In this document: positions 1 through 64,000 of the stretch, piece after piece | How the letters are laid out: each line of letters opens with the position of its first letter | Position numbering within the stretch: position 1 is the first letter of the stretch | Origin: Eucommia ulmoides | Lineage: Eukaryota; Streptophyta; Magnoliopsida; Garryales; Eucommiaceae | Reading direction: 5' to 3' | Length of the DNA: 64,000 nt | Assembly (NCBI GenBank): GCA_016647705.1 | Contig: JAENRU010000487.1 | Location: forward strand, 806,001 to 870,000 | Made by a program: the position numbers and the translations under genes | Notes under the pieces: model-generated | Told to the model about the DNA's origin: nothing | Databases searched by the model: none | The model's input: only the letters and a program-made list of their open reading frames with translations

Positions 1-746
1 CTTATCGAATATTAAAGATTCGATAAGGATGGTCCCCGGGGAGTATTTATATATGTTTCCTAAAGACTTATTTACTTTAAATGGGCAAACTCAAATAAGT
101 GAATAAATATGAAAATATGAATGCAAAAACTAAATTTATATTAATTTATTTTATATGCAAAATGACCAAAAAAGAACTAAATGATTTAATTTAAATATAT
201 CAATGCAAACTGATATGATTACTACGTGAATTAACTTGATTATACGTGATAATGACTTAATTATAACAAAAAAATTGTAAGTGGTGCACGTGTCGTGACT
301 AGATATGAAAAAATAACATGAATTTATGAAATTAAAAAAAAAAAAAAAAAAAAACTATGTGTAGAAAAAAAAATGTGAGTGATGAAAGTGTACTAAACAT
401 ATCATCTAAATAATGGAAGAAATAAACATGCTAAGTGGATGCAAAAAAAAAAATCTACTTTGAGTTTGCCCAATTAATTTAAAGAAATCCCAATTTGAAA
501 TCCCTCAAATTCTATGGTTATGAGAATCGAGGGGGGTTCGCGGAAACAATTTAATTGAAATTAATTTTTTCGAAGCTTAAACGAAATCCCACAAAAAATC
601 TACCGAGGGAAGAGATTTCCTAAAACCATTCGTTTCTAAATTCCACTCGGGTCGGGAAATGGAAACGAGACCACGGAAAACTCTCCCACGATTTATTGAA
701 TCATCGAATTCAACTTAAGGTTCGTAAAGATTAATTCCTACCAATG

Positions 747-838
<92 letters not shown>

Positions 839-1575
839 GGGTTTTGATAAGAAGAATAAAATAAAAATTAAAATTAAAAAAATGCAAAAAAAATACAAAA
901 TAAAATATCATTCACCTAATGCTCGGAGTTAGGTTTAAGGACGACAAACCCACTCCGGCTTTTTTATCGGATCATCGGACGACTTGCTTTTTTAGTTTTT
1001 CCTCTTTATTATAATAATAATTTTTAAAAAAAAAAAACAGCGAGATACGAGTATCCTCATCTAAACGCTCAAAGATTTAGATCGAGAATGAGAAACTTTA
1101 TCCTGACGTTTTTCATCGGGTCATCGGATAATAAAAAAAAAAAAAAAAAAAAACTTGCAGGAATTTAAATTGCGAAGAGAATAAAGTAAACTGAAAAAAG
1201 AGTTAAAAATCAGAAAACATACATGTTCTAGGCCAAGAATCCCGATGCTCGGGTTTTTCTCTCGCGCAGACAGTTTCCCGAAAAGGTTTACGATGAGAAT
1301 CACTCTATAAAGATTTTTCTCTCAATTTTTGAATGAATAAGTTAGGAGGAGTAGGGTCCTATTTATAGAAGAAGATTAGAGTGAAAAATCCTAAAAATCT
1401 TAATCCCAATTCGACGAGGAAAAGGAAATAAAATCTAAAAGAAAAGGAAAAATGAAACCTAATTTCATTTTGACAATGAAACCTTTTCTGTTCTATTTTG
1501 TTTTTCAATTTTATTTTTTTTTCTTTTATCTTTCTTTTTTCTCTATTTTTTTATTTTTTGAAAATAAAAATATAA
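1..1575. repeat. dispersed repeat, copy 1 (cut by window edge)
   Basis: The window opens inside a repeat that recurs in the same orientation at about 30369-31580; both start with cttatcgaatatta and continue colinearly. Shared landmarks are the ggtccccgggga block, the gcaaactcaaata-like segment, two catcggatcatcgg-like modules about 150 bp apart and a closing ctctcaattt-tgaat segment. The copies are clearly diverged, with indels in homopolymers. No long open frame survives. It may be an LTR or non-coding part of a retrotransposon, but no TG...CA ends or target duplication were found, so the class is open. The copy contains a poly-T/(ATT)n tract. Confidence 0.6.
748..838. repeat. poly-T tract followed by (ATT)n microsatellite
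   Basis: About 30 T residues are followed by about 20 ATT units. The tract lies inside the dispersed repeat and the other copy has only a short T-rich stretch there, so it expanded after the copies separated. Confidence 0.9.
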
Positions 1576-1639
1576 TAAAGCATAAAATTTTTACAGACGA
1601 TCAAATGTCAACAATGGGACTAATGGGGTTCTAACAAAC

Positions 1640-2130
1640 TTTGCCTATGTCCAAGCCTAGTTAGGACAAATGGACTTCAACTCTTAAGTGAAAAGACTAA
1701 TGTCCAATATCCATTAATGCTCCAATTTCTATCCCCACACGCCTATATAGAGTATGCTCTAGTTCAATTAGTATTTTATTTTATTTAAATGATATTTTGA
1801 TTTTATTATGGAAAATTATGAGTTTGTAAAAAAATTATATAAATATTAACAGAGCCCAACTTTCAAAATCGGTTGAGAGTCACAATTTTCTCAGGGTCGC
1901 CCTGATTGCAAGCATTCAATAGATCGATAGTTGTATTTTTCACTTATTTAAAGGCACATGTACAATGAATCAATATATGTGTTCAAGTTTCAACTCTAAA
2001 CCAAATGTTTAAAATGGAACATCTTAATTGAAAGTATTTGATTGGAAATATAACATAGAAATTTATATTGAACTTAAAATTAAAATAGGATAAATTATGA
2101 ATTACACTCCCTAATTGGGATTATTTTGTT
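1640..2130. other. spacer downstream of the terpene synthase
   Basis: AT-rich sequence with no frame or repeat I can recognise. On the minus strand it begins right after the terpene synthase stop codon and would contain its 3' UTR. AT-rich AATAAT-like stretches occur within 40 bases of the stop, but no single poly(A) signal stands out. Confidence 0.4.
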
Positions 2131-2427
2131 TCAGCTGAGTTCGAGCGGCTCAATCAACAATGAGAGCACCTGATCTCGAGTTTCTCGATCTTGAGCTCCA
2201 AACCCATCTCCGTTCTGGTATATGAAATGCACAACCCTGGCAATGTTCATCGTGTATTTCACGAACGAGTGTAGCGAAGATGATAAGATAACGGATTCGC
2301 GATTGATTTTCTTCCAGGCATCCCTAATTATGTCCTCAATGTGCTTCCTAGCTATTTTCTCAATCACATTTGCTTCTCTCATGAAACATAGGATTGATGA
2401 AGGAGCATCTCCTCTCTCAAGTTCAGC
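2131..2427 (-). pseudogene. terpene synthase exon 7 and stop codon
   Basis: This terminal exon of 98 codons plus TGA (2133-2131) is open. It begins AELERGDAPSSI, completing the NSE motif Glu, and contains the conserved NIARVVHFIYQNGDGFG C-terminal segment. Confidence 0.85.
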
Positions 2428-2944
2428 CTATTCGAAAATGAAAAAAATAAAATAAAAATATGTGAGCAATCATGGGATTCATTGAATCTACAATTTCATT
2501 ACAATTTTGGATGATAAACAGTCAATTGTTGTACACCCAACTTATAAATTTTCTACAAAAAAACTCTACAGGTCCAAAATTTGGATCATGTGTGTGTGTG
2601 TGCGTGCGCGCGTTCACACGTGTATGTGTGATAGAGAGAGAAGATGAGAGAATAAAAGAGAGGACAATGGATGGTGCCATCTTCGGTGGCAGTGCTATGA
2701 CGGTGCTATTGTGAACAGTAAGGGGGCCTAAGGTTGCAGAGTTTTCGGACCGCAGAGAGAGAGAGAGAGAGATTAAAAACAAAAATAAATAAATATAAAA
2801 CGATTATGTAGGTACAAAATTGTGTTTTCTCTTCCATTAAAAGGACAATTAGGTCTTTTTATAATTTTTTTAACAGAATGTTAGTTTCTCACTTTGATAC
2901 TATGTGATAGTACAAGGGAGAATAAAAGGTAATTTAAAAGTGTT

Positions 2945-3112
2945 ATTTACCCAAAAGAATATATAAACAAATTTATATTCAGAGGATCAGAGTTAAACAC
3001 ATGAGTAAAATTAAGGGGTTAAAGTATCATTTATCCAAAAGAATATATAAAAAAATCCATATTCCGAGGATTAGAGTTAAAACATGAGTAAAATTAAGGG
3101 GTTAATAATGTT
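2945..3112. repeat. tandem duplication of about 84 bp in TPS intron 6
   Basis: Two adjacent copies share ccaaaagaatatataaa, gaggat-agagttaaa and atgagtaaaattaagggg, with an 83-84 bp period and a few mismatches. Nearby at 2589-2642 is a (TG)n/(AG)n-rich microsatellite. Confidence 0.75.
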
Positions 3113-3137
3113 GTTTACTCAAAATACCAACACTTAC

Positions 3138-3395
3138 CGCAGAGGTTCCTCTGTCATTGCAGAGTCGAACTATAAGTGAGGTATTGTACACCAGGTCTTG
3201 ACACTGATTAAGAATATCAGTTATTTCATCTTCATTGTTGTCACAAGTTAGTGTTAGGCCTAGAAGTACAAGTAGACAAAGCAGAGGACCGGATGACGAA
3301 ATCCACCCATTTTCCATGTATTCCTGCAGTGATGGCGTGTACCCTTCGTTATACCACCTTGCTTCCATTAACAAAGCGTTGCAAAAATTCGACCA
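3138..3395 (-). pseudogene. terpene synthase exon 6 (start of NSE/DTE motif)
   Basis: This 258-nt exon is open from W to the GCG|GTAAGT donor. It carries EARWYNEGYTPSLQEYMENG and ends with the NDRGTSA part of the second metal-binding motif. The usual hydrophobic residue after ND is Arg here. Confidence 0.85.
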
Positions 3396-3540
3396 CTGTA
3401 AAAAAATTAAAAATATTATTTTTTTGTTGGATAGTCTTGGGCCTCTCTCTCAATTTCAAAAACTAGCTCATGAAGTCAGACTTTTTCTCACACTTATAAT
3501 CTAACAACCTGCCACTTCTACATCTGATGTTGGATACACC

Positions 3541-3975
3541 CAATATTTTTTAATGTGTTAACATGACTTTATGCCTCTATGGTTTGACCAAATTGTACTT
3601 TACACTCTTATAGTATTTTTATTAGCACTTATCCATATGGTTCAGATTAAAGCACAACAGTTATATTTTTTGTTAAAATTAACGGTCAAACCTCAAAATG
3701 AAAATTAATAAATTATTTGATATTAAGTGACATTTACACTCCGAGATTGGATTAGGTCGGAAATATCCATTTGAACCTATTTTCTCTTTCCTTTATTCCT
3801 CCAAGTTGGGTATATAACTTAAATTTATTATTTTATGCAATTATGTTAATTATTTAATAGTTCTACTTAAATATGAACCACATGGGTAAAATGATGAAAC
3901 AATTACCATAGCGGTATAAAGTACAATTTGATCAAAATACATGAAGACAAAATGTAATTAACCATTTCCTAATTT
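3541..3975. mobile_element. MITE in TPS intron 5 (TTAATTACACTTTGTC family)
   Basis: The ends are inverted. The left arm reads ...ggtttgaccaaattgtacttta and the right arm, reversed, ...ttgatcaaattgtactttata. The body contains the ttaaaattaacggtcaaa signature found in sister copies at 6838, 23341, 24161 and elsewhere. No coding capacity. Exact ends were not determined. Confidence 0.6.
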
Positions 3976-4269
3976 TGTTAAGTCATTTTGTAATTTAGAA
4001 AAAGAACATGCAAAAATTATGACGGCTTTTGGTCAACAGTATACGAAATTAAAATTTTAACTCATACAATTCACACGATACAATAATTTTTCCAGAAGCC
4101 CAAACTCAGTGTAATATATAAAAGTTACTGTAATATTTTCATATAAAAAATTTCAACAATTTTTATAACGTACAGTGACTTTTAAACTTTTGATAGTAAA
4201 TTTGTATTTCTAAAAAAATTATTATAACGCGTGGACTCATAAAATAAAATTTTGAATTATTATATGTAC

Positions 4270-4411
4270 CTCTTTATGGAGAAGAGGCAACACTGAGGTC
4301 CAACCCATTTGGCTTTGGATTTGAAAAGCCATTTCATTTGTAGTATCATAGAGTGTCTGAAAACATATCTTGATACAGTCTGGGAGCCCTTCAATTTCCT
4401 TAAAATCCCAC
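4270..4411 (-). pseudogene. terpene synthase exon 5
   Basis: This 142-nt exon is open, flanked by a tatcag acceptor and a GAG|GTACAT donor. It encodes the LPDCIKICFQTLYDTTNEMA segment of the alpha domain. No damage was seen. Confidence 0.85.
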
Positions 4412-4744
4412 CTGATAATATCATTTCAAAGTATTAGTAGAGAATTTAATGAATTCGAAAATATTATTAATGATTTTGAACAGAACTAAATGAATTATGC
4501 TCAGCACTTGGTTCTAATTGGTATATTTTCATCATTTCATCATTTAGTTAAACTCAACAACAATTCAATCTTCTCTCTTTCAATATCAGAAAAATATTAA
4601 GAAAAAACATTGTAGGTTCAGTAAACTAACAAAATGACAAAATATCCCAATTAGAATGCCACATGTTGAGCACAACCTATTTTCATCGAAAACCAATAAC
4701 GCAGTTTTTAATTTTGTTGGATTAAAACAAATGTAGAATTTGAG

Positions 4745-5170
4745 GTGGAATTTGGTTAGTGTTTTTGTTTTTCTGTTTCTACTTCTAATAAATTGGGATC
4801 AAAATTCTATTTTCGTTCTAGAGTATTTCAGGTATAGAAACATGTTTGGTAATGACCATTATCTTGAAATTGTTTCTTTTAATTTATAAGAACAGAAACA
4901 TGAAACACGTTTGGTTACAACATTTGTTCTTTTTTCTTTAAATGTATAGTGGTCGGCATAGTAGTGGTGGGAATAGTTTTGTGGGAGTGAATATGAATCA
5001 AATTATTTTTTGCTTCTCAGATTCTTAAGGAATTTAGGAAATACTCCCAAATTACTCCTAAAATTTTGAGAACAAAAACATTTTTACCAAATGCGTTTTT
5101 CTACATTAATCTCAAAATTTTAGGAGTAACAACAGAAATCAAAGAACAAAAACAGTAACCAAACGAGATC
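4745..5170. mobile_element. MITE-like inverted-repeat element in TPS intron 4
   Basis: The left end, tttggttagtgtttttgtt, is matched in inverted form at the right end by aacaaaaacagtaaccaaa. Internal arms repeat cgtttggtta motifs. No frame is present. The target duplication is unclear, so the superfamily is not assigned. Confidence 0.5.
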
Positions 5171-5798
5171 TGAATGACCAAATCTCAAGATCCACATAGT
5201 AGGGCTGTAAATGAACCAAGTAGTTCGTAAACTACTTAAGTTTGGCTCGATAATAACTCGTTCGAAACCCGTTCTTTTAATAAATGAACCAAGTTCAAGC
5301 TTTTAATTTAGCTCATTTATTAAATAAATAAACATCATATTTCGAGCTGGACTTGTTAATATTCATGACCAACTCGAATAATATAAAATTAAATTATTTT
5401 GTTATATTTTTAGTATGAAAAAAAAATAGTAAAGTAGACTCTTAAATTTTTTTTAATAGTATAATTTTACATATCTAATCGTTCTAAATGTTAATTCAAT
5501 TTACTTTTAATTTTATAAATACTCGTTTAACCTATTTGATTACTATAATAAACTGATTATTTGTAAATTTATGTTGATCTGTTGTAATTTTTATACTTTG
5601 ATTCGCTCGTAAATTAAATATTTGAATTTTGTATATAGAAACAATAACAAATAATTAATTTTATTAAAAAAGATATATTATTTATGTAGTTCTTAAGTAT
5701 TAAAATTTAATTAATAAATATTTAAAAAAAAAAAACCGTGAACAATTTGATTATTAAATTAACTAAATTTGAACATAAAGTTTCAAGTTCATCTCAAA

Positions 5799-5901
5799 CT
5801 TGAATAGTATAAAAAATAAACGAAAGTTAGAACACTTAATATTCAACCTCGAACTTGAATAGTATAAAAAATAAACGAAAGTTAGAACACTTAATATTCA
5901 A
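5799..5901. repeat. 55-bp tandem duplication in TPS intron 4
   Basis: The unit beginning cttgaatagtataaaaaata is repeated exactly once with a 55-bp period, just before the exon 4 donor side. It appears to be a recent slippage or unequal exchange event. Confidence 0.85.
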
Positions 5902-5981
5902 CTCAACTCGTTTTCAACTCGTTTCCAGCCTTACCAATGACACTCGCACCATATATACTTAAGGTGGACCAAGAGACAAAC

Positions 5982-6191
5982 CTGTTGACAGCATTGGTGA
6001 AGTGTTGTAGCTCTTGGAATGAGCCATAAACATCATCAATGACTAGGATTAATTTAATGACTTTTGTAAGCCATTTTCTGAAATTCCCATGTTGAGGCTC
6101 ATAAGCAACCCCAACTGCCCATAAATAACTCTCCACCATTATATCCCTTGTGAAACTCAATTTCTCTGCTATCCCAATATTCCTCCACCAC
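5982..6191 (-). pseudogene. terpene synthase exon 4, with damaged DDxxD motif
   Basis: The exon starts with the conserved WWR after a T-rich acceptor and contains LSFTRDIMVES and VIDDVYGSFQEL. Most family members read DDVYDVYG, so three codons are missing and the last Asp of DDxxD is gone. The length, 210 nt, equals the usual 219 minus 9, which supports a clean deletion. Both splice sites are canonical. Confidence 0.85.
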
Positions 6192-6837
6192 CTAAAAAAA
6201 ATATATATATAATATTCTTCTGAGAACCGGACAGATCTAAAAAATTGATTGAGATATGTTTGTTTTTTTTTTTTAAATATTTATTAGATATTTAATCAGG
6301 AAGATTTATCTAAAATTTTAAGGATTTTAATTGAATTTTTATAAAAATATTTATGTAAAAAAATAAATTAAAAGCTGTGCGGGGCTTGAGTTCCGCCTTG
6401 GCTTAACCTGACTCTGCCACAACAAGTAGAGTGTGTTTGAAAATAATTTCTGAAAATTTTGAAAATAATTTTTGAAAATTATGAAAAGATGATTGATTTA
6501 GGGTAATTTGAAAAAGTAACATAAAAATAGAATTTTATAGATTTTTTTGTGAACAGTTTACGAAATTAAAGTTTTAGCTCATGCAATCCATGCACTACGG
6601 TAATCTTTTCAGAAATTCAAAGTTACTATAACATAAAAGTTATTGTAATTTTTTTTTATGTAAAAATTTATAGTAACTTTTTATGTATATAGTGATTTTT
6701 AGACTTTTGACAATATTTTTGGACTTCTGAAAAAAGTGCCACGATCGTGAATTTATAGGGGTTAAAATTTTAATTTAGTGGATTGTTGAACAAAAAAACT
6801 CAATATTTATTAATATAATCAAATTAAAATTTTAAAA

Positions 6838-7153
6838 ATTGAATTGTGATGACACTTTGTCCTCCCATAGTTTGACCGAATTATATTTTATACCTTTGTA
6901 GTATTTTCTCATAGTTACCTTTTGAGATTCAAATTTAAGTGTAATGGTTAAATAATTAACATAATTTTATGAAATAACAAATTTACCCGATATACCCGAC
7001 CCGACAGACTTGAAAAAAATAAAATAAAGTCAAACGAAAATTACCCGATCTGATCCAACTCGTAAATATAAATGTCAGTTAGTATTAAATAATTTATTAA
7101 TTTTAATTTTTTGTGATTTAACCTTTAACTTTAACGAAAAAATATATCACTTA
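6838..7153. mobile_element. partial MITE of the same family in TPS intron 3
   Basis: It starts with the gtgatgacactttgtcc / ggtttgaccgaattatatttta-like arm and contains the taaggttaaataattaac and tttaactttaacg segments of the family. It stops abruptly near 7153 without the complementary right arm. Degenerate; no coding capacity. Confidence 0.5.
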
Positions 7154-7273
7154 CCAAAATAATATAAGGGGAAGCGAAATTTTGTGGATGGGGTGGTGAA
7201 GTGCCATTGACCCATATCATAAATATGTGTGGTTGTAATTTGCAAGTCCCTTCTATCTTTTGTTATTTATTAC

Positions 7274-7589
7274 CTGGACATCTCCATCAGATCTTGTCTG
7301 TGTGTGGCTTGAACCATGCTGAAGTTCAGCTTCGCCAGCCTCACCAGCGTCCGATTCGACGGCGTACCGGCGTCTTCCTCGGCTTCTGAGATGTGTTTTT
7401 TAACGTTGTACCAGTCCACTTTCCGGCTTAACGGCAGCTCCGACGGTCGTTGAACGTTCGAAAATAGCATTGCTTCTTCCAGTACGGTTTCTCCTTCCAT
7501 GGCAAAGCTTGAGGCTTCGAAAAGCTCAACCATTGTTTTGGAGTTCGAGTCTAATTTTGTTTCCTTAAACTTGCCATTCTCGTCCATGT
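7274..7589 (-). pseudogene. terpene synthase exon 3, shortened, acceptor probably shifted
   Basis: The frame includes the FEASSFAMEGE and LAKLNFSMVQATHRQDL family segments and ends at a donor CAG|GTAATA. The family homology (LFESS before DMDENG) extends upstream to about 7605, where no AG acceptor exists. The next AG after a pyrimidine-rich run is at 7590-7591 and keeps the frame. At 316 nt the exon is shorter than the usual roughly 370-380 nt. About 20 residues before the RPSELPL segment are also missing relative to typical family members. Confidence 0.75.
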
Positions 7590-7801
7590 CTGAAGATTCA
7601 AACAAAGCACAAACAAGTTTTAGAGAGAGAGAGAGATGGAGGTGGGGTCATATACATGTCAATAGTACCACAGTGCAGTTTGATTATTGTTTTTTTTTTG
7701 GGAAAAATACATTATAAACTCGAGTTGTTTACCTATTAAATATTAAAAAAAAAAAAATTACTGAATGAAAATAGTTTTTAACTTATTTACCGAAATAATG
7801 C

Positions 7802-8139
7802 ATTTCGCCCTTGTGAAGGGCGAAATCGAAAAATTTTTTTTTTTTTTTTTTTTTTGATCCCGCGCTTGTGAACAGCGGGATAAAAAAAAATTAATTTAAT
7901 TTGATCCCGCCCTTGCGAAGGGCGGGATCAATAATTTTTTTTTTTTTTTATTTGATCCCGCCCTTCACAAGGGCGGGATCAAATGGATTTTTTTTTTTTT
8001 TAAAAATGTGATCCCGCCCTTATGAAGGGCGGGATCACCAAACGGCGACCAGCCGTTAACACGGCTGGTCGCCGTTTGCTTTGGCCGGTCAAACGACCGG
8101 CCAAAGCTGCAGAGAAGGCAGCCTAAAAAGGTTGCCTTC
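7802..8139. repeat. array of eight GC-rich palindromes in the left TIR
   Basis: Palindromes lie at 7802-7826 (atttcgccc...gggcgaaat), 7857-7882, 7903-7929, 7954-7980 and 8011-8037 (gatcccgccc...gggcgggatc types), 8041-8078 (aacggcgaccagcc with its inverse), 8083-8102 (ggccggt..accggcc) and 8114-8139 (gaaggcagcc..ggttgccttc). The first five are spaced about 46-57 bp and separated by A/T runs. All can form strong stems in DNA or RNA. The right TIR has the mirror set. Confidence 0.9.
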
Positions 8140-8251
8140 TCCCCTTTTTTTTTTTTTTTCGCAGGCTATTTTTTGTTTTTTTATAGGTATAGGTATAGGT
8201 TTAGCTTTAATTTGAAATTTTAAAATCTCGATATATGTGCACAATTTCGCC

Positions 8252-8386
8252 TATAAATATCACTTACCGGATTTCATTAAAATTCACATTTCTTCATTTA
8301 CTCCTTCTCTCATTTGTTCTTCATTTTGATATTTTTTTGTTCTAGTTACACTTCTTCTATTCAGACTTCTACTCCTCTATTCACAG
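8252..8386 (+). promoter_or_regulatory. left-TIR promoter and leader exon of the transposase gene
   Basis: TATAAATA at 8252-8259 is followed by a C/T-rich leader of about 100 nt ending CACAG|GTTAGT, a strong splice donor at 8387. A matching acceptor (tgatag) ends at 11912, nine bases before the transposase ATG. The predicted leader intron, 8387-11912, spans the whole tandem array. The same block occurs in the right TIR facing inward. Transcription itself is inferred. Confidence 0.65.
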
Positions 8387-8699
8387 GTTAGTATATTTTT
8401 AACGTTTTTTTAATTTATTTGTTAATTTAATTAGTATATTTTTTATCTTTATTTGTTAGTTAGTTGGTTAGTTTAATTTGTTAATTTAATTGTTGAATTA
8501 AAAATTATACTTTGGTCATTTTTACATGTTTAAGAAAATATAAAATAATATATTATTTCAAAAAAAATGTTAGTTAGTTAGTTTAATTTTTTACTCTAGC
8601 TATTTAATTAAAAAAATATACACTTTGACCCCTAAAAGTATAACAACTAGAAAAATATAAATTTTTAATATATTATTTTAAAATAAATTATTAGTTAGT

Positions 8700-11640
8700 T
8701 TGTTTGTTTTGTTAATTTAATTTGTTTAATTAGTTGGTTAGTTTAATTTGTTAATTTAGTTGTTAAATTAAAAATTACACTTTGTCTCCTTTCACATGTG
8801 TAGAAAAATATACACTTTGGCCCCTAAAATTTTTTCAATTACAAAAATATAAAATTTTCAACCTAACGTTTTAAAATAAATTGTTAGTTAGTTTCATTTT
8901 TGAATTTTGTTATTTAATTTAAAATGTATTTATTTAATTTGTTAATTTAGTTGTTAAATTAAAAATTACACTTTCGCCCCATGTGTACGAAAATATAAAT
9001 CAACATATTACATTTTTAGTTAGTTTAATTTTCTAATTTAGCTATTTAATTAAAAATACACTTTGGCCCCTGAAATTTTGATAATTAGAAAAATATAAAA
9101 TTAAAATACCTATTATTTTGTTTAATTTGTTAATTTAGTTGTTAAATTAAAAATTACACTTTCGCCCCATGTGTACGAAAATATAAATCAACATATTACA
9201 TTTTTAGTTAGTTTAATTTTCTAATTTAGCTATTTAATTAAAAATACACTTTGGCCACTGAAATTTTGATAATTAGAAAAATATAAAATTAAAATACCTA
9301 TTATTTTGTTTAATTTGTTAATTTAGTTGTTAAATTAAAAATTACACTTTCGCCCCGTTCACATGTGTACGAAAATATAAATCAACATATTACATTTTTA
9401 GTTAGTTTAATTTTGTAATTTAGCTATTTAATTAAAAATATACACTTTGGCCCCTTAAATTTTGATAATTAGAAAAATATAAAATTAAAATACCTATTAT
9501 TTGTTTAATTTAGTTGTTAAATTAAAAATTACACTTTGTCTCCTTTCACATGTGTAGAAAAATATACACTTTGGCCCCTGAAATTTTTTCAATTACAAAA
9601 ATATAAAATTTTCAACCTAACGTTTTAAAATAAATTGTTAGTTAGTTTCATTTTTGAATTTTGTTATTTAATTTAAAATGTATTTATTTAATTTGTTAAT
9701 TTAGTTGTTAAATTAAAAATTACACTTTCGCCCCATGTGTACGAAAATATAAATCAACATATTACATTTTTAGTTAGTTTAATTTTCTAATTTAGCTATT
9801 TAATTAAAAATACACTTTGGCCCCTGAAATTTTGATAATTAGAAAAATATAAAATTAAAATACCTATTATTTTGTTTAATTTGTTAATTTAGTTGTTAAA
9901 TTAAAAATTACACTTTCGCCCCGTTCACATGTATAGGAAAATATAAATCAACATATTACATTTTTAGTTAGTTTAATTTTCTAATTTAGCTATTTAATTA
10001 AAAATATACACTTTGGCCCCTTAAATTTTGATAATTAGAAAAATATAAAATTAAAATACCTATTATTTGTTTAATTTAGTTGTTAAATTAAAAATTACAC
10101 TTTCGCCCCTTTCACATGTGTACGAAAATATACACTTTGGCCCTTGAAATTTTTTCAATTACAAAAATATTAAATATCAACCTATTGTTTTAAAATAAAT
10201 TGTTAGTTAGTTTCATTTTTTAATTTCGTTATTTAATTTAAAATGTATTTATTTAATTTGTTAATTTAGTTGTTAAATTAAAAATTACACTTTCGCCCCT
10301 TTCACATGTGTACGAAAATATACACTTTGGCTCTTGAAATTTTTTCAATTAGAAAAATATTAAATATTCAACCTATTGTTTTAAAATAAATTGTTAGTTA
10401 GTTTCATTTTTTAATTTCGTTATTTAATTTAAAATGTATTTATTTAATTTGTTAATTTAGTTGTTAAATTAAAAATTACACTTTCGCCCCTTTCACATGT
10501 GTACGAAAATATACACTTTGGCTCTTGAAATTTTTTCAATTAGAAAATTATTAAATATTCAACCTATTGTTTTAAAATAAATTGTTAGTTAGTTTCATTT
10601 TTTAATTTCGTTATTTAATTTAAAATGTATTTATTTAATTTGTTAATTTAGTTATTAAATTAAAAATTACACTTTCGCCCCTTTCACATGTGTACGAAAA
10701 TATACACTTTGGCTCTTGAAATTTTTTCAATTAGAAAAATATTAAATATTCAACCTATTGTTTTAAAATAAATTGTTAGTTAGTTTCATTTTTTAATTTC
10801 GTTATTTAATTTAAAATGTATTTATTTAATTTGTTAATTTAGTTGTTAAATTAAAAATTACACTTTCGCCCCTTTCACATGTGTACGAAAATATACACTT
10901 TGGCTCTTGAAATTTTTTCAATTAGAAAAATATTAAATATTCAACCTATTGTTTTAAAATAAATTGTTAGTTAGTTTCATTTTTTAATTTCGTTATTTAA
11001 TTTAAAATGTATTTATTTAATTTGTTAATTTAGTTGTTAAATTAAAAATTACACTTTCGCCCCTTTCACATGTGTACGAAAATATACACTTTGGCTCTTG
11101 AAATTTTTTCAATTAGAAAAATATTAAATATTCAACCTATTGTTTTAAAATAAATTGTTAGTTAGTTTCATTTTTTAATTTCGTTATTTAATTTAAAATG
11201 TATTTATTTAATTTGTTAATTTAGTTGTTAAATTAAAAATTACACTTTCGCCCCTTTCACATGTGTACGAAAATATACACTTTGGCTCTTGAAATTTTTT
11301 CAATTAGAAAAATATTAAATATTCAACCTATTGTTTTAAAATAAATTGTTAGTTAGTTTCATTTTTTAATTTCGTTATTTAATTTAAAATGTATTTATTT
11401 AATTTGTTAATTTAGTTGTTAAATTAAAAATTACACTTTCGCCCCTTTCACATGTGTACGAAAATATACACTTTGGCTCTTGAAATTTTTTCAATTAGAA
11501 AAATATTAAATATTCAACCTATTGTTTTAAAATAAATTGTTAGTTAGTTTCATTTTTTAATTTCGTTATTTAATTTAAAATGTATTTATTTAATTTGTTA
11601 ATTTAGTTATTAAATTAAAAATTACACTTTCGCCTCTTTC
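8700..11640. repeat. left tandem repeat array of the MULE (188-191 bp units)
   Basis: From 10104 to 11640 the marker tttcgcccctttcacatgtg recurs at 190 or 191 bp (10104, 10294, 10485, 10676, 10867, 11058, 11249, 11440, 11631), with units nearly identical. From about 8700 to 10100 the units are of two mixed types, including a 188-bp type with an ..ataaatcaacatattac.. segment. Each unit has tacactttsgcccc-like motifs and a CACATGTG palindrome. There is no coding capacity. The array lies in the predicted leader intron of the transposase gene. Confidence 0.93.
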
Positions 11641-11921
11641 ACATTGGAATATGATGTACAAATTGTGCACTTTCATTCCTCAAATTAATTGAATCTATTT
11701 AGTTGATATTAGCTTGACGTGGAATTTATATTCGATTTAGAGTTAAAGTTAAAATAATTATTGAATAAATTCAAAATAAGTAAAATATTAAGGATTGAAA
11801 ATAAATTACTCTAACCCATAAAAAATGAACACTATAAACCAACATACTTTTGTGATTGAGTTTTAGTTAACGATATTTTTTTCTTGTTTTGTTTTGCCTT
11901 GTCAAATGATAGCCGCTTGAA

Positions 11922-14722
11922 ATGGATCACGTTCGATTGTTATTGTATTGGGGTGGTAGAATATTGGAAGGTACGGAGTTCGGGGTTTGTTATAGTACAT
12001 CAGTTGTAAAATCTTTGGTTGTCCGTAGGGGAACAAGCTTAAATGAATTAATTGAGACGCTAAAACCATGTGTTCTTGAAGATGGGGTTACTGGAATTTT
12101 GAAACTAAAGTGTAGGATGCCGATGGCTCTTTTCGGGTCGAACTATAAATATACCTTGTTTTCTATCGAGGATGACTCAGCATTAAACCAAGTGCTTGAG
12201 TTACCTCTTTATATACCCTCCCTTCTTGCTGTTGAAGTATATGTAGAGATTGAACGGGCATTTGATGATGGTCCAAATTTTTTTCCCCCAAGTGGTCATT
12301 TTACCAACTTAATGACCCAGAGTTTAAATCCGTACAGTACCCAATCTGACGGACAATTTTTCGGCACCGTTCCCCAAGCAGTCCAATCTAATTACACCAT
12401 CCCACCCCCTTACAGTCTAGAACAATATCATTCCCACAATACTCCTATGCTGCACCCCCAATTACTTGAGTCTAATTACACCGTCCCACTCCCCTATATT
12501 CCAGAGCAAGATCATTCTCATAGTATGATTGACCGTGGTCATGGCACCAGCTCTGCTCTTCCACATCCCCATTATTCACCGAGTAGTCCGCCGCAAGATA
12601 ACATAAGTAATTATGGTGGTGACTTTGATACAATTGATAGTCGCGACGATGTGTCAGAAGAAGAGTTCGATGCGGATTTAGCGTTTCAGCCAGACGAAGA
12701 TGTAGATACTGGGCCTAGCGGGCAAGGGGGTGAAAATCAGCAATTGGAGTTAGACAATGTAATTTCATTTTTCAATAACTTGGAATGGGGTGACGACGAT
12801 GACTTGGCGAAATACGAGCCGAAGTTGCGGAAGAATTTTTGGACACCGGAGATGGACGAATTCCGTACTGGTATGGTCTTTAAGGACAAGGAACATCTCC
12901 AGCAGGCCGTCAAATTTTACCACTTGAAAAAGAACAAAGAGTTTTATGTCTCGCAAACGAACAAGAAGCTCTGGTCGATTAATTGTTCGCATGGATGCGA
13001 TTGGAGGTTGCGGGCGGGGAGGAAAAAAAGTCACGGTATGTTTGAGATTACACAGTATGAGGGGCAACACACATGTTTCTATAATCATACTGCTGTAGAT
13101 CATAAAAATTTGGATTCTGCACTCATTTCGAACCTAATACTTGGACAAGTAGAACAGGATCCAGAATTGAAGATTGGCGTCATTGTGGCTTACGTGAAGG
13201 AGGCTCATGGATACACTATCTCCTATAGAAAAGCTTGGTTGGCTAGATCTAAAGTCATTGAGACCTTGTTCGGAGATTGGGATGAATCATACCGGAAGTT
13301 ACCGAAATTTATGGTCGCGTTGCAGCACTACAATGCAGGTACGATTGTCGAGTGGCGCACTGTGTCGACTGATATGCCTGACTATAGGATGTTCGACATG
13401 GTATTTTGGGCATTCAAAGCTTCAGTCGACGGATGGCGTTATTGTCGCCCTGTAATCACCATTGACGGGACCCATTTGTATGGTAAATATGATGGAAAGA
13501 TTTTAATCGCCATAGGAATGACGTCGTCCAACAAGTGCTACCCATTGGCTTTTGCAGTCGTACCGACGGAGGATTACCGATGTTGGCGCTGGTTCATCTA
13601 CATGCTTAAGCGTCATATTGTCGGTGATCGTCCTGAGGTTACATTGATATCTGATAGACACGCCGGCATTATTAGTGCAGTTGACAATATTTGGCTTAAT
13701 CAACATAACGAGCCCCTCCGATATCATCGATTTTGTTTGCGGCACCTTTGTAGCAATTTCAATAAGATTGCTAAAAATCAGCATCTCAAAGATCTTGCTT
13801 GGAATGCAGGTGCTGCAACACAAATTCGAAAATACGATGCTATCATGGAAGAGATCAAAAAGATTGATGTTCAGGCGCATGCATGGTTGAGCAATCATGC
13901 ACCTTACAAATGGACCAGGGCACACGACAATGGTAAGCGTTGGGGAGTCATGACGACCAATTATGCAGAGGTATTTAACAATTGTTTAAAGGGTGCAAGA
14001 AATGTTCCAATAACTGCAGCCGTCAAGATTACGTTCTACAGGATGGTTAAATACTTTGATATTGGTCGACAACAAGCTTTAAAGGACTCAGCTGACGGTT
14101 ACGTATATGCTAAACACGTCGTTGATAAAATACAGAAATCTCAAGCCAAGTCTAAAACATACGAGATTCAAATATTCAATCGGTAATTTAGTATTCATTA
14201 TTATTTTTTCACGTTACATATAATTGTTACGACATAATTTAACAACTAAATATTTTTTTTTCTAGAGAGAATATGATATTCCATGTGAAAACTAGGAAGA
14301 CCCTTACTGGGGGCTTGATTCCTCATGAAGTCACACTAGGAGATAACCCTGATTGCACATGTGGGAAGTTTAAAATTTGGCGATATCCGTGCTCCCATAT
14401 GCTTGCGGCCACGGAGTATAGTGGAGTTAATGCATTCCGCTATATTGCTGCTGAGTATACAATGACAAACCAATTGATGGCATGGGAGTCTTCGTTTAGG
14501 CCGATTCTTCATGAGGACTACTGGCCAGAGACCAATTTTTCGAACCTCATTCCAGACCATGATAGACTTCGAGTTGTGCATCGTGGTCGACCCAATTCCA
14601 CTCGCATTCAAAACGAGATGGATCAGTCGCGCAGAACAATGACAAATCGTTGCGGTTTATGTTCCCAAACTGGACATGATAGGCGAAAATGTCCATCCCG
14701 ACCCCGCCATACACCCAATTGA
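11922..14722 (+). CDS. MULE transposase (MURA-like), two exons, 905 aa
   Basis: The catalytic protein for cut-and-paste transposition; acts on the TIRs. Exons 11922-14182 and 14266-14722; the 83-nt intron has GTAATT...TCTAG borders and splits an Arg codon. Domains: PB1-like N-terminus (1-110), Pro/Ser/His-rich linker (about 120-230), acidic stretch (235-300), Mutator DNA-binding zinc domain with C355, C359, H383, C385, MULE transposase domain with DDE candidates D515, D578 and E683 and the CxxH motif C605/H608, SWIM finger C784, C786, C796, H798, and a C-terminal CCHC knuckle C883, C886, H891, C896. All expected key residues are present and there is no stop or frameshift. The start is the first ATG after a predicted leader acceptor. 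Probably transcribed from the left TIR. The intact gene suggests autonomy. Confidence 0.95.
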
Positions 14723-14861
14723 TCTTATCGGTTTATTGTAATGAATGTTTATGCTATTTTTTTTTGTTATGTCAACTGTTATGTATTATTGTTGCGCATA
14801 TTGCCTTTATAATGAATCTTATATTTTGTTTATAAATATGATTAAATTTTAATTTCGTACT
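14678..14861. repeat. MULE internal inverted duplication, left copy
   Basis: This block contains the last 45 coding bases of the transposase, its stop, its 3' flank and the TATA-containing region upstream of the first small gene. It recurs inverted at 18988-19186 with few substitutions and small indels. Shared stretches include acccaattgatcttatcgg and ttgtttataaatatgatta. Confidence 0.92.
14831..14838 (+). promoter_or_regulatory. TATA box upstream of the first small MULE gene
   Basis: TATAAATA lies 43 bp before the ATG at 14881, in the 158-bp gap after the transposase stop. It is inside the block duplicated ahead of the PMD gene. Good spacing for a core promoter with a very short leader; inferred. 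Confidence 0.45.
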
Positions 14862-14880
14862 AAAATTAAAAGGATTGAAA

Positions 14881-15315
14881 ATGTACACGGTGAGAGATTT
14901 GTATCGTTCAATGGGACGTAACTGGCTTTTGGAAGACGAATTCTCATACTCTTTAGATCCAAGAGTTCGTTACTCTTCACGGTCGGTTGCAAGGATGCGG
15001 GAGGAATACACTTATCGTGTCAACCAATCAGAGGTTATGGTGGACGGATGCAGGCAATATAATATTCCAATAGTGCATCAATTGGCCAGAACAATGCCAA
15101 CAGACACGCCGCATAATCTTCAAATGGCGTTGCATCGCTACCGTGAAGAAAATAACCGAATGCAAATTCGAATTTTTCGACATGAGCTTAAAACGACGGC
15201 ACGTGAGCGTCTTGAACAAGGTTTGTTCGCCGAATCGCGTACTTACATGAGACATGCAAAGAGTCCTCAATATCAGTCAGATATTGAAATGTCTGATGAT
15301 GAGAGTAATGTTTAA
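14881..15315 (+). CDS. small MULE-encoded protein 1, 144 aa, unknown function
   Basis: The ATG at 14881 follows gattgaaa, and the frame ends in TAA at 15315. I do not recognise a family. The protein is Arg/Glu-rich, with a central EEYTYRVNQSE segment, a helical EENNRMQIR region and an acidic Ser-rich tail (EMSDDESNV) with casein-kinase-2-like sites. It is clearly similar to the next gene (YRVN and ENNRM blocks in the same order), so the two are paralogs. No signal peptide, membrane segment or known catalytic motif is visible. Position between transposase and the next gene, with its own TATA box, suggests an accessory role in transposition or in countering silencing, as other Mutator elements carry such extra genes (mudrB, VANDAL vanC); this is inference. 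Confidence 0.7.
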   Translation: MYTVRDLYRSMGRNWLLEDEFSYSLDPRVRYSSRSVARMREEYTYRVNQSEVMVDGCRQYNIPIVHQLARTMPTDTPHNLQMALHRYREENNRMQIRIFRHELKTTARERLEQGLFAESRTYMRHAKSPQYQSDIEMSDDESNV

Positions 15316-15602
15316 TGAAGTAACGTTGGTGAATTGTAGTTTAATTATGTATTTCCTTTGAAATCTAATGTATCATTTCTACGTTAAATTATAATAACGT
15401 TACTTCTCCCAAACAACTGACTTTTTCTCTTTCAATTGATAGGTGATGTTGGGTTAGTTTTTTTTTTAATTTAAGGCTCGTATACATAAGTTATAAAACA
15501 TAATTTTTCATTAATTATCTTTTTAAAAAACTAATTTTTTTGTGAACTCTTAATTTGCAGTATAATATTTGTAAAGAAACTGTTCAGCCTAAAATTTTCG
15601 TA

Positions 15603-16109
15603 ATGTCTTCACATATTAATTCAAGTGAAGAAAGTTCATATGGTTTTTCAAGTGAGGAGAACTCATATGGTGTTTGGGGTTGGCATGGACCGTGGGATCA
15701 CCAAAGATGTTGGGTTTTAAAACCATATTATGATGATTACTGGAGTGATCAAGAGACCAACCCGATAGAGTATCGCGTCGGTCTACGCCAAGAATGGGAA
15801 TACAGGGTGAATGAGTCTAACAACCTTGTATTTTGTTTGAGAAATCTTAATGCACCAGTTCCGCATCGTCGAAGTCTTCAGATGCCTCGACGATGTATAA
15901 TTGATGACACAACCGAGATTGAAGATGCTATTACACGAATTCGCCTGGAGAATAATCGAATGTTGTTGCGCAGAAATAGATATTATCTACTACAACTAGC
16001 CAATGAAATGGCTGCCGCAAGCAACAGAGCACTCTCTCCAAACGAATACCATAACGTGATAAATAACAATGAATATTTGTCTGAGGGGTACATGTCGAAT
16101 GAAGAATAA
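15603..16109 (+). CDS. small MULE-encoded protein 2, 168 aa, paralog of protein 1
   Basis: The ATG at 15603 (MSSHINSSEESSYG) opens a frame to the TAA at 16109. The codons upstream are open but have no ATG, and a good splice acceptor (aatttgcag, ending at 15560) lies 43 bases upstream, so a 5' leader intron is likely. The N-terminus has two SSEExSYG repeats and a Trp-rich WGWHGPW stretch. The centre has EWEYRVNESN and LENNRM blocks matching protein 1, and the tail is acidic (SEGYMSNEE). No recognised domain. It ends 438 bp from the convergent PMD gene. Likely arose by duplication of protein 1 or the reverse; function unknown. Confidence 0.65.
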   Translation: MSSHINSSEESSYGFSSEENSYGVWGWHGPWDHQRCWVLKPYYDDYWSDQETNPIEYRVGLRQEWEYRVNESNNLVFCLRNLNAPVPHRRSLQMPRRCIIDDTTEIEDAITRIRLENNRMLLRRNRYYLLQLANEMAAASNRALSPNEYHNVINNNEYLSEGYMSNEE

Positions 16110-16547
16110 TTAATTTTTGGCTCTGGTATTTTATTTTGGAGTGTTTTTATTGTCACTATTTTTATGATATTATGTACTGTATTTCTTATATACTGTCTTT
16201 GTTATGAGTTTTGTAACAAATATCGTTAAATTTGTTTCCGTCTATGTAATATTTTTTTAATATAATATTTATGATTATTTTAACTTTAATCGCCTTTAAT
16301 ATTATACCGTTACGAGTTGTTTTGCCTTTTTAAGAATCTTTCCGGAATGTTAGACACATTGCTCGATCTCTCATTTAAATTCTGTATCTATTTGCGAAGC
16401 AATATATACGGTACATCAACAACTTTCTAAATCTCCAGACGTTACAAAAAAATGTATTTACTAACTACATAAATTACTATATAACTATATATTTACAAAA
16501 AAAATATATTTACATTTCTATAACTAAACTATCAACTACATAACTAA
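16110..16547. other. convergent intergenic region in the MULE
   Basis: 438 bp between the stop codons of small protein 2 (+) and the PMD gene (-). It is AT-rich, has no frame, and should hold both 3' UTRs and terminators. No inverted repeat or clear poly(A) signal decides the ends. Confidence 0.5.
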
Positions 16548-18946
16548 TTATGTACCGCAAGGCCTCCGACGGACGTTCCTCCGCCCTCGTCGTTGTGCAA
16601 CAGGAGGTTCCTCAGCCTCCTCATGAACTTGTGTAACTTGTCCGAAGTTCGTGAACGCCTGATGCATACTCCCCGGGATAGCATCGACGTCGTCCTCGAA
16701 CCACGGCACCGGCGACACTTGTCTTTGCAATCTTGTGGGTTCGGCAAATGCCACCGGAGGAATGACGCCTGAAGTTGAAATAAATTCATCCATCTCCGGA
16801 GTGACGAATGACGATGACGGGTGTGTACCTAGCTGCGATGCGTAATGCGAATAAGGGTCATGCATCTGGTACACGTTGGATGGCCCAGCATCGTCACCCA
16901 TGCCGTACGAACTAGATGATCCGGCATGAGCGCCCATGCCGTACGTACTAGATGATCCGGCATAAGCGCCCATGCCGTACGATGTAGAAGGTTCGGCATC
17001 GCCCACACTACCTGGACGATAGGCATCAGAAGTCCATGGCTGAGGAGAAGGCTGAGGAGCAGCCTGAGGAGATGAAGGAACGTCAGCTGCCACATGGCGT
17101 GGTACTCCTCGATACATCCTCCCAATGGTGCCATCATTGATGGCATGAGCCAGCTCGATACCCGATTCTGCAGTACCGGACCGTAGGGTTAGATCACTCA
17201 AGCGTATCAAGTTTGATACCTCCGTATCCTACGAAACACATAAATTGGTTTAATTAATACATGAATAATAACAACATAATCTAACTCATATAACTAAACA
17301 AATGGTACAGTCAATGTGATCATACATCTAATCCCAGTCGTCCTCCTATTGGTAGATACCCAAATTGAGGTTGGTACGCCGGGTTGACCAAAAATCTTCG
17401 TGTGATTCGCCAATACCAATCTATGTATTCTTGGTCAACCCCTATCCCTTGCTCAAAATTGGCGACATCTGGTGCTTGCCGATTATTCCACGCAACTATA
17501 TGTGCATGGTGATGGTCAGCCCAGTTTGCACGGAAGTATCCTCGCCGAGTAATTTTGTGCAAGTTCCTGTCCCACATTATCGGTTCAGGAACCCCTTGGC
17601 GATAACCAAACTGTCGTAGCACGCGGAGGGGATACGTGTACTCGACAATCTCATAGCATATTAGGGGCAACTTTGCCATCCAAATATCTTCTCCATCTTT
17701 AGTATATGGAGGCAAAGTCGGCAAGGTATAGGGCATCCAAATGACCTGTAAAATAAAATATAAACAAACAAATAAAAAAATTAAAATTTCGATATAAGTA
17801 AATAAATAACCTCGTCATTCTTCAAGCGATCTAACTGATCGCGATACACCACCAAAATATGCATCGGCAAATTATCCAAATTAAATTGAAGAGTCCACCT
17901 GTACACCAAAAATATAAATCATAAGTTTAATATCCATAAATAAATATCTATTACATGATAAATGAAATTAAAAATAAAATACTAATTACTTACCAATAAC
18001 CCCTCGGAGCAGCTGGGAACTTCAAGTCGCCGCCGTAGTCGAGCTCTCCGAATGATATATTATAGTCGGGGAGAGGGACTACTTCAGGCCGAAGCCTTGG
18101 AAATCGCTCCCAAGCCCAACACTCCAACAAAAATAGGCACCCGGCAATGTGTTTCGTGTTGGGCTTCGTCGCCTTACAGAGCTCGCGGTAGAGGATCGCT
18201 AGGGTCGCACTGCCCCAGCTATACTTGACGAAAGGTGTCAAGTCACGCAGCAGTAGGAGGTAGGCTAACTTAACTCTGTTGTGTGATTTATCAGAAAACA
18301 ACATCTCACCAAGCATAAGCAAGCAATATGCACGTGCGTAGCAATGCATAACCTCCTCGTCGGCCTCGTCAGGAACTATAGCAAAGGTATCCCGTAACCA
18401 CTTCAGCGTCAAAGACCCATTCCTAATCTTATCCACTGGTGGTTGCACTCCGAGTAGCTCACCGCAGAGTCTCTGCCAGACGGTATCCTCATGCGAGTCA
18501 TCATTCTGGATAACTGGCAACCCATGCACGGGTAACCCCAATAAGACGGTCACGTCCTGCAATGTGACAGTCATCTCCCCGACGGGTAGATGGAAAGTGT
18601 GCGTCTCCGGACGCCATCTCTCTACCAACGCGGTTATGAGGGCTCTATCTAACCGCTTCGGCCACAACCTAAATGGGCCGTACAAACCAACTGATTCTAT
18701 TAACTGTATAACTCTAGGGGGGACATTTTCTCTCCATTCCCCTACATCGTGTCCAACACAGTCAAAAGTATTGATATCCTGAAACATTTAATAAGACATA
18801 ATAAATAACATTAAAAAATTAAAAAACTTAAATAAAAAAAAAACAAATGCAATAACCTAAATGTTTACCTGCGCTAACCAAACTAGTTCGGACCTGTGCT
18901 GTCCCTGTTGGTGTAGAACTGAAGTATCTTCAGGCCCAGGATGCAT
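16548..18946 (-). CDS. plant mobile domain (PMD) protein in the MULE, five exons, 683 aa
   Basis: PMD proteins occur in plant transposons and as domesticated host genes (MAIL1/MAIN family) involved in silencing and genome integrity; their biochemistry is unsettled. Coding exons: 18946-18869, 18778-17994, 17898-17811, 17745-17326, 17228-16548, all with GT/AG borders and matching phases. Exon 1 encodes MHPGPEDTSVLHQQG...HRSELVW, the classic PMD start. Exon 2 holds the core, with GLYGPFRLWPKRLDRALI, ERWRPETHTFHLPVGEMTVT and LQDVTVLLGLPV blocks. The C-terminal part is disordered, with three 12-residue SYGMGxxAGSS repeats and a basic RRGRRNVRRR tail that could be a nuclear signal. It is convergent with the transposase. 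A splice acceptor ends two bases before the ATG, fitting splicing from the right-TIR leader. No damage seen. Confidence 0.93.
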
Positions 18947-18987
18947 AGCTGAAATTTTTTCCCACAACACTCGTGGTAAATTTGTTA

Positions 18988-19186
18988 GTACGAAATTAAA
19001 ATTTAATCATATTTATAAACAAAATATAAGATTCATTATAAAGAAATGTGCGCGACAAGTGCATAAAATTTATAATACATAAAAGTTGACATAACAAAAA
19101 AATAAAGTAGCATAAACATTCATTACAATAAACCGATAAGATCAATTGGGTGCAAGGCAGGGTCGGGATAGACATTTTCGCCTATC
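18988..19186. repeat. MULE internal inverted duplication, right copy
   Basis: Inverted copy of 14678-14861: the transposase 3' coding end, stop and downstream flank, including the TATAAATA (19010-19017, minus strand). It lies 42 bp before the PMD start codon, inside the predicted PMD leader intron. At its outer edge homology stops at gatagg and the tandem array begins. Confidence 0.92.
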
Positions 19187-19189
19187 AAA

Positions 19190-21060
19190 ATTTAATAACT
19201 AAATTAACAAATTAAACAAATAATAGGTATTTAAATTTTATATTTTTCTAATTGTCAAATTTTCAGGGGCCAAAGTGTATATTTTTAATTAAATAGCTAA
19301 ATTAGAAAATTAAACTAACTAAAAGTGTAATATGTTGATTTATATTTTCCTACACATGTGAAAGGGGCGAAAGTGTAATTTTTAATTTAACAACTAAATT
19401 AAACAAATAATAGGTATTTTAATTTTATATTTTTCTAATTATCAAAATTTAAGGGGCCAAAGTGTATATTTTTAATTAAATAGCTAAATTAAAAAATAAA
19501 ACTAACTAAAAGTGTAATTTTTAATTTAACAACTAAATTAACAAATTAAATAAATACATTTTAAATTAAATAACAAAATTCAAAAATGAAACTAACTAAC
19601 AATTTATTTTAAAATAATAGGTTGAAATTTTATATTTTTGTAATTGAAAAAATTTCAGGGGCCAAAGTGTATATTTTTCTACACATGTGAAAAGGGCGAA
19701 AGTGTAATTTTTAATTTAACAACTAAATTAACAAATTAAATAAATACATTTTAAATTAAATAACGAAATTAAAAAATGAAACTAACTAATAATTTATTTT
19801 AAAACAATAGGTTGATATTTAATATTTTTCTAATTGAAAAAATTTCAAGGGCCAAAGTGTATATTTTCGTACACATGTGAAAGGGGCGAAAGTGTAATTT
19901 TTAATTTAACAACTAAATTAACAAATTAAATAAATACATTTTAAATTAAATAACGAAATTAAAAAATGAAACTAACTAATAATTTATTTTAAAACAATAG
20001 GTTGATATTTAATATTTTTCTAATTGAAAAAATTTCAAGGGCCAAAGTGTATATTTTCGTACACATGTGAAAGGGGCGAAAGTGTAATTTTTAATTTAAC
20101 AACTAAATTAACAAATTAAATAAATACATTTTAAATTAAATAACAAAATTAAAAAATGAAACTAACTAACAATTTATTTTAAAACAATAGGTTGAATATT
20201 TAATATTTTTCTAATTGAAAAAATTTCAAGGGCCAAAGTATATATTTTCGTACACATGTGAAAGGGGCGAAAGTGTAATTTTTAATTTAACAACTAAATT
20301 AAACAAATAATAGGTATTTTAATTTTATATTTTTCTAATTATCAAAATTTAAGGGGCCAAAGTGTATATTTTTAATTAAATAGCTAAATTAAAAAATTAA
20401 ACTAACTAAAAATGTAATATGTTGATTTATATTTTCGTACACATGTGAACGGGGTGAAAGTGTAATTTTTAATTTAACAACTAAATTAACAAATTAAATA
20501 AATACATTTTAAATTAAATAACGAAATTAAAAAATGAAATTAACTAATAATTTATTTTAAAACAATAGGTTGAATATTTAATATTTTTCTAATTGAAAAA
20601 ATTTCAAGGGCCAAAGTGTATATTTTCCTACACATGTGAACGGGACGAAAGTATAATTTTTAATTTAACAACTAAATTAAACAAATAATAGGTATTTTAA
20701 TTTTATATTTTTTTAATTATCAAAATTTAAGGGGCCAAAGTGTATATTTTTAATTAAATAGCTAAATTAAAAAATTAAACTAACTAAAAATGTAATATGT
20801 TGATTTATATTTTCGTACACATGTGAAAGGGGCGAAAGTGTAATTTTTAATTTAACAACTAAATTAATAAATTAAATAAATACATTTTAAATTAAATAAC
20901 AAAATTAAAAAATGAAACTAACTAACAATTTATTTTAAAACAATAGGTTGAATATTTAATATTTTTTTCAGGGGTCAAAGTGTATATTTTTCTACATATG
21001 TGAAAGGAGACAAAGTGTAATTTTTAATTTAACAACTAAATTAACAAATTAAACTAACCA
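19190..21060. repeat. right tandem repeat array of the MULE
   Basis: Same unit families as the left array, in inverted orientation, with markers cacatgtgaaaggggcgaaa and ggggccaaagtgtata. Mixed spacing of about 190 bp and shorter truncated units. It is shorter and less homogeneous than the left array. It lies in the predicted PMD leader intron. Confidence 0.9.
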
Positions 21061-21408
21061 ACTAATTAAACAACTAAACCAACAAATTAAATTAACAAAA
21101 CAAACAAACTAACTAATAATTTATTTTAAAATAATATATTAAAAATTTATATTTTCCTAGTTGTTAAACTTTTAGGGGTCAAAGTGCATATTTTTTTTAA
21201 TTAAATAGCTAGAGTAAAAAATTAAACTAACTAACTAACATTTTTTTTAAAATAATATATTATTTTATATTTTCTTAAACATGTGAAAATGGTCAAAGTA
21301 TAATTTTTACTTCAACAATTAAATTAACCAACTAACTAACAAATAAAGGTAAAAAATATACTAATTAAATTAACAAATAAATTAAAAAAACGTTAAAAAT
21401 ATACTAAC

Positions 21409-21542
21409 CTGTGAATAGAGGAGTAGAAGTCTGAATAGAAGAAGTATAACTAGAACAAAAAATATCAAAATGAAGAACAAATGAGAGAAGGAGGAAATGA
21501 AGAAATGTGAATTTTAATGAAATCCGGCAAGTGATATTTATA
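21409..21542 (-). promoter_or_regulatory. right-TIR promoter and leader exon of the PMD gene
   Basis: On the minus strand TATAAATA (21542-21535) is followed by the same C/T-rich leader as in the left TIR and the donor CACAG|GTTAGT (exon end 21409). An acceptor ttcag ends at 18949, with CT then ATG following. The predicted leader intron is 2460 nt (21408-18949). Confidence 0.65.
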
Positions 21543-21614
21543 GGCGAAGTTGTGCACATATACCGAGATTTCAAAAATTCAAAAATTCAAATTCAAATTC
21601 AAAAGGGAGAGGGG

Positions 21615-21965
21615 AAAGGGAGGGGGGAAAGAAGGCAGCCTAAAGGCTGCCTTCTTTGCAGCTTTGGCCGGTCAAACGACCGGCCGAAGCAAACGGCGAC
21701 CAGCCGTGGGAACGGCTGGTCGCCGTCTGTTGATCCCGCCCTTCACAAGGGCGGGATCATATTTTTAATAAAAAAAAAAATTTCATTTGATCCCGCCCTT
21801 GTGAAGGGCGGGATCAAATAAAAAAAAAAAAAAAATTTATTGATCCCGCCCTTCGTAAGGGCGGGATCAAATTAAATTAATTTTTTTTGATCCCGCTGTT
21901 CACAAGCGCGGGATCAAAAAAAAAAAAAAAATTCGATTTCGCCCTTCACAAGGGCGAAATGCATT
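21615..21965. repeat. array of GC-rich palindromes in the right TIR
   Basis: Mirror set of the left array: the ggcagcc stem, ggccggt/accggcc, aacggcgaccagcc stem, then gatcccgccc/gggcgggatc stems separated by A runs, ending with atttcgccc/gggcgaaat near 21935-21960. Stems stay self-complementary although loops and some stem bases differ between the TIRs. Confidence 0.9.
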
Positions 21966-22599
21966 ACTACGGTAAATAAGTTAAAAACTATTTTCATTCA
22001 GTAATTTTTTTTTTTTTAATATTTAATAGGTAAACAACTCTTATAAACTCTGACACTTTTCTAGATGATTCTTCTTGATTTGAGCTTTTCATTTTAAATT
22101 TTTTTTAGCATCTGTATTTATTCGATCCTCCCGTTAGAAATTCTGTCAAAACTAACCAAATGCTGAGAACGAATCCGTCATTTTATATTTTTCTATTTTT
22201 AAATATATATTTTTTTTCTTTGTTTTGACTTTCCTCTCGCCCTCCCTCCCACCCCCACCGGCCCCTATTATGAAGGGTGGAATCACCCCGGTAACAAGGG
22301 ATGTTACAGTGATTCCTCCCTGTTATGGGGGTGTTTGCACCCCTTCAACAAGGGGTGAAACTCCTCCTGTTTTCATAGGGGGGTGAACACCTCTTGTGAA
22401 ATGAAGGGGGAGAAAGAGAGAGGAAAAAAATTATTAAAAATAAGTAAAAATACTGTTTTGTCTCTATATTTTGTTAGTTTGGATGGAATTTCTGATGGAA
22501 TGATTAAATAAAAACGTCCTTATACTAAGAGAATTTAAAATGAAACACTCAAACGGAGAGAGACCATTTAGAAAAGTGTCAATACTTAGAGGATTTAAA

Positions 22600-23215
22600 A
22601 TATAATTTTTTTTCTTGTTTTTTTTGTTTCTGTTCCAAAAAATTGTGAAAGGGAAAGATAAAAATCGGTTTCTGTTCTTCAACCAACATTAAAATAGTTT
22701 GAGAGAGAGAGGGGGGGGGGGGGGGGGGGGGGAAGAGTGGTTTCCAAAAAATTGTGAAAAGGAAAGATATATGAAAATCTGTTTTTGTTCATGAACCAAC
22801 ATTAAAGAAGTTTTAGAGAGAGAGAGCATGGTGGGGTAATATACAAGTGAATAGGATCACAGTGGAAGAGTTTGATTACTGTTTTTTTTCCTGTCTCAAT
22901 AAATTGTGAAAGAGACAAATAAAAATATGTTTCTGTACTTGAACTAACAATTAAAAGAAGTTTTAGAGACGTGTAGAAAGTACACTTAGATTAAAACAGT
23001 TGAAGGACATCTTTAAGGTGAGAGAATTGAGTCTGCGAAAAAGCACTTGTCAGGAGGAGCAGTCACATACCCCGAACGAGTTAATTTTTCACTCTGTGTG
23101 GATAAAGAACACTCATACGAAAAAAAAATAAAAAATTAGAGAGATGGAGTGGTGGGATAATATATCAAGAGGGCTTTAATGTTCTTGAACCATCATTAAA
23201 GAATTTTGACCACTT
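22600..23215. repeat. tandemly duplicated intron segment in TPS intron 2
   Basis: Three to four imperfect copies of a roughly 120-150 bp unit, with markers aaattgtgaaagg, gaaccaacattaaa and gttttagagagagag. A further copy flanks the MULE on the other side (7600-7690). A run of about 27 G lies at 22706-22732. Confidence 0.7.
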
Positions 23216-23340
23216 TTAAGTTTTACATATACATATATAGATTTATATTTTTAAGTAATTGGAAACATAAACATAAGTACAATATTTAAAAAAATAAAAT
23301 CATTTTCAAATTCAAACCAATCAAACCCTAAAACATTATT

Positions 23341-23740
23341 GGGTTGATGGCACTTTTGTCCCTCATTAATTTTATCAAATTATACTTTACACTCTTATGA
23401 TATTTTTATCAGTACTTATCCTCTTCTGATTCATATTTAAAGGCAACGGTTACATTTTCCATTAAAATAATCAATCACGTACCTCAAAAGTTTATATTTG
23501 TATTCCCATATCAAATCGGGTCGGATCACATTAAATAATATCAGTTTGTCTTCTCTTTTTTTTTTCTTACCTTATTTTCCAGGGTCGGGTCGAGTATAAA
23601 GATTTTTTTTTTCTTAAAATTTTATTAATTATCTAACCGTTTTACTTAAGTTTGTACCACGAGAAGTAACTGATGACAAAAATATCACATTAATGTAAAG
23701 TGTAACTCGATCAAATAGCAGGAGGTAAAATACTGTCATT
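23341..23740. mobile_element. MITE in TPS intron 2 (TTAATTACACTTTGTC family)
   Basis: The left arm gggttgatggcacttttgtcc ... atcaaattatactttacac has an inverted partner near 23690-23735 (gtgtaactcgatcaaatag). Body segments tttccattaaaataatcaa and tcgggtcggatcac mark the family. Non-coding. Confidence 0.6.
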
Positions 23741-23798
23741 TAAAAAAAAAAAATCCAAATTTCGAACCAAACAAACCCTAAAAGTATATTCTTTGTAC

Positions 23799-24063
23799 CT
23801 TGTGAAACATCATAACCATGTTGTCTGAGCAGCCTAAAGCATAGGGCAGTTGCATATAAGCCCTCCTCCTTCATGCTTGATCTTGATACTAGTATGCTTT
23901 CAAGGGCTTCCTTCATTTCTTCCTCAAATAGGGTTTTGAGTCCAAGTTTTCCAATGCTATCTATAAGCTCCAATTTGGGTTTAAATTCCACATGTTCTTC
24001 ACCAAACATGGCCTTAACTTCCTCCTTTAGCCTCTCTGCAAGTCTCTTATACTTCCGATCATC
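23799..24063 (-). pseudogene. terpene synthase exon 2
   Basis: This 265-nt exon is open throughout and encodes the N-terminal helical domain, ending in the conserved LCFRLLRQHGYDVSQ segment. The acceptor is tatgtag and the donor AAG|GTACAA, in phase 1. It is 16.2 kb from exon 3. Confidence 0.85.
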
Positions 24064-24160
24064 CTACATAAGTAAGAATTAAAGAAAAAAAATAAAAAAA
24101 AAAGTGCATTTCGAAAAATAAGACTAGTTCTGAGAAATCAGAGAACCTGGACAAATTTTA

Positions 24161-24590
24161 AGGGTTAATGGCACTTTGTCTACTTGTGATCTGACGAAAT
24201 TGCACTTTACATTCCTTTGATATTTTGGTAAATACTTATTTTCCTGTAGTTCAGACTTTAGTGCAACATTTATATCTTCTGTTAAAATTAACGGTCAAAT
24301 TTTAAAAAACCAAAACAAATTAATGAATTATTTAATATTAAATTGTGATTTATACCCTACCCCTAAGTCAGGTCAAGTCTGGTAAGATAATATCTGTTTG
24401 TCACTATTTTTTTCACTTTCATTTGTTTTCCCAGATCGGTTCATTCCATTTCGGGTCGAGTCAGGTATAAGGTAAAATATCATTTTAAATGATTATGTTA
24501 AATATTTAACCGTTGCACCTTTAATCTGAACAATAGGGATAAGGGATATAAATTACAATTCAGTCAAAACACAAGTGTGGCAAAAAGTAC
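24161..24590. mobile_element. MITE in TPS intron 1 (same family)
   Basis: The left arm gggttaatggcactttgtc is matched in inverted form by the sequence ending near 24590 (aattacaattcagtcaaaac). It has the family signature ttctgttaaaattaacggtc. Non-coding. Confidence 0.6.
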
Positions 24591-25119
24591 GAAGGTCGGG
24601 CATTGGAAGCCATAAGCCAGAACTTGGTCGAGCTTTGTGGGCGGGCTTGGGCTTTCAAATATTTACCGTTGATTTGGCCAATTCAGCCTGTTGACAAGTC
24701 AAAGCCTAATTCATTATTTGTCCCAGCCCGTAGCAAAGCCGAACCACCATTCTCAAATAGGTTTTTGTTATTTGGTCCAGGCCAGCCCGGCCTGTAACGA
24801 GGCCGAACCGCCCTTCCCAAATTTCAGGAACCTCCAAATATGTAGTATGCTTCACTTAAAAATGGTTAATTATATATGCTCTTTGGCCTTTAAAATTTTA
24901 GTTTATTGTCAATTTGAACCTTTTTTTTTTTTTTAATTAAGACCTTAAAATTTAAAAACTCTTTTCATTTAGGTCCCTCAAACTAACTTCGGTTAAACCA
25001 ACCAAGACAAGTTAAAGTCATATGATTTCCAATTGACCTTAAAATTTCAAAAATCCTTTCAATTTGGTCCCTGAAAGAAAACAAATTTCTGTTAAATCAA
25101 CTAACACAAATTAGAGATC

Positions 25120-25120
<1 letters not shown>
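24591..25120. other. non-coding remainder of TPS intron 1
   Basis: Holds a GCCCG-rich stretch (24600-24830) with several cagcccg/gccgaacc motifs, probably a decayed repeat, followed by AT-rich sequence with duplicated tttggtccct-like segments. No supported gene. Confidence 0.4.

Positions 25121-25170
<50 letters not shown>
25121..25170. repeat. (AG)25 microsatellite next to the TPS exon 1 donor
   Basis: Twenty-five perfect AG units. On the gene strand it reads (CT)25 beginning 15 nt after the exon 1 donor. A shorter interrupted (CT)n lies at 25353-25390 upstream of the ATG. Confidence 0.95.
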
Positions 25171-25173
<3 letters not shown>

Positions 25174-25184
25174 AAAAATCTCAC

Positions 25185-25331
25185 AGCGTATTCAGTAGAG
25201 AGAGATTGGAGGAGATCATATTTCCAGATGTTTGGCTTGTAATTAGCAGACCTCCTCTAAGTGCATTGGCCATTCATGCTTACATCTCCCTCATTACATG
25301 TGTATTGAGCAACAGGGTTTGGGCACTCCAT
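25185..25331 (-). pseudogene. terpene synthase exon 1, with premature TAG
   Basis: Read from the ATG at 25331-25329, 24 codons precede an in-frame TAG at 25257-25259. The frame then continues with RRSANYKPNIW (the RRX8W motif) and ends at a GTGAGA donor. It joins exon 2 in phase 0 with family-like sequence on both sides. No in-frame ATG lies between the TAG and the motif, so a protein starting downstream would lack RRX8W. A (CT)25 tract starts 15 nt after the donor. Confidence 0.8.
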
Positions 25332-25414
25332 TGAAGACGATAGTGATTGTTCTTTCTCTCTCTCTCTCTCACTCTCTCTATCTCTATCTCTCTTTTGAGG
25401 ATTTTAATGATAAT

Positions 25415-25441
25415 AAAGCTTCCTAAGACGACATATATATA
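25415..25441 (-). promoter_or_regulatory. possible terpene synthase TATA region
   Basis: On the minus strand an ACTATATATATG stretch lies about 100 bp upstream of the exon 1 ATG, a normal distance for a plant TATA box with a short 5' UTR. It is inferred from position and composition only. Confidence 0.35.
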
Positions 25442-25454
25442 GTGCACGAAAGAG

Positions 25455-26052
25455 AAGGGTTAACGTCACTTTGCATCCCAGTAGTTTAACCAAATTATAC
25501 TTTATACCCTTATAGTTCATATTAAGTGTAAGGGTTAAATAATTAATTGACTTTCAAAAAATAATAAATTTACCATTATACCAGAACTGGAATGAAAAAA
25601 TGAAAACAAAAATGGAAGGCAAAAAAAATTATTATCTAACTTGACTAGAGATGTCAATAGTTTGATTTCGATCCAGTTTGATATAAAAGCAAAATCAAAA
25701 TCGTTACATATATACCAATCCAAAACAATAACCAAAATCACAGGTTTTTTTAAGAGGTTTTAAAAGCGAACAATTTAAATTTATACAAAACCAAAACCAC
25801 GAAACTATTTAAGTTTTTTCAATTTTATAAAAAATGAAAGCCACGAAATCATGAACCATATATTTTTTTATCTATAAACCAAAATATAACTAAAATATAA
25901 AACATAAAATCCAAAAACAAAACTAAACCGCAAAACTATTAGTTGTTACTTCTAACCACAATTAATTAAAATATAATGATAAATAGTTATCACAATAATA
26001 CAAATCAAAGTGTAAATTGATATATAGGAGAAAGTAAAATGTAAACAAATAA

Positions 26053-26085
<33 letters not shown>
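25455..26085. other. repeat-derived spacer upstream of the TPS gene, with (AT)n
   Basis: 25455-25600 is a half copy of the TTAATTACACTTTGTC MITE family. 25640-25990 is AT-rich with repeated aaccaaaaccac motifs. 26055-26084 is a perfect AT microsatellite. No gene seen. Confidence 0.45.
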
Positions 26086-26087
<2 letters not shown>

Positions 26088-27000
26088 GGATTAAATTGTA
26101 AATATATAAAAACTTTAGGATATATATGTTATAAAAATATAACTGAAATACCGGTTTCGCGGTTCGGTTTCACGGTTACCATCTCAAAGTCAAAATTAAA
26201 ACCAAAATCAAAATCGCTTCGATGAAAATTGAGTGAAATCAGTCAATTGGATCAAATTGTTATGAAAAGCAGATTTCTTAGGGCAAAGTATAATAACTAA
26301 AACATACATAATAAAAGAAAAAAGAAAAAGAGTTCTTTGTGAACAATTCACAAACTCAAATTTTTCAGTTATATAGTCCACGTGCTACAGTAATTTTTTC
26401 AGAAGTCTAAAGTTATTGTATTACATGAAAGTCAATATAATTTTTTCATGTAAAAATTTGTAGTAACTTTTACGAAGTGTATTGAGTTTAAACTTTTGAC
26501 ATAATTATTTGATTTCTCAAAAAATTATTATACTAGTTGAATGAATAGTGAATTACAAAATTTGAGATGAGAATCCTAAAAAAAAACATTACAATTAAAC
26601 TTTAAGGGTATGTGACACTTTCCACCCCTGAAGGTTTGTCGTCGCTGTAATTCGCCTTTTATTCTGGAAAAAAAAAATCGAAAAACATTATTCATGGACG
26701 CAAATTATAATAATTAAAACACTAGAAAAATTAAACTACACCCAAATTTTAGGGTATGCTTTACTTTGCACTCCTAAAATTTGGGCGCGCTGCTATTTAC
26801 CTTTATTAATTGGAATAAATACATTAGACCAACATAATAAAAAAAAATAGATTTCATGGAAAGAAATTACCCAAAACTTTAAGGGCACAAAGTGCAATTT
26901 ATCCATATGTATTCAATCAATTACAAAACCCCACGTACATGTGAAAAACGCATGGATAGGAATCTTCTTGGATATTGTTGTCCACTACTTCTCTGGTTCT
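26086..27000. other. AT-rich spacer without recognisable genes
   Basis: Short open frames only. A segment at 26330-26560 (gtgaacaattcacaaactc...aaaaattattatact) resembles sequence at 4020-4240 and 6540-6740, so it is a dispersed non-coding repeat. Confidence 0.4.
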
Positions 27001-27049
27001 CAAACTCTATAGGTTGGCCACCGCACAATTTTTCGCATAATTTTTTCAG

Positions 27050-27740
27050 GCAGCTACCGAGAAGTCCATGACGAAATTATCAAATACATTTTTTTCAAAA
27101 AATATGTTATAAGATAGTCCTTTTACCTTTTTGTAACGATTTTACCTCTTGTATTGAGTATAATACAGGCTCGTATTGAATATAATACGAGTTGAATTGT
27201 CATCCTTAATTTTTGTCGCCAAACATTTATGTTTCGTAGCCAAAGTGTTTTAGCGACAAAATATATTCATAGCGAATTTTTTTGCCTATACTCTGTGGTA
27301 GAAAATATTTAGCAACGAATCTTATTCTCGTCGCGCAATGTTACTATTTCATGATGCATGACTTCGTCGTCAAATTTGTAGCAAAATATTGACAATCTAT
27401 CGCTAAAACATGTTCAAAATGTTGGAAAATATTTTGGCGACGAACATATTTTGTCGCCGAATAATTGTTTTTGCAGGAATACATTAGCAAAGAATTTTTT
27501 GTCAAATAATGTTCTTTCCCACAATTTGGAGGGAAAATTTATGTATGTCTTTCCGCTATTTTTTTTTTTTTTTTTTTATAGCTCATTCCTTTACTTATGG
27601 GGCGATGGATATTAGTTTTATAGTCAATAAATAAAATATATATTTTTTAACAGCAAATAATGTTTTGTAGTCAATAATTGAAGAATACTTTTCACCAACA
27701 ATTTTTCATTTCACGGCTAAAAAATTAATTTTCATGTATT
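27050..27740. repeat. GCGACGAA-rich repeat, probably non-coding part of a CACTA element
   Basis: Many copies of gtcgccaaa / gcgacgaa-type words in both orientations (for example 27226, 27250, 27440, 27460). Such short motif arrays are typical of subterminal regions of plant CACTA transposons. No CACTA-type termini were found, so the call rests on the motifs and the neighbouring fragment at 28424. Confidence 0.35.
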
Positions 27741-28423
27741 CCAAATTTTAAATTTGTTCCTATTGTCATGACTAAAACCATATCCATGCAATCAATAAAA
27801 AGTAAACAAAAAACATATGACTAAATTGAAAACAAAATATATCAATATACTAGTCATACCAATAACCTTAACCACTAATCCATCATCAACAAAATTCATG
27901 GAGTTGTCTTATAAAACATAATTAAAAAATAATCGAGAAAGCCTAAGAGATATTAGTTCGGCTGACAAAGAGATGTGCCTCATTTTCTTATCAATCAAAG
28001 ATCAACTTTCATGGGGAGCACATCAGAATGCATCAGGCCAATGTGAGGGACTGCACCCCTTAAGATCACTAGGTGAGATGATTAGTTAAGGTGCGCGTAA
28101 ATTGACTCGGACACATTTTGCCATGAAATAAATATAAAAAATCGAGAAATAAAGGATGGATATCAAATGATCAGCATCATCAATTCCATAATATGTTGAA
28201 TCTACAAAATGTTTAAAAAAAAAATAGAACTTAAAATAAATTAACCAGAGCTATAATGTTAGAACAATGATTGAACATAATGGGTTACCATGAAGACGAA
28301 GATTATGTCATCAATCGCGTAATACTTTCAACTCTGCTAACTCTACTTCTAAGGTGTCTATTTTATTTGTTAATCTTGCAATTTCTACTCAATCTCTTAA
28401 TATATTCTCATTGCGAATGAAAT

Positions 28424-28562
28424 TCATTTTGAAGAAGTTGGTCTAGGTCCAAAACCAAGCCGCCTGATATAACCGAATCCTCTTCCAAGAATATCATTGC
28501 ATATGTTATCCTCTGTCTTTGAGTTCTCACTTTCTTGGGCTACTTCTAAATAAGCTTCCATT
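28424..28562 (-). pseudogene. En/Spm (CACTA) accessory-protein C-terminal fragment
   Basis: A minus-strand frame of about 45 codons ending in TGA (28426-28424) reads MEAYLEVAQESENSK... then ILGRGFGYIRRLGFGPRP, close to the GYVRGLGxGPxP ending of plant Ptta/En/Spm-type transposon proteins. Sequence upstream is broken by a (TA)n microsatellite at 28565-28611. A remnant only. Confidence 0.45.

Positions 28563-28564
<2 letters not shown>

Positions 28565-28611
<47 letters not shown>
28565..28611. repeat. (TA)n microsatellite
   Basis: About 23 perfect TA units directly upstream (on the minus strand) of the En/Spm-like fragment. Confidence 0.95.
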
Positions 28612-28620
<9 letters not shown>

Positions 28621-29825
28621 ATTTGATCAAAAAATAAAAATTATAAAAAAATTAGGCCTCATATTATCCTCTTCAATTGTATTAGATATCTATTACCCAT
28701 TCGCTATTTGATGCACAATCGATTAATCCTACCTTGAGCCTGCAGTTGGCCATGTACATCATATACAATCATTGATAATAAACATTATAAATGTAATTAT
28801 AATAATAGACAAATACCAGTTTTCGGAACGTGATGTCAGGTTATAGCGTTGTTTACTTCGATTGGAGTTAATTGAAGATATTGTCTACGAATTGGGGAAA
28901 AAAAAATATTAACTAGAAATTAAATATTAGGAAGAGTTCTAAAATTTTTAAAAAAAGACATATTTTCCACCACCTCTCGGACTCAAACAAATCACACAGA
29001 GGTAATCAATTACTCAGTCACATATCTGGCATAAATGGATGTTGACGTAGATAGTTTCCTTCTCTTTCTAAAATATTATTCAACATCACATTACAAAATA
29101 TTCATATTCATGTTTTCTTCACTTCCATGGTCAATTATAGCTAGGGCACAACACTCCTACAGCTAGGGCACCACACTCCACAGGGAATACAAGTGTAATT
29201 AATTATGTTAAGTTTGCCACGTGGCCCACACCCACGTGCTCCGGCGATTTGAAGTCTGAAACAAGAAACGTCATCGTTGACAGTTAATGGTGACGCTATA
29301 TTGCTAGAACTCATGCAGCACGAGACAGACAATTTAATACCCATGGACCTCACTATTTCTGACTACCCTAGAATTTTTTATTTTTTTTGCCCTTTTTAGT
29401 GGTGGTTGTGATTGGAATTGGAACGCATAATATATATATATATACACACACTAATTATTGTTCGTACCTAAAGACACTTTATAAAATTCTATGATCGCCC
29501 AAAACAAATTAATACCAAAAACTTATAAATAAAAATGTAATGTCCTATGCAACCTATTGATTTAATACTTTTTGGATAAGCGTGGTTAAATATCTTTTGG
29601 ACGAGTCCACCAAACCAATGCACCATTTAATGCATCCATCTAATTAAAATTGAATACGAGGGGGGAGAGAGAGGACAAAAGGAGGGGGGCCACCATTTTT
29701 TTTTCAATCGATAGAGAGAGAGATGTGACTTGTGAGATAGAGAGAAGAAAAAAAAAAAATGGTTGTCAACTAGTCGAACAAAAATGGAAGAAAGAGGCGG
29801 GGAAATTCAAAAATGCGGCCCTCAT
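28612..29825. other. spacer without supported genes
   Basis: AT-rich. A small duplicated segment agctagggcac-acactcc occurs twice at 29140-29178. An AG-rich stretch at 29660-29745 gives chance frames. Nothing else recognised. Confidence 0.4.
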
Positions 29826-29829
29826 TTTT

Positions 29830-30010
29830 TTAAAAAATTGACGTTTTTTTTTTTTAAAAAAACCTCTCTCTTACGCTCTTTATTATTTAATATTTTTTTC
29901 TTTTCGAAAAATCGGAATGCGTTGCCATCTGATGCGCTTCGATTTTTCAAAAGAAAAAAATATTAAATTATAAATAACATAAAGAGATAGGGTTTTCAAA
30001 AGCGTCAGTT
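29830..30010. repeat. imperfect inverted repeat (arms about 85 bp)
   Basis: The left arm (ttgacgtttttt...ctctttattatttaatatttttttcttttcgaaaaatcggaatgcg) is matched inverted by tgcgcttcgatttttcaaaagaaaaaaatatt...ggttttcaaaagcgtcag, centred near 29927 with a loop of about 10 bp. It sits at the upstream edge of the second dispersed-repeat copy. Confidence 0.75.
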
Positions 30011-30039
30011 TTTTTTAAAGAAAGTACTTAGGCTATTTT

Positions 30040-31580
30040 TAAAATAAGAAGTCGCCACCTAACACTGGGTTTAAATAGTATACTAGGTCACCGAATTTTT
30101 TTAAAAAACAATTAAAAGGCCTAAATAAAAATTGGCTCCAAAAATTCATTTAAAAGATCGGGGGTCAGTTATGCTCGGAGAAGGTGTTAGGCATCTCAAG
30201 ATACCCATTCAAAGACAGCACCTTATATTCAATTAAGTCAAATTAATTTAGTCCGAATGTTTTATTTTATTTTGAAATAATTTCCTTCTTATAAAATCTT
30301 TTTGGTATTTTCATAAATAAAGTGTAACAAGTTTTTGTACTTTTGAGAATGTTTTCCCGGTATAACCTCTTATCGAATATTAAGGATTCGATAAGGATGG
30401 TCCCCGGGGAATTTTTTATGTATGTTTCTTAAAGATTTCTTTAATTTAAGTAGGCAAACTAAAATAGGTGAATAAGAATGGACATATGACTGCAAAAACT
30501 AACATCTATATGAATTTTATTTTTATACAAAAATGACCTAAAAACTAATGGGTTTAATTTAAATATGTCAATGCCAAATGATCCGAATATGGGAATTGAA
30601 TAGGAAACACTACATGAATTAACGTGATTAAGTAAAGTATAAGTGGTGAAAGTGTCCCAAACATGCTGTCTAAATGATACAAGAAATAAATATGCTAAAT
30701 GAATGCAAAAATATCTATTTTAGGTTTGTCTGATTAATTTAAAGAAATCCCGATTTGAAATTCCATCAAATTCTATGAATATGAGACTTGAGGGAGGTTC
30801 GCAGAAACAATTTTGTTGCAATTAATCATTTCAAAACTTAAGCAGAATCCTATGAAAAGATTTACCAAAGGAAGAGATTTCATAAAACCAATTGTTTCTA
30901 AATTCTACTCAAGTTGAGGAATGGAAACGAAGTCACGAAAAACTCTTCCAAGATTTATCGATTCATCAGATTCATCTTAAGGTTCATAAAGATTAATTCT
31001 CACAAACTAAGATTTTATCTTTCTTTTTTTTTCTTTTTTTTTTGTATTTTTGTATTTTTTATTTTTAGTATTTTGATAACAAGAATAAAAATAAAATAAA
31101 GAGAGAAAAAAATACAAAAAAAATAAATAATGAAAACATCATTCACGTAACGCTCGAGGATTAAGTTTAAATACGAGAAACTCACCCCGGAGTTTTCATC
31201 GAATCATCGGACGACTTACTTTTTAGTTTTTTCTCTTTATGAACAAAATTGAATTAAATGCAAAAAAAAATAAAAAATGAGATACGGTGTGTCCTCGTCT
31301 AAATGTTCAAATGTTCAGATTGAGAATGAGGAACCTTATCTCGGCATTTTTCATCGAGTCATCGGACAATTAAAAGAAATAATAATAATAAAAAAAATCT
31401 TACAACAATTTAAACTATAGAGATATTTAAATAAATTAAAAAATAAAAGAAAAACATATATGTTCTAGATCAAAAATCTTGATACTCGGTTTTTTTCTTT
31501 TTCGTAGACGGCTTCCTGAAAAGGTTTTGAGAACTACTTTGTTAGAGGTCGTTCCTCTCAATTTCTGAATAAATCAAGGT
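30040..31580. repeat. dispersed repeat, copy 2
   Basis: From 30369 it aligns with the window start. Upstream (30040-30368) it extends further, with agtcgccacctaacactgggt and gatcgggggtcagttatgctcgg segments that I have seen as recurrent plant repeat sequence but cannot name. Homology to copy 1 ends near 31575. It has no coding frame of note. Confidence 0.6.
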
Positions 31581-32250
31581 CTAGTCGCCAAAGTCCAGTC
31601 CAAATTGGACTGAAATTCAGAAAAAACTTAGAAAATAATATTTTGGACGCCTCCTCTAGCATTGACACGTGGTGGGGGCCCATTGCTGCCCTCTCTCTCT
31701 CTCTCTCACTCTCGCTTGCGTGCACACACACGGAAATAGGGGGGACCACCGGTTCTTATACACATGGCTCACACACGCACACACAAGTTTGGTTTGGCTA
31801 AAATTGGGGTGGGGGGGACTTGTTTTCTCATGAACACACACACATGGCTCACATTCACAAGACGCTGACAGCAAGAACAAGAGCACATACGACAGTTAGA
31901 AGAGGAGAGAAAAGGAACTAGGGTGGGACTCCGAGCATGTACGACGGTTAGATAATTAAAAAAAACAAAAAAAACAAATGACAAATATATCCATATTTAG
32001 ACCCGATCCCGAGTAATAAAAGAAAAAAAGGATAAACGGAAATTATCCGATCTAAAATGACTTGGGGATATAAATATCAATTACTATTAGATAATTATTA
32101 ATTTTGATTTTTTGAGATTTAATTGTTAACTTTAACAGAAAATGTATTACATTTAAGTCTGAATTAAAAGGATAAATGTTGACAAAAATATTATAGAGAT
32201 GCAAAATTTAATTTGATCCAATCACGTGAAAATAAAATGCCATTAGTCCT
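31581..32250. other. microsatellite-rich spacer and half MITE
   Basis: 31690-31720 is a (CT)n tract and 31770-31890 has (CA)n patches. 31985-32245 resembles the right half of the TTAATTACACTTTGTC MITE family (gacccgatcccgag, taactttaacagaaaatg, aatttgatccaatca). No gene. Confidence 0.45.
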
Positions 32251-32519
32251 AAATTATATAGTAAAACTATGATATAAGGAAAAAAAATATAATTCTGCAA
32301 TATTATTGGATATTGCGCTTGGTAAAAAAACAAAATACAAATAATTCTCTTGTTTTTTCTTTATCTATGGTTCTTAAATATCTAGGTTTCAATTCGTTGT
32401 GTTAGGTAAGAAATGGACTCCATACAAACCGACGTTGAAATCATAACCACAAATCACTAATCCAATTTGTAAAATATCAATCTAACTCTTTCTTATTTTA
32501 GTCAAATATAATTTATTTT

Positions 32520-32732
32520 AGGGTTAATTAAATTTTATATCCTTGTAGTTTGACCGATTTGCACTTATCCCCTATAGTTTGAAAATCGTCACTTACCTTC
32601 TCTTTGATTAGATTTTCAAACCACTTACTTCTTGATATCTGACAACAAGAGAGAAGTGGTGATTTTCAAATCAGAGGGAGGTAAAATGTAAATTGGCCAA
32701 ATCATAGGAAAATAAAATGCAACGTAACAATT
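32520..32732. mobile_element. short foldback MITE
   Basis: The left half (agggttaattaaattttat...tagtttgaaaatcgtcac) and right half (gtggtgattttcaaatcag...ataaaatgcaacgtaac) are inverted copies meeting near 32640, so almost the whole 210 bp can fold. Ends resemble the TTAATTACACTTTGTC family. Confidence 0.65.
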
Positions 32733-33012
32733 AAAAAATAATTAAATAATTTAAAATTAAAATATATAAATATCATTTTTAAGTTGTTCTTTTTTAATAT
32801 TTTTCTCCCCCCTCTTCTCTTCTTCTTCTATGACTCTGGCGACTTCTCTCATATCTTCATCTTTTTTACTTCCTTGTATCTTTCTTCTTCTTCATTTTTC
32901 TTCCCCAGCATTGTGAGTGGTCAAATCTATTGAAAGAGAAAGTAGAACGAAGAAGAAGAAGCAAGTCAGCGGGGGTTAAGGTTGTTTTAATTTGTTTAAA
33001 AATAGAAAGGTA

Positions 33013-33067
<55 letters not shown>

Positions 33068-33474
33068 TTATTTTTTTATTTTTTATTTTTAAATAGAGGT
33101 TGCAGTGATTTTTTTGAAAAATAAAAAAAAAAAGTACTTAAAAATGATAATAGAGAGAACATTTGTGTCTATTTATACAAATATTCAATTAAAGGGATTG
33201 ACTGGTATATAACAAATAATCATATATAGGAGAGATTTGTGGTTTTCGTCAATAGCGAGTTGGTAATTGGTAAAAAAAGCGTTTTAAAATTATTGTGGAT
33301 AAAATAAAGGTGAATTTGTTCTAATGTCCTATTTTTACACTTGTTATCGTACGTAAATTGTAACTAAAATGTGAAGTCGATTATAACTAAAAAAAATTGC
33401 ATCCACCAAAATGTGGACGCCGAGTCAAAAATTTAAATTGAGAGAGGTTAAATAAAAAATATTTATATACTGTA

Positions 33475-33525
<51 letters not shown>

Positions 33526-34376
33526 TAGTGTATGACCCATGCCTGAAGACACGGGTATAAAAAAAAAATCTAATTTAATATTATTTTCTTTCAATTTAAT
33601 TTTTATAAATTTATTATTTTAGTATTATTACTAAATTTAATATTGATAAATTATTTCTATAATTTTTGTAAAATTTTATGTTCATAATTTTTGTATATTA
33701 TATTTTTTATTTTATATTATTTTTTTGTGTATGTTATATTCTTCTTCTTTTTTATATTATTTTCTTTGATTTAATTTATGTAAATTTCATATATTAATAT
33801 TCTTTTTCTATAATTTTGATATATTTTTATTATTACTAAAAAATTGTATGCCCTGATTATATGTTGACAAAAAGGTACACACAATAATTTTTCTTCTTAG
33901 ATTGTGGTCGGATAGTTTGATTTTAAATATGATAAAGATTTATAACAAAAATCCAAATATTTTTGCAAAGGTATTTTTGTGTTTACATTGGTGACATTTG
34001 CATTGTCCATGTACTAAAAAGTTTCAATCAACATGACAGTGACAAGAATCACAACAGTATAAAGTACCAAATTATAGGAGGACAAAAACTAAGAGGTCAT
34101 TTCTACGAATAATATTAAGATATAAGACTTACATTATCAAAACCCTTTTCTCTTTAAAAACATTTAAAAAAAAAACAAGTTATCAAAAAATGTTTTAATT
34201 TTCTGGATAAATAAAAAGGTAAGAAAAACATGTTGTCATTAATTAGGTTAATTTGCTTTTAAGTTTATGTTGATTGATTTTCAATAATTCTTACAAATGA
34301 CATGTTATTAGGTGGCCGATTATTGAAAATGAGAAAATGAAACGAACATGTCATGAGGTGGTCCAATAATCAACGT
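32733..34376. other. AT-rich spacer with two (AT)n tracts
   Basis: (AT)n at 33017-33063 and 33479-33517. Between and after them only short frames and T-rich repeats. A ctagtgtatgacccatgcctgaagacacggg segment follows the second tract and looks like a decayed repeat end. No gene seen. Confidence 0.45.
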
Positions 34377-35454
34377 TGAAGAAGAAGAGTACAAGTAAAA
34401 ACAAGACCATCCACATGTCCACAATTCCCATAAAAATCAAGATCATCTGAAGACTAAGTATGGAAGTTGAACCGAACAGATGAATGTCTCCATTCGTTCT
34501 AGCCGTTCCAAAGACTTCAACACTTTCCAGGAAGAGCCGAAAAACCATCATCGGGATGAGGAACCCTTTCTCATCTCGGCATCCTCCGTTGTAGCATCAC
34601 TCATCCCATAAATCAACTCCTCATGGCTCCTCGAGCAATGCCCCCCGTCTCGTCACCGGCTATCTGAGAAGGGAAGGGCAGAAAGCTTCGTATAACTCTC
34701 CCTTCCTGCCTCCGGTTACCCGAGAAGGGTAGGAATCAAACTTCTCACCTTGGTCACAGCAGATTGGTGTCTCTCTTGGTTTATGAGCTGGTTCAATTTT
34801 TCATCTGCAAATATCTCTTAAATATCTCCTAAATATTTTCAAATGTCCCTAAATATTCCAAAAATATCTACAAATATCTACATGGGTCACTTCCCCAACT
34901 AAAAATATCACCGAGTATCCTTCAATATGGTGAAGATAAAAGCCCCTTGGTATCCTCCCATTGGCTACATGCCAAGTTGAAACTTTAATGTAATTTTGAG
35001 GAGACACTAATCTATGCTTAAGCTCCTAATCTAATTAACTCCTTACCTATAAATAGGAGGGCATACAATTGCCCAAATGTAGACGATTTTTGCCCCCTCT
35101 TCTCGGAAATTTCTCTATAAACTTCCCCCCGTACATTAATTCTTATGCCGGAGGGGACACGCCGTGATCATCTCGGCAAGTCTTTCGTGCAGGTTTCTAG
35201 GTGCTTCTTATCTCGGAACAACTCCATTCCAAGCTCTGATTCACTTTTCCAAAGATCACAAGGTGTTTTGAACCTCCCCTTCTTGGCTCAGAAGGCTCTG
35301 GGATCCTCTCAATACGGGTCTCTCCCTTCTCGGCCAGGGACTCCTCCACTAATCAGAAACTCCACGGATTGAAGATCTCCATTCCAGATCTCTCCAACTT
35401 ATCCAAGGCTGACCAGACCATACCGTTGGAGTCAATCAAAATTTGACATCAATA
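34377..35454 (+). repeat. 5' LTR of gypsy element 1
   Basis: Aligns with 45023-46132; shared segments include tttccaggaagagcc, tctcggcatcctcc and ccataccgttggagtc. It ends ttgacatcaata where the other LTRs end in ..caaca. The first 45 bp are much altered relative to the 3' LTR start (tgatgagtgtaaaaatgg). A TATA-like cctataaatagg is at about 35045-35056. Confidence 0.88.
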
Positions 35455-35457
35455 GTT

Positions 35458-35466
35458 TGGCGCCGT
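35458..35466 (+). other. primer binding site of element 1
   Basis: tggcgccgt, three bases after the LTR, is complementary to the 3' end of plant tRNA-Asp (..acggcgcca). Complementarity falls off after this (ctgtagg). Confidence 0.7.
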
Positions 35467-35599
35467 CTGTAGGAAGCGCTACTGAAAGCCTTCCTCCGAT
35501 CATTTACTCCCGTCTTGGTGAGAGGTTAGATGATTACAAGGTCTACTTAGTCTTTGTGACCAAAAGACCCTAATAACACGGTGGATAGAAACCCAACAA

Positions 35600-36785
35600 G
35601 AAAAATGTCATGAATCCCCAGGCCGGATGCGAAGACTATCGTCCCCATCCCAAAAGAAGAAGAAAATGCACTCCTTATTAACCAAGAAAGCCTGTCAGCT
35701 CCACCTGCAGGAGCCCACGTCGAACCAGCTATCGGAGCTGCAGATACGGTATGACTTGATAACTCTGAACGTCAGTTATTTTAGTTTCAAACCTGTCTCG
35801 ACACTTTTCTCTCTTGCCTGTCACCGGACTCAAATCAGAAAGAGACCAGTTCTCTGGAACATAGGAGGAGATAAACGCCACCTGCCATCGGCTCCTGATC
35901 TGAAGGGACCGATTCTCCGGTATGCAGTGGGTGAGGATCATCAACAAGAATCGGACCGTGTCATCAACTCCAAAAGACACGTCTCGAGGGAACAAACCTC
36001 GTTTGCGCGATTAACCAGTTAGGGAATGAAATCTGGCCCCTCCGGCTGTTTTCGATTCTACATCTTTGCCTTCACAGGCTCGCCGGACAGAAGGTCACCA
36101 TGATCTCCAACCAGCAGGAACTCACAACCATGTAACCCGTCTTTATTGCAGAGTTTGCCATGCTCGAGGGGTTGACTCCCATTCTCCTCCCACTGATAGG
36201 CAGGGGTTAAGAGTGGCTACAAGTCATGTGGCAGCATCGCCTAAGGGAAAAACAGCATTAGAGAAGTGTGTCGCCGAGATGGAGGCAACACTTGTGCTAA
36301 TACGGGACCTTGGAGGGCTGTTGGAATCCCTTTAGGTATAAGGTCTCATTTTATTGACGATATAGTGTTTGAGGTAGCCCCCTATAGATTTCCTAGCTCG
36401 CAAATAACTCCCTACGATGGAACTACCGACCCCGTTGATCATCTCTCATTTTTCGTTGCATTCATAGACATGTATTCGGCCTTTATGGTGGTAAGGTGTA
36501 AGTCATTCCCTCTCACTCTCACCGGAATGGGCAACACTTGGTTTTGAGAATCAGCCCTAGCCTCAGTCTCATCGTTCACCCAATTGGAACAACTCTTCTT
36601 AGCCCGGTTCAACTGTTCCCGGAGAAGGCCCAAAACGACAACTCACCTTCTCGCCCTCCAGCAGGAAATAGTAGAAACTTTGGTTGATTTCGTCACTCAA
36701 TTCCACCGAGAAAGTTTGAGCTGTGATAGTATTCCGGACGCCGTAGCCTTAAAACGCATTCATTGACGAACTGAGGCACCGAAGA
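35600..36785 (+). pseudogene. gag remnant of gypsy element 1
   Basis: Frames contain the Retrotrans_gag core: YDGTTDPVDHLSFFVAF, CKSFPLTLTGMGNTWF followed by a TGA where element 2 has CGG, then FTQLEQLFLARFNCSRRR and a HRESLSC segment. The N-terminal part is broken in several frames. The region stops abruptly after LSYDLC and continues directly into protease sequence, so the C-terminal gag present in element 2 is missing. Confidence 0.75.
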
Positions 36786-37240
36786 TTATCGTATGACTTG
36801 TGCTTATATCCCGGAGGAATTCTGATTGACGGAGAAATCTTCGCGGATATCGTTTTCGAATATGCCTTTAACAAAATAAACATGAGCTCAAGCTCCGTGA
36901 GACCCATTACTTCTCCCCTTGTCAGATTTAGCGGGGATGTGGTGAATTCCATGCGTTGGGCCTCCATTCCCTTCATTGTTGGTGTTGTACCCACCTCGGC
37001 CACGATTTAGGTCAAATTCCTCATCCTGGACCGACTTTCTCCTTATAACGCAATTATTGGGCGACCCACCTTGGTGACGTTAAAAGTCGTATCCTCCCCC
37101 TACCATCAGTCAATGAAGTTCCCTACAGAAAGGAGGTGGGAAAGGTGAGGGGAGACCAAGAATCCACTAGGTCTTATGCCAGAAGGGCACTCAAGAAAGA
37201 GAAATAGCAGTTAATGGCCGGGACCGGGAACAACGAACTT
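36786..37240 (+). pseudogene. protease remnant of gypsy element 1
   Basis: Begins inside the domain with ILIDGEIFADIVFEYAFNKINM, where the aspartic protease active site should be Asp-Gly-(Ser). It continues to SPYNAIIGRPTL, a segment conserved after the protease core in plant gypsy elements. Contains a stop between the two and has lost its N-terminal part through the upstream deletion. Confidence 0.65.
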
Positions 37241-38215
37241 GAACTCATGGCCCTGTCTAATCTAGGAACCTTGCTTATCGACGATCCCTGAGATGAGGAA
37301 CCCTATCCACAGCCTCATGAAGACCTGATAGAAGTACCTATTCATCCCACCATTGAGGGGAGAACTATTCGAATTTGTGCCAAACTCGGCACGGCACAAC
37401 AAGAAGAGTTAACCAATCTCCTCAGAAGAAATTATGATGTGTTTACTTGGTCCCACAACAATATTTCCAAGATTGATCCAAGCGTCGCCATGCACTGTCT
37501 CCATGCTAATCCTTACCATCCCCCTGTGAGGCAAAAAATAAGAAAATTCCACCCGGAACGTCAAAAGCTCATTGAACAAGAAATGGATAAGTTAGTGAAA
37601 TCTGCCGTGGTGGAAGAGGTGGAATTCCCCGATTGGCTCTCCAATGTCGTCGCACGTAAAGCCAAAAACAAATGGCATCTTTGCGTGGACTTCAAAGACC
37701 TCAATAAGGCATGCCCCAAAGATTTATTCCTTTTGCCGAGAATAGTCTTGGTTATAGATGTTATGGCAGGGCACGAACTCTTGAGTTTCCTTGATGCTTA
37801 CGCCGGATACAACCAAATTCTTATGTTCTCCCCCGACAAGGAAAAGACCTCGTTCATGACAAAGACACCTACTGTTATAAGGTTATGCCCTTCAGCCTTC
37901 GCAATGCCGAGGCTACCTACCAAAGGCTCGTCAACAAGATGTTCAAGGAAGAGATTGGCTCGACAATAGAAGTTTACATTGATGATATGCTCGTAAAGAG
38001 TGCCAAAACACATGATCACATCGCCCATCTCCCAAATTGTTTCAACAAGCTCCGAATTCATCGCATCAAGCTGAACCCCACCAAGTGTATCTTATGGGTT
38101 TCAGCAGAAAAGTTTTTAGGCCACATGGTGTCCCAGAGAGGCATTGATGCCAATCCAGATCAAATCAGTGCCATTCTCGGAATGGCCTCTCCACGGGCAA
38201 AGAAGAAAACTTAAA
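37240..38215 (+). pseudogene. reverse transcriptase remnant of gypsy element 1
   Basis: Recognisable blocks are KLVKSAVVEEVEFPDWLSNVV, VDFKDLNKACPKD, FLDAYAGYNQI, then a frameshift near 37860, MPFSLRNAEATYQRLVNKMF, the catalytic YIDDMLVKS (about 37975-38000), and KFLGHMVSQRGIDANPDQI. The polymerase motif itself is intact, but the domain is split over two frames with extra stops. Confidence 0.85.
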
Positions 38216-38715
38216 TACTTACGAGAAGGTTGGCTGCCTTGAACTATTTTATTTCATGATTTAGAAAAGTGCCTTCCTTTCTTCAAAGTTTTGAGAGGCA
38301 ACAGGGCATTCGAGTGGACAACGAAGTGTGAGGCCAGCCTTCCAAGAGATTAAAACATACATCTCCTCGGCACCAATGCCGAGTACCCCCAAAGACGGAG
38401 AAGAATTGTTCATGTACATCGCTGCCTCAAATACCGTAGTCAGGATGGCATTGATCCGAGAAGATGATGGGATTCAAATGCCCGTGTATTATACGAGTCG
38501 AGTGTTGACTGATGCCGAGACGAGATATCAACAATTTGAGAAGTTGGCTTATACCCTTTTCATCGCATCAAGAAAATTGAGGCAACATTTCCAAGCTCAC
38601 GTGTTCATCGTACTTACTGATCAACTTTTACGACAAGTTCTTCATTTACTCGATGCCTCTGGTCGGCTCATGAAGTACAACCTTGAGGTTGGCCAATTCC
38701 ACATTGAGTACTAGC
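38216..38715 (+). pseudogene. RNase H (RT-linked) remnant of gypsy element 1
   Basis: After a frameshift the frame carries AFQEIKTYISSAP, a degenerate substrate loop, VYYTSRVLTDAETRYQQFEKL and KLRQHFQAH, typical of the RT-linked RNase H of Ty3/gypsy. It ends at a stop near 38714. Confidence 0.75.
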
Positions 38716-38869
38716 CTAGGACGACCATCAAATGGTAGGTCCTGGCTGACTTTATTGACGAGATGACTTTCCCGGAAGAGCCCATCCCGGAAGACCATTA
38801 CCCTGCTTGACAAGAGGCCCATCTCGGCTAGGCAGAGATACCGGTCTCGAAAGTAGCACCTTCCCATCC

Positions 38870-39300
38870 CGAAACAAGTGACGATATCGATCCAGATAAA
38901 TGGAAATTGTTCACAGACAATTCCTCTAACGTGGAGAAATGTGGGGATGGAATGGTCTTGGTAGCCCCGGATCGGGAATAAATTGAATATGCACTCCGAT
39001 TGGGATTCAGAGCCACCAACAACGAAACAGAATATGAAGTTCTACTCGCCGGACTCAGATTAGCAAGAGAATTAAATGCCAAGAACCTGCAAGTCTTTTG
39101 TGATTCACAGCTGGTTGTAAAACAAGTAAACGGTGAATACGCGACCAAAGATCCGAGTATGACTGCATACCTCGGGAGAGCATAGACACTTATGGAAAAA
39201 TTTTGAAAATATTCAAGTATGCCAAATACCCCAAGAAGAGAATTGGCACGCCGATGCCTTAGCTAACTTGGCTTCGGCCATAGAATTCACCTTGAAGCGA
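38870..39300 (+). pseudogene. second RNase H-like domain of gypsy element 1
   Basis: Segments KLFTDNSSNVE, LGFRATNNETEYEVLLAGL and LQVFCDSQLVVKQVNGEY match the plant/archaeal-type RNase H found between RNase H and integrase in Tat-lineage elements. The candidate catalytic residues D (FTDNS), E (NETEYE) and D (FCDSQ) are visible. One in-frame stop follows APDRE. Confidence 0.75.
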
Positions 39301-40620
39301 AGCGTTCCCGTTGAATATTTGGAGGATCCAAGCACAATAGTTTTTCATCAAGTAAACACCATGTGTGCTTTCTCCGATACACAACTTGGATGGATCCGAT
39401 AAGAAAATACCTCTTAAATAGAACACTCCCCCTTGACCGAGCAGAGGCCAGGCGAATGAGGTATAGGGCATCCAGGTACACTATCATTGATGGGGTGCTC
39501 TATCAACGATTCTTCTCGGGCCTGTACTCTCGCTGCCTGAGGCCAGAAGAATCTAACTACGTGATGAGAAAAATCCACGAAGGGATATGTGGAAACCACT
39601 TGGAAGGAAGGTCCATGGTTCACAAACTTATTAGACATGGATACTTATGCCTGGACATGCACAACGACTCCATGGAATTTGTCAAAAAATATGATAAATG
39701 TCAAAGATTTACTTTCAATCACCAGCTACCTCCAATTGTTCTCGTCTCCATGACGAGTCCTTGGCCCTTTGCCCAGTGGGGCATTGATATTCTTGGACCA
39801 TTTCCTCAAGGAACCAGGCAGAAAAGATTCCTCGATGTCACAATCGACTATTTCACGAAATGGATAGAAGCCAAGCCACTTGCGCGGATCACCAAGGAAA
39901 GAATTAGAGATTTCGTATAGGAAAGTATTGTGTGCCACTTTGGAATACCCAGGGCCATTATCTCTGACAACGGGAAGCAATTCAACAATGATTTCTTCGT
40001 GAAATTCTGTGTCGAGCTGGGGATTCGAATCTACTTCACATCTCCAGGGCATCCCCAGGCTAACGGACAAGTAGAAGTTACTAACCACACAATTCTCCAT
40101 GGACTCAAGACCATATTAGATAAATAAAAGGGAAGATGGGTTGAAGACGTGTGCCCCATTCTCTGGGCATACCATACCACAGCAAGGACCCCCTTAGGGA
40201 CAACCCCTTTAGCAATGACTTTCAGGTTAGAGGTAGTGATCCCTGTCCAGATCGGCGTGCCCTTTTCCCAGGCAGCAATGATTTTCAGCCTAGATGAAAA
40301 TAACGCCTCATTGGCCCTTAATTTTTTATCTTCTTGAAGAAGAAAGGAGCGTGCCCATGTTTAACAAGCAGCTTACCAACAAATGGCGGCTAGGTATTAT
40401 AATAGAAGGGTTTGTCCTAGGTCATTCGATGTAGGAGATCTCGTCTTCCGAAAAGCAATCTTGCCCCATCTTGGGAAGGGCCATATCATGTTACTTGTAT
40501 CGCCCGTCCTGGTACTTATGAATTAGAAATAGAAAATGGTGTCCCCTTAAGGCACCATTGGAATGTAGAGCATTTGAAACACTACTACCCTGGAAAGGAA
40601 GCTTCGATGGACTTATAAAG
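39300..40620 (+). pseudogene. integrase remnant of gypsy element 1
   Basis: A zinc-binding region (HEGICGNHLEGRS...KKYDKCQRF, the first Cys replaced by Tyr) is followed by the catalytic core with D (WGIDILGPFP), D (ISDNGKQF) and E (ANGQVEVTN) all present. Two in-frame stops (after RDFV and LDK) interrupt it. The C-terminal part runs to LRHHWNVEHLKHYYP-like sequence near 40590 in other frames. Confidence 0.85.
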
Positions 40621-42050
40621 TTGTATGCTTTTTGAAGTTTGTAAAGACACTATGAATGGAAGTAATGATTTGTTCAACTAGTTTTCCATCCTCTAAATTT
40701 TTTCGGTGGTGGAGAAGTACAACCCAAATCTCTTGTCAGATCGAGATGAGTAGTCCTCCCCATGAATCTCCAAATTTCATGCATACCGGGATGAGTAGCC
40801 CTCCGTCCCTTCTTGGACGAAGATGTGTCGCCCCTAGCTCCTTGTTAAACAAAAATGGTATCCCAATGATCAGCGTCAAGAGTAATCTCCATAAAGAAAC
40901 CCATCATGGCGCACTGCGTCAAGGGTGTAACTAGACCTTCTCCACAAGTCAGTAATGTTTTTGGCTGGGGACTAATAGCTATCATCCTACAACGATGTTG
41001 TACCGATCGAGTCTGAGGACCTACAGGTAAACATCTCACCCCTGACAGCCGAGCTAATCTCAGGTGACACAAAGGGAGGATGTCCTTAGAAGGACAAATT
41101 GGGATAACCCAAAAGACTCAGGAATTAGCCCTACTACGAAGAACCCACATGTGTCCTGCCACAGGGGGCCAACCTGAGGTCACCTCCCTAGGGACGGTGA
41201 GGGTCAAATTCCATATAGGTACTACCCCTGGGATTTTAACCTACCACTGAGATCTGCTCGGATGCTTGGCTGGGTGGCAGAGAGGTTATGGATATAGTGA
41301 AACAAAATAAAATAATGTCTTTATTGAGAAGGGGAAACATGATCTCTTCTCGGCTTTTAAGTCCGAGAAGGGGAAGGTAACTTCTTCTCGGTCATTTGCC
41401 TGAGAAGAGGTGTGGAATTGAAAGGATTGAAGGGAAGAGACTTGAATTTTTTCAAGAAAAAATTACACAAGTGTTGTGGACTGTTTGCCCAGATTGTAGA
41501 ATTGTCGAGATCCAGAAAAAAAAGTCAAAAGGACATCCAATTGGCTAAGGCAAAGGGCAAAAAACAAGTATCATAGCTAAAAATGCCCAAGTCTTCAAAA
41601 ATAGCCGAGAATGAGACATAATGGTTAAGAAAAGTCTAATAATGTCCAAGTTTTTAAAAGTAACTGAGCAGGGGCTCACATCTCCGCGATGAGTTCAAGC
41701 AATTCCCTAAGACCCAACTCTATCTTCTGTCAATTTATCGAGCTCAGACATCTTCCCATCTCGGTGTTTCTGAGATAAGGATAGGAACAAAGGGCCCTTT
41801 TCACAAAGGGGTTAAGCACCAAAAAGATGTACAAAAAAAAAAACAAAAAAACAGACAAGACAAGTTCAAGTTTTTTATTGGTCCAGGACTGGGGGGTTGG
41901 GATTGAAGTTTGCTACTGGCCAATGGGGGATGGTTCGACTTCGCCTTTACCAGTGGGGGGTTCATCCTGCTCGGCCTTTATGTTCCCTAGAATAGTATCA
42001 GTTTTGCCCAGGCCGGTGTTTACTTCCCCCATCTCGGTTTCAGCATTTCC
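40621..42050. other. non-coding 3' region of gypsy element 1
   Basis: Sits between the integrase end and the antisense ORF. It aligns in part with 59430-60340 of element 2 (shared gatgagtagccctcc and ctactacgaagaaccc-like segments). Rich in ctcggnnnntgagaag motifs. No long frame. Confidence 0.6.
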
Positions 42051-44160
42051 TTAGTCGGCTCTAATGTCCCCCATCTCAGAATTGATCTCCGCTATCACGG
42101 CATCTACACCTCCTTGTTCAACTTCGGCATTCCCCATCTCAGGGTCGACATCTTCTTCAACGTCAAAATAGTCCATGCCAATGTCGTCCACTGGGAGGTT
42201 GGGGTGTAGGTGATGCAGATTGCGGATTGTATACCTATGACTGTCTTCTACCATCTCGACAGCCAACAATATTTTCATCATAGCGAAGGCGAGAGATGCA
42301 ATCCATTCATTGACAACACCCTCATTGGTCTTAGCAATGGCAATATTGTGCTCTTTCTTCATCTTTTTCATCATCTCCCGGACGGCGGCGAGATCAACCT
42401 CAAACCTGCCAGAACGGGATTCAAGGGAATTTTTCTCCTCAACCAACTTTTCCTTCTCCTCGGTCAATGTTTTCACATTCTCCCTGGTATCGTTCTTATT
42501 CACCATCAGTTGTTTGCTCATCTCGTACCACATTTTTGCCTGGGCCACATGCTGTCTGCACTCTTCGCCAAGTTTCTACTTTCTCTTAAAGGTAGCATGG
42601 AGGCGTCCAGTTAGAGATGACATCCTAGACAACACCGACATAAAATAAAAAAGGAAAACATGTCATATCTCTACCCAAGAACAAATTGCAATGAAAAATC
42701 CAAGTAAATCTCAATATTTAGCCTTACCAGCAACGCATCTCTCTACAATGTGGCGATAGCCTTCGCATCCGTCTCAGCATTTATTTGTTTTTTATCTCTA
42801 GGGAGGATGACATTGCTAAAGTAAGCAGATAGCACCTTTGAGTTGTCCAGGGTTCCTTGGCTGAGAAGGGGACTAGCGTCTAGGGGCAGGAGAGGTGCAG
42901 AAATGGAAGTTTCTCTTAGCTGGGGGGCTCCAAAAGCGCCTTCAGCCCTAACCTTCTTTACTCCTTCAACCCCTGACCTTCCTGCTTTCCTATTTCCTAT
43001 TTCTTGGCTCACCCCAACACTGCTCTTCCTAGAAGAGGACATGGGGGCCTGTTCAGATTGTGACTAAATCTCTTTCCCATTGTTGCTCCCTTCTCATTAT
43101 TATCCTCGGCACGTTCTCTACCCTAGTAGAGGCCTCACCAACAGAGCTCATTTTTTCAATCTCTTTCTCCCCCTCGGTAATTCCCTCTGGAAAACCTTCG
43201 CTTAAGGACGAGAGGCTTGACTATTTTCGGTCGCGGCCTTTGTAGCCCTTTCCTTTAACAACCTCGTCAGTGCCACCTTGTCCATTACTGCCAAGAAATT
43301 AAAAATAACTAGATGTGTAAAGCACAAAGAAAACAATAGAAAATTCAAAATTTGGCAACTTCCGAGAAAGGGGAACCTTATCGTTCTTGGTATTTTCGTC
43401 AATGTCCAGTACCAGCAGACATGGAGCACTGTAGAAGTGGCGGCAATACAATATCGACTTTAGCAGCTCGTTGACATTTTTGTACTCCATCTCCCACACG
43501 ATCTTCGTCTGATGTTTGATCGAAGCACTAGGTCAAACTTTCTCTCCACTAACCTTTTCTGGGACTGTTCGAGGAAACAAAACAGAAGAAATGGAAAAAA
43601 AAATTAAAATATCAAAAAAGACTATACAATCGGTTAGCCACTCACAAATGAAAGCATTCTCACCTACAACACCCCATTCCCTGGGAATGAGATTGACTGC
43701 TTCCTCGTTGGGACCAAATTCCTAGTTTATTCCTCCCAAGAAAAAATATTGGGGCTTCTAGTTCTTCACCGACTCCTCTAGGCCCAAGAAAAACTGTCTC
43801 CGAGATGCTACATAAGACCACTACTTCTCGAAGGGCATGGATTTTGAAAAGAATAGGGATTTAAACAAGTATAGGGATGGCACCAGTCTCTTAGCCTTGA
43901 AAACGATAAATAAATCCACGAAGGCCCGAATGCAGTTGGGAGCAAGCTGTGATTGACACAACTTGTACTCCGCGCACAAGGTTCGTATCAAAGGATAGAT
44001 TGAGAACCATAGACCGCCACGCAAATATTCCATTACACCATAATAAAACCCTTAGGAAGGTGGCGCAAGCCCTATCCTCAGGAAGAAGGAGATGAGTCTC
44101 CACCTCTTTTGGGATGGCATATTTACTCCAGGCCTCTTGGATTTTCTTTTCCATCATCGT
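42051..44160 (-). pseudogene. antisense ORF of gypsy element 1 (putative gypsy-type transposon protein)
   Basis: Minus-strand pieces in order: 44157-43820 with PKEVETHLLLPED, a frameshift, then LSFDT/PLIRTLCAEYKLCQSQLAPNC and LVPSLYLFKSLFF, the core of the plant 'putative gypsy type transposon' family (PF04195). Next come 43429-43202, 43042-42743, and a coiled coil of about 165 codons at 42548-42051 (EEKEKLVEEKNSLESRSGRF). GT/AG-like borders suggest a spliced gene. Role in the element is unknown. Broken by frameshifts. Confidence 0.7.
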
Positions 44161-45022
44161 TGATTTAATCCTCCAAAAGGGACTTTATCCCGAAACAATC
44201 TTTCCCCCTGATTCGGCCTCATCTTCTAGGCTTGGGTTTGCCTCCATAATGGGGCCACTGGTGGTCTCAGCACCATCGTCGTCGTCATGACGGCTGGATG
44301 ACTCAACACCACCCGAAGACCCTGCCCGTTCCTCTAGGCAGGGAGGCAAAGTCAGTGGATGGTCAACCCATCAAAGAGAAAAAATGTTTAGGGCCTGACC
44401 AGGGGTAGCAAACCCCAACGATGACTCAGAAGCAGAAAAATAAAGAAATAAAGATATTTTGAAGAAGAAAGAGTTACCTACCAGGAAGGGTGGTGCACCA
44501 AAAGTCGCAAAAGTGTGAAAAATGAACTCAGGGGGCCTCCTTTATGTAGGAGGAACCCTTCTACTCCAACCGTCATGCCTAACGATGCCTTGAAGGCGTC
44601 TGGGAACAATGCATCGTTTTGAAGTCGTGCAGCCACGTGTCCCCTTCCCGGCAGTTGAGAAGGTGATACGTCTGGGCGTATTGAATAGGCGCCACTGAAG
44701 GGGTGCAGACGTGATGGGATACGTGCGTGATGTTTGTATCTTTCTAATCGATCTAGGGTGGGTTGTTTATTGCCATTCTTGGGACGCCCGTTTGTACTCT
44801 CAAGCCTTCCTCCCCATTCTCGAGCTGACTGCTCCCATCCCGGAATCACCCATTTCCTTCTCGGAAAGGAGGCCTGACCCCCATGCAATACCCCTCAAAC
44901 ATAAAAAAAGGTCATTAACACCCCCAAAAGGCTCCAATAGAAGCCGTAAAACTCCAGAAGAGGCTCACAATAGAGTCCTTAGTCTTTCAAATTTCTTCTC
45001 AATACTCCGGACTAGGTGCTAC

Positions 45023-46132
45023 TGATGAGTGTAAAAATGGTCACTCTTACGCAACTAATTAAAGACCACCACGTGTCCACAATTCTCCATAAAAATAAAG
45101 ACCATCTGAAGACTAAGTTGGAAGTTGCGCCGAACAAATGAATCTCTCCATTCATTCCAACTATCCCAAAGGCTTCAACACTTTCCAGGAAGAGCCAAAA
45201 AACCATCACCAGGATAGGGAACCCTTTCTCGTCTCGGCATCCTCCGCTGCAGAATCACTCATCCTGTAAATCAACTCCTCATGGCTACTCAAGTAATGCC
45301 CCTCTTCTCGTCTCCGGCTATCCAAGAAGGGAAAGGAATAAAGCTCTATATAACTTCCCCTTCCTATCTCCGGTTACCCAAGAAGGGAAGGAATTAAACT
45401 TCTCACTTTAGCCACAACAGATTGGTGTCTCTCTTGGTTTATGAGCTGGTTCAATTTCCCATCCACAAATATCTCTTAAATATTTTCCAAATATCTCCAA
45501 ATGTCCCTGAATATCCCAAAAATATCTACAAATATCTCTACGGTTCAATTCCCCAACTAAAAATATCACCAAGTATTCCCCAATATGGTGAAGATAAGAG
45601 CCCATTGGCATCCTCCCATTGGCTACATGCCAAGTTGAAACTTTGATGTGATTTTGAGGAGACACTAGTCTATGCTTAAGCCCCTGATCTAATCCACTCT
45701 TTGCCTATAAATAAGAGGGCATACAATTGCCCAAAGGTAGACAATTTTTGCCCCCTCTTCTCGGTAAATTCTCTATAAACTTTCCTCTCCCCTCCCCCTC
45801 TCCCCCCAGTATGCTGATTCTCATGTCAAAGGGGATACGTCGGGATCATCCCAATAAGTCCTTCGTGCAGGTTTCTAGGTGCTCCCAATCTCAAAACAGC
45901 TTCATTCCAAGCTCTAATGCACTTTTTCAAGGATCACAATGTGTTTTGAACCTCCCCTTCTAGGCTCAGAAAGCTTTGGGCTCCTCTCAATACGGGGCTC
46001 TCCTTTCTCGGCCAGGGACTCCTTCACTAATTAGAAGCTCCACGGATTGAAAATCTCCATTCCAGACCTCCCCAACTTATCCAAGGTTGATCGTACCATA
46101 CCGTTGGAGTCCACCAAAATTTGACATCAACA
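45023..46132 (+). repeat. 3' LTR of gypsy element 1
   Basis: Begins tgatgagtgtaaaaatgg and ends ttgacatcaaca (TG...CA). It starts like the LTR of element 2 at 52512. A TATA-like cctataaataag is at about 45703-45714. The usual polypurine tract is not evident just upstream, so first-strand priming would be impaired or the tract is mutated. Confidence 0.88.
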
Positions 46133-46202
46133 CAATGTATTCTTAATTTTATTTATTTTAGAAAATAAATGAAAAGAAGAGAATGTATGTGCATAAAATA
46201 TA

Positions 46203-46889
46203 TGATATCGACACGTGGTAAGGAAGGGACCCCGAAAAGGTCACTTGATTAGTCAGCATTCATCGATCATGCTGATTGGACCGCCCAGGATTTCTTCCTG
46301 GACTGACCACCGTCCAACGACTCATAGAGCATCCGTTCACGTCCACCACCCAGTGACAAGAGCTAGGGTGTTCACCACCTTATGCTCCGGGTAGAATCAT
46401 CAATTCACCAACTGATCTCCTATGTGTATGTGGGCTGAGCCTCACCTTCTTATCATTTGGGCCAACTCATGTGCTTCTTTTGGTGGGCCGAAACGCAAGG
46501 CCCATTTGCCTAAATCATGTCACGTGCCTTTTCATTAGCCATGTGTTGGATTACATAAATTGACCGCGCACAGAACCCTAATTTGACGGGGCTAATTCAA
46601 TTTTGCTCCCGTAAATAGCAAGGTAGTAAATGCTTCAGGTATGAGGTGAATTCCTACTTGACTTAATACCGCACATGTTTTTCCTAAGCTTTTACTCTCA
46701 CACTGGAGGGACTTCTCTAGGTATACCCTAACAAGTCTTTATGCAGGTATAACTTGGACCTTAAAGACTTTGACCATTAATCGTTCACCTTAGACCATTT
46801 GGTAGCAGTTTTTGTACACAAGAATGCCACTTCAGCAAATAAAATCCACCTGGACCTTGACGGGACCAACTGCAATTTCAACATCAACA
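46203..46889 (+). mobile_element. probable solo LTR, 687 bp
   Basis: Begins tgatatcgacacgtgg and ends tttcaacatcaaca, with the same ending as the neighbouring gypsy LTRs. It shares the ctcacactggagggacttctc / gtatacc..aacaagtctttatgcaggt motif order with them. Flanks atata and atatc could be a 5-bp duplication with one mismatch. No internal region or partner LTR is present. Confidence 0.55.
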
Positions 46890-47049
46890 ATATCTATATC
46901 TATTTATCTGTTGGATTCTTGTCCAACATCAATTACTTTAGAAGTGTCTAAATCTCTATATTTATGAAAAGAGTTACTCTACTTGCTATCATATGGTTTT
47001 AAGTTGGAACCTCCCCCCCCCCCCCCAACATATATATATATTTGTACTT

Positions 47050-47945
47050 GGATTAATTACACTTTGTCCCAAGTAGTTAGGCCTAATTGCTTTTCCCTCT
47101 AATGTTATTTCAATCAGTACTTTTCCCCCTGTGGTGGTGGACTAAAGTGCAACTATTCATTTTTTGTTAACTTTAATGGTCAAAGTGCAAAAGTCAACAA
47201 AAAACTGTTAAATAACATTAAATGACATTTATACCCTATTTTTGTTTTTAAAGTTTTAGGGGTCAAAATGTTGTTTTCTTTCAACTCCCACCCCCAATCC
47301 TTGCTCCAGCTCCGGCGAATCCCCCCCCCCCCATCCCACCCTACTTTAGCTCCGGCCACAGCGAACCCACCCACCCCCACCCCTCGCATAACATTTTTGT
47401 CTCCCCTCCCACCCCTTTCGTCTCCCCAACCCCACCCCCACCCCCTGCTCCAACACCAGCGAACCCACCCCCCTCCCCCCACCCCTGTTGCAACTCTCTT
47501 CTCTGCAAAGTCGGAGAAGACGATGAAAGAGTGGTGCCTTTTAGTATTTGCGATTAGTTTTTCAATTTCAATTAAGAGAGAGAGATGGTTACAAATATTG
47601 TGGTGATGAAGCATGGGTCGATCAACGAAGAGCATACGGTGGTGAATTCAACACTCAAGACGGAGAACAATGTTCCTCTCTCCAGAGAAGGTAGAGAAGA
47701 AGATAGTGAATGGAGAAGAAAAAAAATTACCCTTAAAGTTTGGATACCTTTTTAAAGTGACTCATTGAATTAGTTTTAATAGAATGATGAAATTACTCAC
47801 AATTTTAAAATAAAATGATACAATTACCCTTGATTTTAGCAGTTGCACCTCAGTTCACCACCATAGGGGCAAAGTGCTGATCGAAATAAGACAGGGGATA
47901 AAGTACAATTATGCCTAATCACAGGGAACAAAGTGTAATTAACCC
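47050..47945. mobile_element. 896-bp inverted-repeat element (MITE, Mutator-like)
   Basis: TIRs of about 105 bp: ggattaattacactttgtccc... and its inverse ending ...aacaaagtgtaattaaccc. Flanked by atttgtactt and atttgcattt, a likely 10-bp duplication with two changes. The core (47270-47530) is strongly C-rich on this strand, with several ctccggc-aatccaccc-type repeats. No recognised protein. Confidence 0.7.
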
Positions 47946-48271
47946 ATTTGCATTTATACTTTCTGGTATTTTCGTCATCAGTTATCTCCTTTGTGGTTTA
48001 TACTTAAGTGTAACGGTTAAATAATTAACATAATTTCATTTTTATCATTTTACACAATTCTATTTAATATTTAATAGTTGCATTTTTGTCTAAATCACCG
48101 AAATTAAATATAATTAACTCTTAAAATAATTCATTGACTAATTAAAAATAGGGTGCAACCATAATATTTTCATTGATAATAGAAAAAGTAGTGGAGGAAA
48201 CACATATAACAAGATTTCATTAGTAAGCCAAAAAAAAAAAAACCAAGCATCACATGTAGAATAAAATGCAG

Positions 48272-48422
48272 TCAACTCTCTTGTTGCAGCAGCCCCTTGC
48301 TCTTGAAATAGTCAACAGTTTGATTACAAATATCTTCAATCCCATAGTGGAAATTGAATCCCTCTTTGATAAGCTTTTCTGATGAGATTATCAATTTGGC
48401 ATTTGATGGAAAATCACCAAAA
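48272..48422 (-). pseudogene. lone last exon of an anthocyanidin/vestitone-reductase-like gene
   Basis: After a good acceptor (tttattgcag, AG at 48424-48423) the minus strand is open for 49 codons to TGA, reading FGDFPSNAKLIISSEKLIKE...YGIEDICNQTVDYFKSKGLL. This is the C-terminal segment typical of NADPH-dependent extended SDR enzymes such as anthocyanidin reductase, vestitone reductase and dihydroflavonol-reductase-like proteins. The Rossmann and catalytic YxxxK exons are not recognisable anywhere upstream in the window, so it is a fragment or has a very long, invaded intron. A 266-bp MITE starts 87 bp upstream of the exon. Confidence 0.75.
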
Positions 48423-48508
48423 CTGCAATAAAAACACACCAAAAATGTTTAATTTACATGCATATATGTATACACACACAGTGTTTCTGTTCCCATATTT
48501 TTGTTTCA

Positions 48509-48774
48509 GGTTAACTACATTTTACCCTCTTGTGGTTAGGTCATTTTGTACGTTGTCTCTCTGTAGTATTCGCGTCACCACTTTGGTCCTCGTGGTTGAA
48601 TATTTGTTGCATTTTATCTCCCTCGTAAACACTTTGCCCCTCTGTACTTAGGTCTACACAACAGGGTAAAGTGCGACAAATCCTAACTATAGGGGACAAA
48701 GTGGTGACGAAAATACCACAGGGGGGTAAAATACAAAACTACCTAACCATATGGGATAAAGTTTAATTAACCCT
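48509..48774. mobile_element. 266-bp foldback MITE with 11-bp target duplication
   Basis: Arms of about 115 bp: ggttaactacattttaccctcttgtggttagg... and inverted ...cctaaccatatgggataaagtttaattaaccc. Flanked by tttttgtttca on both sides (48498-48508 and 48775-48785). The length of the duplication indicates the Mutator superfamily. Confidence 0.8.
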
Positions 48775-48789
48775 TTTTTGTTTCAGTTT

Positions 48790-49480
48790 CCAGAAAACTC
48801 CGAAAACCGGAGACCATTTATGAACTGTTTTTATAAATTTGTTTCAAAATTCGGGAAATAAAAAGAAATAGATTATGTTTCTTGTGTGATTAAGATTGTA
48901 TCTAAAAGATAGGTCATTGATTTAAGTATCGGCCATTACGTAGATATGGGAAAATTGAAGACTCGAAAATTCAAGATATTGTTTTTCATTTTCCACATAA
49001 AATAACAATTACATTTTTGACTCGCTAGGATCATCATATGGCATTATCTATGAGTGTAATATGGTTGGGATAAGTGGTTAGAATATACAAAACTCAAAAT
49101 TGATATGAAAAAGCTTAAACACTAATTTTCTGAGAGTCGGTCAACTGATCAAGTAATCCCGGTCAGTTGACTAGACCAGGGGAGCCCTGGAATTGTTGTG
49201 ACCTTGATCTAGACGACTGAATGCATTTAACCAGTTGACTGACTAAACCAAGGTGTCATAAGATTTATTCGCACTTATTCGGTTAAACGACCCAGCTCAC
49301 CCGGTTAACTGACTAAATCTGAAGGCCCATTAATAATAAATTTTTGGAAAAATTACCAACTCATCTCAATAAGAGCCAAAATCTACCGAATGATCCATCA
49401 ACTTTTTAATTGAATAGAATAGTCCATAACTTACAGAATTGTATTACCGATTAGCTCGAATTTCAAATCCAACATTCGAT
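48790..49480. other. spacer without supported genes
   Basis: Contains short repeated ggtcagttgactgacc-like words at 49135-49320 but no open frame or recognised element. Confidence 0.4.
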
Positions 49481-50350
49481 TCGAACGATTTTGTTCTTCC
49501 GTAATGTTGAATATAACACGAAGTGAATTTAGTATTGAATACAATGTGAATGTGAATTTCCTGTTGATTATAACACGAATGCGAATTTTTGATGAAAAAT
49601 TGCATTTTCTTTTTTAAATTTCTACTCTTTTTTACGACAAAAATAATACCAAAAAGTTAAAAAACTAAATCAAAAGAAATAAAAATAAAAAGCAAGAGAG
49701 TAAAAATATAAATAGAAAATATAACATAAACAATAAAAAATAATATGTTACAAGGATATTTATATAATTAGATCATAAAAGAAATACCATGTTGGATTCA
49801 ACATGATGTGATAACATGAATGTGAATTTTGTGTTGAATATAATACGAATGTGAAATTTTCGATGAAAAATTGATGAAAGTAATCTTATTTTGGAGATTT
49901 TATTCATACGAATCTGAATATTTATATCATAAAAAAAATATCATGTTGAATTCAACATGATGTGAAAAACTATGAAAGGTTGAAGTAGCAAATTAAATGT
50001 AACACAAATGTGAAAACTAAAAATTCTGAACGTACGATGTTGAATGTTACGCGAATCTAAATTTTTGATTGAAAAATGATAAACTGATATATTTTTGAAG
50101 ATTTTATTCAGACGAATTTGAAAAAATAGTTTAAATCATGAAAAAATATCATGTTGAATCCAACACAATGTAAAAAATTACCAAAGTTCTTAATAGTATG
50201 TTGAATGTAACATAAGTGTGAAATTTGAAAATTCTGGAAATATAATGTTGAATGTAACACAAATCTGAAACTAATGAAAAAAAAATATTAAATGAGATAT
50301 CATTTTAAAGATTTTATTAAGATGAATTTGAATATATAATTAGATCGTGA
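49480..50350. repeat. degenerate tandem repeat, unit about 160-200 bp
   Basis: Recurring segments are atcatgttgaattcaacatgatgtg (49785, 49945, 50148) and gttgaatgtaacacgaatctgaa-like words (about 49505, 50035, 50245), with many mismatches. No coding capacity. Confidence 0.55.
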
Positions 50351-50582
50351 AAAAAATATATGTAAAATAATAGTTATTTTGATTTTAATAAAATAATTTT
50401 GAATATCTATTTTTTAGGAAGTTATAATCAAGTAAGTAGTTGGAGGGGTAAATTTAATCGAATAATTATAAAGAACTATTTGGTGACCCGTTAAAAAAAA
50501 GTTTAATCGGTAGTTTTTTCAACTTACAAGGATTCCTCGGTAATTGTCCCTAATTTTTTCAGGAACCTGGCTGAGAAACTAA

Positions 50583-51267
50583 GGCCCCGTTTGGTAACCA
50601 TTTCCATTCCAGAAATTCCCATTCTATTCCCAAATTTTTGGGAATTCTATTTGGGAATAGCGTTTGGTAATTTTTGTTTCCGTTTCCATTTCATTCCCAT
50701 TTGAGAATTGTGCCAACTTTTTTCTTAAGAAATGAGAAACAAAAAAAAAGTTGTTTCTCATTATTCCCATTCCATTCCCAAAACACATAATCACTGTTCA
50801 TCCTCCGGCCGACCACCGCCCGCCACCGGTCATCTCCGGCAACCGTCGCCGATCATCGTCCGGCCGGAAATTTTTCGGCCACTGTCACCCACCCGCCGTC
50901 GCCGGCGATGGCGCCATTGCCTTCTGGCCGGCGTAGCTGGTGCCGGCGCCGCCACCGTTCGGTCGTCGTCGGGCGGAGCCACCGCTGGCCGGTCGTCGCC
51001 GGTGCCGAAGCTACCGCAGGCGGTCGTCGCCGGCGTCGGAGCCACCGCTGGACCGCCGGATGGCCGGTGACGGCGCCACCGCCGTCCGGCCAAAACAGAA
51101 AGAAAAAAAAATTAGGATAAAATCGTTACCAAACACATTCCCTTCCCAAAACAAAAAAAAAATTATTGTTACCAAACGCGATTCTACTCCCAAGAAGAAA
51201 ACAAAATTCTCATCCCATTCCCATCCTACTGCTGGAATGGAAACAGAAACGGTTACCAAACGCCACC
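50583..51267. mobile_element. PIF/Harbinger-like MITE with a GC-rich core
   Basis: The ends ggccccgtttggtaacc and (inverted) ggtggcgtttggtaacc are flanked by TAA on both sides (50580-50582, 51268-51270), the 3-bp duplication of PIF/Harbinger elements. The middle (about 50800-51090) is extremely rich in ccgccg/gccggc words in an otherwise AT-rich element. Frames there are open on several strands because of base composition; none is recognised. Confidence 0.75.
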
Positions 51268-52511
51268 TAAGATGACTAGTCAACAAATACGCTCAGATTT
51301 CTAATTTGTTTCACAATTTTCTTCAAAAATTCAACCCATTCTTCAAAGCTAATCATTTTAAATTATCCCTAACATTGGATATATTAGAATGATTTTGGAA
51401 TGGTTTAAAACATTGGAGAAATATATTTTTAAAGGGTTTTAAACATAGAAGATGTTCTTTGATATTCTCCACATTTTTCTCTTGATTACATCCTTGTTTT
51501 GGGGTATTTGCCTCACTTATCAAGTTGTGTTTGGGTAAGGGATTTAGGGAGGGATTTCGTTTGGATAAGGGATTTAAAAATCATTTTTTAACAAATACCT
51601 TATTTAGGTATTTATAAAAAGCAATTTGTCAAATCCTTGTATCTTAAAAAAAAAGGGGAGACGAGGGATTCAGAAATGACTTTGAAATAAGTGTCTTTTC
51701 TCAAATCCATCCAAGAGAGAATTTGTGACATCGTGAGTTGTGCCGTCCATCTTATTCTTCTTCGTGGTCACTACCATCCATCTTCTTCTTCTTCGTCTCT
51801 GTTGTCGATCTAAGGTTCGTCACAGAAAGAGAGAAAAGCTAGAAAGTTATTGAGAGATGGAAAGCAAGCTTTTGCTTAGCTTCAACAAAAAATCATATCT
51901 ACCTAATTTCATCGTTCATGTATAAATTCGCATTAGGTTTCTGATGATCGGAAAGTTTGAGTGTTCGGATAGAGATTTTTTTATTTCGAAATCGCGTAAA
52001 AAGTAATGGTACTCTCTCTGTTGAAGCTCGGGACGCTTGCATTGAAGACTCTGAGCAAATCGATCGCCAGTAGGCTAAAGAATTAAGTTCGATTGCGTCC
52101 CAAATTTCACAATTTAATCGTTAGCATGGCCAGGTAATTCGTCAACATTTTGGCAAAATTGTGTGTTTGTTGTGTGATTTTCTTCATGATTTATTGATGA
52201 ATCTGGTATTATGTTGTAGTGATCGGTAAAACTTTAGATCTCAATCAGTTTGTGTTTTTAGGATTTAATGAGGTTTGTTTTTCACATTCATGAGCTGAAG
52301 AACTAATTAGGATTGACCTGAATGACTATATTCATTAGCTATTTTAGAGTAGTTTGTCATTGATGTTACAAAATCAGTGTACATAATCATCAAGATGAAA
52401 TGGTGATTAAAAATTTAGGAATTAGAAGACTACTATGAAATCAATGGAAAGCGATTGCAAAAGACTACCTAGATTGATTTATGGTGATTTTGATTAATTA
52501 ACAGTTAGTTC
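51268..52511. other. spacer between MITE and gypsy element 2
   Basis: No supported gene. 51520-51640 contains gtttgggtaagggattta and gtttggataagggattta repeats, perhaps the end of another small transposon. 51730-51800 has ccatcttcttcttcttcgt repeats. Confidence 0.4.
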
Positions 52512-53590
52512 TGATGAGTGTAAAAATGGACACTCCCACGTAACCAATGAGGAATCTCCACGTGTCAAGAAACTCTCCAATAGGACCCATGCCTACTAAA
52601 GACTAAGTATGAAGAATATGCTAGGAAGAGGCACGCCTCTGACCATGCCGGCCATTCCAAAGACCTCACCAGAAATACCCTCCGGGAAGAGCGGGCAAGC
52701 TGTCGTCGAGATGGGAAAATCTCTCTCATCTCAGCATTCTCCACAGTGGTGCTGCCCATCTCGGAAATTGATTCCACAAGCTCTTCAAAAAAGTGCCCCC
52801 TTCCTTTCCCCAGCTGTCCAGGAAGGGTAGGCAGGAACTCTCCCTTTCCCGTCTCCAGTTATCTGGGAAGGGCAAAAGACAGAACTCCCAATCTCGTGGG
52901 TAGCATGATGAACTCATCTCGGATCATGGGCCTGGCTAATTCCCCATTTGCTAATATTTTCGGCTGTGGGCCTCAGCAAAAGGGCCAAAAAGCCCAGGCC
53001 CACAAAATTAGGCCTTTTACTTGCCTTCTCATTGGCCACGCGCCGGCATGGGACACTAATCCTTGATTAAGTCCCTAAACTAACCAATTCATTGCTTATA
53101 TAAAAGAGGGCATACCAATTCCCAAAGGTACATCAAATTTACTCACTATTCTTGGTATCATATTTTTAAATCTTCTTCCTGAGTGCTGATTCTCATGCTG
53201 GAGGAGATACCCCAGGTCTATCCTGGCAAGTCTTTTGTACAGGTGTCAAGGTACTGCCTATCCCAACTCGGACCTATCTCTCCACGGATCAGAAGACCAG
53301 AAGGCGTTTGAGCTCATCTCAGCTCAAACCTATCTCTTCTTAGACTGGAAGGCGATTGAGTTCACTCCAGCTTAGACTTATCCCTTCACGGTTGAAAAAT
53401 TCTCCACGAATCAGAAAACACCTAAGTTGCTTTACCGCTCAGTCCCCATCTTGAGTCTCTTCAATTCTGCCCATCCCGTGTCAAATGGACTAATCATGAA
53501 CTTCTCCATCCCCATCCCAACAAGGAAAAAAATCTCCATAAACAGTGACCAGACAATACCGTTGAGCTCGTCCAAGATTTGACATCAACA
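52512..53590 (+). repeat. 5' LTR of gypsy element 2
   Basis: Starts tgatgagtgtaaaaatgg and ends ttgacatcaaca, as does the 3' LTR of element 1. The middle is considerably diverged from it. A TATA-like gcttatataaaag is at about 53093-53105. Confidence 0.88.
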
Positions 53591-53593
53591 ATT

Positions 53594-53602
53594 TGGCACC
53601 GT
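53594..53602 (+). other. primer binding site of element 2
   Basis: tggcaccgt, at the same offset as tggcgccgt in element 1. The single change is CG to CA, as expected from deamination of a methylated CpG. Confidence 0.6.
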
Positions 53603-55540
53603 CAATGGGAAACGCTACTAAAAGCCTTCCTTCTATCATCGTCAGTTCCTTTCCCAGCTAGAGGTTTGATGACTACAAGGTTTGGTCATACTACACGATC
53701 AAGAAACCCGAACAACGTGGTGAACAACAACCCTCCTGGAGAAATGTCAAGGGTTCCCAAATCGGATGCGTGGACTTTAGTCCCTATCCCGGAAGAAGAA
53801 AGAAATGCACCCTTGGCTGACCAAGCAGGTTCGTTGGCTCCGCCCTTAGGAGTTCATGCCAGGCAAACACTGGAGCCGTAGGTACGGTACGGATTGACAA
53901 TCTAGAGTACCAGCCAGGCTAATTCCAATCTTGCCATGATGTCATCTTCTCAAGCCAGGAATTGGCCCCAGCTCAAGGGGGACTGATTCTTCGGAATGCA
54001 GGGGAATAGGAATGTCACCAGGAGTCGGATCATGTGATTCACTCTAAAGGGAATATCTCTAAGGACCAGCCTCGTCATCGCGACCGACTTGTTTGGGAAT
54101 AGAATTTTGCCCCGCTGGCCTCTTTAGAATCTGTATCTCTACCCTCATAGGGTCATCGAATAGAGGATTTCCATGAGCCCCGGCAGGGAAGAACTTACAG
54201 CAACGTTACCTGTGCTGACCGTAGGATTTGTTGTGTTCAAGATGAGGATTCCCACTCTCTTCCCGCTAGGAGGCAGAGATCCAGAGTGGCTATGAGCTAA
54301 GTTATAGTTCGCCCAGGAGAGAGACCATCTTGAAAAGGCACATGGCCGAGATAGAGGTGGCGCTCGTTTATAGAAGGGGGCCGTAGGGCTTCCTTAAGGG
54401 ATAAGGTCTCCCTTTTTTGATGAGATCGTGCTTAAAGTGGTTTCGTATAGGTTTCTTAGTCCCCAGATAGCTTCATATGATGGAACTACGGACCCCATCG
54501 ATCACGTCACCGTTTTTGTTGCTTTCATGGATATACACACGACTTCCATTGCAATTAGGTGTAAGTCATTCCCTCTTACCCTTTCAGGGATGGCCAGCAC
54601 TTGGTTTCGGGACTTGGCTCCCACCTCAATCTTAACCTTTGCCCAACTCGAACAGTTCTTCTTGACTTGGCTCAGCTGCTCTCGGTGAAGGCTTAAAATA
54701 GCTACCCACATCCTCGCACTTCAACAAAAGATTGGAGAAAATTTAGGCAATTTTGTGAGCAGGTTCCACATGAAAAGTTTGTGTTGCGAAGGCCTTCCGA
54801 ATGTCGTGGCCTTAAACGCGTTTATCAATGGATTGAGATATCGAAAGTTGTCTTACGACCTATGCCGAACCTTATTGCCGCCCTGGCTAGGGGTATAAGC
54901 TTTTATGTGGCAGACCTCAAGGACATTGTGAAGCGTGACTGCGAAGGGAGTCAGAAAAAGAAATGTTGAATAGAGGAGGTACTGAGCAGAGCGTAGGGTT
55001 CTTGGAGGTTGCAGGCCGAGGGATATTTGGGACCTCTTCCCAGAGAATAGAGGTTTCCTCCACCCCCAGGGACTCGTCGGGGGTTGACTCCTCTAACAGT
55101 GTTTATTACAATAATCTTTACCGAAAATGCAGGAAGATAATTCTTCCCTCTTGCTCCTCCCCTAGGGGAAAACCCATGGGAAAATCCATCGCTAAATACT
55201 ATGAATTCCACTGTGACTGCGGTCACATGACGGACGAATACTACCAGTTTCAAAAAAAGATTGAGGCCCTCATAAAACAGGGGTATCTTGGTCATTATGT
55301 CTTGAAAAAGAACATATGCTCCTAGGAGAGGAGCCACCGAGAAGAGCGTAGGGGCCAATCGAGAAGGGTAAACCGTGGATGATCCTTATCGAGAAGAGAA
55401 GTTGAAGAATACGATGATGATATATGGGTGGATTGTAAGATAAATATGATCCATGGTGGCCTCGGAAGGGAGACGACCATTTCCCGGAAGAGGTACGAGT
55501 GTAAAGCAAAGAGGAAAGCCGACGAAAACGTGTACGAGGT
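53600..55540 (+). pseudogene. gag remnant of gypsy element 2
   Basis: Contains the gag core YDGTTDPIDHVTVFVAF and CKSFPLTLSGMASTWFRDLAP, a stop after WLSCSR, then QQKIGENLGNFVSRFH and the C-terminal KYYEFHCDCGHMTDEYYQF segment (about 55190-55260) that replaces a classical zinc knuckle in this group. Several frameshifts and stops. Confidence 0.75.
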
Positions 55541-56240
55541 AAGCACAATTGATGCTGGCATGCATAAAGTTATCTTATTTTGCAAAGCTGACCTCCGAGG
55601 GGTACATACCCCTCACGACAATGCCTTCGTAATTTTGGCTCTAATCAACTACTACAAAGTGGGATGGATCCTGATTGACAAAAGAAGCTCCGTAGATATT
55701 GTCTTTAAATGGGAATTCGACAGAATGAACATGAGTTCGGGCTCCGCAAAACCCACTACCTCCCCCTCGTCGGTTTCAATGGGGATGTAGCAAGCTCCAA
55801 TGGTTAGATCTCCCTTCCCGTCACAATCACCGTCGCGCCTATCTCGGCCTTGATTTGGGCCAAATTCCTTATCATGGACTGATATTCTCTGTATAATGTT
55901 ATCATTGGGTTACCAACTTTAGTTGTCTTGAAGGTTATATTCTCTCCCCATCACCGATCACTGAAATCCCCACAGAGGAAGGGGTGGAAAAAGTACGTGG
56001 AGATCAGGAGATAGACAGATTATGTGCCAAAAGGGTGCTCGAGAAGATAAAATAGTAGTCAATGACTGGGACTGGGAACAACGAGGCCAAGCTCATGGCT
56101 TTGTTCGATCCTAGAACGGTGCCGATCGATAACCCTCGAGATGAGGAGCCTCATCCACGGCCCCATAAAGACCTTTTGGAAATACTCATTCATCCCACCA
56201 TTGAGAAAAGAACTATCTGGATAGGCGCTCGGCTCAATGC
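55541..56240 (+). pseudogene. protease remnant of gypsy element 2
   Basis: The active-site region reads WILIDKRSSVDIVF where functional relatives have Asp-Gly-Gly-Ser-Ser, so the site is degenerate. The SLYNVIIGLPTL segment follows after a stop. Confidence 0.65.
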
Positions 56241-57060
56241 GACCCAACAAGAATAGCTCATCAATCTCCTCAGGATAAACTACAACGTATTCGCCTAGTC
56301 TCACAACAAACTCCTTGGGATCGACCCAAGTTTAGCTATGTATCGTCTCCACACCGATCCTCATCTTCCCCCCGTGATGCAAAAATAGGGAAAATTTCAC
56401 TCGGAACGCCAGAAACTTGTTGATCAAGAAATGGACAAATTGGTGAAATCAGCCGCGGTGGAAGAAGTTGAGTTCTCGGATTGGGTCTCCAATGTCGTCC
56501 TTGCGCCCAAGGCCAAAAATAAGTGGTGTCTTTACGTGGACTTCAAGGACCTCAACAAGGTGTGCCCCAAGGATTTCTTTTCTTTGTCAAGAATAGATCT
56601 GATCATAGATGCCACGGTGGGGTACGAGCTCTTAAATTTCCTTGACACTTATGTTGGATATAATCAAATTCCCATGTTTCCTCATGATAAGGGAAACACT
56701 TCATTCATCATGAGCAAAGGCACCTACTGCTACAAGGTTATGCCCTTCAGCCTCCATAATACCGAGGCAACCTATCAAAGGCTTGTGAATAAGATGTTCA
56801 AAGAAGAGTTCAGATCAACAATGGAAGTTTACATAGATGACATGCTCGTAAAGAGCACCAAAGCGTCTGACCACATCGTCCATCTCCAAAACCTATTTGA
56901 TAAACTCCAAGCCTATCGCATAAAGTTGAACCCTACCAAGTGTATTTTCGGGGTTTCAGCAGGGAAGTTCCTAGACTACATGGTCTCCCAGCACGGCATT
57001 GATACCAACCCTGATTAGATTAACATCGTTCTCAGAATGGCCTCTCCACGAACAAAGAAA
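56241..57060 (+). pseudogene. reverse transcriptase remnant of gypsy element 2
   Basis: One open stretch of about 195 codons (56431-57018) carries KLVKSAAVEEVEFSDW, VDFKDLNKVCPKD, MPFSLHNTEATYQRLVNKMF and the catalytic YIDDMLVKS. Stops occur just upstream and at 57016-57018. It is better preserved than the same region of element 1. Confidence 0.85.
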
Positions 57061-57600
57061 GAAGTCCAAATACTTACCGAGATATTAGCCGTCCTGAACC
57101 AATTTATCTTGTGTTCCTCAGAGAAATGTCTCCCTTTCTTCACAATTTTACGGGGCAACAAAACCTTCTAGTGGACGACAGAGTATGAGATTACCTTCCA
57201 AGAGCTTAAAGCTTACCTCTCCTCAACACCGCTACATAGTACCCCCAAGGATGGATAAGAATCGTTCATGTACGACTATTGTTCAAGAAGAGGAAGGGAT
57301 CCAAAGACCCATGTAATATTCAAGCTGGGTGTTGACTGATGCCGAGACAAGGTACCAACAATTCAAAAAGTTAGCTTATGCCCTTCTCATCGCATCGAGA
57401 AAGTTGAGACAGTATTTTTAAGGGCACGTGATTCTTACTGATCGACCTCTGAGGCAAGTTCTTCACTTTCTAGATATTTCTCATCGACTCATGAAATATA
57501 GCCTCGATCTCGGTCAATTCCACATTGATTATCGGCCCAAGACAGCCATCAAGGTATAGGTGCTGGCCGATTTTATTACCGACCTGAACTTCCCGAAAAA
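57061..57600 (+). pseudogene. RNase H (RT-linked) remnant of gypsy element 2
   Basis: Fragments FLDISHRLMKYSLDLGQFHIDYRPK and DAETRYQQFKKL mark the domain; it is spread over frames with several stops and an internal deletion near 57260 relative to element 1. Confidence 0.65.
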
Positions 57601-57960
57601 AGCCTATCCTGGATGACCATGACCCTGTCCCACAAGAGACTCATCTCGGCCCCAACAGAGGCTTCAGTACTGGAAGGGACCTTAGATCCCGAATCAAACG
57701 ATGATCTCAGCCCAGACCAGTGGCAGCTCTTCACGGACGGATCCTCAAACATTGGAGGCTACATAGTCGGGATAGTTCTGGTAGTCCTGGACCGGTAAGA
57801 GATAGAATATACCCTCCAATTGGGATTCCGGGCTACCAACAATAAAGCTAAATATGAAGCCGTTCTCGTCGAACTCAGGCTGGCAAGAGAATTCAACTCC
57901 AAAAATCTCCAAGTCCTATGAGACTCATAAGTATGACTACTTACCTCAGAAGGGTGAAGA
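57601..57960 (+). pseudogene. second RNase H-like domain of gypsy element 2
   Basis: Segments QLFTDGSSNIGG, LGFRATNNKAKYEAVL and KNLQVL correspond to the extra RNase H of element 1. The first Asp is present. The expected Glu of the second motif is altered, and the last motif is truncated by stops. Confidence 0.65.
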
Positions 57961-59430
57961 AATTTATGAAAAATTTTGAAAGAATCCAAGTAAGACCGAT
58001 CCCCCGAGAAGAGAAAAAGCATACTGACGCTCTCGCCAACTTGGCCTCCACGGTGGAATTTACCCCGAAGAGAAGCGTCCCCGTTGAATATTTGGAAGGA
58101 TCGAGCACAGCAGTTTCCAACCAGGTGTCCATCATATGTGCCCTCTCCGATGGACCGACCTCGTTAGACCTGATAAGGGATTATCTCCTGCGCATAACGC
58201 TTTCCTCTAACCAAGCAGAAGCCAGACGGATGCACTACAGGGCAGCAAGGTACACCCTCATCAATGGGGCACTTTATCGATGATCTTTCTTGGGACCGTA
58301 CTCCCTCTACCTGAGGCCCGAAGAGGCTGATTACGTGATGAGAGAAGTTCATGAAGGGGTGTGTGATAACCACTCAGGAGGAAGGTCCATAGTTCACAAG
58401 CTCATCTAATATGGATACTTCTGGCTGGATATGCATAAGGACTCCATGGAATTTGTGAAAAAATGCGATAAATGTCAAAGGTTTGCTTTCCATCCCCAGC
58501 TCCCCTTGACTGTTCTCATACCTATGACGAGTCCTTGGACTTTTGTCCAATGGGGCATTAACCTTCTCGGACCATTCCCTTAAGGGACCGGGCAGAGGAA
58601 ATTTCTTGTTGTTGCAATTGACTATTTTACGAAATGGGTAGAGGACAAGCCCCTTGCATGAGTCTCGAAAGAAATGATCAAAGACTTCATTTGGGAAAGC
58701 ATAGTTTGCCATTTCGAAATACCCAAGGCTAATGTCTCCGACAACGAGAAGCAATTCGACAATGATCTCTTCGAGGAATTTTGTGTCGGTCTAGGGATTC
58801 GGACCCACTTTGCCTCTCCAGGGAATCCTCAAGCCAACAGACAAGTAAAAGTCACCAACCGAACCAATATTCACAGACTTAAGACTAGGCTGGATAAATC
58901 GAAAGGAAGATGGGTTAAGGACGTGTGCCCCATTCTCTAGGCATATCACACCACGACAAGGACCCCCACAAGAGAAACCCCTTTTGCAATAACCTTTGGA
59001 TCAGAAGTCATGATCCTTGCTGAGATCGACATGTCCTCATCTTGGATAGTAATGGTCTTCAGCCAAGAAGAGAATTACTCCTCATTGGCCCTTAACCTTG
59101 AACTTCTCGAACAAAAGAGAGAACATGCCTGCATCCGACAAGCAGCTTATCAGCAAATGGCAGTCAGATATTACGAAAAAAGGGTCCATCCTCGGTTATT
59201 CGACATTGGAGACCTCGTTCTCCAAAAACGTAACCCTAGCCACCAAGAATCAAACCGCGGGCAAGTTAGCCCCGACCTAGAAAGGGCCATACCATGTCAC
59301 TCATATTTCGCGTCTCAGCACCTATAAACTGGAAATGGAAAAAAGTGTCCTTATGAGACATCCCTAGAACGCAGAACATCTAAAGCGCTACTACCCCAGT
59401 GAGGAAGATCCGATCGGCTTGTAAAAAAAT
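57961..59430 (+). pseudogene. integrase remnant of gypsy element 2
   Basis: Linker and zinc region (REVHEGVCDNHSGG, KKCDKCQRF), then the core. The first catalytic Asp is Asn (WGINLLGPFP), the second Asp is kept (SDNEKQF), and the Glu is Lys (ANRQVKVTN). Both changes are G-to-A on this strand. The C-terminal domain up to HPRLFDIGDLVLQ is recognisable (59190-59225). Confidence 0.85.
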
Positions 59431-60347
59431 TCACTTTTTGACGTTTGTAATAAAGTTACTTATCAATAGAAGATGTGTTTGATTCAACCTGTTCTTCATT
59501 CTCCAAATTCTGCTAATGATGGAGAATAGCAGCTTCTCTCCCATCTCGGACGGGGATGTGCAGCCCTCCATCCCACCCTTGACAGTCAAGCTGAGCTCAA
59601 GCAACACAAATGAACGATGCTCATGTAGGGATAATTTGGAATAACCCGAAAATGCTCAAAGATAAGCCCCACTAAGGAGAACCCACCTATGACCAGCCAT
59701 AGGAGGCCAGCTGAGGGTCACTCCCCTGGGGACTGCTAGGGCCAGAAGTCATACGAGTACCACCCTCGGACTAAAACCTACCACCTGAGCTATGCTCGGA
59801 TACTAGGCTATGGGGCAGGAACGATATAGATATCGTAAACTAACATAGAATAATGTCTTTTCTGAAAAATGGAAGACATGATTTCTTCTCGGACACTTGG
59901 CTGAGAAAGTGCGTGAACCTAGAAGAGAAGAACTTGAATTTTTCAAGCAAAAATTGCAAACACTAACTTAATACCCAACCTGAGGTCATACTGAACCTAG
60001 GTTCTGTGACTGAGATGGGGGTGGCACAAACAAGTTTTCTCAGAACAGGCATGTGGAGATGAAATTGGAGGCCGAGATTAGGTCCCATGTCGGCCTTAAC
60101 ACATCCAAACTACAAACGATGTCTCCACGAGTAATTATTCCTAAGGAACGTCTGGCATAAAGCTGGAGGGAGAAAAAAAAATGAATAAAAAACTAAAGTG
60201 ACAAGGATTGTCCGTCTAGAAGCAGAGTATTGCCAAGATCGGGTATCACCAAGTAGGAGTTCAACTCCATGCTCAGATAACTTGCCAAGCTCAGATCTCT
60301 TCCCATCCCAGAATTTTCGAGATTAGGTTAAGGGTAAAGCTCTTCCA
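59431..60347. other. non-coding 3' region of gypsy element 2
   Basis: Aligns with 40621-41890 of element 1 but is shorter. No long frame. Confidence 0.55.
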
Positions 60348-60743
60348 TCAGGAAGATAAGCCATTACTATTCCGAAAAGGATAATTCTCCAAGGATTGAA
60401 GGCCCGTTACAACTGTGAGGTCCCAAAGCTCGTTACAAGAAGGCCCTTTCAAGGCAAAAGGGCAGGGACACCAAAAGGAAATACTACAATAAAAAAAATA
60501 AAAAAATAAAAAAGTACAAATTCCTGGAATCATCAGAGACAAAATTTCGGGATTGAAATAAAGTTTCCTACTAGGTGGCGGTAGGGGGGGCAACCTCATT
60601 TCTTCCGATTTTGGGCTCACCCTGCTCAACCTCGGTCTCTCCTTGACCGATCTCAGCTTTTCCTTGGTCGGAACCAATCTCACCTTGCCCCACCTCAGCA
60701 TTCTCCTCCTCGGGTCTTTTCTCTCATTCGGAGCCAGAGTAGT
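60348..60743 (-). pseudogene. antisense ORF of gypsy element 2, C-terminal piece
   Basis: A minus-strand Glu/Gly-rich piece corresponding to the acidic C-terminus of the antisense ORF in element 1 (about 41930-42180). It is separated from the rest of that ORF by the solo LTR at 60744. Confidence 0.5.
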
Positions 60744-62233
60744 TGATAGGTGTGAAAAACCTATCTATTTCTAAACTAGATTTGTTAGTTTTCAAGCGTT
60801 TTAGTTATATTTAATTGTGTTTTAAGTGTAAATCAGGGAAAGGACGTTAAAGGGCGATAAACAAGTGAAAACGGTGGAAAAACGATGAACAAAATGTGCA
60901 AAACAGGGTTTCGGTGAATGAAGACCACTGCCTAAGCGGAAATTCCACCGCTTAGGCGGAAAAGAGGTAGAATGTTGGAGTGTTGAAGGGCTGAACCACC
61001 GCCTAGGCGAGAAAACGATAGATTGTTATGCCAGCATGCATCGCCTAAGCGACGAAAAAACCACCGCTTAGGTGAAGTTACCGACAGAAGTTAACTGACT
61101 TAAAGCCACCGCCCAAGCGGTGAACCACCGCTTTGGCGGTGACACTCTGCACAGAAATATCTGTTTTCATATATTTCCAAACCTTGCCTATTTAACCCCT
61201 TTCTCCCCCAATTGCTGAAGAGGTTAGACACCTCTTAGACGTTCCTTAGACGTGGGAGAGGGCTTGGTTGTTCTTGAGAGCTTTCTTACACCTTAGTTAG
61301 TTAGATTAGATTAGTTTTAGGAAGTGTTCTTGGATAATCCTTGAAGAGCGAGAAGAGAAAGTTCATCAAGCGGGAAGAGGAAGCTCGGGAGGATCGTTCT
61401 TTGGCGAAAGTGGACTACTCCACTTTGAGATTTAGCTTTTCTTCCCTTGTTTCCATCTTTGTATTTAATGTTTATTATTGATATTGATGATCTCCTCTTG
61501 ATTTAATGATGTATTGGCTAAGAACATGTTAGTTTAATTAGAGATTAGTTAGAGAATGTATAGTTGTGTAAATATTCGTTTGGTTTAATATACGTTTCTT
61601 TAACGGATGTTGTTTTAATTCTGATTGTGTTTATCATTTGATGACGATCTTAATATGCTTGTAACGGTATTAGGGTTGGATTTGAGAATCTAGGGTTTAA
61701 CACTCGGGAGAGGTAACCCTGGATTCGGACTAGGGTAAACACATCGTTACGACCTAACGACCCGGGAAGGCGTTAGTTAGTGTGCAATCGATGACGTTGG
61801 GTCAAGAGTCACACAGCCTAGAGTCGTTAAGACATTGAGGGGGACCTATTCATCGACACGAAGTTGTGTATTCCCTTGTCTTACACTTGGAAGAGGTGGC
61901 GGAGGAGTTTACGAACCGAGATTATCAGATACCTAAACTCCGTTATTGTTAACTAAACGAAACCAAACATGTATTAAGTGAACTAAATCAATCCCTAATT
62001 AATCAACTTAGTTAGGATTAACCCACTAATTGTAATTTAGCTTAGTTTAATTTCAATTCACGTCTTCCGTCGTCAGGATAACGTGAGATTACGTCAATTG
62101 CGATATTCAATTAAATTATTCACACTTTTCTCTGTGGGAACGATATCCGATCTTCAAGATCCACTATATTAAAACTTAGACCTCGTATACTTGCTAGAGT
62201 AAGTAGAAGGCGCGTCTCCGCGCGCCCCTACCA
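60744..62233. mobile_element. solo LTR of another family, 1490 bp, nested in element 2
   Basis: Starts TGATAGGTGTG and ends CCCCTACCA, flanked by a perfect GTAGT on both sides (60739-60743 and 62234-62238). Removing it restores the antisense ORF alignment with element 1. A TATA-like tatttaacc is near 61190, and the tail has the ctctgtgggaacgatatcc motif common near gypsy LTR ends. No internal sequence remains, so it arose by LTR-LTR recombination. Confidence 0.9.
60928..61142. repeat. cluster of palindromic CCGCCTAGGCGG-type motifs
   Basis: Seven imperfect copies in about 215 bp: cactgcctaagcgg, ccaccgcttaggcgg, ccaccgcctaggcg, catcgcctaagcga, ccaccgcttaggtg, ccaccgcccaagcgg and ccaccgctttggcgg. 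They lie in the upstream half of the solo LTR, where promoter elements would be. Confidence 0.85.
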
Positions 62234-62238
62234 GTAGT

Positions 62239-64000
62239 CCATGCCAATTTTATCAGTTGGGAAACTAGGATACTAGCGGAGTAGATTGCGAATGGTGTAC
62301 CTATGGCCATCATGCACAACCTCCATGGCCATAGACATCTTCATCTTTTTGTAGGTAGGGGTGAGTTTCTATTCCTTCACAGCATCCTCCTTAGCCTTAG
62401 CAATTGTGGCATTTTAGTTTTGTTCCATCTCTTCCATTCTCTCCCGGATAGTAGCGAGGTCAGCCTCAAGCTTAATGAGATGGGATTCGAGCTCTTTTTT
62501 CTCACCAGCCAATTTGGTTATGTTTGCCCTGAAACTACTCTCACTCCTCATCAGCTTCTTGGTTTGCTCATGGAATCTCTTTATCTGGGCCAAGTGTTGT
62601 GCACGATCTTCACTAAGGTCCTTCTCTCTTTTCAGCGTTGAGTGGAAATGCTTAGACAATGAGGCATGCCTGAAAAGTGTTTGCACAGTAGATGTTAACC
62701 ACTTAGCCAAAAATAAGGAATCGAAATAAATCAGTATCGTGAAGAGCCTTACCGAAATTGCGTCCCTGTGCAGCACCGTGGTGATTTTCACATCTGGCTC
62801 ATAGTTTATTCGTTCCTGATCATGGGGCGGGGTAATGAGATGGACGAAGTCTGGTAGCATCTCAAGATGGTCCAGGATACTCTAATCCTGGAGGAGGTCT
62901 GTGTCCGGAACAGAAAAGGATGCAGGGGCAGGAACTTTGCCTGAATAGGGAACGTCAGAAGCTCTTCCTTCCTTGGTGGGGACCTCCGATATGATCTTCT
63001 CTACCCTTGCTCTCTTCTTCTCTTCAACCCCAGTTGCTTCCATCTTCTTCTTCCCTTTGTCCTTGTTCCCTCCAGCAACGCTTTTCTCGAACAGGGACGG
63101 GGGTACCTGCTTTGGTTGGGATAGCATCTCCCTTCTTGCCGCAGCCTTAGCCTTTCTTCTTGGCTTCTCTCTCTATGTCGACTGTTTTGGCTCTACCTCC
63201 ACCCATCCCGGGACCTCAAAGGAGGAACTTTATGCCATTGTTGCCTCTCTTTCCTCAGAAGCTCACCCTGGGGAGCCCCCTCCTAGGGTTGGGAGGCCTG
63301 TCCTTTCTCGGCAGCTTTTTTTGCGGCTTTCTCTTTCAACGCCCTTCTCAATGCCGCTTTATCCATTTCTGCCAAATGAGCACCAGGACAATTAAACAAT
63401 AAAATAAGATAAAAACACCAAAAAATCATAGTATCCAAAAAATTTTGAGAAGGGGATAAACCTTACCATTCTTGGTGTTTGGGTCAATGATTGGTATGGA
63501 CAAATCTGGAGCGTGATAAAAATAGCAGTCGTATAGAGTAGACTCCAATAATTCCTCGATGTTCTTGAACTCCGTTTTCCAAATAACCTTCATCTGTTGC
63601 TGAATCAATGGGCTAGGCTGCACTCTTTTACTGTTTACATTCTCTGAAACTGCACACAGGAAAGCCCAGAAGAACAGTCAAATTACACAAAGATTACAAA
63701 ACTCAAAATTCACTCGCCAACAAATTTATCCTCACCTACAACACCTCACTCCCTCGCGATGGGGTTGACCTTCTCTTCTAACGGGATAAACGCCCAACCA
63801 ATACCTCCCACGAAAAAGAATTGGGGCTTCCAATTCTTGACGGATGACTCCAGACCCAAAAGGAACTGCTTCCTGGCCACCATGTAACATCAACCTTTCC
63901 CGGATGGCATTGATTTCAGAAAGAAAAAGGACTTAAAGAGGTGGATGGACGACTCTATCCCCTTGGCTTTACAGATAATGTACGTGGCCACGAAGGCCCT
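62239..64000 (-). pseudogene. antisense ORF of gypsy element 2, main part
   Basis: Minus-strand pieces: from the window end to about 63860, LFKSFFFLKSMPS-like sequence of the PF04195 core with SVKNWKPQFF near 63830; 63623-63440 with IQQQMKVIWKTEFKNIEELL; 63127-62882; and a coiled-coil segment 62660-62414 (SHLIKLEADLATIRERMEEME). Order and content match 44160-42051 of element 1. It has frameshifts and is cut by the window edge. Confidence 0.65.

Follow-up and report, generated by a model that had tools for sequence, protein, structure and literature searches.

MULEs transpose by a cut-and-paste mechanism. The maize MuDR element is about 5 kb long, compared to 14.3 kb for the element described here. 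MULEs are recognised by target site duplications (TSDs) of 8-11 bp and by long terminal inverted repeats (TIRs) (PMC6446971). For the MUDR group, Table 1 of the same paper lists a plant mobile domain (PMD) "in antisense for most of them"; its entry for MUDRAVI2 reads "PMD in most, often antisense", and MULE-Solanaceae_1 is given there with "unknown ORF and PMD (antisens)". The barley element Abermu is described with a transposase, a sense ORF2, a reverse ORFR and TIRs of 138-145 bp (PMC9168764). PMD-C genes are reported to have been captured by MULEs, with transposase fusions in grasses and Amborella (PMC5418596).

PMD proteins have also been linked to silencing. MAIN and MAIL1 are reported to be required for silencing (PMC7156037) and to act in the silencing of transposable elements, and element-encoded PMDs have been suggested as anti-silencing factors (PMC5418596, PMC8616336). 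VANC proteins carry DUF1985 and are described as binding short motifs of tandemly repeated non-coding DNA, some of which lies within introns of genes of the same element (PMC5735166).

Here we describe an element within 64 kb of Eucommia ulmoides DNA (the whole stretch analysed, hereafter the window). Taken as a whole, the evidence is probably best explained by a structurally complete, possibly autonomous PMD-carrying MULE with a MuDR-like convergent layout, a PMD gene of putative accessory function and a copied right arm.

Element ends and terminal inverted repeats

The boundaries and terminal features are as follows.

7722-22040: whole MULE, 14.3 kb, defined by the duplication, matching ends and four open genes
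7712..7721: left copy of the TSD, ttataaactc, exact repeat
22041..22050: right copy of the TSD, ttataaactc, exact repeat
7722..8478, plus strand: left TIR, gap-aligned part, 757 bp
21317..22040, minus strand: right TIR, gap-aligned part, 724 bp
7802..8107: six perfect GC-rich hairpins of the left TIR, from a hairpin scan
21629..21960: six perfect GC-rich hairpins of the right TIR, from the same scan

The 10-bp duplication is exact. Its copies are spaced 14,329 bp apart and are the sole pair of identical 10-mers at that spacing among the 49,661 window positions compared; ttataaactc is absent from the remainder of the 64-kb window on both strands. The outermost 71 bp of the two ends are identical, and alignment of 7722-8478 with the reverse complement of 21317-22040 gave 672 identical columns of 716 (94%), with 49 gap columns. 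Together, the 10-bp exact duplication and the 757/724-bp TIRs have the structure that defines the MULE superfamily. Because the duplication and ends match, the gene models are open and domains are present, we accept the MULE structure, and we regard 7722-22040 as a structurally complete MULE with near certainty. A preliminary description of this DNA had proposed a complete MULE at these positions with near-perfect ends, and both proposals were borne out.

Perfect hairpins with arms of 9-13, loops of 2-8 and arms at least half GC occur 13 times in the 64 kb, and all except one lie inside the two TIRs (12/13, six per TIR). When the left and right TIRs were compared, differences were found at 3 of 140 positions in the stems of the six left-TIR hairpins, 8 of 44 in the loops and 33 of 532 other aligned positions. 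Stems were conserved relative to loops (Fisher p 0.0006) and to all the rest (p 0.03), and may serve as transposase sites or as self-templating palindromes. The hairpin pattern had no match in viral and prokaryote contigs, which are collections without plant genomes.

No second copy of the element was found in the 64-kb window. When the element was compared by BLAST with the remainder of the window (E ≤ 0.01), 23 short matches (20-52 bp) appeared without a low-complexity filter and one match (48 bp, E 0.005) with the filter. Rfam and tRNA scans found nothing. By eye, an apparent small inverted-repeat element at 22051-22590 adjoins the right TSD copy; its two ends carry gacacttttctag and agaaaagtgtc. 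The interval 22259-22400 is GC-rich, with imperfect palindromes that resemble the element's hairpins, and the element has no BLAST match there.

Insertion site

2134-7647 and 23743-24063, minus strand: terpene synthase gene, exons flanking the MULE, from Pfam matches

Six pieces of the flanks, picked as stop-free, were scanned, and all matched terpene synthase families, one of them just below the cut-off. The piece at 23743-24063 matches positions 21-113 of PF01397 (78.9 bits) and that at 7273-7647 matches positions 120-163, where its 34.9 bits fall slightly short of the 37.6 cut-off; pieces of the metal-binding domain follow farther on. As these PF01397 segments flank the MULE, it lies inside the terpene-synthase intron between them, which with the insertion is about 16 kb long. 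The flank is a plant-type terpene synthase, and the relatives of the element's genes are plant proteins. Inspection by eye also showed that 7616-7700 resembles 22810-22890 across the element, as if by local intron duplication, and that open frames at 37490-39920 and 56431-58283 (from the ORF list) resemble retrotransposon polymerase and integrase pieces.

Coding capacity

The element contains four gene models.

11922..14182, plus strand: transposase exon 1 (DBD_Tnp_Mut, MULE domain)
14266..14722, plus strand: transposase exon 2 (SWIM, CCHC knuckle)
14881..15315, plus strand: small gene 1, 144 aa, paralogue of small gene 2
15603..16109, plus strand: small gene 2, 168 aa, paralogue of small gene 1
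18869..18946, minus strand: PMD exon 1
17994..18778, minus strand: PMD exon 2, PF10536 at 204.3 bits
17811..17898, minus strand: PMD exon 3
17326..17745, minus strand: PMD exon 4, PF10536 at 55.5 bits
16548..17228, minus strand: PMD exon 5, tail without a Pfam match

The preliminary description had claimed an intact transposase with DDE candidates, SWIM and CCHC fingers, two paralogous small open frames, and an intact five-exon PMD gene facing the transposase, in two convergent units. Each of these claims stood up to analysis. The transposase and small genes are on the plus strand and the PMD gene is on the minus strand. The transposase model has two exons, a single GT-AG intron and 905 aa (895 aa with an alternative acceptor), and the PMD model has five exons, four GT-AG introns and 683 aa (680 aa with an alternative last acceptor); neither has an internal stop. 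The small genes, both downstream of the transposase and on its strand, encode proteins identical at 36 of 108 positions (single-target BLASTP E 6e-13), a score reached by 0 of 1000 shuffles.

Pfam matches of the transposase were MULE PF10551 (E 3.6e-17), DBD_Tnp_Mut (1.3e-7) and SWIM (3.8e-7), and a CCHC knuckle of the form CX2CX4HX4C is located at residue 883. Conservation was counted over 120 listed homologues, the best 120 of 127 at E ≤ 0.001. The DDE candidates are the commonest residue at their positions among listed homologues with a letter there (D515, 110/111; D578, 105/112; E683, 108/112); they are conserved, and their catalytic role is predicted. Four other residues (V445, W505, T534 and Q594) depart from those conserved in at least 93% of the listed homologues. 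Ranked by E-value, the top match to query residues 300-880 is a Liquidambar protein with 46% identity, and the matches listed also include proteins of Orobanche, Lactuca, Vitis, Camellia and others. A search of solved structures with exon 1 returned one match only, a cohesin subunit at E 0.077, which we took as chance.

The PF10536 matches of the PMD gene had E-values of 3.8e-60 on the exon-2 frame, where the score of 204.3 bits exceeds the curated cut-off of 34.9, and 6.9e-15 on the exon-4 frame. No Pfam match was found for the tail (16548-17117) at E ≤ 10. Of the 120 listed homologues (127 at E ≤ 0.001), 12 are predicted proteins that combine a PMD with a MULE transposase, and the association therefore recurs in other plants; some of these proteins are perhaps false fusions produced by gene prediction. 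Local identity of the PMD to these 12 was 27-54%. In 11 of them the PMD comes after the transposase on one strand, and in one (Sesamum) it comes first. Predicted proteins can show same-strand pairs only, and these counts are thus silent on how frequent the convergent layout is.

The exon-2 frame also matches the end of the DUF1985 profile weakly (E 0.0026; 18.2 bits against a curated cut-off of 35.1). Two Heliosperma PMD proteins match the same profile end (E 0.013-0.014), and DUF1985 was absent at E ≤ 1 from four of six other PMD-bearing proteins scanned. We treat this match, below the curated cut-off, as a lead. A literature search found no paper holding both "DUF1985" and "plant mobile domain". 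The structural model of the exon-2 frame had a mean pLDDT of 54.9, and no solved structure matched the frame at E ≤ 1.

Used by itself as a query, small gene 1 had no match at E 0.001 (10 candidates). With the two-sequence alignment as query, three relatives were found among 5.8 billion proteins at E ≤ 1, all with E < 1e-18 and two of them from Rhododendron griersonianum. They are 42-50% identical to small gene 2 and keep an ENNRM block that is invariant in the five-sequence alignment. Because relatives exist and this block is invariant, the two small frames appear to be genuine genes whose family has been sparsely sampled. In one Rhododendron relative (P0123), PF00389 lies N-terminally, perhaps through a gene-prediction fusion; neither small protein nor the other relatives (P0121, P0122) had a Pfam match at E ≤ 1. 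The model of small gene 2 contains two long helices (54-81 and 103-139), with block means of 66-94 over residues 51-160 and an overall mean pLDDT of 65. Of the 40 matches that a fold search with this model gave at E ≤ 10, none reached E ≤ 0.001. The C-terminal stretch of an Actinidia transposase-PMD protein (P0061) was considered as a further homologue of the small genes and rejected, as 323 and 148 of 1000 shuffles reached its scores.

Short tandem repeats are present in small gene 2 (15620-15675, 27 bp x 2.1) and in the PMD tail (16897-16982, 36 bp x 2.4). They recall the tandem peptide motifs described in variable parts of VANC.

Predicted promoters, leader introns and repeat arms

The regions between the TIRs and the start codons contain the following features.

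8251..8386, plus strand: TATA-like box to end of predicted leader exon, transposase unit, from sequence signals alone
8387, plus strand: donor GT of the predicted transposase leader
8387..11912, plus strand: predicted leader intron of the transposase unit, about 3.5 kb, from signals and repeats
8613-11644: about 190-bp tandem repeats of the left arm, 16 copies, 3.0 kb of the predicted leader intron
21409..21543, minus strand: mirrored TATA-like box to end of predicted leader exon, PMD unit, from the same kind of signals
21408, minus strand: donor GT of the predicted PMD leader
18949..21408, minus strand: predicted leader intron of the PMD unit, about 2.5 kb, from signals and repeats
19509-21053: about 190-bp tandem repeats of the right arm, 8.2 copies, 1.5 kb of the predicted leader intron

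An identical TATA-like box (8251 plus, 21543 minus) and splice donor (8387, 21408) occur in both TIRs, and splice acceptors stand before the start codons of the transposase and the PMD gene. Both units may therefore start in the TIRs, with predicted leader introns that are largely minisatellite. The approximately 190-bp repeats have a GC content of 19%. The 25 longest inverted pairs shown are 430 to 221 nt long and 91-98% identical, and pairs join different repeat units.

Origin of the right arm

The predicted PMD leader intron also contains a piece of transposase gene.

18979..19187, minus strand: inverted relic of transposase 3' end and 3' UTR, in the predicted PMD leader intron
14677..14867, plus strand: counterpart of the relic, transposase 3' end and 3' UTR

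The relic (209 bp) and 14677-14867 are identical in 181 of 190 aligned columns (95%), with 20 gap columns. Because this inverted relic lies in the predicted PMD leader intron, the right arm probably derives from a transposase-bearing arm from which the transposase body is now missing. At 95%, its identity resembles that of the TIRs (94%) and falls within the 91-98% of the inverted pairs, and the right arm may therefore date from one copying event. Upstream of the PMD gene, the relic shows the order transposase then PMD, as in 11 of the 12 listed PMD-bearing homologues. We propose that the right arm is an inverted copy of a transposase-bearing arm that lost the transposase body and became joined to a PMD gene. 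Copying of the arm by template jumping and tail-to-tail fusion of two units are both conceivable routes.

Retention of open frames and alternative explanations

Neutral drift of the coding DNA was simulated at 2, 2.5 and 3% per lineage since the arms split (1000 runs per gene, indels left out). These rates are half of the 5-6% arm divergence, and divergence of non-coding arms is thereby assumed for coding DNA. All four frames were stop-free in 0.6, 0.16 and 0.04% of cases, respectively, as the product of the per-gene fractions, which were 3-10% for the transposase, 5-16% for the PMD gene and 44-66% for the small genes. The transposase and PMD genes carry this result; the frames of the small genes say little since they stayed open in 44-66% of simulations.

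Judged by its sequence, the element is possibly autonomous. It might instead be structurally complete but dead or immobile, having inserted once and being now silenced, or needing the transposase of another copy. The four unusual transposase residues, the divergence of about 6% between the arms (44/716 columns) and the lack of a second copy within the 64-kb window favour this explanation, but the TSD is exact, the outermost 71 bp are identical and all four genes are open, and we consider a dead element possible though somewhat doubtful. We think it unlikely that the PMD and small genes are only passengers, captured sequence of no use to the element. Capture of host sequences by MULEs is reported (PMC5418596, PMC9168764) and open frames of the small genes would not be surprising by chance, at the fractions given above. 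The frame of the PMD gene, however, is uninterrupted across five exons, in a family most of whose members are listed with a PMD. It remained open in only 5-16% of neutral simulations, and the relatives of the small proteins have kept both the ENNRM block and 42-50% identity to small gene 2.

The arms themselves could have arisen as a dimer, through a tail-to-tail joining of two co-oriented transposase units, rather than as a TIR enlarged by copying. One unit would have kept the transposase and small genes, and the other would have lost its transposase and kept the PMD. The position of the relic before the PMD gene, in the transposase-PMD order of 11 of the 12 listed homologues, agrees with such a dimer. 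Yet most of the MUDR group is listed with an antisense PMD, and convergence may thus predate this element, while the like identity of TIRs, repeats and relic suits a single copying event equally well. A dimer is therefore a tentative explanation to which we give less than even weight, and we retain a structurally complete, possibly autonomous MULE with a copied right arm as the preferred reading.

Proposed function

Under this preferred reading, both TIRs would act as inward promoters and give rise to two convergent messenger units, one with the transposase and the two small genes downstream of it and the other with the PMD gene. Each would begin with a leader exon spliced across a largely repeat-filled intron. 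The transposase would bind the TIRs, where the hairpin arrays may be its sites, and move the element by cut and paste. The PMD protein, possibly together with the small proteins, could be an accessory factor that protects the element against silencing. The most plausible route would be an action on the non-coding repeats of the element itself, in the way that VANC works in VANDALs. We advance this anti-silencing role, drawn by analogy, with considerable reserve.

A more specific version, which we regard as improbable, is that the PMD and the paralogous small helical proteins form an anti-silencing module that recognises the element's own approximately 190-bp repeats, with the PMD distantly related to the DUF1985 of VANC. 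If so, the module would lift silencing of both convergent units, PMD-MULEs and VANC-VANDALs would represent a single ancient anti-silencing strategy that split into two branches, and on the host side the silencing factors MAIN and MAIL1 would be its mirror image. The element is a compact test object for PMD anti-silencing, with an open PMD gene, an open transposase gene and mirrored repeats as a possible target, and it also offers a small-protein family with three homologues found. The inverted relic would record a step by which MULE arms reach several kb and a convergent two-unit element arises.

Comparison with known systems

The preliminary description had not recognised this combination of genes as previously described, and in this it was mostly mistaken. 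Because antisense PMDs in most of the MUDR group (PMC6446971) and the three-ORF layout of Abermu (PMC9168764) are published, the gene combination is a variant of a known layout. What may be new are the small-protein family, the predicted mirrored TIR promoters leading into largely repeat-filled predicted leader introns, the relic, and the hairpin-array ends with conserved stems. For the small-protein family, the relic and the repeat-filled leader introns, no description was found in a literature search of titles and abstract openings. The preliminary description made no mention of the relic, the predicted leader introns or the small proteins' relatives. The open transposase gene sets the element apart from Pack-MULEs, defined as non-autonomous elements with host gene fragments and without a transposase.

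MUDR-group MULEs as described in PMC6446971 share with this element a MULE transposase with SWIM, a 9-10 bp TSD and an opposite-strand PMD, all bounded by TIRs. Their TIRs are given as 30-320 bp, whereas here 0.72-0.76 kb can be aligned before the repeat arms begin. The Eucommia element differs further in its two small sense genes and the inverted transposase relic; the likeness is one of layout. The barley Hvu_Abermu type I element (8.2 kb, TIR 138-145 bp) likewise has a transposase, a downstream sense ORF2 and a reverse ORFR (PMC9168764). Matches of ORF2 are reported there from grasses and a PMD is not named for ORFR in that account; the likeness is one of described gene order.

VANDALs, with VANA, VANB and VANC, are also MULEs with accessory genes, and they have tandem repeats located ahead of the transposase gene as well as within introns. 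Their accessory protein has DUF1985 (PMC5735166), which the PMD here matches weakly, below the cut-off. Unlike this element, VANDALs are described as having short TIRs or none (PMC6446971). The composite TIR with tandem repeats is that of a foldback-type MULE, as in Muta1 and Tm1, in which the reported repeat units are 12-15 bp (PMC5225508, PMC3169594); here they are about 190 bp, lie in predicted leader introns and accompany four genes. Tandem-TIR MULEs have similarly enlarged TIR regions, but they are described as duplicating whole TIRs (PMC3310237), whereas the arm here contains repeats together with part of the transposase gene. Finally, a second gene faces the transposase, which is the MuDR-like convergent layout, and maize MuDR and this element both have two convergent genes (PMC6446971, PMC9168764). 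Compared by layout, the Eucommia element has a PMD gene in the place of mudrB and two small genes in addition.
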